A stretch of DNA of 64,000 nt, from positions 35,182 through 99,181 of the forward strand of contig JAKSYS010000167.1 in NCBI GenBank assembly GCA_022925895.1. The letters are read 5' to 3'. This DNA comes from Fragilaria crotonensis. Lineage: Eukaryota > Bacillariophyta > Fragilariophyceae > Fragilariales > Fragilariaceae. The first letter of the stretch is position 1; the number at the start of each line of letters is the position of its first letter. The position numbers were made by a program, and so were the translations under genes. Under the pieces are notes generated by a model. It saw only the letters and a program-made list of their open reading frames with translations, was not told where the DNA came from and did no database searches. This document shows positions 1 through 64,000 of this stretch, piece by piece.

Positions 1-1455
1 GATGAATCGAATCCCATGCTCAGTATCCACCAGCCCAAGCTTGCGAGCTGATTGAGCCCAATACAGTTTGCCTGAGCCAACGGTAGACTTACATGAAATG
101 CTCTCCACGAACTTCTCCTTTAACTCATCAGACATGTCACTGCAACTCTCCCCGTGAAAATGAGACGAGCCCATATTTTGAGCAGCTTGATACAGCCCGA
201 GAAGTGAAAAAGGGAAGTATGCTGATCCCTTTTTGCGGCGATTCAGGGCTACGTGGCTACAATGCCGGCATCTGATGCCAACTTGGCGCAACGTTATTGG
301 CTTGTTTCTGCCACGTGCATGAGTCGAAAGGTCGTCTGCGGTGGCAGAGAACGCTTCGATCTGGCTTCTCAGCAAGATTTGGTAGGCAGACAATTTACTT
401 TCGTCGTCTGGAAGAGCGAGCACGGCTGGGAGGAATTCGGGTACATCTGGTCCGATGGATTCAGCGGTATATACTGGCTGCGACGGTGCCGGGTTTGTTG
501 GTGACGGAGCAGCACCCTCGCCTAGTCCTCCCCCGCTGTTCAGGGTAGCGGGATAAGGCATTGGGGTTGGCTGCATAGATTGGAAATTTGTTGTCTGAAG
601 AGCAAAAGGCGGCAACCCAACAGCTGCAGCACTCTGCAACCCCGGCCAAGGAGAGAACATCGCACCAAAGTTGGGCCCCATTGGTATTGATGTTGGTATA
701 GCCGGATTTCCTGAAGCAGCAACTCCCATCAGTTGCTGTAAAAGCATCTGCCCAGCCAACGGGTTTGAAGTGATAAATTGGCCAGCGGCGGCGAGACGCG
801 TCGCTTGCTGAAGTGCCAAAAGCGACGCGAGGTGAGGTGGCTGTCCCGGAAAGACCGTGTCTGCCGCAGATGAAAGAAGCGCAGACTGCATGGATGGTGA
901 AAGTTGAGACCACGAACTAATTGCAGTCTGTATCTGCTGCTGTTGCTGCTGATGCATTTGATGCGGAGCATGCTGTACCGTTCCCATTCGTGGCGGTAAA
1001 AAAGTCGGGTGGACAGGAAGGGAATGCATTATATTTGGCCCTTGCTGCTCTGACGTTCTCGCCATTAAAGCCGCTGCAACAAATCGTTCTGAGTTCCCCT
1101 CCTTCGCTTCATTCTCACTTGACGAGTTCTGTATTGCGGTATCGCGAGAATCAGAAGTCGACGACGATGCGACCCGGCTCCGTTTTCGACTCTTGTCCCG
1201 ATCCTTTCCCTTTGTTGATGCCTTTCTCTTCCTCGCAGACGCCACGGGTTGATTCAGATGCGAAGAATTTTGGATGTCATCATCTTCCTCGGTCTCATTC
1301 ATTGAAATTTGATTGGTGAAACCAGATCCTGCATCAACAGGGCCGTAACGTTGGCTCGCAGCCATCGTCAGGGATGCATCGTCATTACTATTCAACGCGG
1401 ACGTTGAGCCCTCGTTTCCGTGTTGTTCAGGAGTATTGCTCCTCGACGAAGCCAT
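1..1455 (-). CDS. Large diatom protein with Cys/His-containing C-terminal domain, 5' part only
   Basis: An open frame runs without a stop from ATG at 1455 (minus) to the left edge of the window, 485 codons, so the 3' end is missing. An in-frame TAA lies about 75 nt upstream of the ATG, which supports this start. The N-terminal third is Ser/Asn/Asp-rich with a basic patch (RKRKASTKGKDRDKSRKR-like) that could be a nuclear signal. A short Gln/His tract (HQMHQQQQQQ) and a Pro/Met/Ala-rich stretch follow. The last 150 or so residues form a conserved-looking domain: LSAYQ, then GIRCRHC, YFPFSLLGLYQAAQNMGSSH, GKLYWAQSA and LGLVDTEHGIRF. I know this pattern from many uncharacterised diatom proteins, where the spaced Cys and His suggest metal binding. 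No enzymatic function can be assigned; a nuclear regulatory role is a guess. Confidence 0.75.
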   Translation of the reverse strand, partial: MASSRSNTPEQHGNEGSTSALNSNDDASLTMAASQRYGPVDAGSGFTNQISMNETEEDDDIQNSSHLNQPVASARKRKASTKGKDRDKSRKRSRVASSSTSDSRDTAIQNSSSENEAKEGNSERFVAAALMARTSEQQGPNIMHSLPVHPTFLPPRMGTVQHAPHQMHQQQQQQIQTAISSWSQLSPSMQSALLSSAADTVFPGQPPHLASLLALQQATRLAAAGQFITSNPLAGQMLLQQLMGVAASGNPAIPTSIPMGPNFGAMFSPWPGLQSAAAVGLPPFALQTTNFQSMQPTPMPYPATLNSGGGLGEGAAPSPTNPAPSQPVYTAESIGPDVPEFLPAVLALPDDESKLSAYQILLRSQIEAFSATADDLSTHARGRNKPITLRQVGIRCRHCSHVALNRRKKGSAYFPFSLLGLYQAAQNMGSSHFHGESCSDMSDELKEKFVESISCKSTVGSGKLYWAQSARKLGLVDTEHGIRFI

Positions 1456-2037
1456 TGCGGACAGCTCTTCGATGATCACCAGTGCTTTGTTTGGTCGATC
1501 TCCTGTGACAAGTTAAGTGTGTCGGTGGTCAGAGGTCGTCATGAAATGGCGCTTGAGTTGTACAAGGCGACAAGCAGTGACCTCAGTGTGTGATGCGAGA
1601 CGACAGTTGCGATTTCCAGCTGACCGTGCGTACTAGGAGCGGTACTCATCAACGGCGAAATAAATTCCATCTGCTGCATCTGCGTAAGAAATCGGATTCC
1701 TAGCTCCCTTGGTAAGGAACGTGATACTTAAGAACAAGAACCCTGCTTTTTCTGCACTTAGATGCAGACAATGATTTCAAGGGGTCCGTCGACTCTGTGA
1801 GCTACTCTGCCGTACCTGGCACACGATGTGGACCTCCGTCGCAGCAACGCACTAGACGTACTCCGAGTATGCGTCATCTGCCTGCTGCTGACACTCACCC
1901 ATCCGGGATAACCGGGATTTGCGCCTACTAGCTAGTAGTACGGTCGTATCCACTGGGAGTACTAGTAGTACCAGGTACTACAGTACTCGGAGTAGTCTAC
2001 TCCGAACTGGTACTCTACTGTTTACTAAACTCTTCTA
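1456..2037. other. Intergenic spacer with GTAC-rich palindromic tract
   Basis: No credible gene. From about 1840 to 2046 the spacer is dense in AGTACT/GTACC words, for example tactagtagta, ccaggtactacagtactcgg and actccgaactggtact. The same word family recurs in other spacers of the window. Confidence 0.6.
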
Positions 2038-2200
2038 TACGAGTACAGGGACATCCGGAATTCCTTCTTATTCTGTTAGTGCATGACACAGATAACTACG
2101 TAGATTTAAAACTGAAATTTCATCAATATACAAAACTGAATACGTTCATTGCGATGTCGGAAGAGTATTGGCTAGCGTGCGAGCCAGCGTGGCATCGTGG

Positions 2201-2345
2201 CGAACTTATTTACGAGAAGAAATCTGATCGTGAACTTATTTACGAGAAGAAATCTTCTCGTGAACTTATTTACGAGAAGAATTCTTCTCATGAACTTATT
2301 CATAAGAAGAAATCTTCTTATGAACTTATTTAAGAGAAGATTTCA
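2201..2345. repeat. 30-bp tandem repeat, block 1 (about five units)
   Basis: Five in-phase 30-bp units of the form gaacttatttacgagaaga plus aatcttctcgt. Each unit junction contains a perfect inverted repeat, TCTTCTCGT / ACGAGAAGA, around a GAACTTATTT loop, so one strand can fold into a series of hairpins. In the plus frame it would encode a repeated ELIYEKKSSR decapeptide. The frame ends quickly and has no gene context, so I do not call it coding. Confidence 0.85.
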
Positions 2346-2403
2346 TCCTGTCAATACACTTTCTCGTAGAAGTCTAACTTAAAAACGAGAAGGTATCTAA
2401 TCG

Positions 2404-2517
2404 TGAACTTATTTACGAGAAGAAATCTTCTCATCAACTTATTTAAGAGAAGAAATCTTCTCATCAACTTATACATGAGAAGCTTTCTAATCGTGGACTT
2501 ATTTACGAGAAGAAATA
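2404..2517. repeat. 30-bp tandem repeat, block 2 (about four units)
   Basis: Four more units of the same 30-bp repeat as at 2201-2345, with point changes that partly spoil the hairpins (acatgagaagc, tctaatcgtgg). The two blocks are separated by about 60 bp of diverged sequence and lie inside the same TIR-bounded element. Confidence 0.85.
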
Positions 2518-2686
2518 ACCTCCGAGCCTGCCAAGCCCCCACTTGCATTCATGACGCCAGCCAGTATCCATTGACGTTATTTATTAAGCGGTCGTGTGTC
2601 ACGTGACTCGATTTGACAGCCCAAAAAAACTCTCGGTAAAGTGAGGTTCAAGAAGGAATTCCGGATGTCCCAGTCGTACGAGTACA

Positions 2687-3131
2687 TTGATTGTTTATCA
2701 TACGTCTTACGTCTTTTCTAGTTGCATTCATTTTGCTGGCACTTTCGGGCAGGCTGGAATTGTTCAGGGTACTGGAAGTACTCGTACCTGTGTACGCATA
2801 CCATGGCCGACAGCCGATGGACACATGGACACACGACCCATGACCCATGCGACCCATGACCCATGACCGAAAGTTAAGTACCTGTACCTGTTGTAATACT
2901 ACTCGTACATATATACATGAGGATAGGACGAGAGAGTTCTCATTTTTGCTACTCTAGGGGTAGCAGGTCTACTTGTACCTGGTAAGGCGTACTCCGAGTA
3001 CTACATACCGGTAGTTAGTACTCCGAGTACCTCGTTCTTATCATATACGTAGTCTGTGTATGTAAATACGATGTTCGATGTTTCATACGCACTTTTCATT
3101 ATACTGCAGCATATTGGCGCATTTGACCTTT
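2687..3131. other. Intergenic spacer with 13-nt GTACTC-C-GAGTAC palindromes
   Basis: No gene. Two exact copies of the palindrome GTACTCCGAGTAC lie at 2989-3001 and 3018-3030. A short imperfect tandem of acccatg(c)/acccatgacc units occupies about 2836-2868. Confidence 0.6.
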
Positions 3132-3135
3132 CAAT

Positions 3136-3297
3136 TGATTCGATTCGTACGTAGTAGACTACACGAGTAGGATATACGTAACCGACAGTACCGTACGCAT
3201 ACGGTATACGACACGATATGACACGACGATATTAACTTATAATTTCTATTATCGACTCGATTACGTTCGATCTTCTTTTCACGCCGTATTTCGCTCA
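3136..3297 (+). repeat. 5' LTR of copia element 1
   Basis: Starts tgattcgattcgtac and ends gtatttcgctca. It is identical to 9524-9685 except for c versus g in the gattcgta(c/g)gtag segment. It is unusually short (162 bp) for an LTR. Confidence 0.93.
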
Positions 3298-3310
3298 GTT
3301 TATCAGACCC
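3298..3310 (+). other. Putative primer-binding site of element 1
   Basis: The sequence gtttatcagaccc directly follows the 5' LTR. TATCAGA matches the core of the TGGTATCAGAGC site that many plant copia elements pair with the 3' end of initiator tRNA-Met. The match is partial. Confidence 0.4.
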
Positions 3311-3785
3311 AATCATCATAGCCTACGACCTAATGGGCAATGGGAGATGGAAATGGGTCAAGAGATGAAGCTCTCGCCCTTTCCTGAGGCATTGGCGCCT
3401 CGAAACTGCGAAAACATGCGTCATGAACATGTTTTCCTTGATACGAGCCTGGACATGCCTCGAACTGTCTACCAGCAGTGAACCATTGCATGACCGATGA
3501 CGCATGCGGCCTGTTTGGGAGATTTGCTTGAGTATAGTGTATAGCCCATCAGATTGACTATCAAATGCGATCGACGGGGTTGAAGGGACGCCTCCATTCC
3601 CCCTCATGTCATCAGAGGGAAACGCTTCAGCGAAATCTGCAATATTTAAATATTGTATAGGAACTACAATTACTGATATAAACATATCACACGAACACAT
3701 GGCATTATGCCTTGAATACGACCATATTGGTATTATAATACCAAATATACGAGTTACACGTTACTAAGGAAGGGAACCCGATCGT

Positions 3786-5291
3786 TTGGATCTTTATTCA
3801 ACGATCTTTTCCGACGACCTCGATCGAATTTCAGATATAAAAGACCCTTCTTTGGTGAACAGAATCAAGATGGCAGCCGTAAATGCTATGCGTACCATGC
3901 TCGTCCGCATTGGGTTCACAAACCCCGCAGCGCAAGTAATCGTCGATGATCAGGGGATGGACACTCTGGAAGAGATTCAGCTCCTAACCGACGACGAAAT
4001 CGAAAACCTTTGCAAGGTAATCCGTCGACCCGGTGGAACGATCCCAGGACCGAACCCTGGAGATGCGCCTGTGAACGATCCAGGCACCCCCGTCAGCTTA
4101 CGGGCTGAAAACCACCTTAAACTGTTGGCGTTCTATTTGCGTCATCAGAAACGAATCAGTAGAGCTGTTAACGTCGTACCCTACGCGAGCTTCGTGACTT
4201 CGAAATGACTTACAAAGCTCCTGACGACCCACCGACTATCAATCCCAAAGACTGGCCCAAGACCATGGAAAGCGTCCATGAATACTTGCGATCCTACCTT
4301 GGTGAACAGAAGATTCCACTCGCATACGTTGTGAGAAAGGATGAAGCTGTCCCGATTACGGACCCCGAGGGGTTATGCCACAATCCAAGATGAAATGATA
4401 GCTCGTGCGAGCCACCGCACCTTTGGACCTGATGGCACAATTATACCCGACCCGACATATATTACCAACCGCGAGAAGGTATGGGAAATCATTGCGAAGA
4501 TAACTCGTGACCAATCCTGCTGGACTTACGTTAAACCAGCCCAAAGGACACGCGACGGCCGTATGGCCTACGAGGGATTGTATAAACACTTCCTCGGACC
4601 GAATAATGTCGATAACATGGCCTCGATGGCCGAAGACAAACTGAAGACGACCGTTTATAACGGCGAACAACGTCGTTGGGACTTCGAGAAGTACATTAAT
4701 GTACACAAGTCACAACACTCGATCATGGAAGGACTAGTTGAGCACGGATATACAGGAATTGACCCGCGCTCCAAGGTTCGTTACCTCCTCGACGGCATTA
4801 AGACCGATAAATTTGACTCTGTCAAGACTCGTATCATGTCTGATGCCGCACTCCGAAACGACTTTGACGCTTGCGTTACGTTGTATCAGGATTTTATCAA
4901 ACAGACATTGAAGTCGAAGACGACCCCGACCGTGGGCATATCTGAGGTAAGGACAAACGCTGGCGGGTCCAAGCGCAAGTCCGAAGCCGTTGAAGATCGT
5001 TATTACACCAAAGCGGAATACGATGCCCTTTCCGCTGATGCCAAGAGAGAACTCGCAACGAAACGCCTAAAACGTGGCCACAAACCCGGCGCCAAGGACA
5101 GTCGAGTCCTTAAGGGCACGAAGGCGAAAGAGAAGTCAAAGGATTCAAACGCGGAGGTCATCAAGAACCTAAAAGCAGTGAAGCGTAGTGTCGCCCAGCT
5201 TACAAAACAGACGGCCCCCGCCGATGATGAATCCTCTGGACTCTTCACCAAAACCGACTCCGAAGGGGAACCAAAGAAGGTTACCTCCTAG
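3786..5291 (+). pseudogene. gag: gag region of copia element 1, broken across frames
   Basis: Three overlapping frames (3786-4208, 4205-4393, 4341-5291) together make one gag-like protein, with at least two frame changes near 4200 and 4360-4390. Visible landmarks are VRIGFTNPAAQVIVDDQG and LLTDDEIENLCKVIRRPGG near the start, a helical middle part, and a Lys-rich tail (KRLKRGHKPGAKDS). No CCHC zinc knuckle is seen. Gag would form the virus-like particle. The first frame has no convincing ATG at its start, so the true N-terminus is unclear. Confidence 0.75.
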
Positions 5292-5373
5292 TAAGTCCCC
5301 GAATAGGTCCAATTCGGCTCTCACTCGCCAGACAAAGAAGGCCAGCAAGTGACAGCAATGCGAGTGCCGGACC

Positions 5374-6504
5374 TTGTCGATCCTTCGAACGCTTGGATCA
5401 ATCGATGTGAACGTCATTGAATCCAGAACGGACCTCGATTCGCATGCAGATCAATGCGCGATAGGTTCTAACGCCTTAGTAACCCATGATTTTGACCGAC
5501 CAATCAACGTCTCGGGCTACGACCCAAACGGCCCAATCAATCGAAATCTACGAACTGTATCCGCTGCTCTGGCTTACGATGACGCACTGAGCGGCGAGAC
5601 AGTTATACTGGTGATTCATCAAGCAATTTTGATACCAGACCTCGCCCATAATTTATTGTCGACGATGCAACTGCGGCTTAATGACGTGATCGTGAACGAT
5701 GTACCTCGTTTCCTCACCGACAATCCAACGTTGCTTACTCACTCACTCGTCGTTCCGACGGATGACTTCGACCAACCGTACGTCATTCCGCTGACGTTAT
5801 ACGGTGTGGCTTCATCATTTCCAACGCGAAAACCAACGATACAGGAATATGAGACGCTACCACACATCACCCTCACAGGTGAAGAACCTGCCTACGACCC
5901 ACACGACACTTCGTTGGCAGACCACGAGAACGCTCTCGCCAGAGCGGTATTGGAAACGGGGGACCGTATCGGTTCTCCTCCGCCAAGGCGCCTCTGTGCA
6001 GTTTCCAAAACCACTCTTGAGCATATAGTTCCCGACCGAACCCTGTTGTCCTTACAACAGATCTCGACCGTGCATAACGATGCAATGCTCCATTCCACGA
6101 TGCGAACGAACATTTCGGCAATTCGCTCGACGACAACGAGCGGACAATTAACTCCACAGGTCCTAGCGACCAACTGGGGTATCGACGTTAAAACTGCCGC
6201 AAGGACAGTTAAGGCAACTACTCAAAGGGGAATTCGAACGGTACTACACCCAACCCTGTCTCGTCGTTTTCGCACGAATGATAGGCAACTGCGTTACCGT
6301 CGACTCCCCATCAATTGCTTTACCGATACATTGTTTTCGAACACCACCTCGCGGCGCAACAATAGGTGTGCGCAAGTATTCGCGACGCCTGATGGTTGGT
6401 GCCGGGCGTTCCCAATGTCAAGGAAATCCCAAGCGCATGAGGGATTGTCCCTCTTACTTCAGCGAGAGGGCGCTGAACACGATGATAATGGATGGGGCAA
6501 ATGA
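5374..6504 (+). pseudogene. pol: Protease and N-terminal integrase part of copia element 1
   Basis: The frame carries the aspartic protease motif LDSHADQCAIG (the DSHAD form seen in diatom copia elements, instead of D-S/T-G-A). A ILIPDLAHNLLSTMQL segment follows, as in other copia proteases. The C-terminal part (ITRYRRLP-like, CFTDTLFS) starts the integrase core with its first Asp, then the frame is lost near 6400-6500. Gag and this frame are separated by stops at 5291. A +1 shift there could be programmed gag-pol frameshifting or simple decay. Confidence 0.75.
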
Positions 6505-6838
6505 ACAGACCAGGGGCCAATTCCGCAGGAAGTGCCGGGAAGCTGGGATTCGGGTGAAACAAACTGAACCCTATACCCCATGGTCCAATGCCGCGGAGGC
6601 GGCGATTCGCGAACTCAAGAAGGGCGTTGGTCGGCAAATGGTTCGATCAAGAGCTCCTAAGAGGTTATGGGACGATTGTTTGGAGCGAGAAGCCTACGTT
6701 CGGTCCCTAACAGCGCACGACATATACCGATTAGACGGACAAGTACCCGAGACACTTGTCAGCGGCGAAACGGCCGACATTTCTCCGTTCGCGGCCTTTA
6801 AATGGTACGAATGGATCCTTTTTGGGACACGTCCGTGA
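6278..6838 (+). pseudogene. pol: Integrase core, C-terminal part, copia element 1
   Basis: Contains IMDGANEQ (second catalytic Asp) and, about 40 residues later, PYTPWSNAAEAAIRELKKG (catalytic Glu of the D,D-35-E triad). MVRSRAPKRLWDDCLEREAYVRSL follows, typical of the region after the copia integrase core. It is in a different frame from the preceding segment. The overlap at 6278-6504 is where one frame takes over from the other. Confidence 0.75.
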
Positions 6839-7741
6839 CGTACCCCGACGACACGATGGTCCTTGGCCGTGACCTCGGACCAGCAATAGACATCGGACCT
6901 GCCATGACCCGAAAGATCCTGAAGGCGAATGGCAAGGTTGTCTATCGTTCTACTGCTCGGTCATTGACAGCTGATGAGATGGCTGATGAAACCATGACAA
7001 GAGAAAGAAAGAAATTCGACGAATCGATAACAAAGCTTCTTGGTGATTCTTTCAAGTATGAGGATTTCACCAGCGATCCGGAACTGGAAGACCTTGCTTG
7101 GTACCCCATCGTACGAGCCATATGACGACGATGACGAAGGAGGCTTCCCAGTACCACCCGACGACGACGAAGCTGACCCCGATACGTACGACCAATACGT
7201 GGGAGCAGAAGTCGTATTGCCGATAGGGGACACCATGATGAGCGCGAAGGTCCGTGGACGTAAACGCCAACATGATGGGACTCTCGTCGGTAAGGCCAAC
7301 CCAAACCCAATCCTCGATACACGCACGTATGAGGTTGAATTTATGGACGGACAGAAGGCCGAACTCACCGCAAACGTAATCGCACAAAACATGTACGCAC
7401 AGTGCGACAGTGAGGGAAATCAATACTTACTCCTCGCTGGAATCGTCGGCCACAGAAAAGACAACTCTGCGGTCGAAAAGAAGGATATGTACATCCGCCA
7501 CGGATCGAATCTGCAACTACGAAAGACCACAAAGGATGGAGCCTATGCGTCGAATGGAAGGATGGGAGTACCTCCTGGGAACGGCTCGCAAGCCTTAAGG
7601 AGTCAAACCCTGTGGAAGTTGCAGACTACGCCATCACACGTCATTGCCGCTGTTAATAAACGTTACCATAAGACGCACAAGTTTGGGATCAAAATACCCA
7701 AGTCATATGATGACTGCGTACGTATCCAAGGAAAATGGTAA
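6802..7741 (+). pseudogene. pol: Integrase-RT linker region, copia element 1
   Basis: Two frames (6802-7125 and 7040-7741) cover the acidic linker between integrase and reverse transcriptase. It includes DTMMSAKVRGRKRQHDG and NPNPILDTRTYEVEFMDGQ, a chromodomain-like segment common in diatom pol proteins. The second frame ends HKFGIKIPKSYDDCVRIQ, which in intact relatives leads directly into the RT fingers. About 150 bp of RT start (7742-7892) is out of frame. Confidence 0.65.
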
Positions 7742-7892
7742 TACACTTTGGCAAGTGCCATTCGAAGGTATAGTTTCAAGATATTGACGATGAATCAACC
7801 CCACCAACCTTTCAAGAAATGCGATGCCACATGGTTTATGACGTTAAGATGGAGAACTTTCAGCGGAAAGCACGACTCGTCGCTGGGGACAC

Positions 7893-9389
7893 ATGACCGA
7901 GGTATCTTCAGCGACAACAACCTACGCTAGCGTCGTTTCGAGAGAATCTGTCAGGATTGCCCTGACCCTGGCAGCGCTCAACGATTTGGAAGTTAAGACA
8001 GCCGACATCGAAAATGCGTACTTGACAGCGCCAATCGGAGAGAAAATCTGGTGCACGTTGGGACCAGAATTCGGCGGCGATGCTGGCAAGCGTGCCATCA
8101 TCGTTCGCGCACTATACGGATTAAAGTCAGCCGGTGCTTCCTTCCGGAATCATCTTGCTGATTGCATGCGTCACCTTGGATGGGAATCATGCAAGGTGGA
8201 CCAGGACGTTTGGTTAAAACCAAAACCCGAAGTCCGAAAGGATGATGGATACCAATACTACGCCTATTGTCTTCTCTACGTTGACGACATATTAATGATC
8301 CACCACGCAGGTGAAAAGGCACTACGAGAAATCGACCATTTCTTTAAAACAAAACCCAACTCGATAGGGGACCCTGAGTTCTATCTCGGATCCAATCTCC
8401 GTCCAATGAGGTTACCGAACGGTGTGAAAGCATGGGGAATGAGTTCAAGTAAATACATTCAAGCGTCAGTCGCAATTGTGAAGGCGTACCATTCACGAAT
8501 GTGTCCGTCACGGAAATGGGCAAAGCGAACAACAGGTCCTTTCCCTTGCGACTATTCTCCTGAACTCGACACGACAGATCTACTGGACCACGAGAAGTCT
8601 ACCTTCTATCAGTCACAGATTGGAGTACTGCGATGGATCGTAGAACTCGGTCGAATTGACATAATTACGGAAGTGTCAGAACTATCATCGATGCTCGCGA
8701 TGCCACGCGAAGGACATCTCGATGCCGTCTTCCATATATTCAATTATTTGGAAAAGCAACATAACGCGCGGATCGTTTTCGATCCGAGCTACCCGTCTAT
8801 CGACATGACGACATTCAAGACGGAATGTGATTGGAAAGCCTTTTATGGCGAGGCGCGAGAAGCCTTACCACCGAACGCACCAACACCACGTGGTAAGGAC
8901 GTTGACTTGCGAATGTTTGTCGACTCCGACCATGCCGGTGACAAGCGAACAGGACGATCAAGAACAGGCTTCATTATTTTCTTGAACATGGCACCGATTG
9001 TTTGGTTCTCGAAGAAGCAAGCAACGATCGAGACCAGTGTCTTCGGCGCTGAATTTGTCACGATGAAGCAAGGCATGGAATGCCTACGTGGATTACGCTA
9101 TAAGTTACGGATGATGGGAGTGGCAATCTCGGGCCCTTCGTTTATTTATGGCAATAACATGTCTGTTATCCACAACACACAACGACCCGAGTCCGTACTG
9201 AAGAAGAAATCCAATGCGATCTGCTATCATGCAATTCGGGAAGCGGTAGCTATGGGCGAATGCCTTACCGGCCACGTTTCCACCCACAATAATCCTGCAG
9301 ATATTTGCACGAAGATTATACCGGGAGGGCGAAAGCGAGACCATCTGATTGGACTCCTCCTCCACGAGGACATCGCCGACTACACTTGA
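7893..9389 (+). pseudogene. pol: Reverse transcriptase and RNase H part of copia element 1
   Basis: A long open frame (498 residues) with RT motifs: KTADIENAYLTAPI, ALYGLKSAGASF and the catalytic YVDDIL. The RNase H part has FVDSDHAGDKRTGRSRTGF, FGAEFVTMKQG and NPADICTK. This is the best preserved part of the element. It cannot be made from the present genomic frame without the upstream shifts, so I record it as part of a broken pol gene. Confidence 0.85.
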
Positions 9390-9515
9390 CTTCCCCCTCA
9401 CTGAGGTCCGCGGGTTTACATGGGTTCCCCTGGTGTTGTCCACGACGCACCTAAATGTCAGTGTACCATTACTCCTCGACGACGACTTAATGCACCACAT
9501 TAGCTACATTAACTC

Positions 9516-9523
9516 GAGGGGAC
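9516..9523 (+). other. Polypurine tract of element 1
   Basis: gaggggac lies directly against the TG of the 3' LTR, the usual place of the plus-strand primer. Confidence 0.6.
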
Positions 9524-9685
9524 TGATTCGATTCGTAGGTAGTAGACTACACGAGTAGGATATACGTAACCGACAGTACCGTACGCATACGGTATACGAC
9601 ACGATATGACACGACGATATTAACTTATAATTTCTATTATCGACTCGATTACGTTCGATCTTCTTTTCACGCCGTATTTCGCTCA
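9524..9685 (+). repeat. 3' LTR of copia element 1
   Basis: 162 bp, 161 of 162 bases identical to the 5' LTR at 3136-3297, followed by CAAT. Confidence 0.93.
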
Positions 9686-9689
9686 CAAT

Positions 9690-11028
9690 CCCTCACCACA
9701 GCGTTCAAGATCCACTGCGATGACAATGTCTACCTGGTAGCATTAAAAACTCAGCCATCTACATGTGATTGGAAGCCATCGAGAAACCGAAACAGTTTTA
9801 CTATCATACTTGTACTACACGCAGGTCAAAGATTGAAACAAAAAGTAAACAAAGGCCGACCATGAGCAGCCAGACGATCCGCATTCATTTAAAGTTGCAG
9901 AGATCAGACGACAATGATCAGACGACATCATTGACCTCTCAGCTAGACCCATAAGCAACCAATCCCTGACTGTACAGGGTGGTGATAAGTTACTGCACCT
10001 CTGAACAACTGCAGGTAGCAAGATGTAGTGTAGTAACTAAACTTTTCCTGGAATCCTGGTAGTAAAATAGTTTGCTACTGGAACCTCTCCAGACACTTAA
10101 CTAGCTACTGCAACCTGCAGAAGGAGAATGCAAACTATAGTAACAAATAATTAGCTTCTGGGACCACTCCAGTCACAGCTGAACAACCTCCTAGTTAGTA
10201 CCACTACAACCTCCAAAAGAATACTACTGCAATGGCTCTCAGTTAAATAAGTCATTAGTCAGCTGGCAGGAATCCCGTCCGCCTTCACCCTGCCCGCTTT
10301 GTTCCCAATGAGTTATGATACGAAGCAAGTCAGATCTCATGGAAACCACAAGATCTTCAATTCTTTGGCTGAGGTGTAGCTGGCGAGAGTCCAGCAGCTT
10401 CATGCTCATGATATGAGCAATCGATTGCACTCAAAAAGCCAACATAGCAGTCAGATGCCGGTGCAATTGGATTGAATGCATTGCTATTCCAAAGGTCGCT
10501 CATTACTGCAAATGCAATAGGAAGTCTGTAGATCAAATGGCAAGCAAGCGTTGGCAAAAAGCATGAGCGACAAGAACATAACAGCAGTCAAATACAACCG
10601 ATCAAATCGTGTTGCTTCCACTTACCTGCTTGTTATATCAGAATTACGTGCATCAAATTCCTGACGCGATCTTGTGTCAGCCCTGGCAAGAAAGAGATGC
10701 TTCAGGTTGTCCTGTGTTAGTATAGAATTAGATATTTCTGTTGTGTTCCATGTGGCTCGGACGGGAGCAGGACAGACGACACTTTCCTTACAGTTTTTTT
10801 GTCTGGACGTCTCGACACGCCCTGACTAAATAATCTCAAAGCAGGTGACGTACTACAGTACATGTATGCGTACCAGCTGCCATACCGTGTAGGAGTACGA
10901 GCGTATTGCGTGGTATTGTCACATCACCGAAACTTCGCCGATAGAGAATAAGCACACATGTGTACACACATGTGCACGAAGCACGAAGCATGTAGCATGT
11001 ATGGCCTGTCCTATGAAGAATACCACAA
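9690..11028. other. Spacer between the two copia elements, no gene recognised
   Basis: Only short overlapping ORFs in both strands. From about 9980 to 10250 there are loosely repeated words (ctactgcaacctgcag, ctactggaacctctccag, accactacaacctcc), suggesting an old decayed repeat. Around 10955-11000 there is low-complexity cacacatgtgtacacacatgtg and acgaagcacgaagcatgtagcatgt. Confidence 0.5.
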
Positions 11029-11033
11029 CATCA

Positions 11034-11591
11034 TGAGGGATCCCTTGATATCTACCGATGCAGTAGGTATTGGGATGTAGGCAGTATCAATACAACCGGA
11101 GCTATCGATTCTGAAGGTTCGATGGACTTGGACTTTGTCGGAACAAAGTATGTCAATCAGGGGACTTGGCGCGCGGAGCGAAGCTTTGTGTAAATACTAG
11201 TTTGGGTAAATTGTGATCTAATTTATTGCATTACTTCGAAGTCTCGACTCTCGCACTCAGTAGGCAGTTCGTACGATTCGTACCAACGTGTGACTAATGC
11301 AGATTGACCGGACTGGCTTGACCAATGAGATGATTCCCGAACGAGAGGTCTTGATAGTTTCGAGATGTGTGGATGAGGGGCTTTTCCATCTCCAATGCTC
11401 CCTCATTTAGCCACTCCTAAATGTCCTCAATCCCACATCGTTACATACATCACAAGTTGATGCTTACGGTTTCACCGTCGTTTTCGTAGAGTGCCAGTTG
11501 AAGACGATTCAGACACACTTGTACATTGCTACAGTGGGGATTGGATAGTGCCCGTAGCCCAGTGCTCGATGCGCAATCCCACACTCCCTCA
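11034..11591 (-). repeat. 3' LTR of copia element 2 (left copy)
   Basis: 558 bp, tgagggatccc...cacactccctca, with complete inverted termini. Confidence 0.92.
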
Positions 11592-11616
11592 TTCAACTGC
11601 ATGATACCGTGTCTCC

Positions 11617-13479
11617 CTACCAACCTAGGATGGCCCTTCGCAGTTTCGTGAATAGGACGGTTGCCAAGGGCTTGGTGTAAATATCGGCCTGCTGATCCTC
11701 TGAGGCAACGGCGTGTAACGTGACCTCTCCGTTTGCGACGTGATTGCGAAAGTGATGATACTTCACGTTTAGATGTTTGGTCCTCGGTCTCATCTTCGGC
11801 GTTTGCGCCATCGCGAGTGCGCCCGTGTTGTCCTCGAAGACCTTGCAGTGGATCTTTGGTTCCACGACGACGTTTGGGATCCCGTGAGCCTTGGCTTCCT
11901 TGAGTAGTTCCATCAACGATATTACCTCCCTCAGTGAGGAGGACAAGGCAATGTATTCCGCTTCAGTTGTGCTCAACGCTGTCTCCGTTTGTAATTTGGA
12001 TTGCCACACGATGGGACACCCGGCATATTTGATAACGAAGCCGGTCCTTGACTTGGATGTGCTTGCGTCTCCCTCAGCTGTCTCTGGGTTCCACGTTCCG
12101 CAGAAGTCTGCGTCCACAAAGCAGTCGAATGAGGCATTGGAAGGATCCAGAATGAGGCCCTCCTCTTTTGTCCCAATTAGGTACCTGACAATGCAGCGAA
12201 CGGCGTCTGCATGTGATTGTTTTGGGAACGTAGCGAATCGAGCGCACTGATGGACCGCGTATGAGATGTCGGCTCTGGTCAACTTCTCCAGGAAGTTCAG
12301 TTTGCCAACCACTGATTGATAGGCCCAAGGTTCGTCAAAATCTTTTCCGTGGTGGTCTCTGTTTAGGATGCGGTTCGGGATTGCGGGGATGTTCTTGGGC
12401 TTAGTGTTCTCCTTAAAATCAAGATCGTTAATGATTTGCTGGATCAGATGTGGTTGCGACAAGCAAATTTGTCCTCCCTCAAGGTGGTCGACCTTAACTC
12501 CAAGGTAATCACTGAATTGACCTTCGTCTGTGATGTCAAAAGACGTTCTGCATGATGCGTCGCTTTTCAATGATGAAATTAAAGCATCAATTTCCTTTGA
12601 ATCTGGTCCGATAAAGATACCATCGTCAACGTATATCAGGAATACTGTACTGCCCTTGTAGTACACGCAGTGATCGACTGAACTCTGACGGTATCCTCGT
12701 TCCATAAGCCCCGCGTGCAGATGTTTGTTCCAAACGCGCCCGGCTTGTCGAGTGCCGTATATGTTTTTCAGTTGTCTCAGTGCGTGCGTTTTCCGTTGCC
12801 CTTCATGCGTGAAGCCTTGCGGAATCTCCATGTATATCTCGCATTCTGCATCAGCCTGTGGGAACGCTAAGACAAAATCGATTTGTCTTGTATGGTGTTT
12901 GTTGATCAGGGCCAATATCAAGTGAAGGCGGATTGACGCCCAATGTACCACGGGTGCGTAGGTTTCCCAGTAGTTCACTCCTTGAACTTGTTTCCCCCCA
13001 TGGGCGTTGAGTCTTGCCTTCCACTTATAAGCTTCGCGAGTGGCAATGCGCCGCTTGCGTTTCATGGACCAAACGGACGGTAGGACGGCAATGCCGGCTG
13101 GTATGGCTTCGCGGTGGACAAGTTGCCAATGTCTTCGGTTCTCGTGTGCCATTACCTTGTCGCGCATAGCTTGCTGGAATTGGGGCCAGTCGGGTTGGCG
13201 CATGGCTTCATGCAGGTACACCATGGTGTCCGGGTCCAAACTGGCGGCGCTGAAGGCAATTGGGTCATTGAGGCTGTTTTGTAGTAGGTATTCCTTCATG
13301 TCGTGAAGGAAGGTGTTGGGGTCTTCCTGGAAATGCGGTGTGCCGCTGTGGGCAACATCTGACTGGGTCTGCGCGGGAAACGCTGCGTCTTCAATTAGTC
13401 GACGAGGTGGTCGACGAGACGCACGACGTGGGCGGACGGGACCGATCGGGCCAGCGGTGAATGGTTGTGGAGTCACCAT
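11617..13479 (-). CDS. pol: Reverse transcriptase-RNase H of copia element 2
   Basis: An uninterrupted 620-codon frame, the C-terminal half of pol. RT landmarks in order are VLPSVWSMKRKRR, KARLNAHGG, QIDFVLAFPQADAECEIYMEIPQG, YGTRQAGRVW and the catalytic YVDDGIFIGPD. RNase H follows with CFVDADFCGTW, KSRTGFVIKYAGCPIVWQSK, LSTTEAEYIALS and DQQADIYTKPL. It overlaps the upstream frame (13473-14126) by seven bases in a different phase. It would be made only as part of a Gag-Pol polyprotein, by frameshifting or from a relative. It copies element RNA into DNA in the cytoplasmic particle. Confidence 0.88.
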   Translation of the reverse strand: MVTPQPFTAGPIGPVRPRRASRRPPRRLIEDAAFPAQTQSDVAHSGTPHFQEDPNTFLHDMKEYLLQNSLNDPIAFSAASLDPDTMVYLHEAMRQPDWPQFQQAMRDKVMAHENRRHWQLVHREAIPAGIAVLPSVWSMKRKRRIATREAYKWKARLNAHGGKQVQGVNYWETYAPVVHWASIRLHLILALINKHHTRQIDFVLAFPQADAECEIYMEIPQGFTHEGQRKTHALRQLKNIYGTRQAGRVWNKHLHAGLMERGYRQSSVDHCVYYKGSTVFLIYVDDGIFIGPDSKEIDALISSLKSDASCRTSFDITDEGQFSDYLGVKVDHLEGGQICLSQPHLIQQIINDLDFKENTKPKNIPAIPNRILNRDHHGKDFDEPWAYQSVVGKLNFLEKLTRADISYAVHQCARFATFPKQSHADAVRCIVRYLIGTKEEGLILDPSNASFDCFVDADFCGTWNPETAEGDASTSKSRTGFVIKYAGCPIVWQSKLQTETALSTTEAEYIALSSSLREVISLMELLKEAKAHGIPNVVVEPKIHCKVFEDNTGALAMAQTPKMRPRTKHLNVKYHHFRNHVANGEVTLHAVASEDQQADIYTKPLATVLFTKLRRAILGW

Positions 13480-14126
13480 TGCGGGTGGTCCGTACGCGAC
13501 GGGCGCGGCCTCATCGGGGGAGGCCCTTCCTCGTAGGCATCGGCGTAGTTAGGGGCTCGCGCGATGAGGTCCTGGTTGTCATCACCCTCCCAGTCGTCTG
13601 ATGACGAGTCGGACTCTCGTGGTGAAGTTCGTGACGGAAGCTGGTTGATGTCGTGACTTGGAGCGACGAGTGGAGCCTTGGGAGTTGGCTTGCGAGAGGG
13701 TGTGGGTCTGTTGGCCTGACGAGGAGGGAGCTGGGTTGGTGGAGGTTGACGAACGCGAGGTTGGTGGCGGCTAACCGTAGTAGCCGTGATGGTGCCATCG
13801 TCAGTAAAACCGTGGATGCGTTGCCACATGGATGGGAAGATTGGCACTGGTGCGTTGACGTGGGAGTTCACGGTCTCAAAATTGTCGTCGGCCTTGACGT
13901 GAAACTGAGGAGACACCAGTCCCGTGGTCAGTGACATGACCAGGCAGACTGAGCGAGCGTGTTCTGGGCTGAGTCCTAGATAGATTCCGCATCGAGCTCG
14001 CTCCCCCCATTTTGCTCCTTTCTTTCCTGAGGCGGGCTCGTCTTTCAGTACATACATTGGGCAACCAAAAGGGTGAAGGTGCTGATGGGCGGAAACTTGA
14101 AAGTCATGTCCCGTGAATAGCTGCAT
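13473..14126 (-). pseudogene. pol: Post-integrase linker of copia element 2
   Basis: 217 codons. The start HLHPFGCPMYVLKDEPASGKK and RARCGIYLGLSPEHARSVCLV are the region following the copia integrase core. A Pro/Arg/Ser-rich linker then runs into the RT frame. It is in another frame from both the integrase fragment and RT. Confidence 0.7.
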
Positions 14127-14242
14127 GGGGTTCTTGCCGTCTCTGATTGGGATGCAGCAACTGCTGTCATTTGCGAGGCGAATGGCGTAAGGCCAAAGGT
14201 TGGAAGTGATCGCGTTGGGCTAGCGATGTTTGGCATGCACGA

Positions 14243-14821
14243 TCATGGTCCGAGCCCTATCCTGCAGGTCGCGAATGCGCCTCTCAGCAATTCCATTTTG
14301 GAAATGTGCGTTGACGCCGCAAAAGTCAATTGCTGTCCTTTCATGAGACACTCCACGCGAAAATCGTTATCCGAGAACCGGCCGTTGTCACCGTGATAGC
14401 GCTTGACGGTGACGTTGTGGCTGAGTGCATATCGTTCGAAGGCATGTTTGGCTGCGAGCGCTTCAATTGCGTTGTTTGTTTCCTGCATGTGCACGAAGGA
14501 GAGGCGGCTGTAGTGGTCGACAAACACTGTGGCGCAAGTAAAGCGTTTGTTGGTCGATTTCCCTTTGCTCTGAGCCACTAACCCGGGTGTAGAGCTCTCC
14601 AATTGATCCATGGATACGATGTCGCCCGGAGCTTGGGCTGGCTCAAGCGTTGGTACGTGCCCTTTGTTGCACCAGGCTCCCTTGGTAATTTTGCCGAAGA
14701 GGCAAGCGGAGCACACGGGGATGGGGCAAGTCAAGAGATGCGCTCGATTGCGGTAGGTTCCGCTTTCCTTGATCATGATTCGGATCAAGGCGAAGGGCAT
14801 GTGTCCCAGGCAATGATGCAT
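14243..14821 (-). pseudogene. pol: GAG-pre-integrase and integrase core of copia element 2
   Basis: Contains the HHCC zinc-binding segment (HHCLGH, CPIPVCSACLFGK). Integrase core parts follow: SMDQLES with the first Asp, FVDHYSRLSFVHM, and YHGDNGRFSD with the second Asp. The frame is lost just before the expected Glu-containing N-G-x-A-E-R segment, where the reading becomes HISKMELLRG. The shift is near 14290. Confidence 0.75.
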
Positions 14822-15503
14822 TTGGAGTAACTCATGCTGGGCGGGGTCACCTGGTGTTGCCGGAATGCTGTCATCCTGAGGTGGCTCCTCTGTGACCCTG
14901 TCTTCGGTCGTTTAAGGTGGTGCCTTGTGGTTGATCGTTGTGTCCAGCATTGGTAGGATGGACGGAGGTTGTCCGGCTCTCTTTGAGTCGAAATCAAAAC
15001 GCAATGGATCATGCCTGACTGGTTCCGCGGGGAATACCCAATTGTAAATGTCGTCGGTGTCAACATTTTCGTCATGCGAGTTTGAGGGTGCTCGCGCCGC
15101 AGCAGCGGGTACGTCAACGTGGTTGAGGGGAGCGGGGAAGCACGTTGGCGTAGGTGGTAGCGCCAGGGCACAAAGGTTGAGGAACTTGGTGCTCTTCTTG
15201 TATCCTGGTGCCAATCTCAAGATGCCGACGAATGCATTTGACGATGACAGCTTGATGGTGCGCTGGTATTTGCGTTGCCCCCCACTGTAACACCATGGCA
15301 TCGGCGAATGTGGCGAGCCAAGTTCCTCTCGGTTTGGGAGAATCGTCTCGCTTCTCGGCGGCCAAGTGTTGTGGCGACAAGAGACAAAAAGCCAAGTCTG
15401 CGCAGTATAGCGTATTGCTGGGGATATCAATGGTGTCACTTGCCTTGATCGTCTTCCCACCTCCACTGTACGGTACCCTCGAGCGTAACATCTCCCGCAC
15501 CAA
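14822..15503 (-). pseudogene. pol: Protease-to-integrase region of copia element 2, scrambled frames
   Basis: Overlapping partial frames (14785-15171, 14912-15466, 15114-15503) carry the end of the protease domain (LYCADLAFCLLSPQHLA) and the spacer before the HHCC motif. Several shifts or stops interrupt it, including a TAA at about 14913. Confidence 0.5.
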
Positions 15504-15843
15504 GTCCCGTCACTTTCTTGGAGACCGCAATCGGAGTGCCAATGAAGTGTTTGGCGTCATTAGTCATGCAACGCGAAGCGCCATTGTCCACGAGGATGGT
15601 GAACGAGTCCGAATCAAAGCTGGTGATTCTCTTGTTGTTTGTGCTGCTTGAGTTCGTGGTCGCGGAAGCTGCGGCGGCGTTGACGACGGATGGAAACGCT
15701 GCGTACGAACTGTTGTCGTCGTCATCCAACACGGCAGCAATCGCTGCGGACATGGTGAGCCTGGAAGTTGTGGATTCGGATCCTGTCGTGGACGCAGCGG
15801 ACGTGGTCGGAGCAATGGATGCGTTTGCCTCCGCTGCAGCCAC
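15436..15843 (-). pseudogene. pol: Gag C-terminus and aspartic protease of copia element 2
   Basis: The protease active-site motif reads LVDNGASRCMT (D-N-G-A-S instead of D-S/T-G-A). An Ala/Ser-rich linker precedes it. The frame overlaps the end of gag in another phase. The shift lies near 15920, where the adjoining frame would supply a C-x-H-x-H...H...C cluster that ends gag. Confidence 0.7.
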
Positions 15844-17026
15844 CTGCTTGAGTCGAATGTAGCAGTCGGCTTCCTTGTGAAAGCCCCACTTCTTGTGGTA
15901 GTGGTAGGTGCACCAGCCAGTTGTAGTGTTTTCCGTCCACGGACTTGGTTGTGACGTTGTCCGTTGGGGCCTTTGCCATCCAATCTGGCTTCTTGGGGCG
16001 ATCGTTCTTTCCCTTGGCTTGGTATCCCTTTCCTTCTTTCTTGATCGGAGTCGCGTACTGCGCTGCGAGGGCCACTAGCTTGCTCTCGTGAGTTTGTGGA
16101 GCATTGTACGTGCCCTCTTGGACGAGCATTTGATAGGATTTCTGTGCCGAAATCATCAAGATTGGCAAAGTGAGCAACTTCGGGTCCGCTTCAGCTTTGA
16201 TCTTCTGTAGTTTGATGGCTAGCAAGAAGTCTTGATCGGGACAGATGAGGTAAGCCTTCATGACGTGCATGTAGATGAAAAGTACGTCGTCATGTGTCTC
16301 CTCACCGCCTTGACGAAGTTTCCTGAGCAACTCGGAGACATGTTTGTTGAACTCAACGACGTTGCAGTCGATGGTGACCATGAATTGTTCGAGTTCACCG
16401 AGTTGAGCTCTAACAAAGAAGTTGGTGGATGCTGTCTCAACTTCGCAATCGAGAAGCAAGACTTTGATGAGGAGCGCAGCTGAGGGCTCTCCGTTGTGGT
16501 TGTAGGAGTATTGAGAGCTTCTGAGTGCCTTGCTTCCCTCGGTGTCCAGACTGTTCAAGATGCATTGCACCATGAGGTAATTGTCTTGAGCCATCCTGGA
16601 CTGAGTTCCCAGGTAGGAGATGGTGGACGCCATGACGTTCTCCATGGTGAGGGCGCGCTTCTGGAGGATTATGTTGCACATTTTCCCTTCGTTGTCCTTG
16701 ATCATGATCAACGAGTTCCAATTGTAATCCTTGGCGCGCATGAGGAGGTCATCGAGCATAGGTCGAAGAGTGGCGATGGTTCCATCGTGCTTGGTGTTCA
16801 ACGAGTCCGTTGCGGTCTTGTAGATCTTCGCGTCCTTCGCCTTGGAGTAATCGTAGAGATCGGCGACAGCCTGAGCTGGAGTAAGAGCAAAGATGATTGG
16901 AGAAGCCGTGGCAGTTACACGTCCCTCGGGGTTGAGGGCCGCAACTGGAGGGTTTGCATACGGAGGTGGCGGATCTTGGATTGCCGCAGTGCCCACGGCA
17001 CCGGTTGGATCAATGACAGAGGTCAT
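15722..17026 (-). CDS. gag: Gag-like protein of copia element 2
   Basis: Starts at ATG 17026, 434 codons, mostly helical. Segments such as VADLYDYSKAKDAKIYK, KALRSSQYSYNHNGEPSAA and VEFNKHVSELLRKLRQGGE fit the retrotransposon Gag (UBN2-like) fold, and a Lys-rich stretch follows. The last 65 or so residues in this frame are probably out of phase, since the native metal-binding tail lies in the neighbouring frame. Gag forms the particle that packages element RNA. Confidence 0.75.
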   Translation of the reverse strand: MTSVIDPTGAVGTAAIQDPPPPYANPPVAALNPEGRVTATASPIIFALTPAQAVADLYDYSKAKDAKIYKTATDSLNTKHDGTIATLRPMLDDLLMRAKDYNWNSLIMIKDNEGKMCNIILQKRALTMENVMASTISYLGTQSRMAQDNYLMVQCILNSLDTEGSKALRSSQYSYNHNGEPSAALLIKVLLLDCEVETASTNFFVRAQLGELEQFMVTIDCNVVEFNKHVSELLRKLRQGGEETHDDVLFIYMHVMKAYLICPDQDFLLAIKLQKIKAEADPKLLTLPILMISAQKSYQMLVQEGTYNAPQTHESKLVALAAQYATPIKKEGKGYQAKGKNDRPKKPDWMAKAPTDNVTTKSVDGKHYNWLVHLPLPQEVGLSQGSRLLHSTQAGGCSGGKRIHCSDHVRCVHDRIRIHNFQAHHVRSDCCRVG

Positions 17027-17040
17027 CTTGGATGATCGGT

Positions 17041-17080
17041 GGTAAGCAGTGGTTCGAAAACTAACTGCGCAGAAGAAGCG
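17041..17080 (-). other. Leader of copia element 2, possible primer-binding region
   Basis: On the plus strand, directly before the LTR, reads ctgcgcagaagaagcg. This resembles the D-arm of eukaryotic initiator tRNA-Met (GGCGCAGnGGAAGCG). Its complement follows the 5' LTR in the element's orientation. An internal tRNA priming site, as in Drosophila copia, is possible but unproven. Confidence 0.25.
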
Positions 17081-17634
17081 TGAGGGATCCCTTGATATCT
17101 ACCGAGGATGCAGTAGGTATTGGGATGTAGGCAGTATTGATACAACCGGAGCTATCGATTCTGAAGGTTCGATGGACTTGGACTTTGTCGGAACAAAGTA
17201 TGTCAATCAGGGGACTTGGCGCGCGGAGCGAAGCTTTGTGTAAATACTAGTTTGGGTAAATTGTGATCTAATTTATTGCATTACTTCGAAGTCTCGACTC
17301 TCGCACTCAGTAGGCAGTTCGTACGATTCGTACCAACGTGTGACTAATGCAGATTGACCGGACTGGCTTGACCAATGAGATGATTCCCGAACGAGAGGTC
17401 TTGATAGTTTCAAGATGTGTGGATGAGGGGCTTTTCCATCTCCAATGCTCCCTCATTTAGCCACTCCTAAATGTCCTCAATCCCACATCGTTACATAAAT
17501 CACAAGTTGATGCTTACGGTTTCACCGTCGTTTTCGTAGAGTGCCAGTTGAAGACGATTCAGACACACTTGTACATTGCTACAGTGGGGATTGGATAGTG
17601 CCCGTAGCCCAGTGCTCGATGCGCAATCCCACAC
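17081..17634 (-). repeat. 5' LTR of copia element 2 (right copy), outer end deleted
   Basis: Matches the left LTR but lacks its last seven bases (tccctca). The sequence goes from cccacac straight into atcacatatcacatatcac. An 8-bp deletion between CAC direct repeats across the LTR/target junction explains this and leaves the CATCA duplication readable. Confidence 0.9.
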
Positions 17635-17763
17635 ATCACATATCACATATCACATCACCGATTTCGCCGAAATGTTGGAGCAACATGTGGTGAAGTATTG
17701 CAAACAATGCACACAAACTCTCTTACACAAGAAAACCGCTGACGAACTTTGACAATTCAAGAG

Positions 17764-18690
17764 ATGGCACTCCTTGCAAACTTGGATGTGATGGACAATG
17801 ATATCCTTTGCGGTAGAGGAAAAGGGCTTGAGAGCTTTCCAGGCAATAAATTCTTCCGATGGACCATCAAGGAGCACGCAATAGTCTATGGAAATCCGAG
17901 AACCAGTAGGGCAGAAAGGTCGCGCTTGGTGCGAATGATTGCCGACCGTCTACGCGCAGAAGGCAGGCGATTCATAAAGCGAGTAGAAAGAACCTGGGTA
18001 ATGTTGGACGATCGTGATTCAAAAATGAAGGTATGTATGCTTACGACCGTGTCAAAATCAATATGCTCGAAAGTATCTTTTGTGCTCACCAAAACCCTAT
18101 TCATTTGTCAGATTGGGCATGCGCTTCGTGACGCTGGTATGGAGTGGTACAGGGGGAAAAGGACCGTCAGGGATGAGTGCGTACCTTCATCTCACAATGT
18201 TGAGAAAGGTGACTTTGCATCGATTGTCAGCGAAGACGAGGGCGACAACAGTGACGCCGAAGATCACACGTGTAGGATGTATGCACCACAGGCAATCCTT
18301 GTACGTGACGACCATGATGTCTGGGCGCCTGTGAGAGTAGACATGAGCGAAAAAATTGTCTCACGAATACAACTCAGATTGCTGGATTCAAGTAGAGTTA
18401 CCGTCGATGATAAAAGTGAAAACATCCACTCTGCAAGCGAGAGAATTACGGAGTGCCACGACGACAGCAGTGACGGAACCGTGGTTGACAGAATTCAAGG
18501 AATAGATCATTCCGGTGATATGTGCCGAGGAGGTGAATTGTCGTCTGGATGTTTAGACGTCACTCTCTCTGAAGTCTTCATGAATTTTGTGAAGGACGAA
18601 GGAGATAGTGCGGATGCTGAAGTCTCAAGCATTGACCCGATCGAGTGGACGTACGGCGAAAATGAAGGAGGCTGTGTTTTAGGCTGCTGA
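17764..18690 (+). CDS. DUF6824-domain protein, paralogue 1
   Basis: Predicted exons 17764-18030 and 18112-18690 with an 81-nt phase-0 intron (gtatgt...ttgtcag), giving 281 residues. I start at ATG 17764. The N-terminal 95 residues form a DUF6824 domain: NDILCGRGKG, PGNKFFRWTIKEHA, RSRLVRMIADRLRAEGRRFI, RTWVML, and KIGHALRDAG across the splice site. This family is frequent in diatoms and of unknown function; a DNA-binding or regulatory role is often supposed. The rest is acidic and disordered, ending in LSEVFMNFVKDEGDSADAE, a motif shared with the paralogue at 22359-23202. The intron keeps frame if retained. The gene lies about 130 bp from the 5' LTR of copia element 2. Confidence 0.85.
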   Translation: MALLANLDVMDNDILCGRGKGLESFPGNKFFRWTIKEHAIVYGNPRTSRAERSRLVRMIADRLRAEGRRFIKRVERTWVMLDDRDSKMKVCMLTTVSKSICSKVSFVLTKTLFICQIGHALRDAGMEWYRGKRTVRDECVPSSHNVEKGDFASIVSEDEGDNSDAEDHTCRMYAPQAILVRDDHDVWAPVRVDMSEKIVSRIQLRLLDSSRVTVDDKSENIHSASERITECHDDSSDGTVVDRIQGIDHSGDMCRGGELSSGCLDVTLSEVFMNFVKDEGDSADAEVSSIDPIEWTYGENEGGCVLGC

Positions 18691-19163
18691 CGAGAGTTCA
18701 ACTTCATTTGTTGCGGCCACAGCAAATTCTATGATTGCGCAGATGTGCTATGACATAATGAAATAAATGCATCGTTGTCCTGCTAGCCTTAATAAAGAGT
18801 TTGAAAAGTAAAGGTTGTTAAAGGAAGAAAACAATCATTAGGCTAATGAGTGTGGTCCGACGTCAACTCCAATGCTCGTATTACATCGTCTACATGACGA
18901 GGTTGTAGGTGTCGAGGTACTAGTACTAGTACAGCAACTATAATGGTACTTGTCTTGCACCGTTGTGCTCGTCGTTGAATTTTTCGTTGTCGTCGAGAGC
19001 TGAATCCCATCTCAGTGGGGGTATAGAGAGGTTTGGCTCTATGCAAAATCCTACGAGCACTGTATACCACGCGTTAACTCTCGTAGGAATAAACGGTGAA
19101 ACCTTGCAACGCTGCGAACAACACTTTCACACACAAACGCAACAATCTTACGTTGAAGCATTC
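18691..19163. other. Spacer, no gene
   Basis: 473 bp without a supported gene. A short ggtactagtactagtac cluster lies near 18916-18935. Confidence 0.5.
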
Positions 19164-19445
19164 ATGGTGATCATTGCTGCTGCCGCCGTTGGTGCGGCTG
19201 CTGTCGGAGTATACAAGGGAGGGAAAGCGGCCGTCGATCACACCAAGAAAAAGTTGGGTGAGCGTGCTTTTCGCAAGAATCGAGAGCAGGAACGTCGAGA
19301 AGAGAAACTTGAACGCGAAGCGCAAGCCTTATCCTTGCAATCAATGTCCTTCGAGCAACGAATGGAGAAGTACAAAAGAGAAAGTGGTTTGATAACGAAC
19401 AAGCAAGACGAGAAAAAGGGGAGATTCGGAAGCCGTAAAGGCTGA
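19164..19445 (+). CDS. Small membrane-anchored coiled-coil protein
   Basis: 93 residues from ATG 19164. An Ala/Gly/Val-rich hydrophobic N-terminus (MVIIAAAAVGAAAVGVY) could be a membrane anchor. A strongly charged helix follows (RKNREQERREEKLEREAQAL), probably coiled coil, with a basic C-terminus. The frame is open upstream to 18963, but this ATG gives the most protein-like start. I recognise no family. Composition and context support a real small gene, but it is not proven. Confidence 0.5.
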   Translation: MVIIAAAAVGAAAVGVYKGGKAAVDHTKKKLGERAFRKNREQERREEKLEREAQALSLQSMSFEQRMEKYKRESGLITNKQDEKKGRFGSRKG

Positions 19446-22358
19446 TAGCGGTGAAGGTGAACGAGTGCGATGGTGTTGGATTGAAAAGCCCAACAGTGGG
19501 TCCAAGCGGGAGTCGCCACTCGCCTTTGTAGGATGTGAGTTGTAAAGTATATTTAGTCAACGAGGTGTTGCTCTCTGTTGATTCTACTTTTCTACTTTTT
19601 AGCGATAAGCGCGGTCGAAATAATCTATTGTCGAGGACGATCCTGATTAACATCCCGATCTCTGGGGCCGGTTCTTGTTCTTCTCGTATGTGCATGACCG
19701 ATACAAAGCCTAAGGAGTCCCACCCGTCATGAGTAAATTTATGTGCTAGATGTCGGGATGTTAAACGTATTCCAAGATTCTCTTCTGCTGATGAATGTCT
19801 TCGAATCGATGAACACCTCTAAAATTCGTTTGGGCCGTCAATGGCATTTATGCAACGGCACTGGGCAAGATTTTCCTCCAATGAGCGTGGTTTGAAGTTC
19901 GATCCTGTTTCATGCCAGCTTCAGACAAGTGTTTGGCCCTTGCGGAAGACAGAATCTACTTTAAGCTACCAATCAACGCAAAATTCGAATGAAGGTCACG
20001 TGGAATGGTATAAGTCCCATGTCTCTGTCGCGTCATAGATAGATGGTATCACTAACGGGGACGTGCCAATGCTTCAATATTTTTCAAGAGATGCTTGGAT
20101 GTTCAAATGATTCAAAAGGTATTGTTGGCATTCCACACAACACACACAACGCCAAAAGACGTTGTCGGCAACAACATCGTTCTCGTCGAGGAAGGAAGAG
20201 CGAGAGAATGTAGTCCAGCTGTGGATATAGAATCGTCGTGAGGCAAGTTGCACTATGAAGGATATTCTGCCTTCATTTAGAAGCCCCTTGATGCTCTGTA
20301 GGGCATCAAGTAAAACTTGTTGCATTCGATGGTCGTGACTCGTTGGAATTCTTCCAGTAACAAGGTGTCACGAGATAGCATGTAGTGTGTAGTCTGAGTG
20401 ATCGAATCCATTTTCTCGCCACACAACACCAGCTTTCCGGGATAGCACTGGCATCTTGATCAAGGACAAAACCTCTTCTTGGAGGTAGGAGTGGTTACGT
20501 TTACAGCATGTGGGTTCGCTTTATGAATACTCCGATTCTTATTTCTCATGCAATGAGACGGAATCGCCTTCATCGCAACACCTGCCAACGTGCTCCTCTT
20601 TTCCGTTGTGTCGCAGCGGAACATTTAGGAGCCAGCAAGTCTAAAAATCAGATCAAAGGGAGTTAGTCGAATCTTTAATCAGACTTGATCGCACCCGAAC
20701 AGTTGGAAGCTGCTTGAGCCGTTTTTGATCGCACTCGTACTGGTGTCGAGCGTGCCGTACAAGCATAAACATAGTACCTGGACTAGAAAAATTATTCGCT
20801 GTATCGGCGCACTTCATACACAACTTCTAATGGCAGCAAATTGAAGATCTCATAAAGGGCTTTCTTTTCAGCTACTCAAAGCAGTGATACAGTGTATATT
20901 GATGGAGTTATGAGTGGTCTAATTTTATTTTTCGAGATTTTTTTAAACATAGTAACTGGACATTCAGTCACTAGTGTGGCAAATTGAGTCCCTTTTGACA
21001 ATCTCAAGTCGGAACACGTTTTTCTTCACGTTACAAATACATCGGAAGGGTCTATTCTAGGAGTCTGCCATCTTGGAATTTATCTATTCAGCAATGATTA
21101 CATTCAAATTGCAGTTGACATGGACAGCAGGAATATTTCGTGGTTCGTAATTGAACGCATGCTTTTGCGACCGTAAATGCGATTAAATTAGTAGCAGGTA
21201 ATTTTTTGTATGGAAGGTGCCGTAGGATTAAAAAATTGCGACGTGAACGCACTTCCATATCAAAATTGACTTTGACCATGTTGACTTTGAAGCGGCCGCA
21301 AGAAATGCAAAAGTTGGATATTTGACTGCAAATTTGACAGAATATTAGATTACCGGCATACCAACAAGTACTAACAGTGTAATAGAAGCAGTACTGTCGT
21401 TCGTTGCTTTTGTTGACATGATACAAAAATGTGCAATTTAATTACGAAGCGAAAGTTTACATTCCCCAAAAAATTCCAAAATTTTAACTCGCCCCATCTT
21501 TTGAACTGTCCCACCTAACCACAAACAAGCTACGGTAACCCCATATGTTTCAGGGCGTAGTACTACTCTCTAGTTAGTGAAATCGTCAATCCTCGTGCAT
21601 GTATGTGGTGAAATTAGCGGTTTCTAAATCCGTCCAGCTACTCTCGTAATTTTGGTTGTCCAGATTCTATGTTTATGCGAGTAACCCTTAACATTCGCAA
21701 GTGTGTGCTGCCGTGCTGCCCCATGACTGTGGCCCTTCGAAGTTGTTCGTTACCGAACATTGGACATCGATAAATGTTATGTCCATTTCAATGGTATATG
21801 CACATAGTAGAATAGACGTATGTCGTAAATCTCTAAATACGATACTGGGGGTGCGACCTACGATAGCCACGAGTCTCCCGGGTGAGCGACTTTCTTATTC
21901 TCTCAACACTCAACAAAGTACGTGAATGCAGCAATCTCTATAAGTATTTATTCATTCTACTATAAAAATCATATATATTGTCATAATGTTTTTGCCTTCC
22001 AAACATGTTCAACGACCTTTTTCGCCCTCGACTGCTATGTACTACGACTACCTTAAACCGTTCACATGAGACAAGTCGTTACTTTGAAGGGGGTGAGATT
22101 GATCCATATCGTGCGTCACAGTTTTAACGTCGCAACATTTAAGTGCCTATGTCATATGCATAAAGGTAGTCGGAGTACGTTTTATCCTTAGGGTGATAAG
22201 TCAGAAATTGTCCTCATTTTTCGGGCAGACTGCCCCAGCAGGAAACGAATGAATATCTTTTCAATTCTCTCACAATCGACACGGTGCATGTCAAATTTCT
22301 ACGAGCGCACACATTTCATCGCACACCCGTTTCCCACCATCTCTCACTCCCCTCCAAA
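19446..22358. other. Gene-poor spacer between the DUF6824 paralogues
   Basis: About 2.9 kb with only short, unconvincing ORFs on both strands. It is fairly AT-rich, with no clear repeats, transposon ends or RNA gene. Confidence 0.5.
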
Positions 22359-23202
22359 ATGACGAATTCGATCACCACCATTCCAGCAGAAAATGATATC
22401 GTCTGTGGCAGAGGCAAAGGCTTTGATCTTCTTCCAGCCAACCAAACCTTTCGCCGCATCATTGCGGAAAACGCCGCACGATATTCCGGCTTCCGTAAAA
22501 GCCGAACCGAGAAATCAATTCTCATCCGGCTGATTGCGCACCAGCTGAAAATGGACAACATGCGCTTTGTGAGGCGAACCAAGCAAGGCTGGAAAACACT
22601 GCTCGAGCACGAAGTAAACCTCAAGGTACGGTCCAAACGCAATCAATCGGCGATTGACTTTAACAACTCTAAACGCCCCATCAACTTTTCAGATTGGCCA
22701 CGCACTCAGAGATGTTGCCCCGCTGCAACAAAAATCACAGAGGAGGGCCAGTACGAAAAATCCGCTCCAAAGCGAAGGCAAGGTTGGTTTTCGTAAAGTG
22801 ATGAGGCATACCAGAGTTGTCTCCTTTAGCAGCGCCGGTGAAGCCAGTGTGGAATTTCCTGCGAAAGCAGGTCTGCCAGACCATAGTGATGTCCACTCTA
22901 TCGTCGACGTTTCGTTGTTCGGCCATCATTCGACCGTAGCCAGCGTGAATACGGATCAAGATTCGCAACAATGTCTGGCAATTAACACTAAGCGCTCGAA
23001 CGCGTACTGCAACGAGCGGGACGAAATTTCAATCTTCCAAAATGATAATTCATATGGTCGACTTCCATGTAATGTCATCGACGATGTTGCAGATCCCTCT
23101 TTCCTAAGCGTTCCGATGGCAGATGTTTATCTGGACTTTGTCAACGACAATGGAGACGAGTTCCTCGACTTCCCACCTCCTTATAACAGTTTTGAAGTCT
23201 GA
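22359..23202 (+). CDS. DUF6824-domain protein, paralogue 2
   Basis: Predicted exons 22359-22625 and 22693-23202 with a 67-nt phase-0 intron (gtacgg...ttttcag), giving 258 residues. The DUF6824 domain reads NDIVCGRGKG, LLPANQTFRRIIAENAARYSG, KSILIRLIAHQL, MRFVRRTKQGWKTLL and then IGHALRDV after the intron. Exon 1 is 267 nt, exactly as in paralogue 1, and the intron sits at the same codon. The C-terminus, SVPMADVYLDFVNDNGDEFLD, matches the paralogue's end motif, while the middle has diverged. This is a local duplication about 3.7 kb apart. Function is unknown; a regulatory role is inferred only from the family. Confidence 0.87.
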
Positions 23203-23424
23203 ATCAAGACAACGCGCAAGAATTCTCCTTCTCCTCTCATAGCATTTTGGTTATTTCTTACATATCATCTACATCAAGAACATGTGTATATGGGTTTAAG
23301 TAGCGAAGGTGGCATCTCGTTGATGGCGTCAAAGACGAGGGCAGCGGCCCAGCAACTCTCGTTTCTCAGCTGCGGCAACGGAGTGAGGAAGGAACTCCAG
23401 CTGTTGCAGATTATTGACCCACCG

Positions 23425-24807
23425 TCATGATGTTACCGGCTTTATAGCGTTCTCCCTCACACCGTACCTAGAAGACTTGGTATCGGCATCCCGTCGCATG
23501 TGCCTGGCATGCAATTTGCAACTTTCCAATAATTGAAAATAGCAATACAACGGTGACTGAAACTGCATGTCAAACCACCAATTTATAGCAACGGTTTCCT
23601 GTGATTGCGAAACTGCATGAAACCACAGCGATGGCAAATAAAGGATGTCGCCAGCTTGTACCCGCACAGTCATGGGGTGGCGATACTCAGATGTGGATCC
23701 TTGCGAGGGATTAATCCATGGTGTAGTTTTCACGCCTCGGTTATCAATACCGTTGTCGTTGTCGTCACTCTGGTATTCCTCCACAACGTGCCACTCGCAA
23801 CAGGTATCTTCCTCGCGGTGCTCCGATCGTCGAGAAACTAATCGTCTTGTGGGCATACTCACGACCGGCAAGAAAGCAGCATCCGAAGGAGGGTACAGTG
23901 TAAAGATTTTTTCTCCGCTTGCCACATAAAACAAGTTTTCATAAGGATCCTTGTGCAAGGACGAGTGCGCTCGTTCGTCGCCAATCCAGATGTTGACCGC
24001 ATCTGGAGGACCAGTCCCAAAGGCCTGTTCTGCCCAGAGCAGCAGTGGTCCAGCACTTGCTTGCAACGGGGTAACCAAGGCAGAACATTCCGACCGGAGA
24101 CAATCGTTTTGAAGCGAGTAGTAGAAGACACTGTTGTCGCCATTCGCTGTGCTGGTTTGGCTGGCTTGATCAAGAATAACAATCTTTTCTCCAGCAGGCG
24201 TGGTGCGGCTAATGCCATGCAGCGTCGGGAGACCTTCAGGGTCCTATTGATTCTGATGATGTGTATGATCGACATCACCGACGAGACAATGAGCAGAATA
24301 AGGAACATCTGTTGGTGTCTCAATCCCTTTTGCTCGCAAAGCACGCACAAAGCTTGACATGCGCATGCGACGTTCTTCGGGCAAGAGGAATACCTGCTCA
24401 TGTTTAGTTTCTTCGATATCACTGTCTTTGAAGCTGTCATCGTCACAACATTTCCTTGCAACGATGGTTCGTATCGCATCGCCATGTCCATCGGGGGTGA
24501 CATTGACGGTAATCTCCAAGTCATCACCACATAGCCGTTGTATGTCATCCACGGACCATCGTGGCAACGGAGGTACATGACGTTGTGACGAGGATGTTGA
24601 CGCAGTCGTATCTCGAAGGATGCAAGGACGACTTCTTCCAACAAAGTCGCGACAGAATTCCAGTGCCGACAAGTGATGAAGTGGTTCAATTATGGGAATG
24701 GTCGAGGGGGCCCATAGTGATGACACATTGTCCGAGAAGGCATCCAACGCACCTTGAGATGCGATGAGGATCACCCCTTGCTCGTCCTCACTACAGATGC
24801 TTGCCAT
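23425..24807 (-). CDS. JMJD7-like JmjC-domain protein
   Basis: Proposed exons 24279-24807 and 23425-24146 (minus) with a 132-nt phase-1 intron (GTGATG...GCACAG). This removes an in-frame TAG at 24244-24246 and gives 416 residues. It resembles JMJD7, a 2-oxoglutarate/Fe(II) oxygenase that hydroxylates lysines of small GTPases. Matches include RSRPCILRD, VTPDGHGDAI, FLLPEERRMRMS, then VFYYSLQND and PDAVNIWIGDERAHSSLHKDPYENLFYVASGEK. The iron ligands would be H and D of SSLHKD and H of YLPSLWFHAV. The region between SFVRALRAKG and VFYYSLQND is only about ten residues in relatives, which supports an intron there. The alternative is a nonsense mutation in a single-exon gene. Confidence 0.8.
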
Positions 24808-25466
24808 TAATGCTGTTCATCGGTGGTTAATGCCGTCACTACTCGTCACTGCAGTAATTGTAGTTGTACGGAGTACAGAATTCTAATGTTGCTTGTATTA
24901 GTACTCGTACCTGGTATGATTATGATACTGAACGCACTACCATGTGCAATGTACAGTACTACAGTACTATCATACTTGGCACCCTACACATGACACATGA
25001 CGCATGATACATGACTACATGACTGCAGACAATGTACATGTACTCGGAATACGAATAACGAATATCACATCGGTATACATGAGGATGAATAATTTTTGAT
25101 CAGATAATCATCATACGTATTTGTATATTTCTATAGATTATGTATGTGATTATCAGGTGCCTGCGTCTTAGCCCTAGTAGTAGTATGTACAACATGCATC
25201 GGTACTTCATAGTACTCCGAGCTCATCTTGTCCGGTACCTGGTACTACTACTTTAGTACTCCGAGTACCAGTACTGTACAAAGTTCACACGCACATCCGC
25301 ACATTCCACATTAGCTTCCCTTTTCAACATACTCGAGTATTATACACCTCATTAACTCAAAATACCTGCCACCTCCAAAACAGGTTCGCAATCTGGAACA
25401 AGTGCCTGGCAGAGGAACCACAACAAGCATTACTGAACACTATCCGGGAGGGTGGTTGTATGCACC
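24808..25466. other. Divergent promoter spacer with GTAC island
   Basis: 659 bp between the JmjC gene and the deaminase gene. It is rich in AGTACT words (gtacagtactacagtactatc) and has one exact GTACTCCGAGTAC palindrome at 25256-25268. A catgacacatgacgcatgatacatgac tandem lies near 24987-25015. Confidence 0.6.
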
Positions 25467-26510
25467 ATGTCCCGACCAGACCAGTTGGATCTGTTGCTAG
25501 CTCATAGGTACCGTTGTTCACTTCAGAGTGCTCCGCGCCAATCCAATTTTCGAGTCGTTGCCCTCATATTCTTGAACAAGGAGTCAATCAATGAAACCAA
25601 AGGCAGCCCACCGCTTCTTTGTTGGAGCGACGATCGGCCGTATCTACTCGGAACCAACAGTGAGGCTTGTTGGATAGGCAACTCCATTTGTGCCGAGAGA
25701 TCAGCATTGGCGCTGTTGAGATGGTTTCCCACCGCAAAAGTCAACAAAATCGTCATTGCAACCGACGCTCCAGGACCTATCGCCCCAGGGTGCCTTTGCC
25801 GAGAGTTCATGGCAAGCTGTGATCAAATACCCTGGAATACCCCCATCGTATTGGGTGGTACTAAGTGTCAGCGATGCAAAGAAGAGCTCTATCATGTTGG
25901 TGATGACGCCGACCAATGCGTTCACGGAGACTCCCATGATTTTGTGGGGACCATTGTGACCCTGAAATCCATGTACCCTCATCCGTCCCTTTATGTCCGA
26001 ACCAAACCAAGCGATTGTATCGCCTTTGCAGAAAAGTGGCAGCCTGGTGTCCTTGAATCGCAACATAAGCTGCTGGACGTTGCTCGAGCATTTCTTGAGG
26101 ATCAAGCCGATGGAACCAATGCTCTTCATCCGATCTCCTACGTTGCGGCCGTCTTCTTTAGAGACAGGTCGCATGCATTCGCACGATGTGTCAAGTCGCT
26201 GGAATATGGCTGCTCGTTGGATGCTGTCACACAGCTAGCACCTGCATTGGAAGCGAAACGAAAGAGCGGAATTGAAGCCCTCCAAATAGTGCAGGTGGAT
26301 CAATTTGGGATCGCCCATCCACCATTTGCTCCTGGGAGAGCCTTTTTAGTAGAACATGGATACGGCCATGTTTCTGTCGTGATGCACGATTTCGATATGA
26401 AGCAAAACTCCTTGACGTGGAAAACGGTCAAGGCTTCAGAACTGGAACCCATGATACCAGACTTTGTGGCTCACTTGAATTGTTGCGATCGCGATGAGTC
26501 CACGGCATGA
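25467..26510 (+). CDS. Cytidine deaminase-like protein, two-domain
   Basis: 347 residues from ATG 25467, one exon. The N-terminal half is a cytidine/deoxycytidine deaminase domain: the zinc-ligand/proton-shuttle motif is SICAERSALALL (C-A-E) and the second motif is APGCLCREFM. Canonical enzymes have P-C-x-x-C; here the order is P-G-C-L-C, with the first Cys moved by one. The C-terminal half keeps the fold (YVAAVFFRDRSHAFARCV, HPPFAPGRAFLVEHGY) but lacks the CAE and Cys motifs. It looks like an inactive second domain, as in E. coli and plant enzymes. The probable role is salvage of cytidine to uridine. Its 3' end faces eRF1, 224 bp away. Confidence 0.8.
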   Translation: MSRPDQLDLLLAHRYRCSLQSAPRQSNFRVVALIFLNKESINETKGSPPLLCWSDDRPYLLGTNSEACWIGNSICAERSALALLRWFPTAKVNKIVIATDAPGPIAPGCLCREFMASCDQIPWNTPIVLGGTKCQRCKEELYHVGDDADQCVHGDSHDFVGTIVTLKSMYPHPSLYVRTKPSDCIAFAEKWQPGVLESQHKLLDVARAFLEDQADGTNALHPISYVAAVFFRDRSHAFARCVKSLEYGCSLDAVTQLAPALEAKRKSGIEALQIVQVDQFGIAHPPFAPGRAFLVEHGYGHVSVVMHDFDMKQNSLTWKTVKASELEPMIPDFVAHLNCCDRDESTA

Positions 26511-26734
26511 GATCACCATTTGACTCGATTTGCGAAGGGACAATGTGATATTTGGACATTGATCCCCCTTCACCTCTTAACGGGGCAGCTCCTTTCTGTC
26601 AACATACTGTGCCTGTTAAAATCGGGAAACCAACATTACTTCAATATGCGTTTATGGTTAAGTGTCCGCGTTGCGGTTTGCCAGGTGGAGATCAATAAAA
26701 CTTGTTAATGTTTTAAGTCAGTTGACTGAACGGT

Positions 26735-28126
26735 TTAGAAACCATAATCACCGTCGTCGAAGTCATACTCGTCAGATTTGTCATCGCCATCGTCGTCGTT
26801 GTGCTCATCGTCTCCACCCTTGTCCAATGCAGCTGCCTCCTCGAAGCCCTGCAACTCTGTGAAGTCTACCTTCCATCGCAAGATACCTCCGACTCCACCA
26901 AAACCCTTGACAAACTGGGTACCCTCGCCACTTCTATCGGTGACAAATTCGAGGTTGCAACCAAATGATTTGTAGTTGTTAGCCATCCACTCAACAAAGG
27001 GCTCCTTCTCCACAGTCTCCAACTCCACGCCGGTAACTGGATCGTGAAAGTACGATTCTTGCATTTCCTGGTCCTTGTTCAGGTGGACAACTCTCTCCTC
27101 GCCTGTGCTTGTGTTTCGCAGGACAAAGCGGTTGATTTCCAAGTTATCCCAAATGATCAAATCCTCAACAGCTCCAAGATCGAGTGCCTGCAAAGTGTCC
27201 TCAATCATGAAGCAGTACTTGCCGGTGTCTTGTGATATTTCGTCCATATATCTCTGCAGGAGCTTTTTCTCCTTCATGAGTTTGACGTTGGATAATGCGT
27301 CTGCAGAGAGTTCGATCGCCTGGTTGAAACCGTTTTCTCCTCCGTAGGAAACATCAACCATCTTGATAACAATCTTGACTAGACGTGGATCAAAGAGATC
27401 AGATCTCATGAGCTCTGCCTTGAAGTCTGCCGAACCTGCCAAGACAAGTCCCTGAACATTGGGTCGTTGACCGTCCGTGATAAACAGCTGCGTAGCAATT
27501 TCGGCGACCTTTCGCACATAGTTGTGACGCTTCTCCAAACGGAGACGTGCGAAACGCAAGGCTGACTGACCACCGCGACCGTGTTTCTTTGGTAAGTCCA
27601 CAGAGAACTTGTGCAAAACTTCACGATTGGATCCTTGAACCGTGCCGTAGAGAGTCCCGTTACCGTCCATGACCAAGAAACCAAAGGCTTCGTCGTCCAT
27701 AAGCAATTCGTTAAGGTCCTCAGTGTGAAACTTGTTGTCACAAAGGTAGAGAGAGGTGTTAATGGGCTTAAAAGGTTCAAAGTCAATAGCAACCTTGCGT
27801 TCCTTTCCTTCGTCAGTGATGACAGTACCACAATAGACCACGAGGCCATTTTTAGGGCATTTGTTGTAAAGCTTCAATCTCTGCTGAGTGGAGGTGATAG
27901 CGCCTAGAACAGAGAGGCGATTTACACGAGATTTGATGTTTGAAGCTGTGCCGTATTCATCAGAAAGCATTTTGTTGACCCTGCTAAGTTGATCCCCCGG
28001 GGGAATAATTAGTGAAATCATTGATGTACCATTTCCTCTAGCAGCTTCGAGGTTCTTAATCAGTTTCTTAACCTTGAACATCTCAATCTGATGGTCAAGC
28101 TCATCTTGCTCCTTTTGGTCACTCAT
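26735..28126 (-). CDS. ETF1: Eukaryotic peptide chain release factor 1
   Basis: 463 residues with no intron, start ATG 28126. It recognises all three stop codons in the ribosomal A site and triggers peptide release with eRF3. Domain N has ASNIKSRV (NIKS) and YLCDNKF (the YxCxxxF motif), both for stop reading. Domain M has GRGGQSA, the GGQ loop that enters the peptidyl transferase centre. The C-terminal domain ends in an acidic tail ([22 protein letters not shown]) that resembles the eRF3-binding end of other eRF1 proteins. Canonical NIKS and YxCxxxF fit use of the standard genetic code. Length and motifs are complete. Confidence 0.97.
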
Positions 28127-28853
28127 GGTGAGAAGCGCGTTAAGTTCTTGGCGTTGAGAGTTGAGATTATGTTCGTGTTGTTATGTGTGTTGCCGCCGCT
28201 GCAGTCGTATAACCTATACACGCACTGATTTCGGGCTTTCAGTGAGGAATCGGCACCCGCACTGGTTGCGTGCCAAACAGTTGTATTTGTACATGAGTTT
28301 GCTTGTGGCTGGTCCACAAGATCGACGGATCACCAATGAGGCTCATGGCCTATTACGAAACAGTATTCAAGCGGCACTGGAGTACTAAGAATTTAACGTG
28401 ATACTCTAGAGTAGACTCTGTACAGTAGTACTAGTACTGGAGTATGCACTGTACTGTACTATTTGTGCTATTCGAATCGAAACTTCACTGTCTTCAGTAC
28501 TCCAGTACCGTACCGGATAATGTAGTACGATGCTACATGCTATGTAGAACTATGCAACACTGTCGTAGGAGGTCATGAAGAAGATCTTTATATGCATATG
28601 AGAACACCAAAACGCACTCAACATCTACAGGTGTCTATGCATACAGTCCTGCCGCACATCACGCAGCTCATTGGGGTTCCGGACATGCACCTCGTACTGG
28701 TACTGATTGAACGGGGAAACGACATAAGATGCCGCCGAGATTCCAGTACCCCCTGGCTCTTGAGCATATCACTACGATAGAGGCGTCAAATCTTTCAGAC
28801 CTTCGATTAACCAACAATTATCTTGATTCGGACTCGACGTTTCACCTTTCACC
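28127..28853. other. Divergent promoter spacer with GTAC words
   Basis: 727 bp between eRF1 and the EF-hand/nitroreductase gene. A tract at about 28395-28530 is rich in AGTACT (ctctgtacagtagtactagtactggagtatgc, cagtactccagtaccgtacc). No gene supported. Confidence 0.55.
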
Positions 28854-29801
28854 ATGACTTGGTTCGCTCGTTTCAAGAATGCGCCAAGCGCCATCTTGAC
28901 GGCATTACTCTTGGCATGGAATTCACCACTTGCATTGGCGTTTGTGCAACATCAACGCATACAAGTACACAACAGATGGACGACTTCCACTTCGGCGCTC
29001 TTTGCCTTGACTGCTGAGCTGGAGCATGCGCGTGAAGTCTTCGCGAAATTCGACGAAAACGGTTCAGGATTCATCTGCTCTGTCGAATTGGGACATATGC
29101 TTGAAATGCTAGATATCGAGGCGAGTGCGGAAGACGCTGATGCCCTGTTCAAATACCTTGATGGCAACGGAGACGGAGAAATTGACTTTGACGACTTTCT
29201 ACCTTGGTACAGTAGCGCCGCCGAGGCGGCAAAGGAGGTGTCTTCCACTTTCCAGTCGCTTCTCATTGGCAGACGAACGGTGAACCAGTTCGATCAAACG
29301 CCCGTTAGCGATGATGTTCTACGAAGGGCAGTCGCCTGCGCCATCAACGCACCCAACCGAAGTATGAGTGAACCATGGCGATTCATCAAGATCGGCCCAC
29401 AGACTGTGGCCAAGTTTGCACAGCTCAACGAAAGGATGCACATGAGCATGGAAACCAATGATGCACCACCCATTCTGGATTGGACTACCATTCCTGGATG
29501 GTGTGTCGTCACGACCAAGCTGACGCCAGACAATCCGGCTGTCGAGCTTGACGACTTCAAGTCGACGAGTTGTGCAGTTCAAAACTTCATGTTGAGCATG
29601 TGGAGTGAGGGGATCGGAACCAAGTGGACATCTGGGCCAGTGCAATTCACTCAAGAGTTTGCTGACTTATGTGGTGTGGACACTACGAAAGAAAGAGTCG
29701 CTGGATGCATTTGGTACGGATTTGCAACTGGGGGGCTAGTTAACGCAGACCCAAAGCGCCGCAAGAAGGGAGTTGATGATGTCTTGAGCACTCTTGAATG
29801 A
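28854..29801 (+). CDS. Plastid-targeted EF-hand/nitroreductase fusion protein
   Basis: 315 residues from ATG 28854, one exon. Residues 10-30 form a signal peptide ending SPLALAF; the A-x-A-F cleavage motif followed by a basic, Ser/Thr-rich stretch is the bipartite plastid address of diatoms. Residues 55-118 hold two EF-hands with good calcium loops (DENGSGFICSVE at 67-78 and DGNGDGEIDFDD at 103-114). Residues 135-300 form a nitroreductase-family FMN domain: LIGRRTVNQFDQTPV, INAPNRSMSEPWRF, and QNFMLSMWSEGIGTKW. This would be an FMN-dependent reductase under direct calcium control in the plastid. Substrate unknown. Confidence 0.82.
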   Translation: MTWFARFKNAPSAILTALLLAWNSPLALAFVQHQRIQVHNRWTTSTSALFALTAELEHAREVFAKFDENGSGFICSVELGHMLEMLDIEASAEDADALFKYLDGNGDGEIDFDDFLPWYSSAAEAAKEVSSTFQSLLIGRRTVNQFDQTPVSDDVLRRAVACAINAPNRSMSEPWRFIKIGPQTVAKFAQLNERMHMSMETNDAPPILDWTTIPGWCVVTTKLTPDNPAVELDDFKSTSCAVQNFMLSMWSEGIGTKWTSGPVQFTQEFADLCGVDTTKERVAGCIWYGFATGGLVNADPKRRKKGVDDVLSTLE

Positions 29802-29933
29802 CTGGCGCGCTCGAATACAAAGAACGAGAAACTGTAGCAGATTGGCATACGTTTTTCTCAAGCATTACTTTTCACACGGTTGAGACTAGGTACCGCAGTT
29901 CATGGAATGCTACATTTTAGTCAATTGCAAGTC

Positions 29934-31361
29934 TCATTTCTGGGACAGCACTCCTTGGAGTGATTCGTTCACTCCATCTAGTTTCTGTATGGCCAACTCC
30001 AGTCGTCTTGCCATGCTGGTTTCCTCTAGTAGCACTTGTTTGCTGGGCGAATCTCCTATTGAATCGAACAGCACCCACACCACGTAGCTTAAACGTTGCA
30101 CTCGACGCAGCCTTGGATACTGCCGACGGGACGATACCCGTACCAAGGGGCTTTTCGTCCCAGTTCCGATCGAAGCGTTGCTTGAAATGAGTCGCTCGAC
30201 GTATTCTTCCAGTCGAAATCCCATCGGCCATTCTCGTCCTGCTTCGGACGGGAGCGAGAGCAGACCCAACATTTGCGATGGCACTGGGATAATCAAATTT
30301 GGGTTTATCTGCGTCAGGAGTCGCAACATGCGATCCAGCGCTACCCACACCTTGTGTTCTAATTGCAGCAAGTGCATGCTCGGAATGCTTTCAGGTCCAT
30401 CACTCAACAACTTTGGTGACAATGGCAGGAGCGCAATTTCTTCTCGATCGCTACTTTCTGAATGGGTCGGCCACGAAAAATCTGCGTCGTAATTGACCAA
30501 CGGGGATACCCCACCCATAGCGCTCCCAGAACTAGTTAGTTCCAATCGAGTTGGTCGAAATTCCCAGTCTCTCAGCAAGTTGGCCTGTTGAACGGCAGCC
30601 ATCCGCGCGTCCAATTCGTTGGAACCTTCGCTTCTCAGGCATTCCATCAGCTCTATGTCGGGTTCTAGTTGGATGGTAGCAATTGCGAATGGAACATGCT
30701 GCGTGGCAAACAGGATGCGAAATCTGTCCAAAGCTTGCACAATCAAGACAAGACGACCATCCTCTAACTGCTCGTAGTCAGATATTCTCATGAGAGTCCC
30801 GATCAAGGTCGCTTCCGACTCCGCCGACCCATTCACGTCGTCAGGCAAGCGGAAATCTGGATTGCTCAAATTTTCGGATCCTCCCGGTAGGTACACGTGG
30901 CCAAACATCCACGGTTTCTCACCACTAAGGATCCGTCGAAACATATGGGTGTAGTGCGGCACGTGACAATTTAAAACATTCTGGTATCCTGGCAGCTCGG
31001 TCCATTGAACTCTCCACAGGGGCACATTTTCCAACACGGTAGTATCGTCACTGGATGGAACAACTAGGCCTTCGGAATCGCCGCGATAAAAACTATCTTG
31101 GATTTTCCTTACTAATCGCATCCGTTCCTCTCGTTCTTCAGGAGTTTCCAGGTCATTAGGATTGATAGACGACGAAAACATTCTCGTTTTCGGGCACAGA
31201 TTAGTACCCACAACCGTATGGGAATACATTGCTTTGCGCCGCACAGATTCCAAAACGAATGCGCTGCAGCGGCTCGTCATTAAGAAATGAAGAAGCAGCA
31301 TCCACAATCTGTCATATCGCCGACTAGAGCGCCGGAGTGAATAGCCATGATGTGGCGCCAT
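29934..31361 (-). CDS. Plastid-targeted LON substrate-binding-domain protein
   Basis: 475 residues from ATG 31361. An open frame extends upstream, but this start places a signal peptide (LWMLLLHFLMTSRCSAF) with an S-A-F plastid motif near the N-terminus. From about residue 110 it resembles the LON N-terminal/PUA-like domain: PLWRVQWTELPGYQNVLNCHVPHYTHMFRRI, PWMFGHVYLPGG, IGTLMRISDYEQLEDGRLVLIVQALDRFRI. There is no AAA ATPase or protease domain, so it is a stand-alone LON-domain protein. In plants and cyanobacteria such proteins are linked to proteolysis or organelle gene expression, but the function is not settled. The C-terminus is helical and ends in LESTS-like basic/acidic repeats. Confidence 0.7.
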   Translation of the reverse strand: MAPHHGYSLRRSSRRYDRLWMLLLHFLMTSRCSAFVLESVRRKAMYSHTVVGTNLCPKTRMFSSSINPNDLETPEEREERMRLVRKIQDSFYRGDSEGLVVPSSDDTTVLENVPLWRVQWTELPGYQNVLNCHVPHYTHMFRRILSGEKPWMFGHVYLPGGSENLSNPDFRLPDDVNGSAESEATLIGTLMRISDYEQLEDGRLVLIVQALDRFRILFATQHVPFAIATIQLEPDIELMECLRSEGSNELDARMAAVQQANLLRDWEFRPTRLELTSSGSAMGGVSPLVNYDADFSWPTHSESSDREEIALLPLSPKLLSDGPESIPSMHLLQLEHKVWVALDRMLRLLTQINPNLIIPVPSQMLGLLSLPSEAGREWPMGFRLEEYVERLISSNASIGTGTKSPLVRVSSRRQYPRLRRVQRLSYVVWVLFDSIGDSPSKQVLLEETSMARRLELAIQKLDGVNESLQGVLSQK

Positions 31362-32214
31362 CGTCTTTGCAAGAGAACTAACGTATGGGACTACGTGAGT
31401 GTCCTTGACCGTTTTCAACCTCCATTTCATCACAAAAATGGCATCTACAGAGTATGAGTGAGTATGCATAATCTGCATGCCACGTCCAAGATACTTCTAG
31501 TACTTGCTGCTGTAGCAGTTTATGCATATAGTACTGAGAGGATCATACCCTAATTAAACACTACTGTGCATACTCGTAGTGCACGCCTTTCGAACATGCC
31601 ATACATTAAAACGACGTAAGGAAAGAGGAAAGACCCACCCCAGCACAACGACAGTGACTTCATATCGGTGATCGGACCGATCAAACAAAAAATTGTGGAA
31701 ACAAAAATAAGAGGTGGACAACTTTGATCACATGGCCAAAAACAAGACTCATCCGTAATCATCTGCGCTCGTCTCGTTTCTATTACACAACTCGCCACAG
31801 GCCCTGCTACCGTTCCTGTCACTTCGCGAGATGCAAGCGACGATGAGGATTGCTCGTCAGAAATGAAGGTGGGAGGTTCTCACACAACACTTTGGCTAAT
31901 TTTCCATGTCCACGATATCTCAAATGCGAGCGCCACTCATCTAATTTTACAAGCTCAAAGGCCGCTATCATCAGGAAAGGTGTACTCGCCGAAGTGGCGC
32001 GCGCTGAAAACGCCGCTGCGTATGCATAATTTCCAACAACACAAGAACGAAGCGATTCCTTCACGCTCAAAGGTTTTTCCAAAAGACGTTGAGAGGTGCA
32101 TGTGCGACATACGAAGTTCGAGTATATAATGAATGCGCCACAAAAATCTGGCTAAATTTGTCAGCGGATACACAAAAACTTTCGGAATGACCACGACTGA
32201 CACTCATTTTTTCG
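31362..32214. other. Divergent spacer, no gene supported
   Basis: Short ORFs on the minus strand (31550-31822, 31819-32082) resemble no family and look like chance frames. Confidence 0.5.
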
Positions 32215-34461
32215 ATGAAAGCACAAAAACCAAAAATCAAGATGAACATCTATCGAACCCAACTTCTTCTTTTGATTCTTCACGTGCCGTTGATGGCGAT
32301 GGTGGTGATGGCAGATGCTGACTTTGACGGACCTTCTCCGATTCAGAAGCGTTTGGATGCTCAACGGGTGAAAAGTCGCACTCCACAAAAGAGATATCTC
32401 ACAAACGCCCTTTGCACGGGCTGTGTGGTGATTGACATCGTGTTTCATATTATTGGAACCTCAAACAGCAATGCCGCTCGCCTATGGACTGATGCGTCCA
32501 TTGCTCAAGAAGTTGATCGAGTCAATCAACACTATTCTTCCACGCCCTTCCGCTTTAACAAGCGTCGTGTTATTCGGACTGCCAACAGTGTATGGGGTAG
32601 CGCGACGGTCGGAAGCGCGGCAGCTAGAGAGAGCATCGTGTCATCACTCCGAGTTGGCGGAGCGGATATTGCCAATGTGTTCGTCACTGACGGAACCTGC
32701 AAAACGACGGGTGGATATGGCACTTATCCTCGTGATCGTGGGTTCTTTCCTCCCAACCAATACTCGAACAAGGATTATATATTCATTTGTGCGACTGATA
32801 CAGGTATCATGTACGATGGTGTGTATCACACGCTTATTACTCATGAACTTGGCCATTGGTTGGGATTGTTGCATACGTTTTCCGGCAACAGCTGTGATCC
32901 CTCGAACGACGGCGACGGAGTAGATGACACTCCACAACACCTGGAAAATGCCGAAGATGCTAGCTGCGGCGACAGTATAAACACGTGTCCATCACGCCCA
33001 GGTCTTGATCCGGTTAACAATTTTATGAATTATGCCACATGTCGCAACCAATTCACTCTCGGACAAGTCGCTCGTATGTATTCCCAATTCAATTTTTACC
33101 GTCGTCGTGTTGAAGCTTGTTCCTCCAATGAGATTGATGCGGCCTTTGAAGTGCGCTTCGATGGGAAACCCGAAGAAATGGAAGTGTCGTATGCCGTTTA
33201 CTTGGACGGGGATGAAGAATGGACGTTTTTGAAAGCGTTTGGGTCAGAACCTGCAGTTGCCGATCAAGTCTTCACCAGAACGCTTTGCCTTGCGAAACAG
33301 ACGTTGTACTCGTTTTCAATCAGAGACACCGCTGAGGACGGATTCGATGCCCCAGGATATGCTGCCCTTACAGCTCGATCACAAGACATTTTTCGTCATA
33401 CTAGCTTGGATCGCGAATCCACAACGACGTTTGTGGTGTTCGACTCTTGCGCCTCTGGAGAGTCGCTGATGGTTCTGGATTTAGACTTGAGGGGAGATAA
33501 CGATGAGATTTCGTGGGAGATTACCACGCTCAACGCCGTTGTGGTTGATCGAGAAGTCACGGGTGCCTACGTCAAAACGGCATATCAACGCCTTTACTAC
33601 GAGAAATGCCTCGGTCCCGCCGAATACAAATTCACTCTTTACGACAGTGGCGGTAATGGAATGTATGGAACCTATAAGCTGAAATTGGCAGGCTCTCTTA
33701 TCCGATCTGGAGGTGGGCGCTCAGGCTTTCTTTCCTCGGAATCGACCTCAATTGTTGTACCAGGTACCTACGCATGCTTTTCAGGTTCGAGCATTATCCA
33801 CGTCAAAGGTAGGGGCGCTACTGAGATGCGTTCCCTCGAAATCGGTGACTTTGTCCATGTAGGAAATGGCGTGTACGAACCCGTCTACAGCTTCGGCCAT
33901 TACGACCATGACGCTCGCAAGACAATGTTGCAACTGCAAACTTTGGATTTTCTATTGCAAATTTCGGAAGATCACATGATCTATACAAAAGATCGTGGAC
34001 CTATCCCAGCTGGTCTCGTGGCTGTGGGTGACGAAGTTTTGGATGCAGATCATAATCCTCTGATGGTCAATGCAATTTCGCTGGGAAGCTCGCAAGGTGT
34101 TTTCGCGCCATTCACTGCGTCGGGTAGATTGGTTGTTAACGGTATCATGGTATCGTCCTTTGTCGCTCTCGAGCAATCTCCTCAATTGGTCATCGGTCCG
34201 TTTCAAATCTCATGGCAATGGCTGGCGCACGCCTTCGAGTTTCCCCATCGTCTCGTTTGCGGACGTCGTGGTTGTAGCGGAGAAACATATGACGCGAATG
34301 GAATCAATACATGGATTCCTCTCGAAGCGATCTTGTGGCTTATGAAACAAAATGCAGTTGTGAGAGAATTTCTGTTCCTTCTCCTTCTTATTGTGCTGGC
34401 ATTTTTTCATTGCATGGATGTTGTTTTACACTTGTTGAAGGTGTTGGAGGTTCCTCGATAA
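32215..34461 (+). CDS. M43-type metalloprotease fused to Hedgehog-type Hint domain
   Basis: 748 residues, one exon, ATG 32215 (a second ATG at codon 10 is possible). Residues 12-33 form a signal peptide. Residues 70-305 form a pappalysin-like (M43) zinc protease: HELGHWLGLLH at 210-220 supplies three zinc ligands and Glu211, and FMNYA at 270-274 is the Met-turn. Residues 310-500 hold two related beta domains (FSIRDTAEDGFDAPGY, FTLYDSGGNGMYGTY). Residues 520-655 form a Hint domain: Cys521 in YACFSGSSIIHVKG, MRSLEIGDFVHVG, ISEDHMIYT, and SGRLVVNGIMVSSFVAL. A transmembrane helix lies at 717-742. Hint domains cleave themselves at the Cys through a thioester. Cleavage here would release the protease from the membrane-anchored C-terminus. 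That last step is inference. Confidence 0.87.
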   Translation: MKAQKPKIKMNIYRTQLLLLILHVPLMAMVVMADADFDGPSPIQKRLDAQRVKSRTPQKRYLTNALCTGCVVIDIVFHIIGTSNSNAARLWTDASIAQEVDRVNQHYSSTPFRFNKRRVIRTANSVWGSATVGSAAARESIVSSLRVGGADIANVFVTDGTCKTTGGYGTYPRDRGFFPPNQYSNKDYIFICATDTGIMYDGVYHTLITHELGHWLGLLHTFSGNSCDPSNDGDGVDDTPQHLENAEDASCGDSINTCPSRPGLDPVNNFMNYATCRNQFTLGQVARMYSQFNFYRRRVEACSSNEIDAAFEVRFDGKPEEMEVSYAVYLDGDEEWTFLKAFGSEPAVADQVFTRTLCLAKQTLYSFSIRDTAEDGFDAPGYAALTARSQDIFRHTSLDRESTTTFVVFDSCASGESLMVLDLDLRGDNDEISWEITTLNAVVVDREVTGAYVKTAYQRLYYEKCLGPAEYKFTLYDSGGNGMYGTYKLKLAGSLIRSGGGRSGFLSSESTSIVVPGTYACFSGSSIIHVKGRGATEMRSLEIGDFVHVGNGVYEPVYSFGHYDHDARKTMLQLQTLDFLLQISEDHMIYTKDRGPIPAGLVAVGDEVLDADHNPLMVNAISLGSSQGVFAPFTASGRLVVNGIMVSSFVALEQSPQLVIGPFQISWQWLAHAFEFPHRLVCGRRGCSGETYDANGINTWIPLEAILWLMKQNAVVREFLFLLLLIVLAFFHCMDVVLHLLKVLEVPR

Positions 34462-34752
34462 GGAAACTGTACCACATTCACGTTCCCACAATGTGATCCT
34501 GTTGGCGTTGGCAATGTTGTTAAAGTGACCAGCTACTAGTTTTTTGCAACAAGCCTCAGGCAAGGGCTCACTGACTCTGGAATATGTCTAACGTGCTAAT
34601 CACATAACATTACGCAATAAATATTGAGAGCAGTATTATTAAATCATTGGATTCACCGCAAACCTTGTCCAGCAGCATTATGTTGACGCCTTAGATTGGC
34701 TCAATACGCGCGTGACACTTGCGATAACGTCCTCATGAAATCAACATCAACT
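34462..34752. other. Convergent 3' spacer
   Basis: 291 bp between the stop codons of the Hint gene and the cyclophilin-like gene. It contains AATAAA-like sequence (gcaataaatattgag near 34615) that may serve as a polyadenylation signal. Confidence 0.4.
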
Positions 34753-35625
34753 TCATATTGAGGGTAGCAGCCTTGTTCTGATGATTTGAGTCATAACAGG
34801 TAGGCCGTCGAGCAGGACGTTGTTACCTGTGACAGCACCAAAGCACGTGCCATCGGCTTTATCTTCTAGGGCAATGCGAAAGGATGGGCCCAGGCCCACG
34901 AAACATAGTGAATATTTGTCATTCTGTACAGAAGGCTCATTGAAAACCAAGGATGTCCTCTGGATGCTATCCGGTGGTGAAAGAGACACAGTCAAGGCCC
35001 CTTTCCTGTTAACCATAGCTGCGCCTTCGTATGCCTTTTCCTTCACCATGTCGATGAACAGGTGAACTGCGTGAGGCATATCTCTGGCGCCTGGCAGTTC
35101 TACAATAAATGTCGACACGTGATCAGAGACTTTCAGGTCAAGAGCAACTTTTAGTGGACCATGTCGAAAAAGTTCCCTAACGGCACTTCGACCAGTGGAT
35201 TTGAAAAACGCATGCAGTGAGTCGATTTGGTTGAGATAGCGGTCCTCGAGAAGCTCATGCGCTTCGTAGTCTTCTAAGGCGCCAAGTCTACGGAGTGTCG
35301 CAAAAAGTGTTCCCGTTTCCTGGTGGATTGTCCTTTCCTTTTCTTGCAGCTTAGCACGTTGGAACATAATGCCATTCAAATCTCGCGCGACCGACTGACG
35401 ACTTTCCAACAACTTAAAGGCAGCGCATTCAGCCCTGACAAAGGCGATTCTCACTGCTACATACGGAAGCCACGGAAGAAGAAAACAGACTAAAACAAAG
35501 GAGATCTTGATACTTGAAGTCGATGCCGAGTCAGAGTAAGGATTTCCCCGCCGGTTGCTGGGATACCCCATCATCGGCAATTCCTCGTGATAACTTGTCG
35601 GTGTCGTGCGTTTGAGCGTCACCAT
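34753..35625 (-). CDS. Type II membrane protein with cyclophilin-like domain
   Basis: 290 residues from ATG 35625. A single hydrophobic segment (SFVLVCFLLPWLPYVAVRIAFV, about residues 41-62) follows a polar N-terminus, so the C-terminal part should lie in the ER/Golgi lumen. A coiled-coil-like stretch follows (RDLNGIMFQRAKLQEKERTIHQ). From about residue 150 the sequence resembles the lumenal cyclophilin-like proteins numerous in diatoms: FIVELPGARDMPHAVHLFIDMV, YSLCFVGLGPSFRIAL and GTCFGAVTGNNVLLDGLPVM. Typical peptidyl-prolyl isomerase active-site residues are not evident, so activity is doubtful. Confidence 0.65.
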   Translation of the reverse strand: MVTLKRTTPTSYHEELPMMGYPSNRRGNPYSDSASTSSIKISFVLVCFLLPWLPYVAVRIAFVRAECAAFKLLESRQSVARDLNGIMFQRAKLQEKERTIHQETGTLFATLRRLGALEDYEAHELLEDRYLNQIDSLHAFFKSTGRSAVRELFRHGPLKVALDLKVSDHVSTFIVELPGARDMPHAVHLFIDMVKEKAYEGAAMVNRKGALTVSLSPPDSIQRTSLVFNEPSVQNDKYSLCFVGLGPSFRIALEDKADGTCFGAVTGNNVLLDGLPVMTQIIRTRLLPSI

Positions 35626-36239
35626 GATAGCTGTCACAATAGTGTCAACGTTGTAATGAATGAAATGCGAGGAACGCTTGTCGTCAGTTTACAGAAGGAG
35701 AGCAAATTGTGAGTCAACGTTATTTTATATGGGTTACTCACATGTTCGCCGAAAACATCGATTTAAGTACTTTCCTTATCGACTTCTACGTTTTTGTTTA
35801 TGTTTATAGACGTTTCCTGGATCCGCGTAAGTTCAGTATCAAAGCGCGCGTTTTTCAATGCTGTTCCCAGTTATGAATACAAGTATGCTGTGGACTGAGG
35901 GTATTGTTTTATCGGACTACGTATTTCCACATCCACCCAGGCATAAATAATGGATACTGGGAACATGGTACACCAAATGGAGTATGTGTATTCCAGTACC
36001 ACAGTACTCCCTACCGGTACAGTCCGGAGTCCTGGGTATTGGTACAGCAGTACGAATGGGACTACGGTAGATTTTTTGGAGGGTGTCAGCTTGTCCGAAA
36101 AATGGAATCAGGAATGTTCTTGATATCCGTGTCCGCCTCAAACTGCTCTCATGCACTCATGCATGTGGCAGGCGACGTCAAAATCACAGCTCACCATCGG
36201 ATTTTGGCACAGATCAAAAAGCCTCTCAGTTTCACGACC
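35626..36239. other. Divergent spacer upstream of PRP19
   Basis: 614 bp. The frame of PRP19 is open upstream to 35904 but shows no conserved protein there. GTAC words cluster at 35990-36060 (attccagtaccacagtactccctaccggtacag). Confidence 0.55.
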
Positions 36240-37754
36240 ATGTCCATCCCGTCGCCGTCATCTTCAACGCTTATTTGCGCGATCTCCGGTCAACCTCTTC
36301 AAGGGGAGGACGCTGTCGTGACTCCTTCAGGACGCATATGTTCCAAGGCTTTAATCTTGTCTAAATTGGCCGACAATGGAGGATCGGATCCGTTCACCAA
36401 CCAGCCTCTCGATGAAATGCAGCTCGTGACACTTGCTTCGCAAGGCGAGAATATCATACCCCCACGCCCGTCGGCCTCTTCTATGCCAGCGCTCTTGAAA
36501 CTACTCAATGCTGAATACTCGAATCTAGTCTTGGAACTATTTGACGCCCGCCAATTGTTGGAAGAAACTCGAAAGGAATTGAGTCAGTCGTTGTATCAGA
36601 ACGATGCGGCTGTGAGAGTGATAGCCCGCCTCGCTATGGAACGCGATGCGGCGCGTCAGGAACTCATTTCTTACAAGGCTACTGTATCGAGTGCCCCGCC
36701 TCCTGTTGCTCCAGTTGCTGTGGATGATACCGATGATATGCCGGTGAAGAAGAGGGCTCGACCAACCGAGGACGTTATCGAACCTCATTCAATCCCTCAG
36801 GAGCATGTAGATATCATGACACGAACTTGGCAAGAATTGTCTCAAATCCGCAAGGCGGAAAAGAAGCAATTGGCTGCGAATGCTCCGACAATTGAGGCTC
36901 TCGCAGCATTTCAAGAAGTGGACAAGAAGTCGTATCACAAGGCACGCGGTAAACAGGGGATTGTTGCCATGGCGTCCACTTCTGCCGGTTTAATCGCAAC
37001 AGCAGGGCGAGACAAGCAAGTGTGCGTTTACAATGGGGAGCAAGTTAGTCACACTTACTCTGTCGGGGAGTGTACGTCAGTGGATGTTCTGCAAGATTGG
37101 GTGGCAGTTGGAAGTTCGGACAATACAATTACACTGTTTCAGGGTGATGACGAACGTTTCAAAGTCACTCTGACGCAGCGCATTGTCAGTATCCATCTTC
37201 ATCCTTCTCAGCAACACTTCGTGGTCACTACCGCGATTGGCGTGCACATTTATGCCATGACTGGTGAGGCCTTGGCTTACTTTGAATCCACTGACGGTGA
37301 AAACACATGTGCTGCCTTGCATCCGGATGGGTTGCTACATGCCGTTGGAACTAGCACTGGCAAATTGTGCTTGTGGGATTTCAAGTCGCAGAAATTAGCA
37401 TCAACGCTCACTAGTGGCGATGCCCCTCTCGCGTCAATTGTATTTTCGAACAACGGGTACCACGTCGCAACGATTTCTGACAAATTAACAATTTGGGACC
37501 TCAAAAAGCAGGCTGTCTTGAAGGAGCTTGAAAGTAACGTTGCTGCAGTCACCTTTGATCCATCCGGCAAGTTCGTGGCATACGCGGACCCTGCGAGCCT
37601 CGTGATTGCTTCCGTCAAGGAATTGACTACTATTTGCACTATCGAGGCTGCGTCGGTTAGCAGTTTGAATTGGATAACGAACCAGCTGGTTGCTGCATCT
37701 GCAAAAGAACGAGCTTTGAAGTTCTACGGGACGACCAACCAAGTGGATGCGTGA
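36240..37754 (+). CDS. PRP19: Pre-mRNA-processing factor 19 (U-box E3 ligase, NTC core)
   Basis: 504 residues from ATG 36240, the start matching the conserved N-terminus of the family (MSIPSPSSSTLICAISGQPL). Residues 10-75 form the U-box: CAISGQPLQGEDAVVTPSGRICSKALI and DPFTNQPLDEMQLVTL. A short PIIPPRP-like linker and the tetramerising coiled coil follow (MPALLKLLNAEYSNLVLELFDARQLLEETRKEL). The C-terminal half has WD40 repeats forming a propeller, e.g. LCLWDFKSQK and LTIWDLKKQA. Prp19 is the scaffold and ubiquitin ligase of the NineTeen complex that activates the spliceosome, and it also acts in DNA repair. The gene is intact and has no intron. Confidence 0.95.
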   Translation: MSIPSPSSSTLICAISGQPLQGEDAVVTPSGRICSKALILSKLADNGGSDPFTNQPLDEMQLVTLASQGENIIPPRPSASSMPALLKLLNAEYSNLVLELFDARQLLEETRKELSQSLYQNDAAVRVIARLAMERDAARQELISYKATVSSAPPPVAPVAVDDTDDMPVKKRARPTEDVIEPHSIPQEHVDIMTRTWQELSQIRKAEKKQLAANAPTIEALAAFQEVDKKSYHKARGKQGIVAMASTSAGLIATAGRDKQVCVYNGEQVSHTYSVGECTSVDVLQDWVAVGSSDNTITLFQGDDERFKVTLTQRIVSIHLHPSQQHFVVTTAIGVHIYAMTGEALAYFESTDGENTCAALHPDGLLHAVGTSTGKLCLWDFKSQKLASTLTSGDAPLASIVFSNNGYHVATISDKLTIWDLKKQAVLKELESNVAAVTFDPSGKFVAYADPASLVIASVKELTTICTIEAASVSSLNWITNQLVAASAKERALKFYGTTNQVDA

Positions 37755-38380
37755 ACAAAGTGTGTCATGTACTATTGGCTGGCTAACGATACACCTATAA
37801 GTTTGCTTCGCAAGTTGTGGGATAGAGGCCCGTCGTAAAACTCATTCAGGGAGTAATAGTGACCTAGATCCTATGTCAGATCCAGTAAGACGACTCTTCG
37901 AGTAGTGAAAAGTTTCGACCTTTCTGGTTAGTTCCAAAGTAGCAACGCCCAGTACGGTTAGGTATTCCGAGTGCCTCCTATGCTCCATATATTAAGAAGA
38001 AGGGCCACTGGGCACAACATCGAGAGGGTGTTTCGCTGCCGCTACCAATAGCTTCATACAATTGAATGACTCGCACTATACAGATTTCCTGGTTATTCCG
38101 AAGTGACAAACACAATCAACAACTTAGACGTTTAATGACAGTCACCGAGCTAGTAGTTGCAATAGAGCACTTTGAATTTGCAAGGATAGCGCATGTACTG
38201 ATGACATTCCAGTGCGATCACTTAACGGTGTAGCCGCAGGGAGTGATTGCGATCGGTGCCTAGACCCTTCCAACATCAACCCTAGTTAGCTTGCGGTACT
38301 GGTGATCACAAAATGGCATGAGGACTTCTGCGTTCGCTCCAGATATCTTGCTGAGAGGTCTTCGGGTATCGCTTAGCGCC
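37755..38380. other. Convergent 3' spacer, no gene
   Basis: 626 bp without a supported gene or repeat. Confidence 0.5.
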
Positions 38381-39129
38381 TCATGAAGAATTGAGCGCCT
38401 TGCTACTATCAATTTTGATGCCCGCGCCGACCCCGTTGCCAAAGGCTTCTTCTTGCCGCACTATCCCAAGTTTCGGATCGTAGATGAGCCAGCCTGTCGG
38501 ATAATCTTTCGGATCCAGAAATGAAGGCTCGATTTCCGCCGATGACACGTTAGGATTCGATCCCAAAGAATGTGTTGCCTCCACAGTCGCTTCTTCTAGT
38601 TCGGGCATTACACTACTCAGTCTTTTCGTTCTCCGTTCTGAGTTGATCCCGGGTTGAGATTCCTGTGAATTCTGGGACAGGTCGTTGTCTGACACTGCAA
38701 TCAATACGTTGAGCATGACATTCCATCCCGCATCCAAATAAAATTTGATCGTTTCCACTAGATCTAACCATATGTCAACGAAAGACCATTCCCCTGTCTG
38801 CAGAATACGGAGGCGTGCTATTATTGGCCCTGAAGGACGAAAGTACCGAAAGATTACAGGTTTAATTCAAAGAGCTGATAAGAGTGGCGATCGAAGCCAA
38901 CGAAAACACAATTTCAATTTCACATTTACTCACGTCCAAAGTGGAAAAGAGCCACTAAAAAGCAAGTAAATAGAATAACGAAGTTGGTGTTGGTCATGGA
39001 ATCGGCAACACTCAAAATTGAATCCAAGGTTGGACTCGTGGCACGAGTTTCAAATGGAGACGAGGATCGCCATCGGTACTGATGGTGTTGTGGGTAACGA
39101 CGATCAAACGCGTCGTCATCAGCGTCCAT
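38381..39129 (-). CDS. Small single-pass membrane protein, unknown function
   Basis: Two predicted exons, 38934-39129 and 38829-38381 (minus), with a 104-nt phase-1 intron (GTGAGT...CCTTCAG), together 645 nt (214 residues). The splice restores one continuous frame that neither exon has alone, which supports the model. The N-terminus is Asp/Arg-rich, followed by a hydrophobic segment (NFVILFTCFLVALFHFG) that ends at the splice site. After it comes PIIARLRILQTGEWSFVDIW, then an acidic Ser-rich region and a C-terminus with YPTGWLIYDPKLGIV. I recognise no family. It may be an endomembrane protein limited to diatoms. Confidence 0.65.
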
Positions 39130-39630
39130 GGTTGCTGACAGATTAACGGGAGCTGGGCATAAACACGAAAGTACTATATTGGCAGTACAAGTCACCGTAC
39201 CTCGATGTATGCATAATCTGCCCGTCAATCTCTATGCACTATGCATGCATATCATAGTGCGTTGTCGCGTTGGAATCTTCCGAGCAGAGCGGACCAGGGG
39301 TTGGTGAGAAGTCACAGACACGTCACACTACAGTTCTACAGTACTGGAGTACGTACATAGCGTCTAGTGGGAACTGCTACTGGAGCATTCCAGTATCTTG
39401 GTACGAGCCTATCCTACCAGAGTCTTCAACTCTCATGTATACGCAAAGCATGGGCAATGGGCAATGGACGCTGTAGTAGAGATATAAAAAAAACCTCAAA
39501 TCTAAGTTAACGTGCTGCCGCTTCTTTCATTGTATAAAAGGTCGACTCGCACGACCAGATATGATCCGAGTGGGACCACGTCCAGTGTCAGTGATTCGCT
39601 GTCACGGTGGTTACTGGTCCAAATTTTTCT
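39130..39630. other. Spacer with GTAC words
   Basis: 501 bp between the membrane protein gene and MCM9. Tract ctacagtactggagtacgtac near 39335-39355. A TATA-like tgtataaaag lies at about 39531-39540. Confidence 0.5.
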
Positions 39631-42189
39631 TTAGGATCCAGTTCGGCGCCGTTTGGGATCGGTGCAGTCATGAGGCGTTTGCCTCGCTTGACCTGCAGGT
39701 TGCGTTGAAAAATGCAAGCGACCATAGTGATCTTCCTGAACACCCACTTGGTAATTGTGCTTATCATACAATTTCCACGGAGATCTCCCATCTCCAGGTA
39801 AGCCACCGTTGCCTCTCGAAGGGTCTCCGTTCATGTATTCTAAGGCCTTTCTTCGATTGTCATGATCCATACGATCGATGAGACCATATCGCCCCAGTAT
39901 TTGAACCTCAAACGCCAAAAAATCAAGATCAGCATTCGGAGAGAAATCCATTGTCATGGGGTCGCAGTACAAAACATTTTGAATGTCGTCGACATTTGCT
40001 TCAAAGCCCCCATAAGCAAAAGCACTGCATTCCATAATACGAAGCACTGCTACTGCATCCTCCAGTAGGACATCATTTCGATACATGAGGCGGGCGTGAG
40101 CTTGGGATAAACGAATCATGGACTCCAAGAATCGCACCGTGATGGGGATAGTTGTACACTCTGTCGAGCGACATTTCTCATAATGTCTCTGCAACAGTAG
40201 CGCAGCATCTTCACCGACTGTTGGGTTGAACGTGTCCTTTACGATGGAGATATAAGCACGCAGTTTATCCATACTCCACGGTTGCTCCCCAGCAGCCCCA
40301 TTGGCGTTCTCTGCGCACTGAAATCCGGCTCCAGTAATTGCACGGTTCAGTAGGTAGGTGCTAATCCTGCTATCGCGTGATGCATCCGATGTATCCACCA
40401 TCTTAAAGATGATGTCGAATCGGGAGAGCAGAGGAGTACCAAGTCCTGTATTTCGGGATAAACTTGCGTGGTTGTCGTACAGGCAATCGATCGGGTTCAT
40501 TACCGCGATAATGGTCGCCCGACAGTTCAACTTGCAGACAATCCCTCCTTTCGCGACACTCAATGTCTGCTGTTCCATTGCCTCGTGAATTGTTGTGCGG
40601 TCCTCCTTTCGGATACAACCAAACTCGTCAATGCAGCAGACACCTTTGTCGGCCAACACCAAAGCACCTGCTTCCAAAACAAACTCGTTTCCGCTTCCTT
40701 CCCTGACAGCGGCACAAGTCAGACCAGCCGAAGTCGTCCCAACTCCTGTTGTCATAACAGAACGAGGACACAGTGCCGCGGCAAACCTCAGAACTTGGCT
40801 TTTGGCGGTTCCGGGATCACCAACGAGGAGCATATGAGACTGGTCTCGTCGTCTTGTACGCACGCTTTTTTGCGTCGGGATGTGTCTCGGTTGATCGTCA
40901 CCATAGTAGAAATCTCTGTTCGTTTTCCCACTTCTTGGCGGTTGTACACTAAACTGATCCGGTTCGTCTGCGTCATCCTCGAGATTCGTGGAATTTCTGG
41001 TGCATTCTGCATCTGTATCGTCTTGGTGATATGACGATGACTGGACTCCGCCGATAAGTGTCACTAGGAGGGCGAGTTTGATCATTGACATACCATAGAG
41101 TTGGGGGCAGACAGCCTTGCAAATGAAATCACGAGCAGCAATTTGGTTGCTATGCCGCGAGTTTTTCCAATATAAATCGAACTCTTTCCTCAACCGATCC
41201 ATTTCTCCAATATCATCGCCGTTCCATGCCGAGCCCCCCTTTTCTTGTACCACACGAATCGAGTGCGCCTGTAACGCCATACCAATGGGGCATTCAACAT
41301 CGATTATCGTGGATTGTGGCCATTGTGCCAAAAGAGACCCCACAATAACTACTTGATCGCCAGGCTGGCAAGTGTCCACCAAGTCGTGCTGTAATTTGAT
41401 CAGAAGTGAGCGAGGAATGTGACCCATCCCAATGCGACTAGCAGCCTCCTGAATCTTAATTTCTTGGTAATCCGTGTGCATGCTTCCCACCACAGTCAGG
41501 TCGCTGCCCTGGCAGGGTTCTCCTCGTTCCCCCGTTAGCGGACAAAGATCTGGCTTAACTAGTGCGTTGTGGCACTGTTCTAAATCCGCTTCGACGCAAA
41601 AGGTTCGTCCACAACCATTTTTGCCCGTGCACTTGTAGGAGCGCGCCGACTCGTACATTTGCACGATTGCCGCTCTGACAACAGTTCCCTGCACTTGCCA
41701 GATCTTGCCAACATCCTCCGCTTCCAAGTGACTGAGGGAGGATTTTGTGCATGTCGGTGGTAGATGGACTAAACGGGCATGCACTCGCGTCATTGAAACA
41801 CTCGTGTCACCCTTAACAGTTCCTTCTAATTCAAGTGCGTTATCGTAAAGTTGAGCCTGCGCATGCACGATCGCCTTTTCTAGGAGGGGTAGTAATGTAG
41901 TTGGATATCGTAAGACCAAGCAACCCAACACGGTGTCTTGTTGGATCAGCTCAAATGCGTCAATCTCCAATGAGAAGTCCCGCGTTGTTGAACTAGAGGA
42001 AAGGTACAAGAGCTTCAACGCTTCCTTGGAGGAAGCGCTGTTTAGAAGGAAGCGAAGAAATCGATCTTGCACCTGATCGGGTGTTCCAAGATCCTTGTAC
42101 GAGGCTCGCATCAACCGTTCTGCGGTCCAAGTCTTCTCATACTCGAAGTCCTCGTCGCTGTGTTCACCATCCTCGTGTGCTGCCGCCAT
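39631..42189 (-). CDS. MCM9: MCM9-like DNA helicase
   Basis: 852 residues, no intron, ATG 42189. An N-terminal OB/zinc region (Cys at about 187, 193, 198, 206 and more) is followed by an MCM AAA+ core. Walker A is GDPGTAKS (457-464), Walker B VCCIDEF (517-523), and the arginine finger lies in LLSRFD (587-592). The stretches TTGVGTTSAGLT, LEAGALVLADKGVCCIDEF and EAMEQQTLSVAKGGIVCKLN are closest to MCM9 rather than MCM2-7 or MCM8, in my reading. A polar insert of about 60 residues (385-447) precedes Walker A. MCM9 works with MCM8 in homologous recombination and interstrand crosslink repair. The C-terminus is shorter than in vertebrate MCM9. Confidence 0.85.
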   Translation of the reverse strand: MAAAHEDGEHSDEDFEYEKTWTAERLMRASYKDLGTPDQVQDRFLRFLLNSASSKEALKLLYLSSSSTTRDFSLEIDAFELIQQDTVLGCLVLRYPTTLLPLLEKAIVHAQAQLYDNALELEGTVKGDTSVSMTRVHARLVHLPPTCTKSSLSHLEAEDVGKIWQVQGTVVRAAIVQMYESARSYKCTGKNGCGRTFCVEADLEQCHNALVKPDLCPLTGERGEPCQGSDLTVVGSMHTDYQEIKIQEAASRIGMGHIPRSLLIKLQHDLVDTCQPGDQVVIVGSLLAQWPQSTIIDVECPIGMALQAHSIRVVQEKGGSAWNGDDIGEMDRLRKEFDLYWKNSRHSNQIAARDFICKAVCPQLYGMSMIKLALLVTLIGGVQSSSYHQDDTDAECTRNSTNLEDDADEPDQFSVQPPRSGKTNRDFYYGDDQPRHIPTQKSVRTRRRDQSHMLLVGDPGTAKSQVLRFAAALCPRSVMTTGVGTTSAGLTCAAVREGSGNEFVLEAGALVLADKGVCCIDEFGCIRKEDRTTIHEAMEQQTLSVAKGGIVCKLNCRATIIAVMNPIDCLYDNHASLSRNTGLGTPLLSRFDIIFKMVDTSDASRDSRISTYLLNRAITGAGFQCAENANGAAGEQPWSMDKLRAYISIVKDTFNPTVGEDAALLLQRHYEKCRSTECTTIPITVRFLESMIRLSQAHARLMYRNDVLLEDAVAVLRIMECSAFAYGGFEANVDDIQNVLYCDPMTMDFSPNADLDFLAFEVQILGRYGLIDRMDHDNRRKALEYMNGDPSRGNGGLPGDGRSPWKLYDKHNYQVGVQEDHYGRLHFSTQPAGQARQTPHDCTDPKRRRTGS

Positions 42190-42829
42190 TCGTTCGTGCA
42201 GTATTTATACGTGAGTTCGCAGTGTCTGACAATGTTACCAACATCACATTCCAAACCAATGCCAAAAGTGCATTATGCATTTCCGATTTTTATCGTATCA
42301 TAATTCCCACTTTCCACTGTCGACAAATTGGATCCAACATTCTACGTGACGAATTGCCAGTACAGTACACTAAAGTACTGGAGTACTTTACTGTCATGAC
42401 ATGTAACAGTATGTGTACGAAAGAGTATTCCAGTATACGACGTGTTGACGAAGTTTTTTAGAATGTGACTTGGATCGGAGAGAGGGTCTGTATGCGTCTG
42501 TATCTATGTCATACTTGTATGTACCTGGAGTACGGCAATACCATGAACTCCAGTACTCCCGACTCCAGTACAAGTACTCTGTACGTATGCCTGTTCATGT
42601 ACTGGTACTACTACAGAACTTCATATGCTATCGTACCTGTACCGGTGCTATCGTAATATTGAGTGCTATCGCGCGGGCAACTAATGTTAACGTTGATTAT
42701 CCCGGCAGTTGAGGTCTGTTCCACACCTGTGTGTGAGTATCTTGCCACAAACACTGAACCATAGGACGGTCATTTGTTAAGCAAGGGAGCAGAACGTCGT
42801 AGTGATATACCACTAGAATACCAGCCATG
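42190..42829. other. Spacer with strong GTAC island
   Basis: 640 bp between MCM9 and the 3' end of ATAD3. From 42355 to 42660 it is dominated by GTAC words (gtacagtacactaaagtactggagtacttt, ctccagtactcccgactccagtacaagtac). No gene. Confidence 0.6.
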
Positions 42830-44851
42830 TTACAAATCCGCAGTTAACATTCGGGCTCTAACTTGAGCCTGTTCGAGCCACAACTCTTTTTGGCCCAAAC
42901 TCTTCTTGTGGTTTGATACAGTCGTAAAGAATGAAGCTCGGTCCAATTTGGCGTCTTGTGTCCCGTACGCTGCTGCCTGCCATGCAATAGCCAATTTAGA
43001 AATGGCGCGTCCAGAAAACCCATCTGTCAAGTTCACAACCTCATCAATCTCGGCATCGCCAATATCCTCTGTCGTGACGGGCTTGGCCCATCTACCAGGA
43101 GGGTTCAGGAGATATTTTTCGATGTACATGGCAATCATCCTCTTGCGTTCCTCAGGACCGGGAAGATCGAATGCCACCATTTCGTCGATACGATCCATAA
43201 CAGCAGCATCGAACTGGGCAGGTTGGTTACTGGCATACACCATCATAAACTTGTCACTCTCAGTACTGCAACCCCGGAAACATTAGAAATCTTGAGATGT
43301 AAGAATAATACCAGACAGCGAAGCATACCACTTACCCTGTTCTGTAGAGGAAAGCATTCAGTGCATTTCTCTGATCCTCAGATATTTTTACAGTTTCACG
43401 CGATTGCAAAAAAGCATCAGCCTCGTCTACAAATAACAATAACCCACGACGACTGGTCTTCGCCCATTCAAAGAGCTTGTGAAGCTCAGTGACAGCATCA
43501 CGCCCCAACGGTGCGATGTCTCCGCCCGTCAAAATCGCATACTCCAATCCAGAGTGTTGGGCCAGATTCTTTGCAAACATCGTCTTTCCAGTTCCAGGAG
43601 GGCCTGTTCAATTCATGTGAGAGGATAACGCGAGTCAGATTACGCCTTTCGAGCGAGATTATTACTTACCGTGCAACAGCAAGTGCCTGTACGGAGCGCG
43701 GTTCTTTTTAGTGTTGGCGGTCGAAACCGCGATTCGACGCAACTGGTCATCAAGAGTGGGTTCCAGGATGATTCCCTTCATCGCATCTTGCTCCTTGACT
43801 CCAACGCCGAGGAATCTCTTCGTTGTCGACAATGGCTCTTGCACCAGTTGCGTCACCGTGGCCCGAGACGTTTCACGGACTAAGGATGGTTTTCCCAAAC
43901 GAGCTTCAATGAATCGACCAGCAACACCGATTGATGTGCGAGCTGTGTAGATACCAACTGCAATTCCAGAGATCGTAAAAACAGTATTACGCAACTTGTC
44001 CGTGTCGTTAATGTACGAGGCAAGACCTTCCCCAATTATCTTTCCCCCGTCTGCAATTGCCTTCAGGACGGTATCACGTTGCTCGGCAGCTTCCAACCGA
44101 ACCTTTTGCAAAATAAGGTCATGGTTCTGGCGTTCTTGCAGAATGCGACCCTCGGCTTCTGCTTTGGTCTTAGCCAATTCGGTCCTGGTCCTCAACTCCG
44201 CCTCAAGTTCAGCAGTGCGGCGACGCATGGCTTCTTGTCGATTCACCATCTCTTCCTGCTTTTTGAGCTGTTCGCTGTGGAAGGTTTGCTTGTTAGCCAC
44301 GATAGAGTAAAAACCTGACATGCTCCTCCACCACAACCACACTTACTCCTGCATGTATTTCTGAGCCTCGAGCAGTTCGACTTGTCGTTTGCGCTCTAGT
44401 TGGTCCCTATACTCGGCCCGGTGGCGCTCGTGTTGAGTCTGAGCATCAAGAGTCTTCCTGGCCTCTTCTCCTTCCTTTTCGATGTTTTGCGATCGAACTT
44501 GCTGCGTGTATGCATCCATCTCCGCCCTCTTCGCGGCGGCTTCGTGCTGTCGAAGGAAAGGTCAGAAGAGGTCCAAACGTACGGGTAACGCAATGTCCAC
44601 GACAACAAAACAACCTTGTTAAAGCATTATGCACTTACTTGTTTGGTGGCTTCCTGCGCCTTGATCAATTCAATGGCTGCAGATGCATTCCTACTGTTAT
44701 CGAGGTCTCGAGCTGCTTTCGCCGCTCGTTCCAATCCTTCAGGATCGAAGCCAGTGACGGCGTTCCTGCCAGGTCCGGACGGTGGATTATCTGGCGCCAT
44801 GACGGACGACAGAGACTCCTCCTTGCGTTTGCGATTGCTGCCACCAAACAT
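42830..44851 (-). CDS. ATAD3: ATAD3-family mitochondrial AAA+ ATPase, five exons
   Basis: Exons (minus) 44639-44851, 44347-44546, 43670-44274, 43336-43603 and 42830-43265 sum to 1722 nt (573 residues). The four introns (92, 72, 66 and 70 nt) all begin GTAAGT and end CAG, and every phase agrees. The N-terminus [20 protein letters not shown] is diagnostic of ATAD3. A long coiled coil follows ([29 protein letters not shown]), then a membrane segment ([20 protein letters not shown]) and [18 protein letters not shown]. The AAA+ domain has Walker A GPPGTGKT across intron 3, Walker [12 protein letters not shown], and [12 protein letters not shown]3 spans the inner mitochondrial membrane and affects nucleoid organisation, cristae and lipid contact sites. 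The copy is complete. Confidence 0.93.
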
Positions 44852-47690
44852 TATAGTCGTTTCCTTGATTTCCTTTGATGATACACTGTATCGTAACTTG
44901 TCTGATCGGCCTTGTCCGTTTGTGATCGATCCATTTCAGGTTTCAACAAACCAGCTCATATTTCGCGCACTTTCGTCATGGGTTGGAAGGTTGGGGGTAG
45001 TTGTAAATGTCTGTCCTTCTCAAGGGATGTGTAAATCGTACTGGTACTACAGTACTGTACTCAATACCAGTACTCAAATGTTGCAGCACTCCAGTGCAAG
45101 TACGGTAGTACTTCTCTAATGTGACGAGTGTGGGCGGCTGCATGCTGCATCGCATAGACATGCAATCCCACAATCCCACTCAAAAACAGGAAGTCTCCAT
45201 TCTCCACTCTCTACCCTGAGACCGAAACTCCTAGATGGTTCGCTTCCTTGCTCAGGCTTGATATGGAAGGTTCTGGCTGGACTGACCTGCCTGGTATTGC
45301 ATCAGCATGGTCACTGTGTTGATCAATTGCAGGGCAAGTGACACCTCCATCCAGGAGTATCCTTTAGTGCCGGGGCCATCCTTGCCCACTCGTCCGTAGC
45401 AGCTATTATACAGTAAAATTAAGTTCACTACTAGTCAATTCCCCTCCAACTAGTGCTGAATTGAATGGAGAGCTTTTTGTAAAAACACATGATGATCAAA
45501 GTCAATGATTTGATGACAAAGCAATGTAAACTGAAAATTGGTTTTCTTCTTCTCAGCAAGCTTTTTTGTTCATCAATGTAGATTGCTTAAGCCCCATACC
45601 AAAGTTGTACGAGTAGTAGTAGACAACACTATTTAACAGTATTCATAAGCCAAAACATTTGTTTTTCACAATTAAAGCTCACACAATGAGTTTGACATTC
45701 ATGTATGGATGAAACAGCGTTGAATGATAAGGTACCGCCATGCCTAAAAGCCTTATGCAGGTTGATAGTGCTAGGCATGGATAACAGCACTTAATTGCAC
45801 TGGCAGCAGGATTGCTTGCAGAAGGAACAACATATTGTCACTGGATCTGGAAGGTCCGGCCATTGTTACGTAAGGAAACGTGAATACGGCAAAAACTCGC
45901 GATACCCTGGAAGTGCAAATTGTTTCCATTCTGAGTCGTGGTGACGCAACGTGATGCATATGCCGGTGCGATTATCGTATGGACTCAATAAAAAATTGCT
46001 GACGGTCAGTGAAGAACTACTGACGGCAGTTAAAATTGCTGATGGTCAGCCGTAAAGAATTGCAGACGAATTACTTGCTGATCAGTGCTGACGGTCAAAA
46101 GGAATTAGCTACTGTTGTAAGAAAATACTATGTGTCATACTTTAGTCTTCTAAAAGACAAACAAGATTTTTCTGACGGCACAATGACGGTCAGTATTTCT
46201 ACCTTGCCGGCTTGTTCGCATCGACCAATGGAGCTTCAAATCTTGCAAGAACTCATGCAAATGGGATATTCCCTGATGCATTGGTGACGATGGTCACAAA
46301 CATAAAGGCTGAAATGTACTTAGGCCAGACCGTCCAGGCAGCAAGTTAACCAACAGGCAAATGCACCTCTGATGGTCTACAAAAATTGATGAAAATGATT
46401 GGTTGGTTTGTATTCAATCTATCTTTCTTTGTCATGGCTGATTGTTGTCAATGCTTGTTGGATGGTTTACAATACATTCAAAAACACTCAATGAGTGACC
46501 GAGTGTTTGCAAAAGAACTTAACCTGTCATTGCAGATGAGTTGACTGATAATTGCTACAATAGTCAGGATGGTGATGTTGACCATAACAGTCAATGAGAA
46601 CATGTTGACACTAGCTAGTAATAATTGGCAGATAGAATTAATTGCATCATGCCTAGATACAGGATTCAAGCAGTGTGGTTGAAAAAGCACCATTTTCCAT
46701 TTTTCTGCCGCGCAGAGGTACACTGTTTTTTGTCAACGCAGTTGCTTCATTGCCAAGATGTCTTCCTTTGGCACTCATTACATCAGCCTTGGTATCTAAA
46801 TGTAGTTTCTCACCTTTACAATTCTTCAACATCATCACCGGATATAAATGGGTGAGAACACTGGCATATGGACTTCAACTTTCAACTGCCCTAATGCAGG
46901 CATTTTGATGATAATGCATTCTAAAATAATGGATGGATTGATTAAGGCAACTGGTGGGTTGATTAACCACACCAGTCACACTGTCATTAGGATCAATGCA
47001 GGACTAAAGTGAGAGCGGACCTCATACTAGGACTCTCCAGGAAGAGTGCAACCTTCTACTCCCTTTGTCCCATTTTAATGATGTCATGCTAATTCATTTC
47101 AAACACAATTTGGAGTGTCTTTTGGGTCTTTTTCAGGGACCCTGGTAAGGTTTCTATGTCTTGGCGAGCCGCTTGGGCACTCAGCTGACATTAATAAAAG
47201 GAAATTCCATCCAAGTTGTGCTCCAGTCTGCTGCCTTGCTGACTCAAATGGAAAACATGGCATCGTTCAAAAGAAGTGCTCTTAATTTTTCCAAAATTCA
47301 GAATGTTACTGCTGTAACACACATGAATATAATGTGCTCAAATTTCATTTCGCAATCACCATGTATTGACTGACAAAAGCCAGGTCAACAAATGTCTGTC
47401 TCCTTCTTGTGATGACAGATCTCTTCTGTATCCTGTCTGTAGGAGGTGCTACAGTTGGGTCTGGATCACAGGCATCCATGGTGACAATTGATTAACTAAA
47501 GAATGGATGAGGCACCTCGTTTTTGTTCAAAAACTCAATTTTAAACATTCAAACTACCGGTTTTATGGCACTGATTGTGCTCTACAATGATGACATGATA
47601 TGTTGAGGGAATGCGAATGCGAGAGTTATTCCTCATGGATGGGTCCAGTGTCCAGTGGCATCACTACTATGTGACCGTGGGAGTACTTGT
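44852..47690. other. Accessory, AT-rich region without recognised genes
   Basis: About 2.8 kb with only short chance ORFs. A GTAC cluster lies at 45035-45115. Around 45995-46105 and again near 46180 the word ctgacggtcag and relatives (gctgatggtcag, gctgacggtcaa) recur, hinting at a decayed repeat. The rest is low in structure. Confidence 0.5.
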
Positions 47691-47699
47691 CCCACCTAA

Positions 47700-48340
47700 T
47701 CTATATTACTATAATATATATAATTTAATTTTCCGTCCGTCCTCGATACACATACAACGGCGGACGAAATCTTGGCGTAGCCCACATACCGAAATACCCG
47801 CCAGACGTCTGACGGACGAAATGTTGGCGTAGCCCACGTATGGAAATCCCAGCCAGACTTTTGTCGTGCAAGCCCCGGATGTACGTCCGGACGAAATGTT
47901 GGCGTAGCCCATATACGGACATCCCGGCCAGACGCTTGTGGCCCGGTTATTATATAACGTTTCTATTGGCGGACGTGTTTATTGGCGGACGAAACTATTT
48001 GTGCTGAGTGCCGTAGGCTTGAACTGCATTTGTACTGATTGCCGTAGGTGTGGACGTTAGGGGTTATGGACGTACATGCCAAATGATCTTGGCGTAGCCC
48101 ACATACCGAAATACCCGCCAGACGTCTGACGGACGAAATGTTGGCGTAGCCCACGTATGGAAATCCCAGCCAGACCGACTGCCGTAGCCAAGATAGGGAA
48201 CGCCCGGCCAGACTTTTGTGATACGAGAACGCCGGTTAATTGTGAAATCGGAACGCCGGTTAGGGAACGCCCGGCCAGACTTTTGTGATACGAGAACGCC
48301 GGTTAATTGTGAAATGGGAACGCCGGTCGTTTAACGTGTC
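47700..48340. repeat. Complex direct-repeat cluster
   Basis: A core of about 50 bp, ggacgaaatgttggcgtagc followed by ccacgtatggaaatcccagc and cagac, occurs at least five times (near 47761, 47815, 47889, 48088, 48131). The approximately 88-bp segment 47770-47857 is repeated almost exactly at 48090-48177. A second unit, ggaacgcccggccagactt with ttgtgatacgagaacgccgg, occurs at about 48198 and 48262. The cluster starts next to an AT-rich stretch (ctatattactataatatata). Confidence 0.8.
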
Positions 48341-48409
48341 TTTTGCCAACAAACATAGTACACAGTAGCCCAGATCAACGCGGCCTTGGGCCGCACATAT
48401 CCAGTCTGG

Positions 48410-48889
48410 TCCTACTATATTATAAATTAATTGTGTGCGTGTGTGAGTCCGTCCGTCTGTTACGGAGTATGACCACTCTGGGGTACTGGATCAAATGTTG
48501 CACTGTTATGTGGATTACATGTACTACAGGTCTACAGTACATAAACGGACGGTAATTTATGTTGAAACGACAGTGTGTTACGTTACTGAACTACAATACT
48601 GTACGAATTCAAAGTTACTGGATGGAATACTCATTGAATTTGCTGTGAACAGGTTGCTTGACAAATGCTACTGTAAAATATACCGTGCGATGAACTGCAA
48701 TACTGGGGCATGACAAGTACCAGGTACCTGGTACTGTACTTCATGAAGTTTCCTACGTTGGTACCATGGTACTGCATACTGTAGGGGAAAAAAGTAGTGG
48801 TACGGAGTACGACCAGGTTGGGGGTACTGTACGTCCAGTTTCCTGTTTCCTGTAGTAGACACTCCGATCAAATGTGAGGCACCCACTAG
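48410..48889. repeat. Repeat unit A1 (long form)
   Basis: 480 bp beginning tcctactatattataaatta, with a gtgcgtgtgtg microsatellite, and ending caaatgtgaggcacccactag. It contains a perfect 20-bp palindrome AGTACCAGGTACCTGGTACT at 48716-48735. The interior is shared with unit A2. Confidence 0.85.
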
Positions 48890-49232
48890 CTAGTTGATAT
48901 ATAGATTATTCTCGGCGTACGACAGTACTTGCACTCCGAGTAATCCTTGGAATTCGGAGCGCCAGCTCATCCCGCCACTGCTACCAGGTACCAGGTACAA
49001 TTGAGGATGCGGAGTACTTGGACCTTGTAGTGTACCTGGAACCTGGAACTGTAGACGATTCGAAGTGTAGCTTCTGGTGTCATCAGTTGACATCGATTTG
49101 ACACGCTGCAGCACTTGTGACAGCAACGTATGGCAGATCCGATTATACGGTACCTGGTACTTCCGTTCTTCATCGTCCGACACTGATTTCATGGCGACGA
49201 CTGAGATGGCTATTTTTATCATATATTCTCTA

Positions 49233-49475
49233 TCCTACTCTATATTATAAATTAATTGTGTGCGTGCGTGCGTGCGTCCGTCTGTTACGGAGTATGACCA
49301 CTCTGGGGTACTGGATCAAATGAATACTGTCTGAATTTTTTCACTTCGCCAGGGTTGAGTACTGAAAGTAAACAGTAACAGTAAAAGTAGTGGTACGGAG
49401 TACGACCAGGTTGGGGGTACTGTACGTCCAGTTTCCTGTAGTAGACACTCCGATCAAATGTGAGGTACCCACTAG
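49233..49475. repeat. Repeat unit B1 (short form)
   Basis: 243 bp with the same start (tcctactctatattataaat) and end (caaatgtgaggtacccactag) as unit A. Its middle differs (gaatactgtctgaatttttt, agtaaacagtaacagtaaaa). Confidence 0.85.
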
Positions 49476-49479
49476 TATA

Positions 49480-49906
49480 TCCTACTATATTATAAATTAA
49501 TTGTGTGCGTGCGTCCGTCTGTTACGGAGTATGACCACTCTGGGGTACTGTTGCACTGTTACGTGGATTACATGTACTACAGGTCTACAGTACATAAACG
49601 GACGGTAATTTATGTTGAGACGACAGTGTGTTACGTTACTGAACTACAATACTGTAGGAATTCAAAGTTACTGGATGGAATACTCATTGAATTTGCTGTG
49701 AACAGGTTGCTTGACAAATGCTACTGTAAAATATACCGTGCGATGAACTGCAATACTGGGGCATGATAAGTACCTGGTACTGTACTTCATGAAGTTTCCT
49801 ACGTTGGTACCATGCTACTGCATACTGTAGGGGAAAAAAGTAGTGGTACGGAGTACGACCAGGTTGGGGGTACTGTACGTCCGATCAAATGTGAGGTACC
49901 CACTAG
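49480..49906. repeat. Repeat unit A2 (long form)
   Basis: 427 bp, near-identical to A1 apart from small deletions (gatcaaatg near the start, part of the cagtttcctg...gacact segment near the end). It ends gtgaggtacccactag directly before unit B2. Confidence 0.85.
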
Positions 49907-50874
49907 TTATAAATTAATTGTGTGCGTGCGTGCGTGCGTCCGTCTGTTACGGAGTATGACCACTCTGGGGTACTGGATGAAATGAATACTGTCTGAATTT
50001 TTTCACTTCGCCAGGGTTGAGTACTGAAAGTAAACAGTAACAGTAAAAGTAGTGGTACGGAGTACGACCAGGTTGAGGGTACTGTACGTCCAGTTTCCTG
50101 TAGTAGACACTCCGATCAAATGTGAGGTACCAGTTAAAAATGGCTTTGAGTCATTAAAAAACACCATGTTGGACTAAAAAGTTCTCAATGAAAATCTGAC
50201 ACAATCAATCAACTTCAAGTGCCACACATGTCGATCATGCTTTATGCTTCATCATGGTTGAATCATTTCTATACTGGACAAAGAATTCATGAAGATATTG
50301 ATGCCTTTAGAAGCGTCGTTCTCGGTTTAATGGCTCTAAGCAATTTACAGGTTTATATATATACTGAATATTTTCAATATTTGTCCGTTGAGTTTTTTTA
50401 CCCCATTCAACATAATCTCATCATCGTCGTCATCCAATTTCTTTGTACTGCTACGCTGATTCTACGTCGCAATTTGGTAACACGCCAAAACCTTATATAA
50501 TTCATCACGTGAAGTACATGGCGTGGGAACTACAGTTAAGCAGCTATCTATATTTCTCGCAATGATTAAAAAAAATACTGCATGGAATGTCTACATAAAA
50601 TTGGTGGCCCGGCTCAATGGTGGAAAATTTGAGATGTGCAAAATCTCCGAGGTACCAACATCCAGTGCGTTCAGCAAAACCGCGGCTTCCAAAATGCCTG
50701 TTTTGCACTGCAAAGGAAAGTAGGTGCACATGGCAAGGAACGTCATTGCCGTATGTGAAGCAGTAATTAGAATGATATTGAGCACCTTTTTTTGTAGAGG
50801 TCGTGAAAATTACACCATTTAGTGGCTCAATTTTTTTTAAGGGCTCAAAGCCATTTTTAACTGGTACCCACTAG
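49907..50874. repeat. Repeat unit B2, split by a TIR element
   Basis: Starts ttataaattaattgtgtgcg and matches B1 up to gtgaggtacc at 50131. The remaining cactag is at 50869-50874, after the inserted element at 50132-50862 and the duplicated GGTACC. Confidence 0.85.
50132..50862. mobile_element. 731-bp TIR element (MITE-like) with GGTACC target duplication
   Basis: The ends 50132-50150 (agttaaaaatggctttgag) and 50844-50862 are perfect 19-bp inverted repeats. A weaker A-rich extension continues inward. GGTACC flanks it on both sides (50126-50131 and 50863-50868), while the intact neighbouring repeat copies have a single gaggtacccactag. That gives a clean empty-site comparison. No transposase is encoded: the largest ORF inside (50219-50500) resembles nothing. 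Confidence 0.87.
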
Positions 50875-51899
50875 TTCTCTATATAGGCATTTACGGATCA
50901 TTTCATCACAGTATAAACGTAAATGGTTATCCCTGATACTCAGTACCAGTACTGTGCAGCGCTTGGAGTACTCCACATAGGACCGAGTACCGGCACCTGG
51001 TACTGGTACTGTAATTGCGAGTTGACAGTTGACAGTCGTGTGTCGAGGACATCGGTTGCATGTTGCATACGTCATGGAAAATATTCCTGAATAGTAACTC
51101 CTTTACACATATATTATTGTGTGTATAAAATGGTTTCCTTCCAGTCGAAGACAACATCTTTTTCCGATTTTGGGGAAGTTCGCTGGCCTCCCGTGCAAAA
51201 CAGCTGCAACTGTCACGAGGATTGACGTTTGACGTTCGCCGTGGTGGCGACTGGCAACAGGCAACTGATGCCACAATAACATGCAACAATACACGTCAAA
51301 CGAATTTCACTTTCAAGCAGCGAATTGTTCTCGCGATCATCACTTCTTTCCTTTTATCAACTAAGTGGCAATATCATTCAACAGACGCATGTACGTGTAA
51401 GACTATCTTTGAGCATCCAGAGCTTGACATGCACTCCGAGTCTCCATGAGTTTGACTTCCGACTGTATTTGTCCGTGTACTCGTATTTTATCTGAAGTAC
51501 TCGTACTCGAGAACTTCGAAGCAAGGAAGTGTTGCCATCATGCACAGGATACAGGTTCACCTCGCCGTCTGAAGATATCGCATGAACGGTCGGGGCAGTT
51601 CTTCCCATCCTTCATCTCGTTCGTCTTGAGCATACTGTGTTGCGTGTGTTGTGTGTGTGTTGTGAATGATGCGTGCTTCCTTTGGAACATCCGGAAATTC
51701 TCCTTTATGTGGTACTCCAGTACAGTTGTATAACTGTAATGAGGGATTCGTAGAAGCTATTCCAAATGCATGTGATACGATTTATAAGCCTTGGATTTCT
51801 GCATGTCGCATGTCTATATTTTGATCAAATTCGAATCTCACAAGACGTACTCCAGCAATCACTAATTCAACTCTCCAATACTCACTATTTCATTCAAGA
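50875..51899. other. Spacer, no gene recognised
   Basis: About 1 kb. GTAC words lie at 50935-51010. A gtgttgcgtgtgttgtgtgtgtgttgtg low-complexity run lies at about 51638-51664. Confidence 0.5.
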
Positions 51900-53879
51900 A
51901 TGCATGTCAAGCGATATTCACGTAAAGAAGAATCTGAGGACGAGCACCCGAAAGAGCAGGCGCTTCCGAGTGAGGGTTGCCCAGCGAGTGATCACCAGCA
52001 CTGCCGTCCTCGGGGAACAATGGCCAACGCAGCGACCTCTGAAGGACTCAGCAACGGCCTTAGGACGCCCCGTGCTCCCGACCCTGTCGGCGCAGAAGAC
52101 TATGAATCCGCTTCCTTCGTCCATCGACCACTGCCTTTATCGCTGGGTTCGTCGAGTTTCAAGCTCATGCCTAGAAATTTGTCGGCGATGAGTGGTGCTT
52201 CGCCTTCAACGGTTGAATTGGGGTTTCTCGGCACTCGCAAAAGGAGAGCTCATTCTATCGGCTCCTCTTCGTCTTGCTCAGACGAGGAACAACAAGATTC
52301 CAATCTCTCACATTTTGGGAAAGAGGACTACTCTTCTCCTTTAACATCATCTCTTGCCAGCGGCCTAGATGGTATGTTGAAATTCGAAGCCTTGACCATT
52401 CAGTCACCTACAGGCGGGAGACCTGTGTTCAAGCCAAACATGATCGCCAGTCCCGCGAAACTTCGAAATCAGTCCAATGTTCTCTCAGGGGGATCCTCGT
52501 TCTCGCTCTACGTATCATCTCCTGCCGAGTCTATCCAACGAACTTGCAGTGATTCGTTTTCAATCTCAACGAACTCAGTAAGTGCCTCACGGACACCTTC
52601 TGGTTCAACTAAATCGTCGCCGCGGCAAGTTCCACTTGTAATAATTCCAACTACGATGCAACAGGTGCAAGCTTGTTCTCCTTCGAGGTTCCAGCCTTAC
52701 GACGGGCGTCCTCCGTTCCACATCAATGCATCTAGAGTGCATCGTCGTGAAGAGAACGCCGCGTCACCACAACGCAGCTCGCGTTTTCTGTCTTCATGCG
52801 TCGATGATATGGCAGGACCAGATGCTTGGAAATCATCGACCAGATCCTCTGAAGACCCTTTGACACCGCGAACTTCTGGCGCATCGCCTCGGACTCCATT
52901 GCCTCGAATCACTCTCACTCCAAGGACACCTCTCAGTTCCCAGCGGAACAAGCCTACGAGTTTGCCAGTATTTCCGTCGCCAACCAGAGATGTATTCGAT
53001 GACAATGATGACCTTGGCCGTATGATGGATGATCTCCTTGATGGTTTCGAAGGATATGTTGCTTCGTCGCCGCGTGCGACACACGATCATGACGAGCCAG
53101 CCCGTAGGCTGACGTTCAATCCGGATGCATCAGACATACTTGCGACGTCGCGTGCAAGCGTGGAGATCGGAACACCACCTGACGTACAGATGCTTGGATC
53201 GACACTGAAGCAAGAATCTTTACCATCGGGCGGTGAACGTGCCGACACACAGGGTCTGAAGGCCAATCCAGCTTTGACTCTATCACGATGTGGAGCCTTT
53301 CCGTCAGAAGTCATCCGGGCTGATGCTTCCGCAGCGTTGGACGCTGACACTGGGTCTTTGAGTGACAGCGATGAGGAGGGGTTTGTACTCACCTGCCCAC
53401 TATCACATGCCATCGATAACAGGAGGCGAGTCAAACAGCGCCTACTGAGCGGCAAGGATAGCGGGAACGAGTTGAGTGCTCATGGTTCCTTGGGAGCGAT
53501 GACCTCCAACCAATGTTCGAATACAAGCTTGTTCGGAATGTCAATTTTCCAGGACGACTTCTACACCGATTCATCTTCGAACACTCGAGCGATGACACCT
53601 TTCTCCGGGTTGTCCCTGGCTGACAGGAGGGCGAGCGCAACCACAATGTTGTACAGGGATGACGACCTTCCCATTGCGTCGATTTCCAACAGCGCATTGA
53701 GTCGAAGGGATGGGGAGTGTACCAACCTCAACCGAGGAAAATCGGAGCTTAGTTTTGCTTCGATTGGTCTATGCTTGGAAGAATTTAGCGGCGATTTTGG
53801 GCGAGATCTGGTCACTCCACCAGCTATCATCCAACACACAAGATCATCACCTCCGTTGTTCAAGAAGCCAGTTGAGTAA
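51900..53879 (+). CDS. Ser/Pro-rich disordered protein, unknown function
   Basis: 659 residues from ATG 51900, one exon. Composition is strongly Ser/Thr/Pro-rich with many S-P and T-P sites (LTPRTSGASPRTPLPRITLTPRTPLSS), as in substrates of proline-directed kinases. A basic GTRKRRAHS motif may direct it to the nucleus. Acidic short motifs that look conserved are DDNDDLGRMMDDLLDGFEGY and, near the end, SLFGMSIFQDDF and SFASIGLCLEEFSGDFGRDLVTPP. The last resembles ends I associate with other diatom proteins, but I cannot name a family. A regulatory role is plausible only by composition. Confidence 0.75.
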   Translation: MHVKRYSRKEESEDEHPKEQALPSEGCPASDHQHCRPRGTMANAATSEGLSNGLRTPRAPDPVGAEDYESASFVHRPLPLSLGSSSFKLMPRNLSAMSGASPSTVELGFLGTRKRRAHSIGSSSSCSDEEQQDSNLSHFGKEDYSSPLTSSLASGLDGMLKFEALTIQSPTGGRPVFKPNMIASPAKLRNQSNVLSGGSSFSLYVSSPAESIQRTCSDSFSISTNSVSASRTPSGSTKSSPRQVPLVIIPTTMQQVQACSPSRFQPYDGRPPFHINASRVHRREENAASPQRSSRFLSSCVDDMAGPDAWKSSTRSSEDPLTPRTSGASPRTPLPRITLTPRTPLSSQRNKPTSLPVFPSPTRDVFDDNDDLGRMMDDLLDGFEGYVASSPRATHDHDEPARRLTFNPDASDILATSRASVEIGTPPDVQMLGSTLKQESLPSGGERADTQGLKANPALTLSRCGAFPSEVIRADASAALDADTGSLSDSDEEGFVLTCPLSHAIDNRRRVKQRLLSGKDSGNELSAHGSLGAMTSNQCSNTSLFGMSIFQDDFYTDSSSNTRAMTPFSGLSLADRRASATTMLYRDDDLPIASISNSALSRRDGECTNLNRGKSELSFASIGLCLEEFSGDFGRDLVTPPAIIQHTRSSPPLFKKPVE

Positions 53880-54338
53880 GGTATCGCGGTAGCCTATTTT
53901 TGTACAATAGCCGATCAAGCGTCATCACGGTTAGCATCGGTCGCTTCCTTGATGATGAGGGATTCGTCGAATTGCTTTGTGAGGCACGCTTCAAAAACGA
54001 GCACAACCGAACTAGGTTTGTGTCTCGCTACCTCCGGAAGTGCTCCTTACACCAGTACTTGTTGATTGTTGTAACTGCCATCTAGACCACGCTCTCGTTA
54101 CTAGTAGAGAAAGGGCCATGATTCGCATGCATACTTGTTTGCAATATCTGACTGTGAAGCGTTGTTAAAGAATTAAAAACATGTACCACGTTCCTGCGTA
54201 TCCGTCTATTGGTAGAGTAGCATTCGCGTTATTTGTTTATAGTGAATCCAATGCCTGATCCTGAAGTAATGATGAAGTAGCCAAAGTCATCCATTACTCA
54301 AGATTTGATATTTTTGGTAGCAAAAGAAGATTCTGTAC
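53880..54338. other. Convergent 3' spacer, no gene
   Basis: 459 bp without a supported feature. Confidence 0.5.
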
Positions 54339-55033
54339 TTATGACGAGAAAGACAAGAAGTCTTCGAAGGCCTTGATCAATTTGTCGAGCTTGCCATTCA
54401 CGATCTCCAAACGGCGATCGGATCGGGCAATTCCTTCCTTTTGACGGTTGGCGGTCTCAAGCTCTGTAATATCCTGCATAATGTTTCGGATCAAACGATC
54501 AGTTCCTCTCTGAGTATCCTCATCAAAGGCTGTGTTTACAACATTGAGCGCTTGTCGCAACTTGACAAAGTCAAACTCCTTACGAAGATAAGGACCAACA
54601 TCAACCTGTGAATTGGTCTTGAGTGCCTCTTTCATAGAACGAACACCGTTGAGGTAACCCTTTACTGAAGTGATGGCATTTTGGACAGCGTCAGACTTGA
54701 GAATATCCGCGTCGACGATAGCGTCCTTTGGATCAAAGACATTTGGAGAAGCAGCACCGAAACTTCCGTACTGTGCAGCATTCGCGACGCCAGGACTAGC
54801 GATAATGGCGGCACCCAAGATGCTTCCCATCTGCGTCAAAAACTCTGTGCGGGAAGATTCATGGGCCCTAATGGCAGTTGCTGAAGAATTACAAAATAGT
54901 TGAGGAATCAGCATTTACTATGAGGAAAGATCTCAAGCATTTCAGACTTACTTCGCACAGATGCAATTTGCAACGGAGCAAAAGCGGCAACGTCACAGAT
55001 GGCCATGGCGGCGATAACGCAAGTGAACTTCAT
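54339..55033 (-). CDS. PsbQ-like extrinsic photosystem II protein (thylakoid lumen)
   Basis: Exons 54952-55033 and 54339-54880 (minus) with a 71-nt phase-1 intron (GTAAGT...TTCTTCAG), giving 207 residues. The presequence is three-part. First comes an ER signal with the AAFAP plastid motif (CDVAAFAPLQ), then a short transit part. A second hydrophobic lumenal signal, GSILGAAIIASPGVANA, is cleaved after A-N-A. The mature part begins AQYGSFGAASPNVFDP and is a helical bundle (LRKEFDFVKLRQALNVVNTAFDEDTQRGTDRLIRNI). This fits the diatom PsbQ'/Psb31 class of oxygen-evolving-complex proteins; I cannot decide between the two by eye. Confidence 0.75.
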
Positions 55034-55699
55034 GTTTTGAGATTTTCGGGTGGGTGCTTGTCGTTGATTAATGTGCCGTCGGATCGATGTTGTTGCCTGA
55101 TGCTGACAATTCTCATTATCACCACCGTCGGTGTCGTCAGTCGATGCGCGGCTTCTTGGTGGGGCGGTTAGCGGCGACCGTAGACGACTGTCGAGGTCGA
55201 CACGCACGCAAACTCGGAGTCAGTTTGTGACTCGGTGTGACTCTGGTTGCTCTGGTCATATCGTCCACACCGATACGCTATGTAAGTACGAGATATACTG
55301 TACAAGAGTACAAGTATGCTCTGATAGGATACTAAGGTATACTTGTATACGGTATCATATTAACATTCATACTCGAAGAACACCGTATATTATAATTCCA
55401 TTAATTTCAGTAAGTCGATTTATATGTGCATATGATAGAAAGCTCGATTCACGGACGTGCAGTACAGTAATAGTAGTACACTGTAGAAGGTACTCCGTAC
55501 GATCAAAACACAGTCCACAGTATAGTGCAAAGTGCAAAGTGCAAAGTACAGCACCAGGTACCAGGTATGCATACTGTTGTACCAGTACCCTGAGGCCGAG
55601 ACTTGAGACTTGAGATCGACCTCTGAAGAGATAGTGGAATGATGGCATAAGGTGAAATACGGAACACGAAAGCAAGCCGATGACGAAGGAACATCGACA
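55034..55699. other. Divergent promoter between two plastid genes, GTAC words
   Basis: 666 bp. Contains an imperfect tandem of gtgcaaa (gtgcaaagtgcaaagtgcaaagtac, about 55526-55550) and GTAC words (caccaggtaccaggtatgc). Confidence 0.55.
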
Positions 55700-58277
55700 A
55701 TGAGAATACAGATGCACGCTGCGACGTTGGCGATCCTTCCGATATTCCTCGTTTCGGCGCTGTCGTTTGTTCCATCGCCCCAACCAGCGCCCTCAAATCG
55801 CCGCCAAGCAAAATCCAGCCCTTCTGCTCTGCGCAGGTATACCTTGACAAGAGCGAGTTCCTTTGAGCAAAGCGTTCGCAACTGTCTTGACGAAGCAGTA
55901 GTCCTTTATCAACATTGTTCGCTTCAAGAATCGTCGACAGACGAAGCAGTAAGTATCGCCCGTGACATTGGACGACTTTTATACACAGCAACGTCCAATT
56001 CCACATCAAGGTTGACTGCTAAAAGCCCTGACAAGCTTTCGCAGCAGTTCGATCAAGCCATCTTGCGTGCTTCTCAAGATCCCACGGTGGTCCCGCAAGT
56101 CGAAGCCCTAGCATTTTCATACTGGAAATCGACTCGCATCAATCCTGCGATGAATTACAAGCCAACAGTTTTTGATAGTCTATTGCTGTCGGAATCTACC
56201 TTGCGGCTACAGAAACTTAGACAATCCCTTAATGATGATGGAACTAGTTCAGCCATTCCACTGTACGTGGCTGAGCGGGATTCTCCGGTGGAACGATCAT
56301 TAGACGTGCGTGATGAAATGAACATGGATTTTTCAGCAGCTTTCGTTGACGCCGACCGACAGACCGAGAAACAACCGATTGAAGGGGAAAGTTCGACAGA
56401 TGACGGCGAATCTTCGGCGACGATGGTGTATGAAGAGTCAGTTGATGACATCCAACCGATTGCTCAGATTGCGCAAGATCAGACTCTACGAAGCAACACA
56501 GATTTCTCGGATGACGTTGATTTCGTAGACGTTGCGATTGTGGGCGCAGGTATTGCTGGTCTTTGCGCTGGGGCGATACTAAATACAATATATGGGAAGA
56601 AAGTGGGAATATATGAATCCCACTACCTCCCGGGTGGATGCGCCCACGCGTTTGACCGACTCGCTTCAAACAATGTTACTTTCACGTTCGACTCCGGACC
56701 GACTATCGTTCTCGGTTGTAGCAGGAAGCCGTACAATCCCCTTCGGCAGGTTCTCGATGCTATTGGACAATCAGTTGATTGGATCCCGTACGACGGGTGG
56801 GGTATGATTGAGAACCCCGGTCGAGACAACGAGCTCCGATGGAAGGTGCAGCTAGGGGAGAACGCATTCCAAGAAGGCCCCATCAAACAATATGGAACTG
56901 ACGCGACGCTTGCCGAGTTTGAGAAACTTCGGGAACTCACGAAAGGACTTGTACGAGGTGCCGTTGGTATCCCTGCAATGGCCATGAGAGCAGGGAAATA
57001 TGCTCTTGTTCCACTCCTTCGTTACCTTCCTGCGTTGTTTGACATCGTCAAACAAGGAGAAGAGTTTACGCGCGGGACATTCAAACCCTACATGGATGGT
57101 CCTATCTTTACAGTCACCGACCCTTGGTTACGCTCTTGGTTAGACGCTTTGGCGTTCTCTCTGTCTGGACTTCCGGCCTCGCGTACTGCGGCAGCTGCGA
57201 TGGCTTACGTCTTATATGATATGCATCGGCCAAATGCTGCTCTGGACTATCCACGCGGAGGATTGGGTCAAGTAATCGATGCCCTAGTGCAAGGCGTCGA
57301 ACAAGGAGGCCATGAGTCGAAAGTCAATCTCCGATGTCATGTTGTGAGCATTGACAGTTCTCCAAATGGAGATCGGATAACTGGCTTGACCCTCAGAGGG
57401 GAAGACTGTGAAGGCCAAACTTGGCGTTATCAGTACCGTCCCGATGTGGTCACTTAACAACCTGATACAGAATCGGAAAACTCGGGAAGTGCTCGACCAT
57501 TTCATCCAGTACAACATGGATCGCAGTCCTAAGATGTCTTGGGAAATGGACGGAGGAATCGGTTTCATACGAAGTGAACGCGAAACTGTTGACGGTGCAA
57601 AACGCTCGTTGCTACATCGGTGCGATACCGCGGAGATGACCGGATCATTTCTACATCTTCACCTTGCTATCCACTCCGACGGGTTAGAATTTGACAAGCT
57701 CGAAGCCCACTATACTGTAATGGATAGGTCACTCGCCGGCGATGGTACTGCTCGCGACGGACCATGCGGCGAATTGAACATGATCGCTGTGTCGAATCCC
57801 TGCGCCATTGACAGGTCACTGGCGCCAGACGGTTACATAGTTCTTCACGCATATGGCGCCGCTAATGAACCTTACGAAATTTGGAAGAACGTCAAGCGAG
57901 GATCTCGTGAATATGAAGAACTGAAGCAGAAACGATGCGAGGTACTCTGGCGAGCTGTTGAGAGCATCATTCCTGACGTTCGGGAAAGAGTCGTTTTGGA
58001 CATGGTTGCATCGCCTCTGACTCATGAGAGATTTCTTAGACGGCCTATGGGGACTTACGGCGCTGCCACCGAGGATTACTTGCAGGATGGCAGTACACCA
58101 TATGAGACGCTGGTGCTTGCAGGGGAAGGTGTCTTCCCTGGAATAGGCATCCCGGCCGTTGCGCTTTCTGGGGCTTCCGCAGCGAATTCAATGGTGAGTC
58201 CACTACGGCAGTGGAAGGCATTAGACAAACTAAAGACCGAAGCGCTGCTCCAGTTGAAACGTAGTGCAGCTAAGTAA
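55700..58277 (+). CDS. CRTISO-like carotenoid isomerase, apparent frameshift
   Basis: Starts at ATG 55700. A signal peptide ends VSALSFVP, an A-x-S-F plastid motif, with a Ser/Arg-rich transit part. About 180 poorly conserved residues precede the FAD-binding core, VDVAIVGAGIAGLCAG at about residue 280. SHYLPGGCAHAF and FDSGPTIVLG follow, as in the phytoene desaturase/CRTISO family. The frame stops at 57457, but the downstream part continues in another frame from about 57408: KLGVISTVPMWSLNNLI, then LAGEGVFPGIGIPAVALSG and a normal end at 58277. Joining needs a one-base shift near 57400-57415; no GT-AG intron fits well. It is a sequencing error, a recent mutation or true frameshifting. The role would be cis-trans isomerisation of carotenoids in the plastid. 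Confidence 0.78.
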
Positions 58278-58304
58278 TGAAAAGTGTAATTGAATCACCG
58301 AATA

Positions 58305-61300
58305 CTACGAAAGGAGCTTTGCCTGTCTGACGAGGTCCTTCCATTCGGAGGCAGGCACAAGATAGCAGCGTTGCTTCTCGGTAGGGTCAGCTCTGCTGAG
58401 GATTCCGATAACTTCGCCTTGTTGGTTGACGCAAGGTCCACCACTGTGACCGCCAATGGTCGGGCAGATAACCACTACCTCCTCACGAGGCTTGAAACGA
58501 TGACGAAGATAGCCGCTGCCGTCCTGAGCATTGGCGAACTTCTTGCAAACATATCCTCGAGCAAAGTCGACGTATCTGTTTAAGCTTTCGCCTGGTCCAA
58601 GAAGACCTTCGCCGCCTTGGTTAAATCCAAGAATTCTAACCGGTTCATCCAGTTCAGACTTGTCGGTTACTTTCAAGTGCTGGAGTCTCTCGCGCTTTAT
58701 GGCTTCATGGTTGTGTTCAAGGAGAGTCTCTGGTTGATCGCCGCATCCGTCGCCATTTCCAGTGACATCGCTCTCCATCCTTGTTGTGATTCTCAGCACA
58801 CATGCATCTATTTGGCACTCACCATTCCTGTCAATACTTGGGTCTTTGTTCACTATCCTTGCGAAGTAGCGAAAGACTGCTTCGTTTCCGAGTGTTTCAT
58901 TCTCTTTTTGGCGCGGGATTACACCAATGACAACTTTCCCTTCCCTGAGGCCATAATAGTTGTCGCCAAAAGGAGAGCTCTTGTCACCCCAGATATTCAT
59001 GAGCGTGTGACTTGCGGTGACAATGAGGCCTCGCTTCTTGTCAACAATGAATCCAGATCCAACACGCACAACTTTTCGGGATTTTCCGTCCCACAACCCG
59101 ACGAGGACGATTCCCCTGAGCAGATCGTTTATGGGAACAGCTGGGTCGTTGTCGTTGAACTTCGTTGGGTTCAACTCAGCGGCCTGCTTACCCAAGGTAT
59201 CGATGGGACCGGTAATCAATCGTGTGTCGACTCTGTGCCCATGGTGGCATCGCATGGTACTTTCTCCTTTCTGTGCCGCTTCGCGCATGAAGGTCCAGTC
59301 CCAAGAGCTTGCCTCGCTAACCGCCTTTTTCGAAATACACTCCGGACAAAAACCTTGCTTTTCGTATTCTAAGCCTCCGTATTCAGGCATAATTTTCCCC
59401 ACAGACTTCAAAACAAGCAAATACCCTCCGTTCCAAATCTTGCGGCCACCATCTCCAACCTGGCCCTTGGCACTCACTACAAGCCGCCTCATCCCAGCCC
59501 CCATAACATCAGAGCCGACGCATAGGTGGGATTCTCGATCCACCAAATAGGCGAAGATTTCAACCACGCTTTCTTTTAGTTCACCATTCTCATTTTTGAC
59601 TTCAGTTCCGAGTTTGAGGAAAAAAGCAGTACGCCAACACAAGATCTCCTTCACGCGAAGAGGTCCATCCAATGTCTTGATGCCCTCGCCGTGAAAAGCT
59701 GAATGTACAATAAGCTCGTATCCCTTCGAAACTGCAAAGATAGTACTCAAAACGGAGGCAGTTATTCTTTCCATCAAACCAGGTGGTACTCCATCGGGAA
59801 ATAGGATTGAATGACACAGCGTAGTCTTCCAACTGTCATTATTTTTGTAGGTCCATGCCTCTGCAGGCTCTCCAGGTCCAAGCAAACTGGGCAGGAAGAA
59901 GAATTGTGACTCTTGCCTCGTCTCGTTGTTTGTTTCAACAATGGCAGTGGGAGCACTATAGCCGTCATCTACCGTTCGTGCGTACTCTTTCCCACCAAGA
60001 AAAGCTTTCTCGATGCTGAGGTCTATGGGAACAAAAACTCCAAACCGAGTCAGCAATTGCTGCAAGAAAACAAAAGGAGTCACTGTCATATTGTTAGAAT
60101 ACTCCTCGGCGCGATCGGCCGCCTTCCTCGTGAATTTCTTCGCCTGCCAAAGCATCAAAGCATCTTCAGCCGTGATGACAGGACAATTGAGGTTGCCCTC
60201 GTAGGCGCCGTAGACAGGTCGAGATTCAGTCGTAAACGAACGTCTTGTTTCTCTTATCTCACTGTCCAAGTCGTGACGCAAAATGCAAGCCACAGCGGCC
60301 ACAAGCCATCGAGGGTTCAAAAAAATGTACTGAGACAGGCCCCCAGAACCGAATTCGTCGTACGTTGAAAGCGATCTATCTTCGTGTGTACTTGGGGCGG
60401 TGAGGCTCGTGTCATCCATCGAAAGAACAGCGCTTTGCTCGTAGTCTTCTAAATCATCGTCGTCATCGGCATCGCCAAAAATGAATGCATCGGCGGCATG
60501 ATGCCCCCCAACTTTCCGACAGGATGCATTGCCAACCAATTCCTTCTTCGAAGGGTCGGCTAAAACATTTCCGAAGTACGACAGCTCTCCTGTGTTGGTC
60601 AAGAAGTGCAAAGCATCGCTGATATCCTCGACGTTCGTCAGACCTCGCTCACGGAGTTTGGTAATGAAATAGCCCCATTCGACAACTTTGAATTTTTCCC
60701 TTATTTCACGAACTGCATCTCTAACTTCGAGACGCATCTGGGGAATACGTGCTCCAACATGGCCTCGAAAGATAGGATACCTAAATCCAGCTCTTTCCCT
60801 CCCTGTTGCGAGCTGTACAATTCTCTGCGTGAGCTTGTCAAAGCCTGTATACTCAGTTCCACTAACCCGAACGACGCTGTCGTCATTTCCGAACATGAGC
60901 TTCGGTCGAGTATATGGACATAATAGTTTCCTTAGGCGGTGTGCAGCCTCGTCGCTTGCCCTGTTCTCGGCCTTGTACTGATCAAGACGCTCTTTCAGAC
61001 CAGCAATCCGCCGTTCCTCGTGCTTCATCAGTCTGTTTTTGAGTATGTTGCACCTTCTCGTAGCCTCTTCAGCATTATCTGCGCTGAAGTAGTCATCGAA
61101 TGATGCCACTGGCAAAACGGCGGCGCCGGGAGCACACGACTGGATGCATTCCACCCAGAACTGGACCTTCTCGTCGATATCTCTCTCAAGAGCTCTATCA
61201 GCTCGTCGAGTTTCTTCCTCGAAAGTAAAGTCGTCGTCATCTTCCTCGTCGGAGGAGTCATACGCCAGTCTGAAAGCACCGCGATCGCGAACCGTCACCT

Positions 61301-63572
61301 TTCGTCGATGAGTGGCGTGGTTCGTCGCTCCCATGTCCCAGACCACGACGTAAAGAGCATGCGGAGAGAAAAAAAGCTCGTGGGTGGCATGGTACACGTG
61401 TTGACCGGCGAAGTCCCAAACACTCAATTTGACATCAACTTCTCTGGCAATTTTTTCGTCCTCAATTTCGATACGCGTGTCTACCTGAGGTCGATCGCAG
61501 TTATTGCGAGGATCCCACTCGTATATATCTACCCCTATCGTGCGCTCATCGCGCTTGGGAATCACAGCCTTTCTTCCCTCGATAAGACGCTTGATCATGG
61601 AAGTTTTCCCGGTCATAGCCATGCCGACAAAAATCACTTTGAGAGTATCGTTTACAACGGCATCTTCAGGCTCTCCCAAAGCTACGTCGTCTCCGCAAAT
61701 ACCGGACACTAATTTCTCGGGGTCGGGCGACCCTGCAGCCACCTTGGGTCGATCATCATTGGAACCAATATTCGTCTTCATTTTGCCTTCGTCGAACGAC
61801 ACACTCCGAGTTCGGCCCAGGACCTTGTTATCTGCATTGCTCGGCAGCACAATCGGCTCTTCAGCACTGGAATGAATGGTGGTTGGTGCCATTTCGTCCC
61901 CGAAGCTTTTGCTTCCAGAGCTCAATTTGCTACCAAAAAAGCGGCCCATGTTAGGGAAAGATTTCTTGGCTTCGCGCTTCTTGTTCTTCACAAGTTTCTT
62001 CTGAACTTCTTCGAGTGCCTTGTGCTTGTTCTGTGCCTCCGCTCTGAGACAATGGTAATACCTCCTCATGCTGCAGATTCCTCTATCGCAAGTCTCAGTT
62101 GGCGGCTGGAGGACGGGGTTGCTTGAAACATCGATAGCCTTGATATCCATCTCACATACCCGCATGGGCACCTTCTCAAGATAATTGTTGTTGAGAGTAA
62201 GAGTACGGAGAGATTTGATTTGATCCAGTTCATCGGGCAGAAACGCCAAGTCATTGTAGCCAAGATTGAGCACCTCAAGTTTCGAGAGCAATTTTGGGTT
62301 TCGTGGTACTACTATTTCTGCCACTTTGTTGCCGTACATGTTCAACTCTTGCAGATCTGGGAGACCCTCCAACATCGCCTGTTCAATTGAGCACAAGTTA
62401 AGTTTCGCGATCCAAGAAGGAAATCAACGATAGAAACGGTCCAACTCACCTCTTCAGGAAAATCAGTCAACTTGTTAAGACTCAAGTTGAGTATTTTTAG
62501 TTGAGGCAGATTCCAAGTCTCCGGCAACTTTACCAGGTCACATTCTGAAAGGTCCAAGTGTTTAAGACTTGGAAGACAGTTCACAAGCTTGGGCGGAACG
62601 GCGCAAAGTCGATTCTTTGCCAAGCTCAGCTTGTGGAGGGTGTTTCCTAACGGAGTCCCATCCAAGTACTTCACAGGGATATCGGACGCAGCTATCTGCA
62701 TGCTATCAAGGTAGAGTTTTTTCTTCATGGGCCATCTGATGCTCTCGCACGTATCAAGAAGAATATTGATTTCCATGGTTTTGGTAGACCCCGTCTGGCT
62801 CTTTTCCTCGACCGTGGCCTCGACGCCCGTCGGGAAAATCAAGGAACTCGACTTCGCAAGTAAGATGCCATTGCGAGGTGGATTCAATGTTTTGCCGTAA
62901 AGCAGGGAAGTTGAGTGGTCACTTGATGATCGACTTATGGACCCCTCAGTTGGCGGAATCAACAGGGGAGGCATACCATCATCAGGTGTCTCAACATGAC
63001 CAAGCTCGATATCCGAATTTTGAGCGTCCAACTTCTGTCGTCGATCACTTGAGCGTTGCTTCGACATTTTCTTGGATCCCTTCGCTACCTTGTCGTTCTC
63101 CTTCGGTTTCTTTGGCGCCTTCTACGGAGAGATTGATGAACGAATGAGATTTAATGGCAGGTTAATATTGGACGTTCTGGCAAGGACCGCATGAAGCGGC
63201 AAGACTTACATGCACAACCACGGGCGATCCATTCCCTTCAATTTGTTCAGATAAGGACTTCGCTAGCGATGCAACTGCAGCCTTGTCGTTGGGTCTCCTT
63301 TCAACAAAAGTTGCGGTGGCATCCTGACGTTGTTTCATGCTCATGCTACTAAAGCTTGGTGCAGCCAAATCGCCGGAACTGCCAGTGGTCCTCCAAAAAC
63401 TCCCTCCAGAATCACGTCTCGAGGAGTCTATTCTCCGGTGAAATTCATCTTCGACGTCTTCTTCCTTTCCCATTAGGAAGGATTCTTGTTCGTACGAAAA
63501 TGACGGCTCTGCCTCGTCTGCTTGATCATTCAGCTCGCGATGAAGCTTGTGAATAGGACGGGGGTTGGACAT
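58305..63572 (-). CDS. Roco protein (LRR-ROC-COR) with C-terminal trypsin-like protease domain
   Basis: Three exons (minus), 63210-63572, 62450-63121 and 58305-62378, with introns of 88 and 71 nt (GTAAGT, GTGAGT), all phase 0; 1702 residues. Residues 1-270 are mostly disordered and charged. Leucine-rich repeats cover about 275-445 (LKHLDLSECDLVKLPETW, LEVLNLGYNDLAFLPDEL). The ROC GTPase has P-loop GMAMTGKTS (597-605), RTIGVD, switch motif WDFAGQ (666-671) and VASFDD near 770. COR follows (about 860-1300), with a CPEC...CHHGH zinc-like cluster near 1390-1430. Residues 1440-1702 form a trypsin-like domain with predicted His1469 (TASHT), Asp1536 and Ser1657 (GHSGGP). No kinase domain is present. 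GTP-controlled proteolysis after ligand sensing is inference. Its stop lies 27 bp from that of the CRTISO-like gene. Confidence 0.9.
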
Positions 63573-64000
63573 GCTTAAGAAGGCAATTGTACAAAAGGAA
63601 AATCAGGTCCACTAATGGCTGTGTGTGATACGACCACTATGGCTCCCGTAGTGTAGTTGGGAGTGTTGACCACAGCAGGAACATCGGTATTGTTCGTGGG
63701 CATCCTTTGTACTCCAGCTATCATACCTCCCAATACTAACGGTACACCTCGGTACTTGTATAACGTGCAAACACTGTACTCATATCTACAAACATGTATA
63801 TACCTGAAACTTGTATACTACCTTGTACCCTGGTACTGGTATGGCATACGTTTCGTGCAAAGTATGCATGCTCTATCATCTCTCGAGTCCAGAGTCCAGA
63901 GTACTCTACTGTACCAGGTATGATACAATAGTACGGAGTATCGTACTACACGTCCAACCTCAACGAGGAGGAAAGCGAGGGTCAAACTATGCATAAGGCC
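63573..64000. other. Upstream spacer with GTAC island, to window edge
   Basis: About 430 bp, no gene. From 63710 to 63950 GTAC words dominate (ggtacacctcggtacttg, gtaccctggtactggta, gagtactctactgtaccaggta). Confidence 0.55.

Follow-up and report, generated by a model that had tools for sequence, protein, structure and literature searches.

The LRRK/Roco switch has been studied mainly through kinases. A locus in the diatom Fragilaria crotonensis raises the question of whether such a switch can be joined to a protease within one protein and, if so, what that protease does. The gene (58305..63572, minus strand, as are all features below) lies in the window, the 64,000-nucleotide stretch of DNA analyzed here, and its open frames, a splice model and homologues of the same architecture outline a spliced product of 1702 amino acids with leucine-rich repeats (LRRs), a ROC GTPase, a COR region and an HtrA-like protease. 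The strand, coordinates, two introns and residue numbering given in a preliminary description of this locus proved correct, with His1469, Asp1536 and Ser1657 reproduced by the splice model.

Exon 1 (63210..63572, residues 1-121) encodes an N-terminus that is not signal-like and includes an EPSFSYE...DEFHRR motif (residues 22-47) common to relatives, 13 of 23 of which carried an EPxxSYE-type pattern. Both splice junctions rest on consensus sites, because many alternative GT/GC-AG pairs would also leave the frame open. For intron 1 (63122..63209, GTAAGT...TAG) these sites are the entire basis and the flanks are poorly conserved, so that this junction is less certain than that of intron 2 (62379..62449, GTGAGT...CAG), where the junction FPEE/AMLEGLP agrees with the relatives shown, including P0011 from a Thalassionema frauenfeldii transcriptome. 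A single open frame of 1372 amino acids (58305-62423) runs from the final LRRs through ROC and COR to the protease, and since no intron interrupts the exon that encodes ROC, COR and protease, their fusion does not depend on splicing. This exon and the homologues support the proposed single-gene fusion, in which the GTPase motifs and the protease triad are intact, and separate GTPase and protease transcripts are contradicted, in a relative, by the transcriptome-derived P0011, which holds LRR, Roc, COR-A and Trypsin_2 matches. A gene-model or assembly artefact joining two adjacent genes is exceedingly improbable; nothing speaks for it beyond the usual risk of an unannotated draft genome, while the same domain order recurs in independent genomes as well as in the transcriptome-derived protein. 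It was rejected on the basis of the uninterrupted exon and the relatives of the same architecture.

The LRRs (62034..62779, residues 236-460) are interrupted by intron 2 and were recognized on both sides of it, by Pfam LRR_8 in the frame of exon 2 (E 8.2e-9) and by LRR_4 in that of exon 3 (E 7.9e-8). The ROC GTPase (60798..61658, residues 586-872) matched Pfam Roc above the cut-off (E 1.2e-14) as well as LRRK2 and CtRoco, and according to the alignment columns it keeps G1, G3 and G4-type residues; within its P-loop GMAMTGKTS (61599..61625, residues 597-605), G597, G602 and K603 were found in 24/24 aligned proteins. Directly after ROC, Pfam, alignment A1 and the structural alignment place COR-A and COR-B (59181..60797, residues 873-1411, with approximate borders), an arrangement that, judged from sequence and model, would make this a Roco protein. 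Of the three domains expected from profile searches, Roc and Trypsin_2 were recovered in the gene's frame, but COR-A, despite an E-value of 9.5e-7, remained under its curated cut-off there (29.2 vs 35.3 bits); COR was nevertheless present at E <= 1e-3 in 25 of the 26 rows of alignment A1, the window fragment counted. The predicted structure aligns to about residues 1326-1871 of LRRK2, and this alignment, which ends at LRRK2 residues 1860-1871, runs through the end of COR. A C-x2-C...C-x3-H motif (59235..59348, residues 1356-1393), whose residues C1356, C1359, C1389 and H1393 occur in 24/24 proteins, may bind a metal and is a possible zinc site.

The C-terminal part (58344..59141, residues 1425-1690) matched the whole Pfam Trypsin_2 profile (1-144) in the 1372-residue frame with an E-value of 2e-12. 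Alignment columns identify the catalytic residues as His1469 in TASHT (59007..59009), Asp1536 in QIDACVL (58806..58808) and Ser1657 in GHSGGP (58443..58445). Structure prediction of this domain gave a confident HtrA-type protease fold (pLDDT 93.6, pTM 0.92), placed directly behind an LRRK2-like ROC-COR, with DegP, DegQ, DegS and HtrA1 as the nearest folds. The domain thus had rightly been called a serine protease with a triad, and its predicted fold is HtrA/Deg-like rather than trypsin-like; a PA-fold with His-Asp-Ser and GxSGG would assign it, by sequence and model, to the HtrA/Deg enzymes (S1C). The model of the whole ROC-COR-protease part reached a pTM of 0.44, so that contacts between domains cannot be read from it.

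LRR-ROC-COR is common to the protein and to LRRK1/LRRK2, the latter known in humans as the Parkinson's protein, but the protein kinase that follows COR in the LRRK kinases is replaced by the protease, and a Pfam scan of the gene's three frames gave no match to kinase, ankyrin, armadillo or WD40. The core is also shared with bacterial Roco proteins (Chlorobium tepidum CtRoco and loci L009-L011); a profile comparison with bacterial Roco aligned LRR and ROC but reached no further than the beginning of COR. A contig scan for prokaryotic Roco-protease fusions with two short ROC patterns returned five loci (L009-L013) matching ROC only, and in the frames of L009-L011, the three inspected by eye, no protease was recognized; since both patterns were drawn from ROC, prokaryotic fusions may still exist. 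On the same visual inspection, the terminal part of L011 looked TIR-like. The view that no standard Roco family carries a serine protease is out of date: a C-terminal peptidase domain (IPR009003) together with LRR-ROC has been described for three of 111 brown-algal ROCO genes (group 3) and for some other SAR ROCOs, and COR was found in 18 of the 111 (PMC11378527, 2024). These proteins share LRR-ROC and the C-terminal peptidase with the diatom protein in a comparison by description only, and in the passages of that paper devoted to them they receive a few sentences that analyze neither the catalysis nor the structure of the peptidase (PMC11378527). Among the open-access papers examined, this was the one that reports a Roco with a peptidase domain.

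The architecture is conserved in other diatoms. Named pennate and centric species, one of them represented by a transcriptome, encode the same LRR-ROC-COR-protease order at 40–73% identity. Relatives were taken from three sets of matches (the best 120 of 197, the best 120 of 235 and 106 of 106), in which the minority of matches carrying an organism name were all diatoms. A strict regular expression for all four motifs was satisfied by 81/120 proteins and missed fragments and variants; conservation was instead counted on alignment columns. His, Asp and Ser were kept in 122/122 proteins spanning the protease, out of 127 listed relatives. Variants such as TAGH and GQSGGP occur among the relatives.

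This conservation bears on the proposal that the protein is a surveillance or cell-death receptor whose LRRs detect pathogen molecules, whose ROC-COR switches and whose protease starts a death or defence cascade. The layout does resemble sensor-switch-effector proteins, brown-algal ROCOs have been discussed as candidate immune receptors (PMC11378527, PMC4104024), and in conflict systems of bacteria trypsin-like peptidases occur coupled to NTPase switches (PMC7159879). On the other hand, identity of the relatives to the gene was 0.61 in the LRRs, close to 0.66 in ROC and 0.67 in the protease, and the 45 presumed concave LRR positions had a mean commonest-residue frequency of 0.70 compared with 0.74 for ROC and 0.73 for the protease. 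Only one intron cuts the LRRs, as opposed to one LRR per exon in Ectocarpus ROCOs (PMC4104024). A search of the F. crotonensis genome yielded at least one canonical copy, at least one diverged paralogue and at least one fragment; the Roc profile gave 34 matches, Roco and Ras/Rab types pooled, and the same profile matches in 8 of 14 control genomes. The many copies with fast-changing LRRs of an expanded immune-receptor family were not observed. LRR conservation and copy number therefore weaken the receptor reading suggested by the preliminary description, and we regard it as unlikely. A guard of a conserved self-component would be compatible with these points.

The fold neighbors invite a different reading, in which an HtrA-like protease/chaperone handles damaged cytosolic proteins and ROC-COR serves oligomerization and localization more than signaling. 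Its deep conservation would fit housekeeping, as would its resemblance to DegP, DegQ, DegS and HtrA1. HtrA/Deg enzymes, however, carry one or more PDZ domains, whereas the diatom protein ends at the protease and a Pfam scan of its frames found no PDZ match up to E 1; the conserved GTPase in turn suggests a regulated switch, and the probability of a quality-control role appears low.

The probable reading, in our assessment, is a cytosolic Roco-gated protease, in which an LRRK-like LRR-ROC-COR has an HtrA/Deg-type serine protease as output instead of a kinase. Its computed basis consists of the domains and their order, both catalytic motif sets, conservation among the listed diatom relatives and the predicted protease fold. 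The LRRs would bind a conserved endogenous partner, GTP binding or hydrolysis together with COR dimerization would move the LRR-ROC-COR module, and this movement would order or uncover the protease site, which then may cut a specific cytosolic substrate. Unlike HtrA/Deg enzymes, the protein has no signal-like N-terminus, and its gate appears to be LRR-ROC-COR. Such movement would stand in for the PDZ domains and peptide ligands of HtrA enzymes, and the protease would be the output of the ROC-COR switch. The substrate might also be the protein itself or a partner, with autoproteolysis freeing LRR-ROC-COR or cutting the linker as an irreversible switch. On either side of the LRRs lie two long, poorly conserved stretches, the N-terminus (identity 0.32) and the LRR-ROC linker (residues 461-585, 0.18), in which cleavage might take place. 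We regard this variant as very unlikely.

A second protease-bearing family, also in this genome, lacks recognizable LRRs and has a degenerate ROC. The P-loop GK[ST] was kept in 0/56 of its members, and the triad was intact in 26 of the 27 proteins that span the ROC and protease parts. This family is apparently new, no ROC-degenerate Roco-protease having been found in the open-access literature examined. It may represent a GTP-independent partner or a specialized copy, which would fit the protease as functional output, and, as a point against the gated reading, its degenerate ROC implies that GTP is probably dispensable for some members. We tentatively propose, as a possibility rather than an expectation, two diatom branches, one in which an LRRK-type GTPase gates an HtrA-type protease and a derived one without LRRs, whose ROC has lost nucleotide-binding residues while the protease is kept. 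The two branches may pair through COR; one GTP-sensing subunit would then control a protease dimer. If true, this two-branch system would establish GTP-switched intracellular proteases as a new class.

A protease in the place of the kinase makes it possible to ask whether ROC-COR can gate unrelated enzymes in general, a question with a simple read-out in peptide cleavage with and without GTP and with a ready comparison for GTP gating in the naturally ROC-degenerate family. The system may also bring to light a conserved GTP-controlled proteolytic step in diatoms, which are a major group among aquatic primary producers.

The LRR-ROC-COR-protease gene extends from 63572 to 58305 on the minus strand, according to its open frames and a splice model with introns at 63209-63122 and 62449-62379 (both minus). 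A single open frame (58305-62423) runs without interruption from the final LRRs through ROC and COR to the protease, and Pfam returned for it Roc (E 1.2e-14), Trypsin_2 (E 2e-12, entire profile covered), LRR_4 (E 7.9e-8) and COR-A (E 9.5e-7). Of the ROC, COR and protease parts named in the preliminary description, the first and last were thus found by profile, with COR-A under the curated cut-off in this frame. The fusion of a Roco GTPase with a trypsin-like protease proposed there is real and conserved, being encoded in one frame and recurring with the same domains in relatives. Removal of both introns yields 1702 residues, and the preliminary description's numbering of the triad as His1469, Asp1536 and Ser1657 holds in this spliced protein. 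The second splice junction was consistent with the relatives compared, including P0011, a protein record attributed by its source name to the Thalassionema frauenfeldii transcriptome (MMETSP0786, taxid 186022). Exon 1 carries a motif, EPSFSYE...DEFHRR (residues 22-47), amid an otherwise drifting N-terminus; an EPxxSYE-type pattern was present in 13 of 23 relatives, among them the centric Odontella, and DEFHxR in nine of the 23.

The catalytic residues of both enzymatic domains were identical in the spliced protein and all 23 relatives (24/24), both for the GTPase (P-loop G597/G602/K603, T625, D667/G670/Q671 and D774) and for the protease (H1469/D1536/S1657). A wider count covered the 127 proteins listed in a protein search (best 120 of 197 relatives) and a profile search (best 120 of 235). 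All 122 protease-spanning proteins kept H/D/S, and all seven GTPase residues checked were kept in 102 of 104 ROC-spanning proteins, the other two being gapped there; these proteins represent 90%-identity clusters, many of them metagenomic, and are therefore not independent events.

A minority of the matches bear organism names, and the following taxonomic statements refer to these. Precomputed Pfam lists placed LRR, Roc, COR-A and Trypsin_2 together in Nitzschia inconspicua, Cylindrotheca fusiformis, Mayamaea, Pseudo-nitzschia multistriata, Thalassionema and a Thalassiosira, and LRR, Roc and Trypsin_2, with COR-A not listed, in Epithemia, Odontella and Chaetoceros. Among named diatoms, proteins with the whole architecture span identities from 73% (Thalassionema) down to 40% (Chaetoceros dichaeta, record P0124). 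An alignment of the window fragment, trimmed to begin downstream of its LRRs, with 25 chosen relatives contained Roc and Trypsin_2 in 26/26 rows, COR-A in 25/26 and LRR_4 in 23/26. A tree of the COR-B-to-protease region paired the window with Thalassionema (100/99) and grouped the raphid pennates Mayamaea, Epithemia, Cylindrotheca, Nitzschia and Pseudo-nitzschia with unnamed rows (91/75) as well as Thalassiosira with Ditylum (96/91). Given the generally known relations among diatom species, these groupings are as would be expected under vertical descent.

The Fragilaria genome (62.1 Mb, 881 contigs; copy counts are lower bounds) holds at least three loci, namely the canonical gene, a paralogue on contig C877 and a protease-tail fragment on contig C830. 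The paralogue (G000:C877:111336-114372; L021:2136-6894) combines a degenerate ROC with COR and an intact protease triad, carried in two overlapping frames of 851 and 768 residues that are separated by either a small intron or a frameshift. Its ROC part lacks both the canonical P-loop and DxxGQ, and the Pfam scan gave Roc at E 0.049 only, Trypsin_2 at E 2.3e-13 and no LRR in either frame. The C830 fragment (99 residues; L022:2695-2994, minus) looks like a partial segmental copy. By eye, it adjoins repeated hydrolase-like frames resembling one downstream of the C877 gene.

The C877 paralogue belongs to a wider family of ROC-degenerate proteins. Its 768-residue frame returned 106 proteins, of which five were known from earlier searches and 101 were new. 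GK[ST] and Gln671 were kept in none of the 56 new proteins spanning the first half of ROC, and the Gly602 position was mostly Asp or Glu. The protease was spanned by 70 of the 101, with H/D/S in 68 and a gap at Ser in two (P0147 and P0204). Some of the 101 are canonical-branch fragments that lack ROC, so the combination of degenerate ROC and intact protease rests on the 27 spanning both, 26 of which had H/D/S while P0147 was gapped; the triad was invariant in the alignment of these 26. Roc was still listed by Pfam for 19 of the 106 rows, so the ROC fold remains recognisable in part of the family. LRR identities to the window were at most 19/225 in each of the 26, and Pfam found no LRR in the four members scanned. 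The N-terminus is short in several of these 26, so the lack of LRRs could lie in the records and not in the genes themselves. Few members of this branch are named or from transcriptomes: Grammatophora oceanica (P0132) is a record without ROC, P0152 (MMETSP1360) joins degenerate ROC, COR-A and protease in one record, and the transcript P0159 contains the degenerate ROC but shows no readable protease triad. A tree built on 48 rows, selected from all relatives, separated canonical (15) from ROC-degenerate proteins (27, including C877) by a branch with 100/100 support. Most simply, the latter would have arisen from an intact Roco-protease by loss of the LRRs and nucleotide-binding residues while the protease was kept, a direction that we only infer because the tree has no outgroup.

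Several other genes in the window were observed. A Rossmann-type oxidoreductase (55643-58277, plus; two overlapping frames, intron or frameshift) lies tail to tail with the Roco gene, their ends 27 bases apart. Further frames encode a Peptidase_M43 fused to a hedgehog-type Hint module (32191-34461, plus; E 3e-17 and 5e-18), a nitroreductase fused with an EF-hand pair (28827-29801, plus) and a LON substrate-binding domain (29934-31496, minus), other Lon domains not being detected. Several retrotransposon-like gag/pol frames were identified by eye on both strands of 4335-17098.

According to the available text of PMC11378527, a C-terminal peptidase domain (IPR009003) occurs in three of 111 brown-algal ROCOs, which nest among ROCOs of other SAR lineages, some of them likewise peptidase-bearing, so the combination is already in print; elsewhere the same text gives LRR-ROC-COR as the sole brown-algal architecture, and it reports at most four ROCOs per diatom species. 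No functional or structural analysis of the ROCO peptidase was found in that text. The available portions of PMC11378527, PMC4104024, PMC7159879, PMC8195603 and PMC4421812, and the titles and opening abstract lines of the other literature searched, yielded no earlier account of the diatom-wide conservation, of the predicted HtrA-type fold in the kinase position or of the ROC-degenerate sister family.

A cytosolic location is suggested for the 1702-residue protein, in which no hydrophobic stretch (highest mean over 19 residues, 1.36) and no signal-like start were seen. Identity to the window was 0.61 in the LRRs, 0.66 in ROC and 0.67 in the protease, while the N-terminus (0.32) and the LRR-ROC linker (0.18) drift. 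In contrast to Ectocarpus ROCOs, in which each LRR occupies one exon and is shuffled (PMC4104024, available text), the LRRs of the window gene are interrupted by one intron only. With LRRs conserved at nearly the level of ROC and protease and this single intron, the LRRs probably take their input from a conserved partner inside the cell. The surveillance system proposed in the preliminary description is possible but weak as a reading of these proteins.

In Roco proteins, GTP and contacts made by COR drive the switch; HtrA proteases become active when their active-site loops are ordered. Combining the two, a ROC-COR GTP switch joined to HtrA loop ordering would make a candidate GTP-gated protease, and this suggests such a role for the diatom Roco-protease, which falls within the Roco kind, forming no category of its own, and is mechanistically suggestive.
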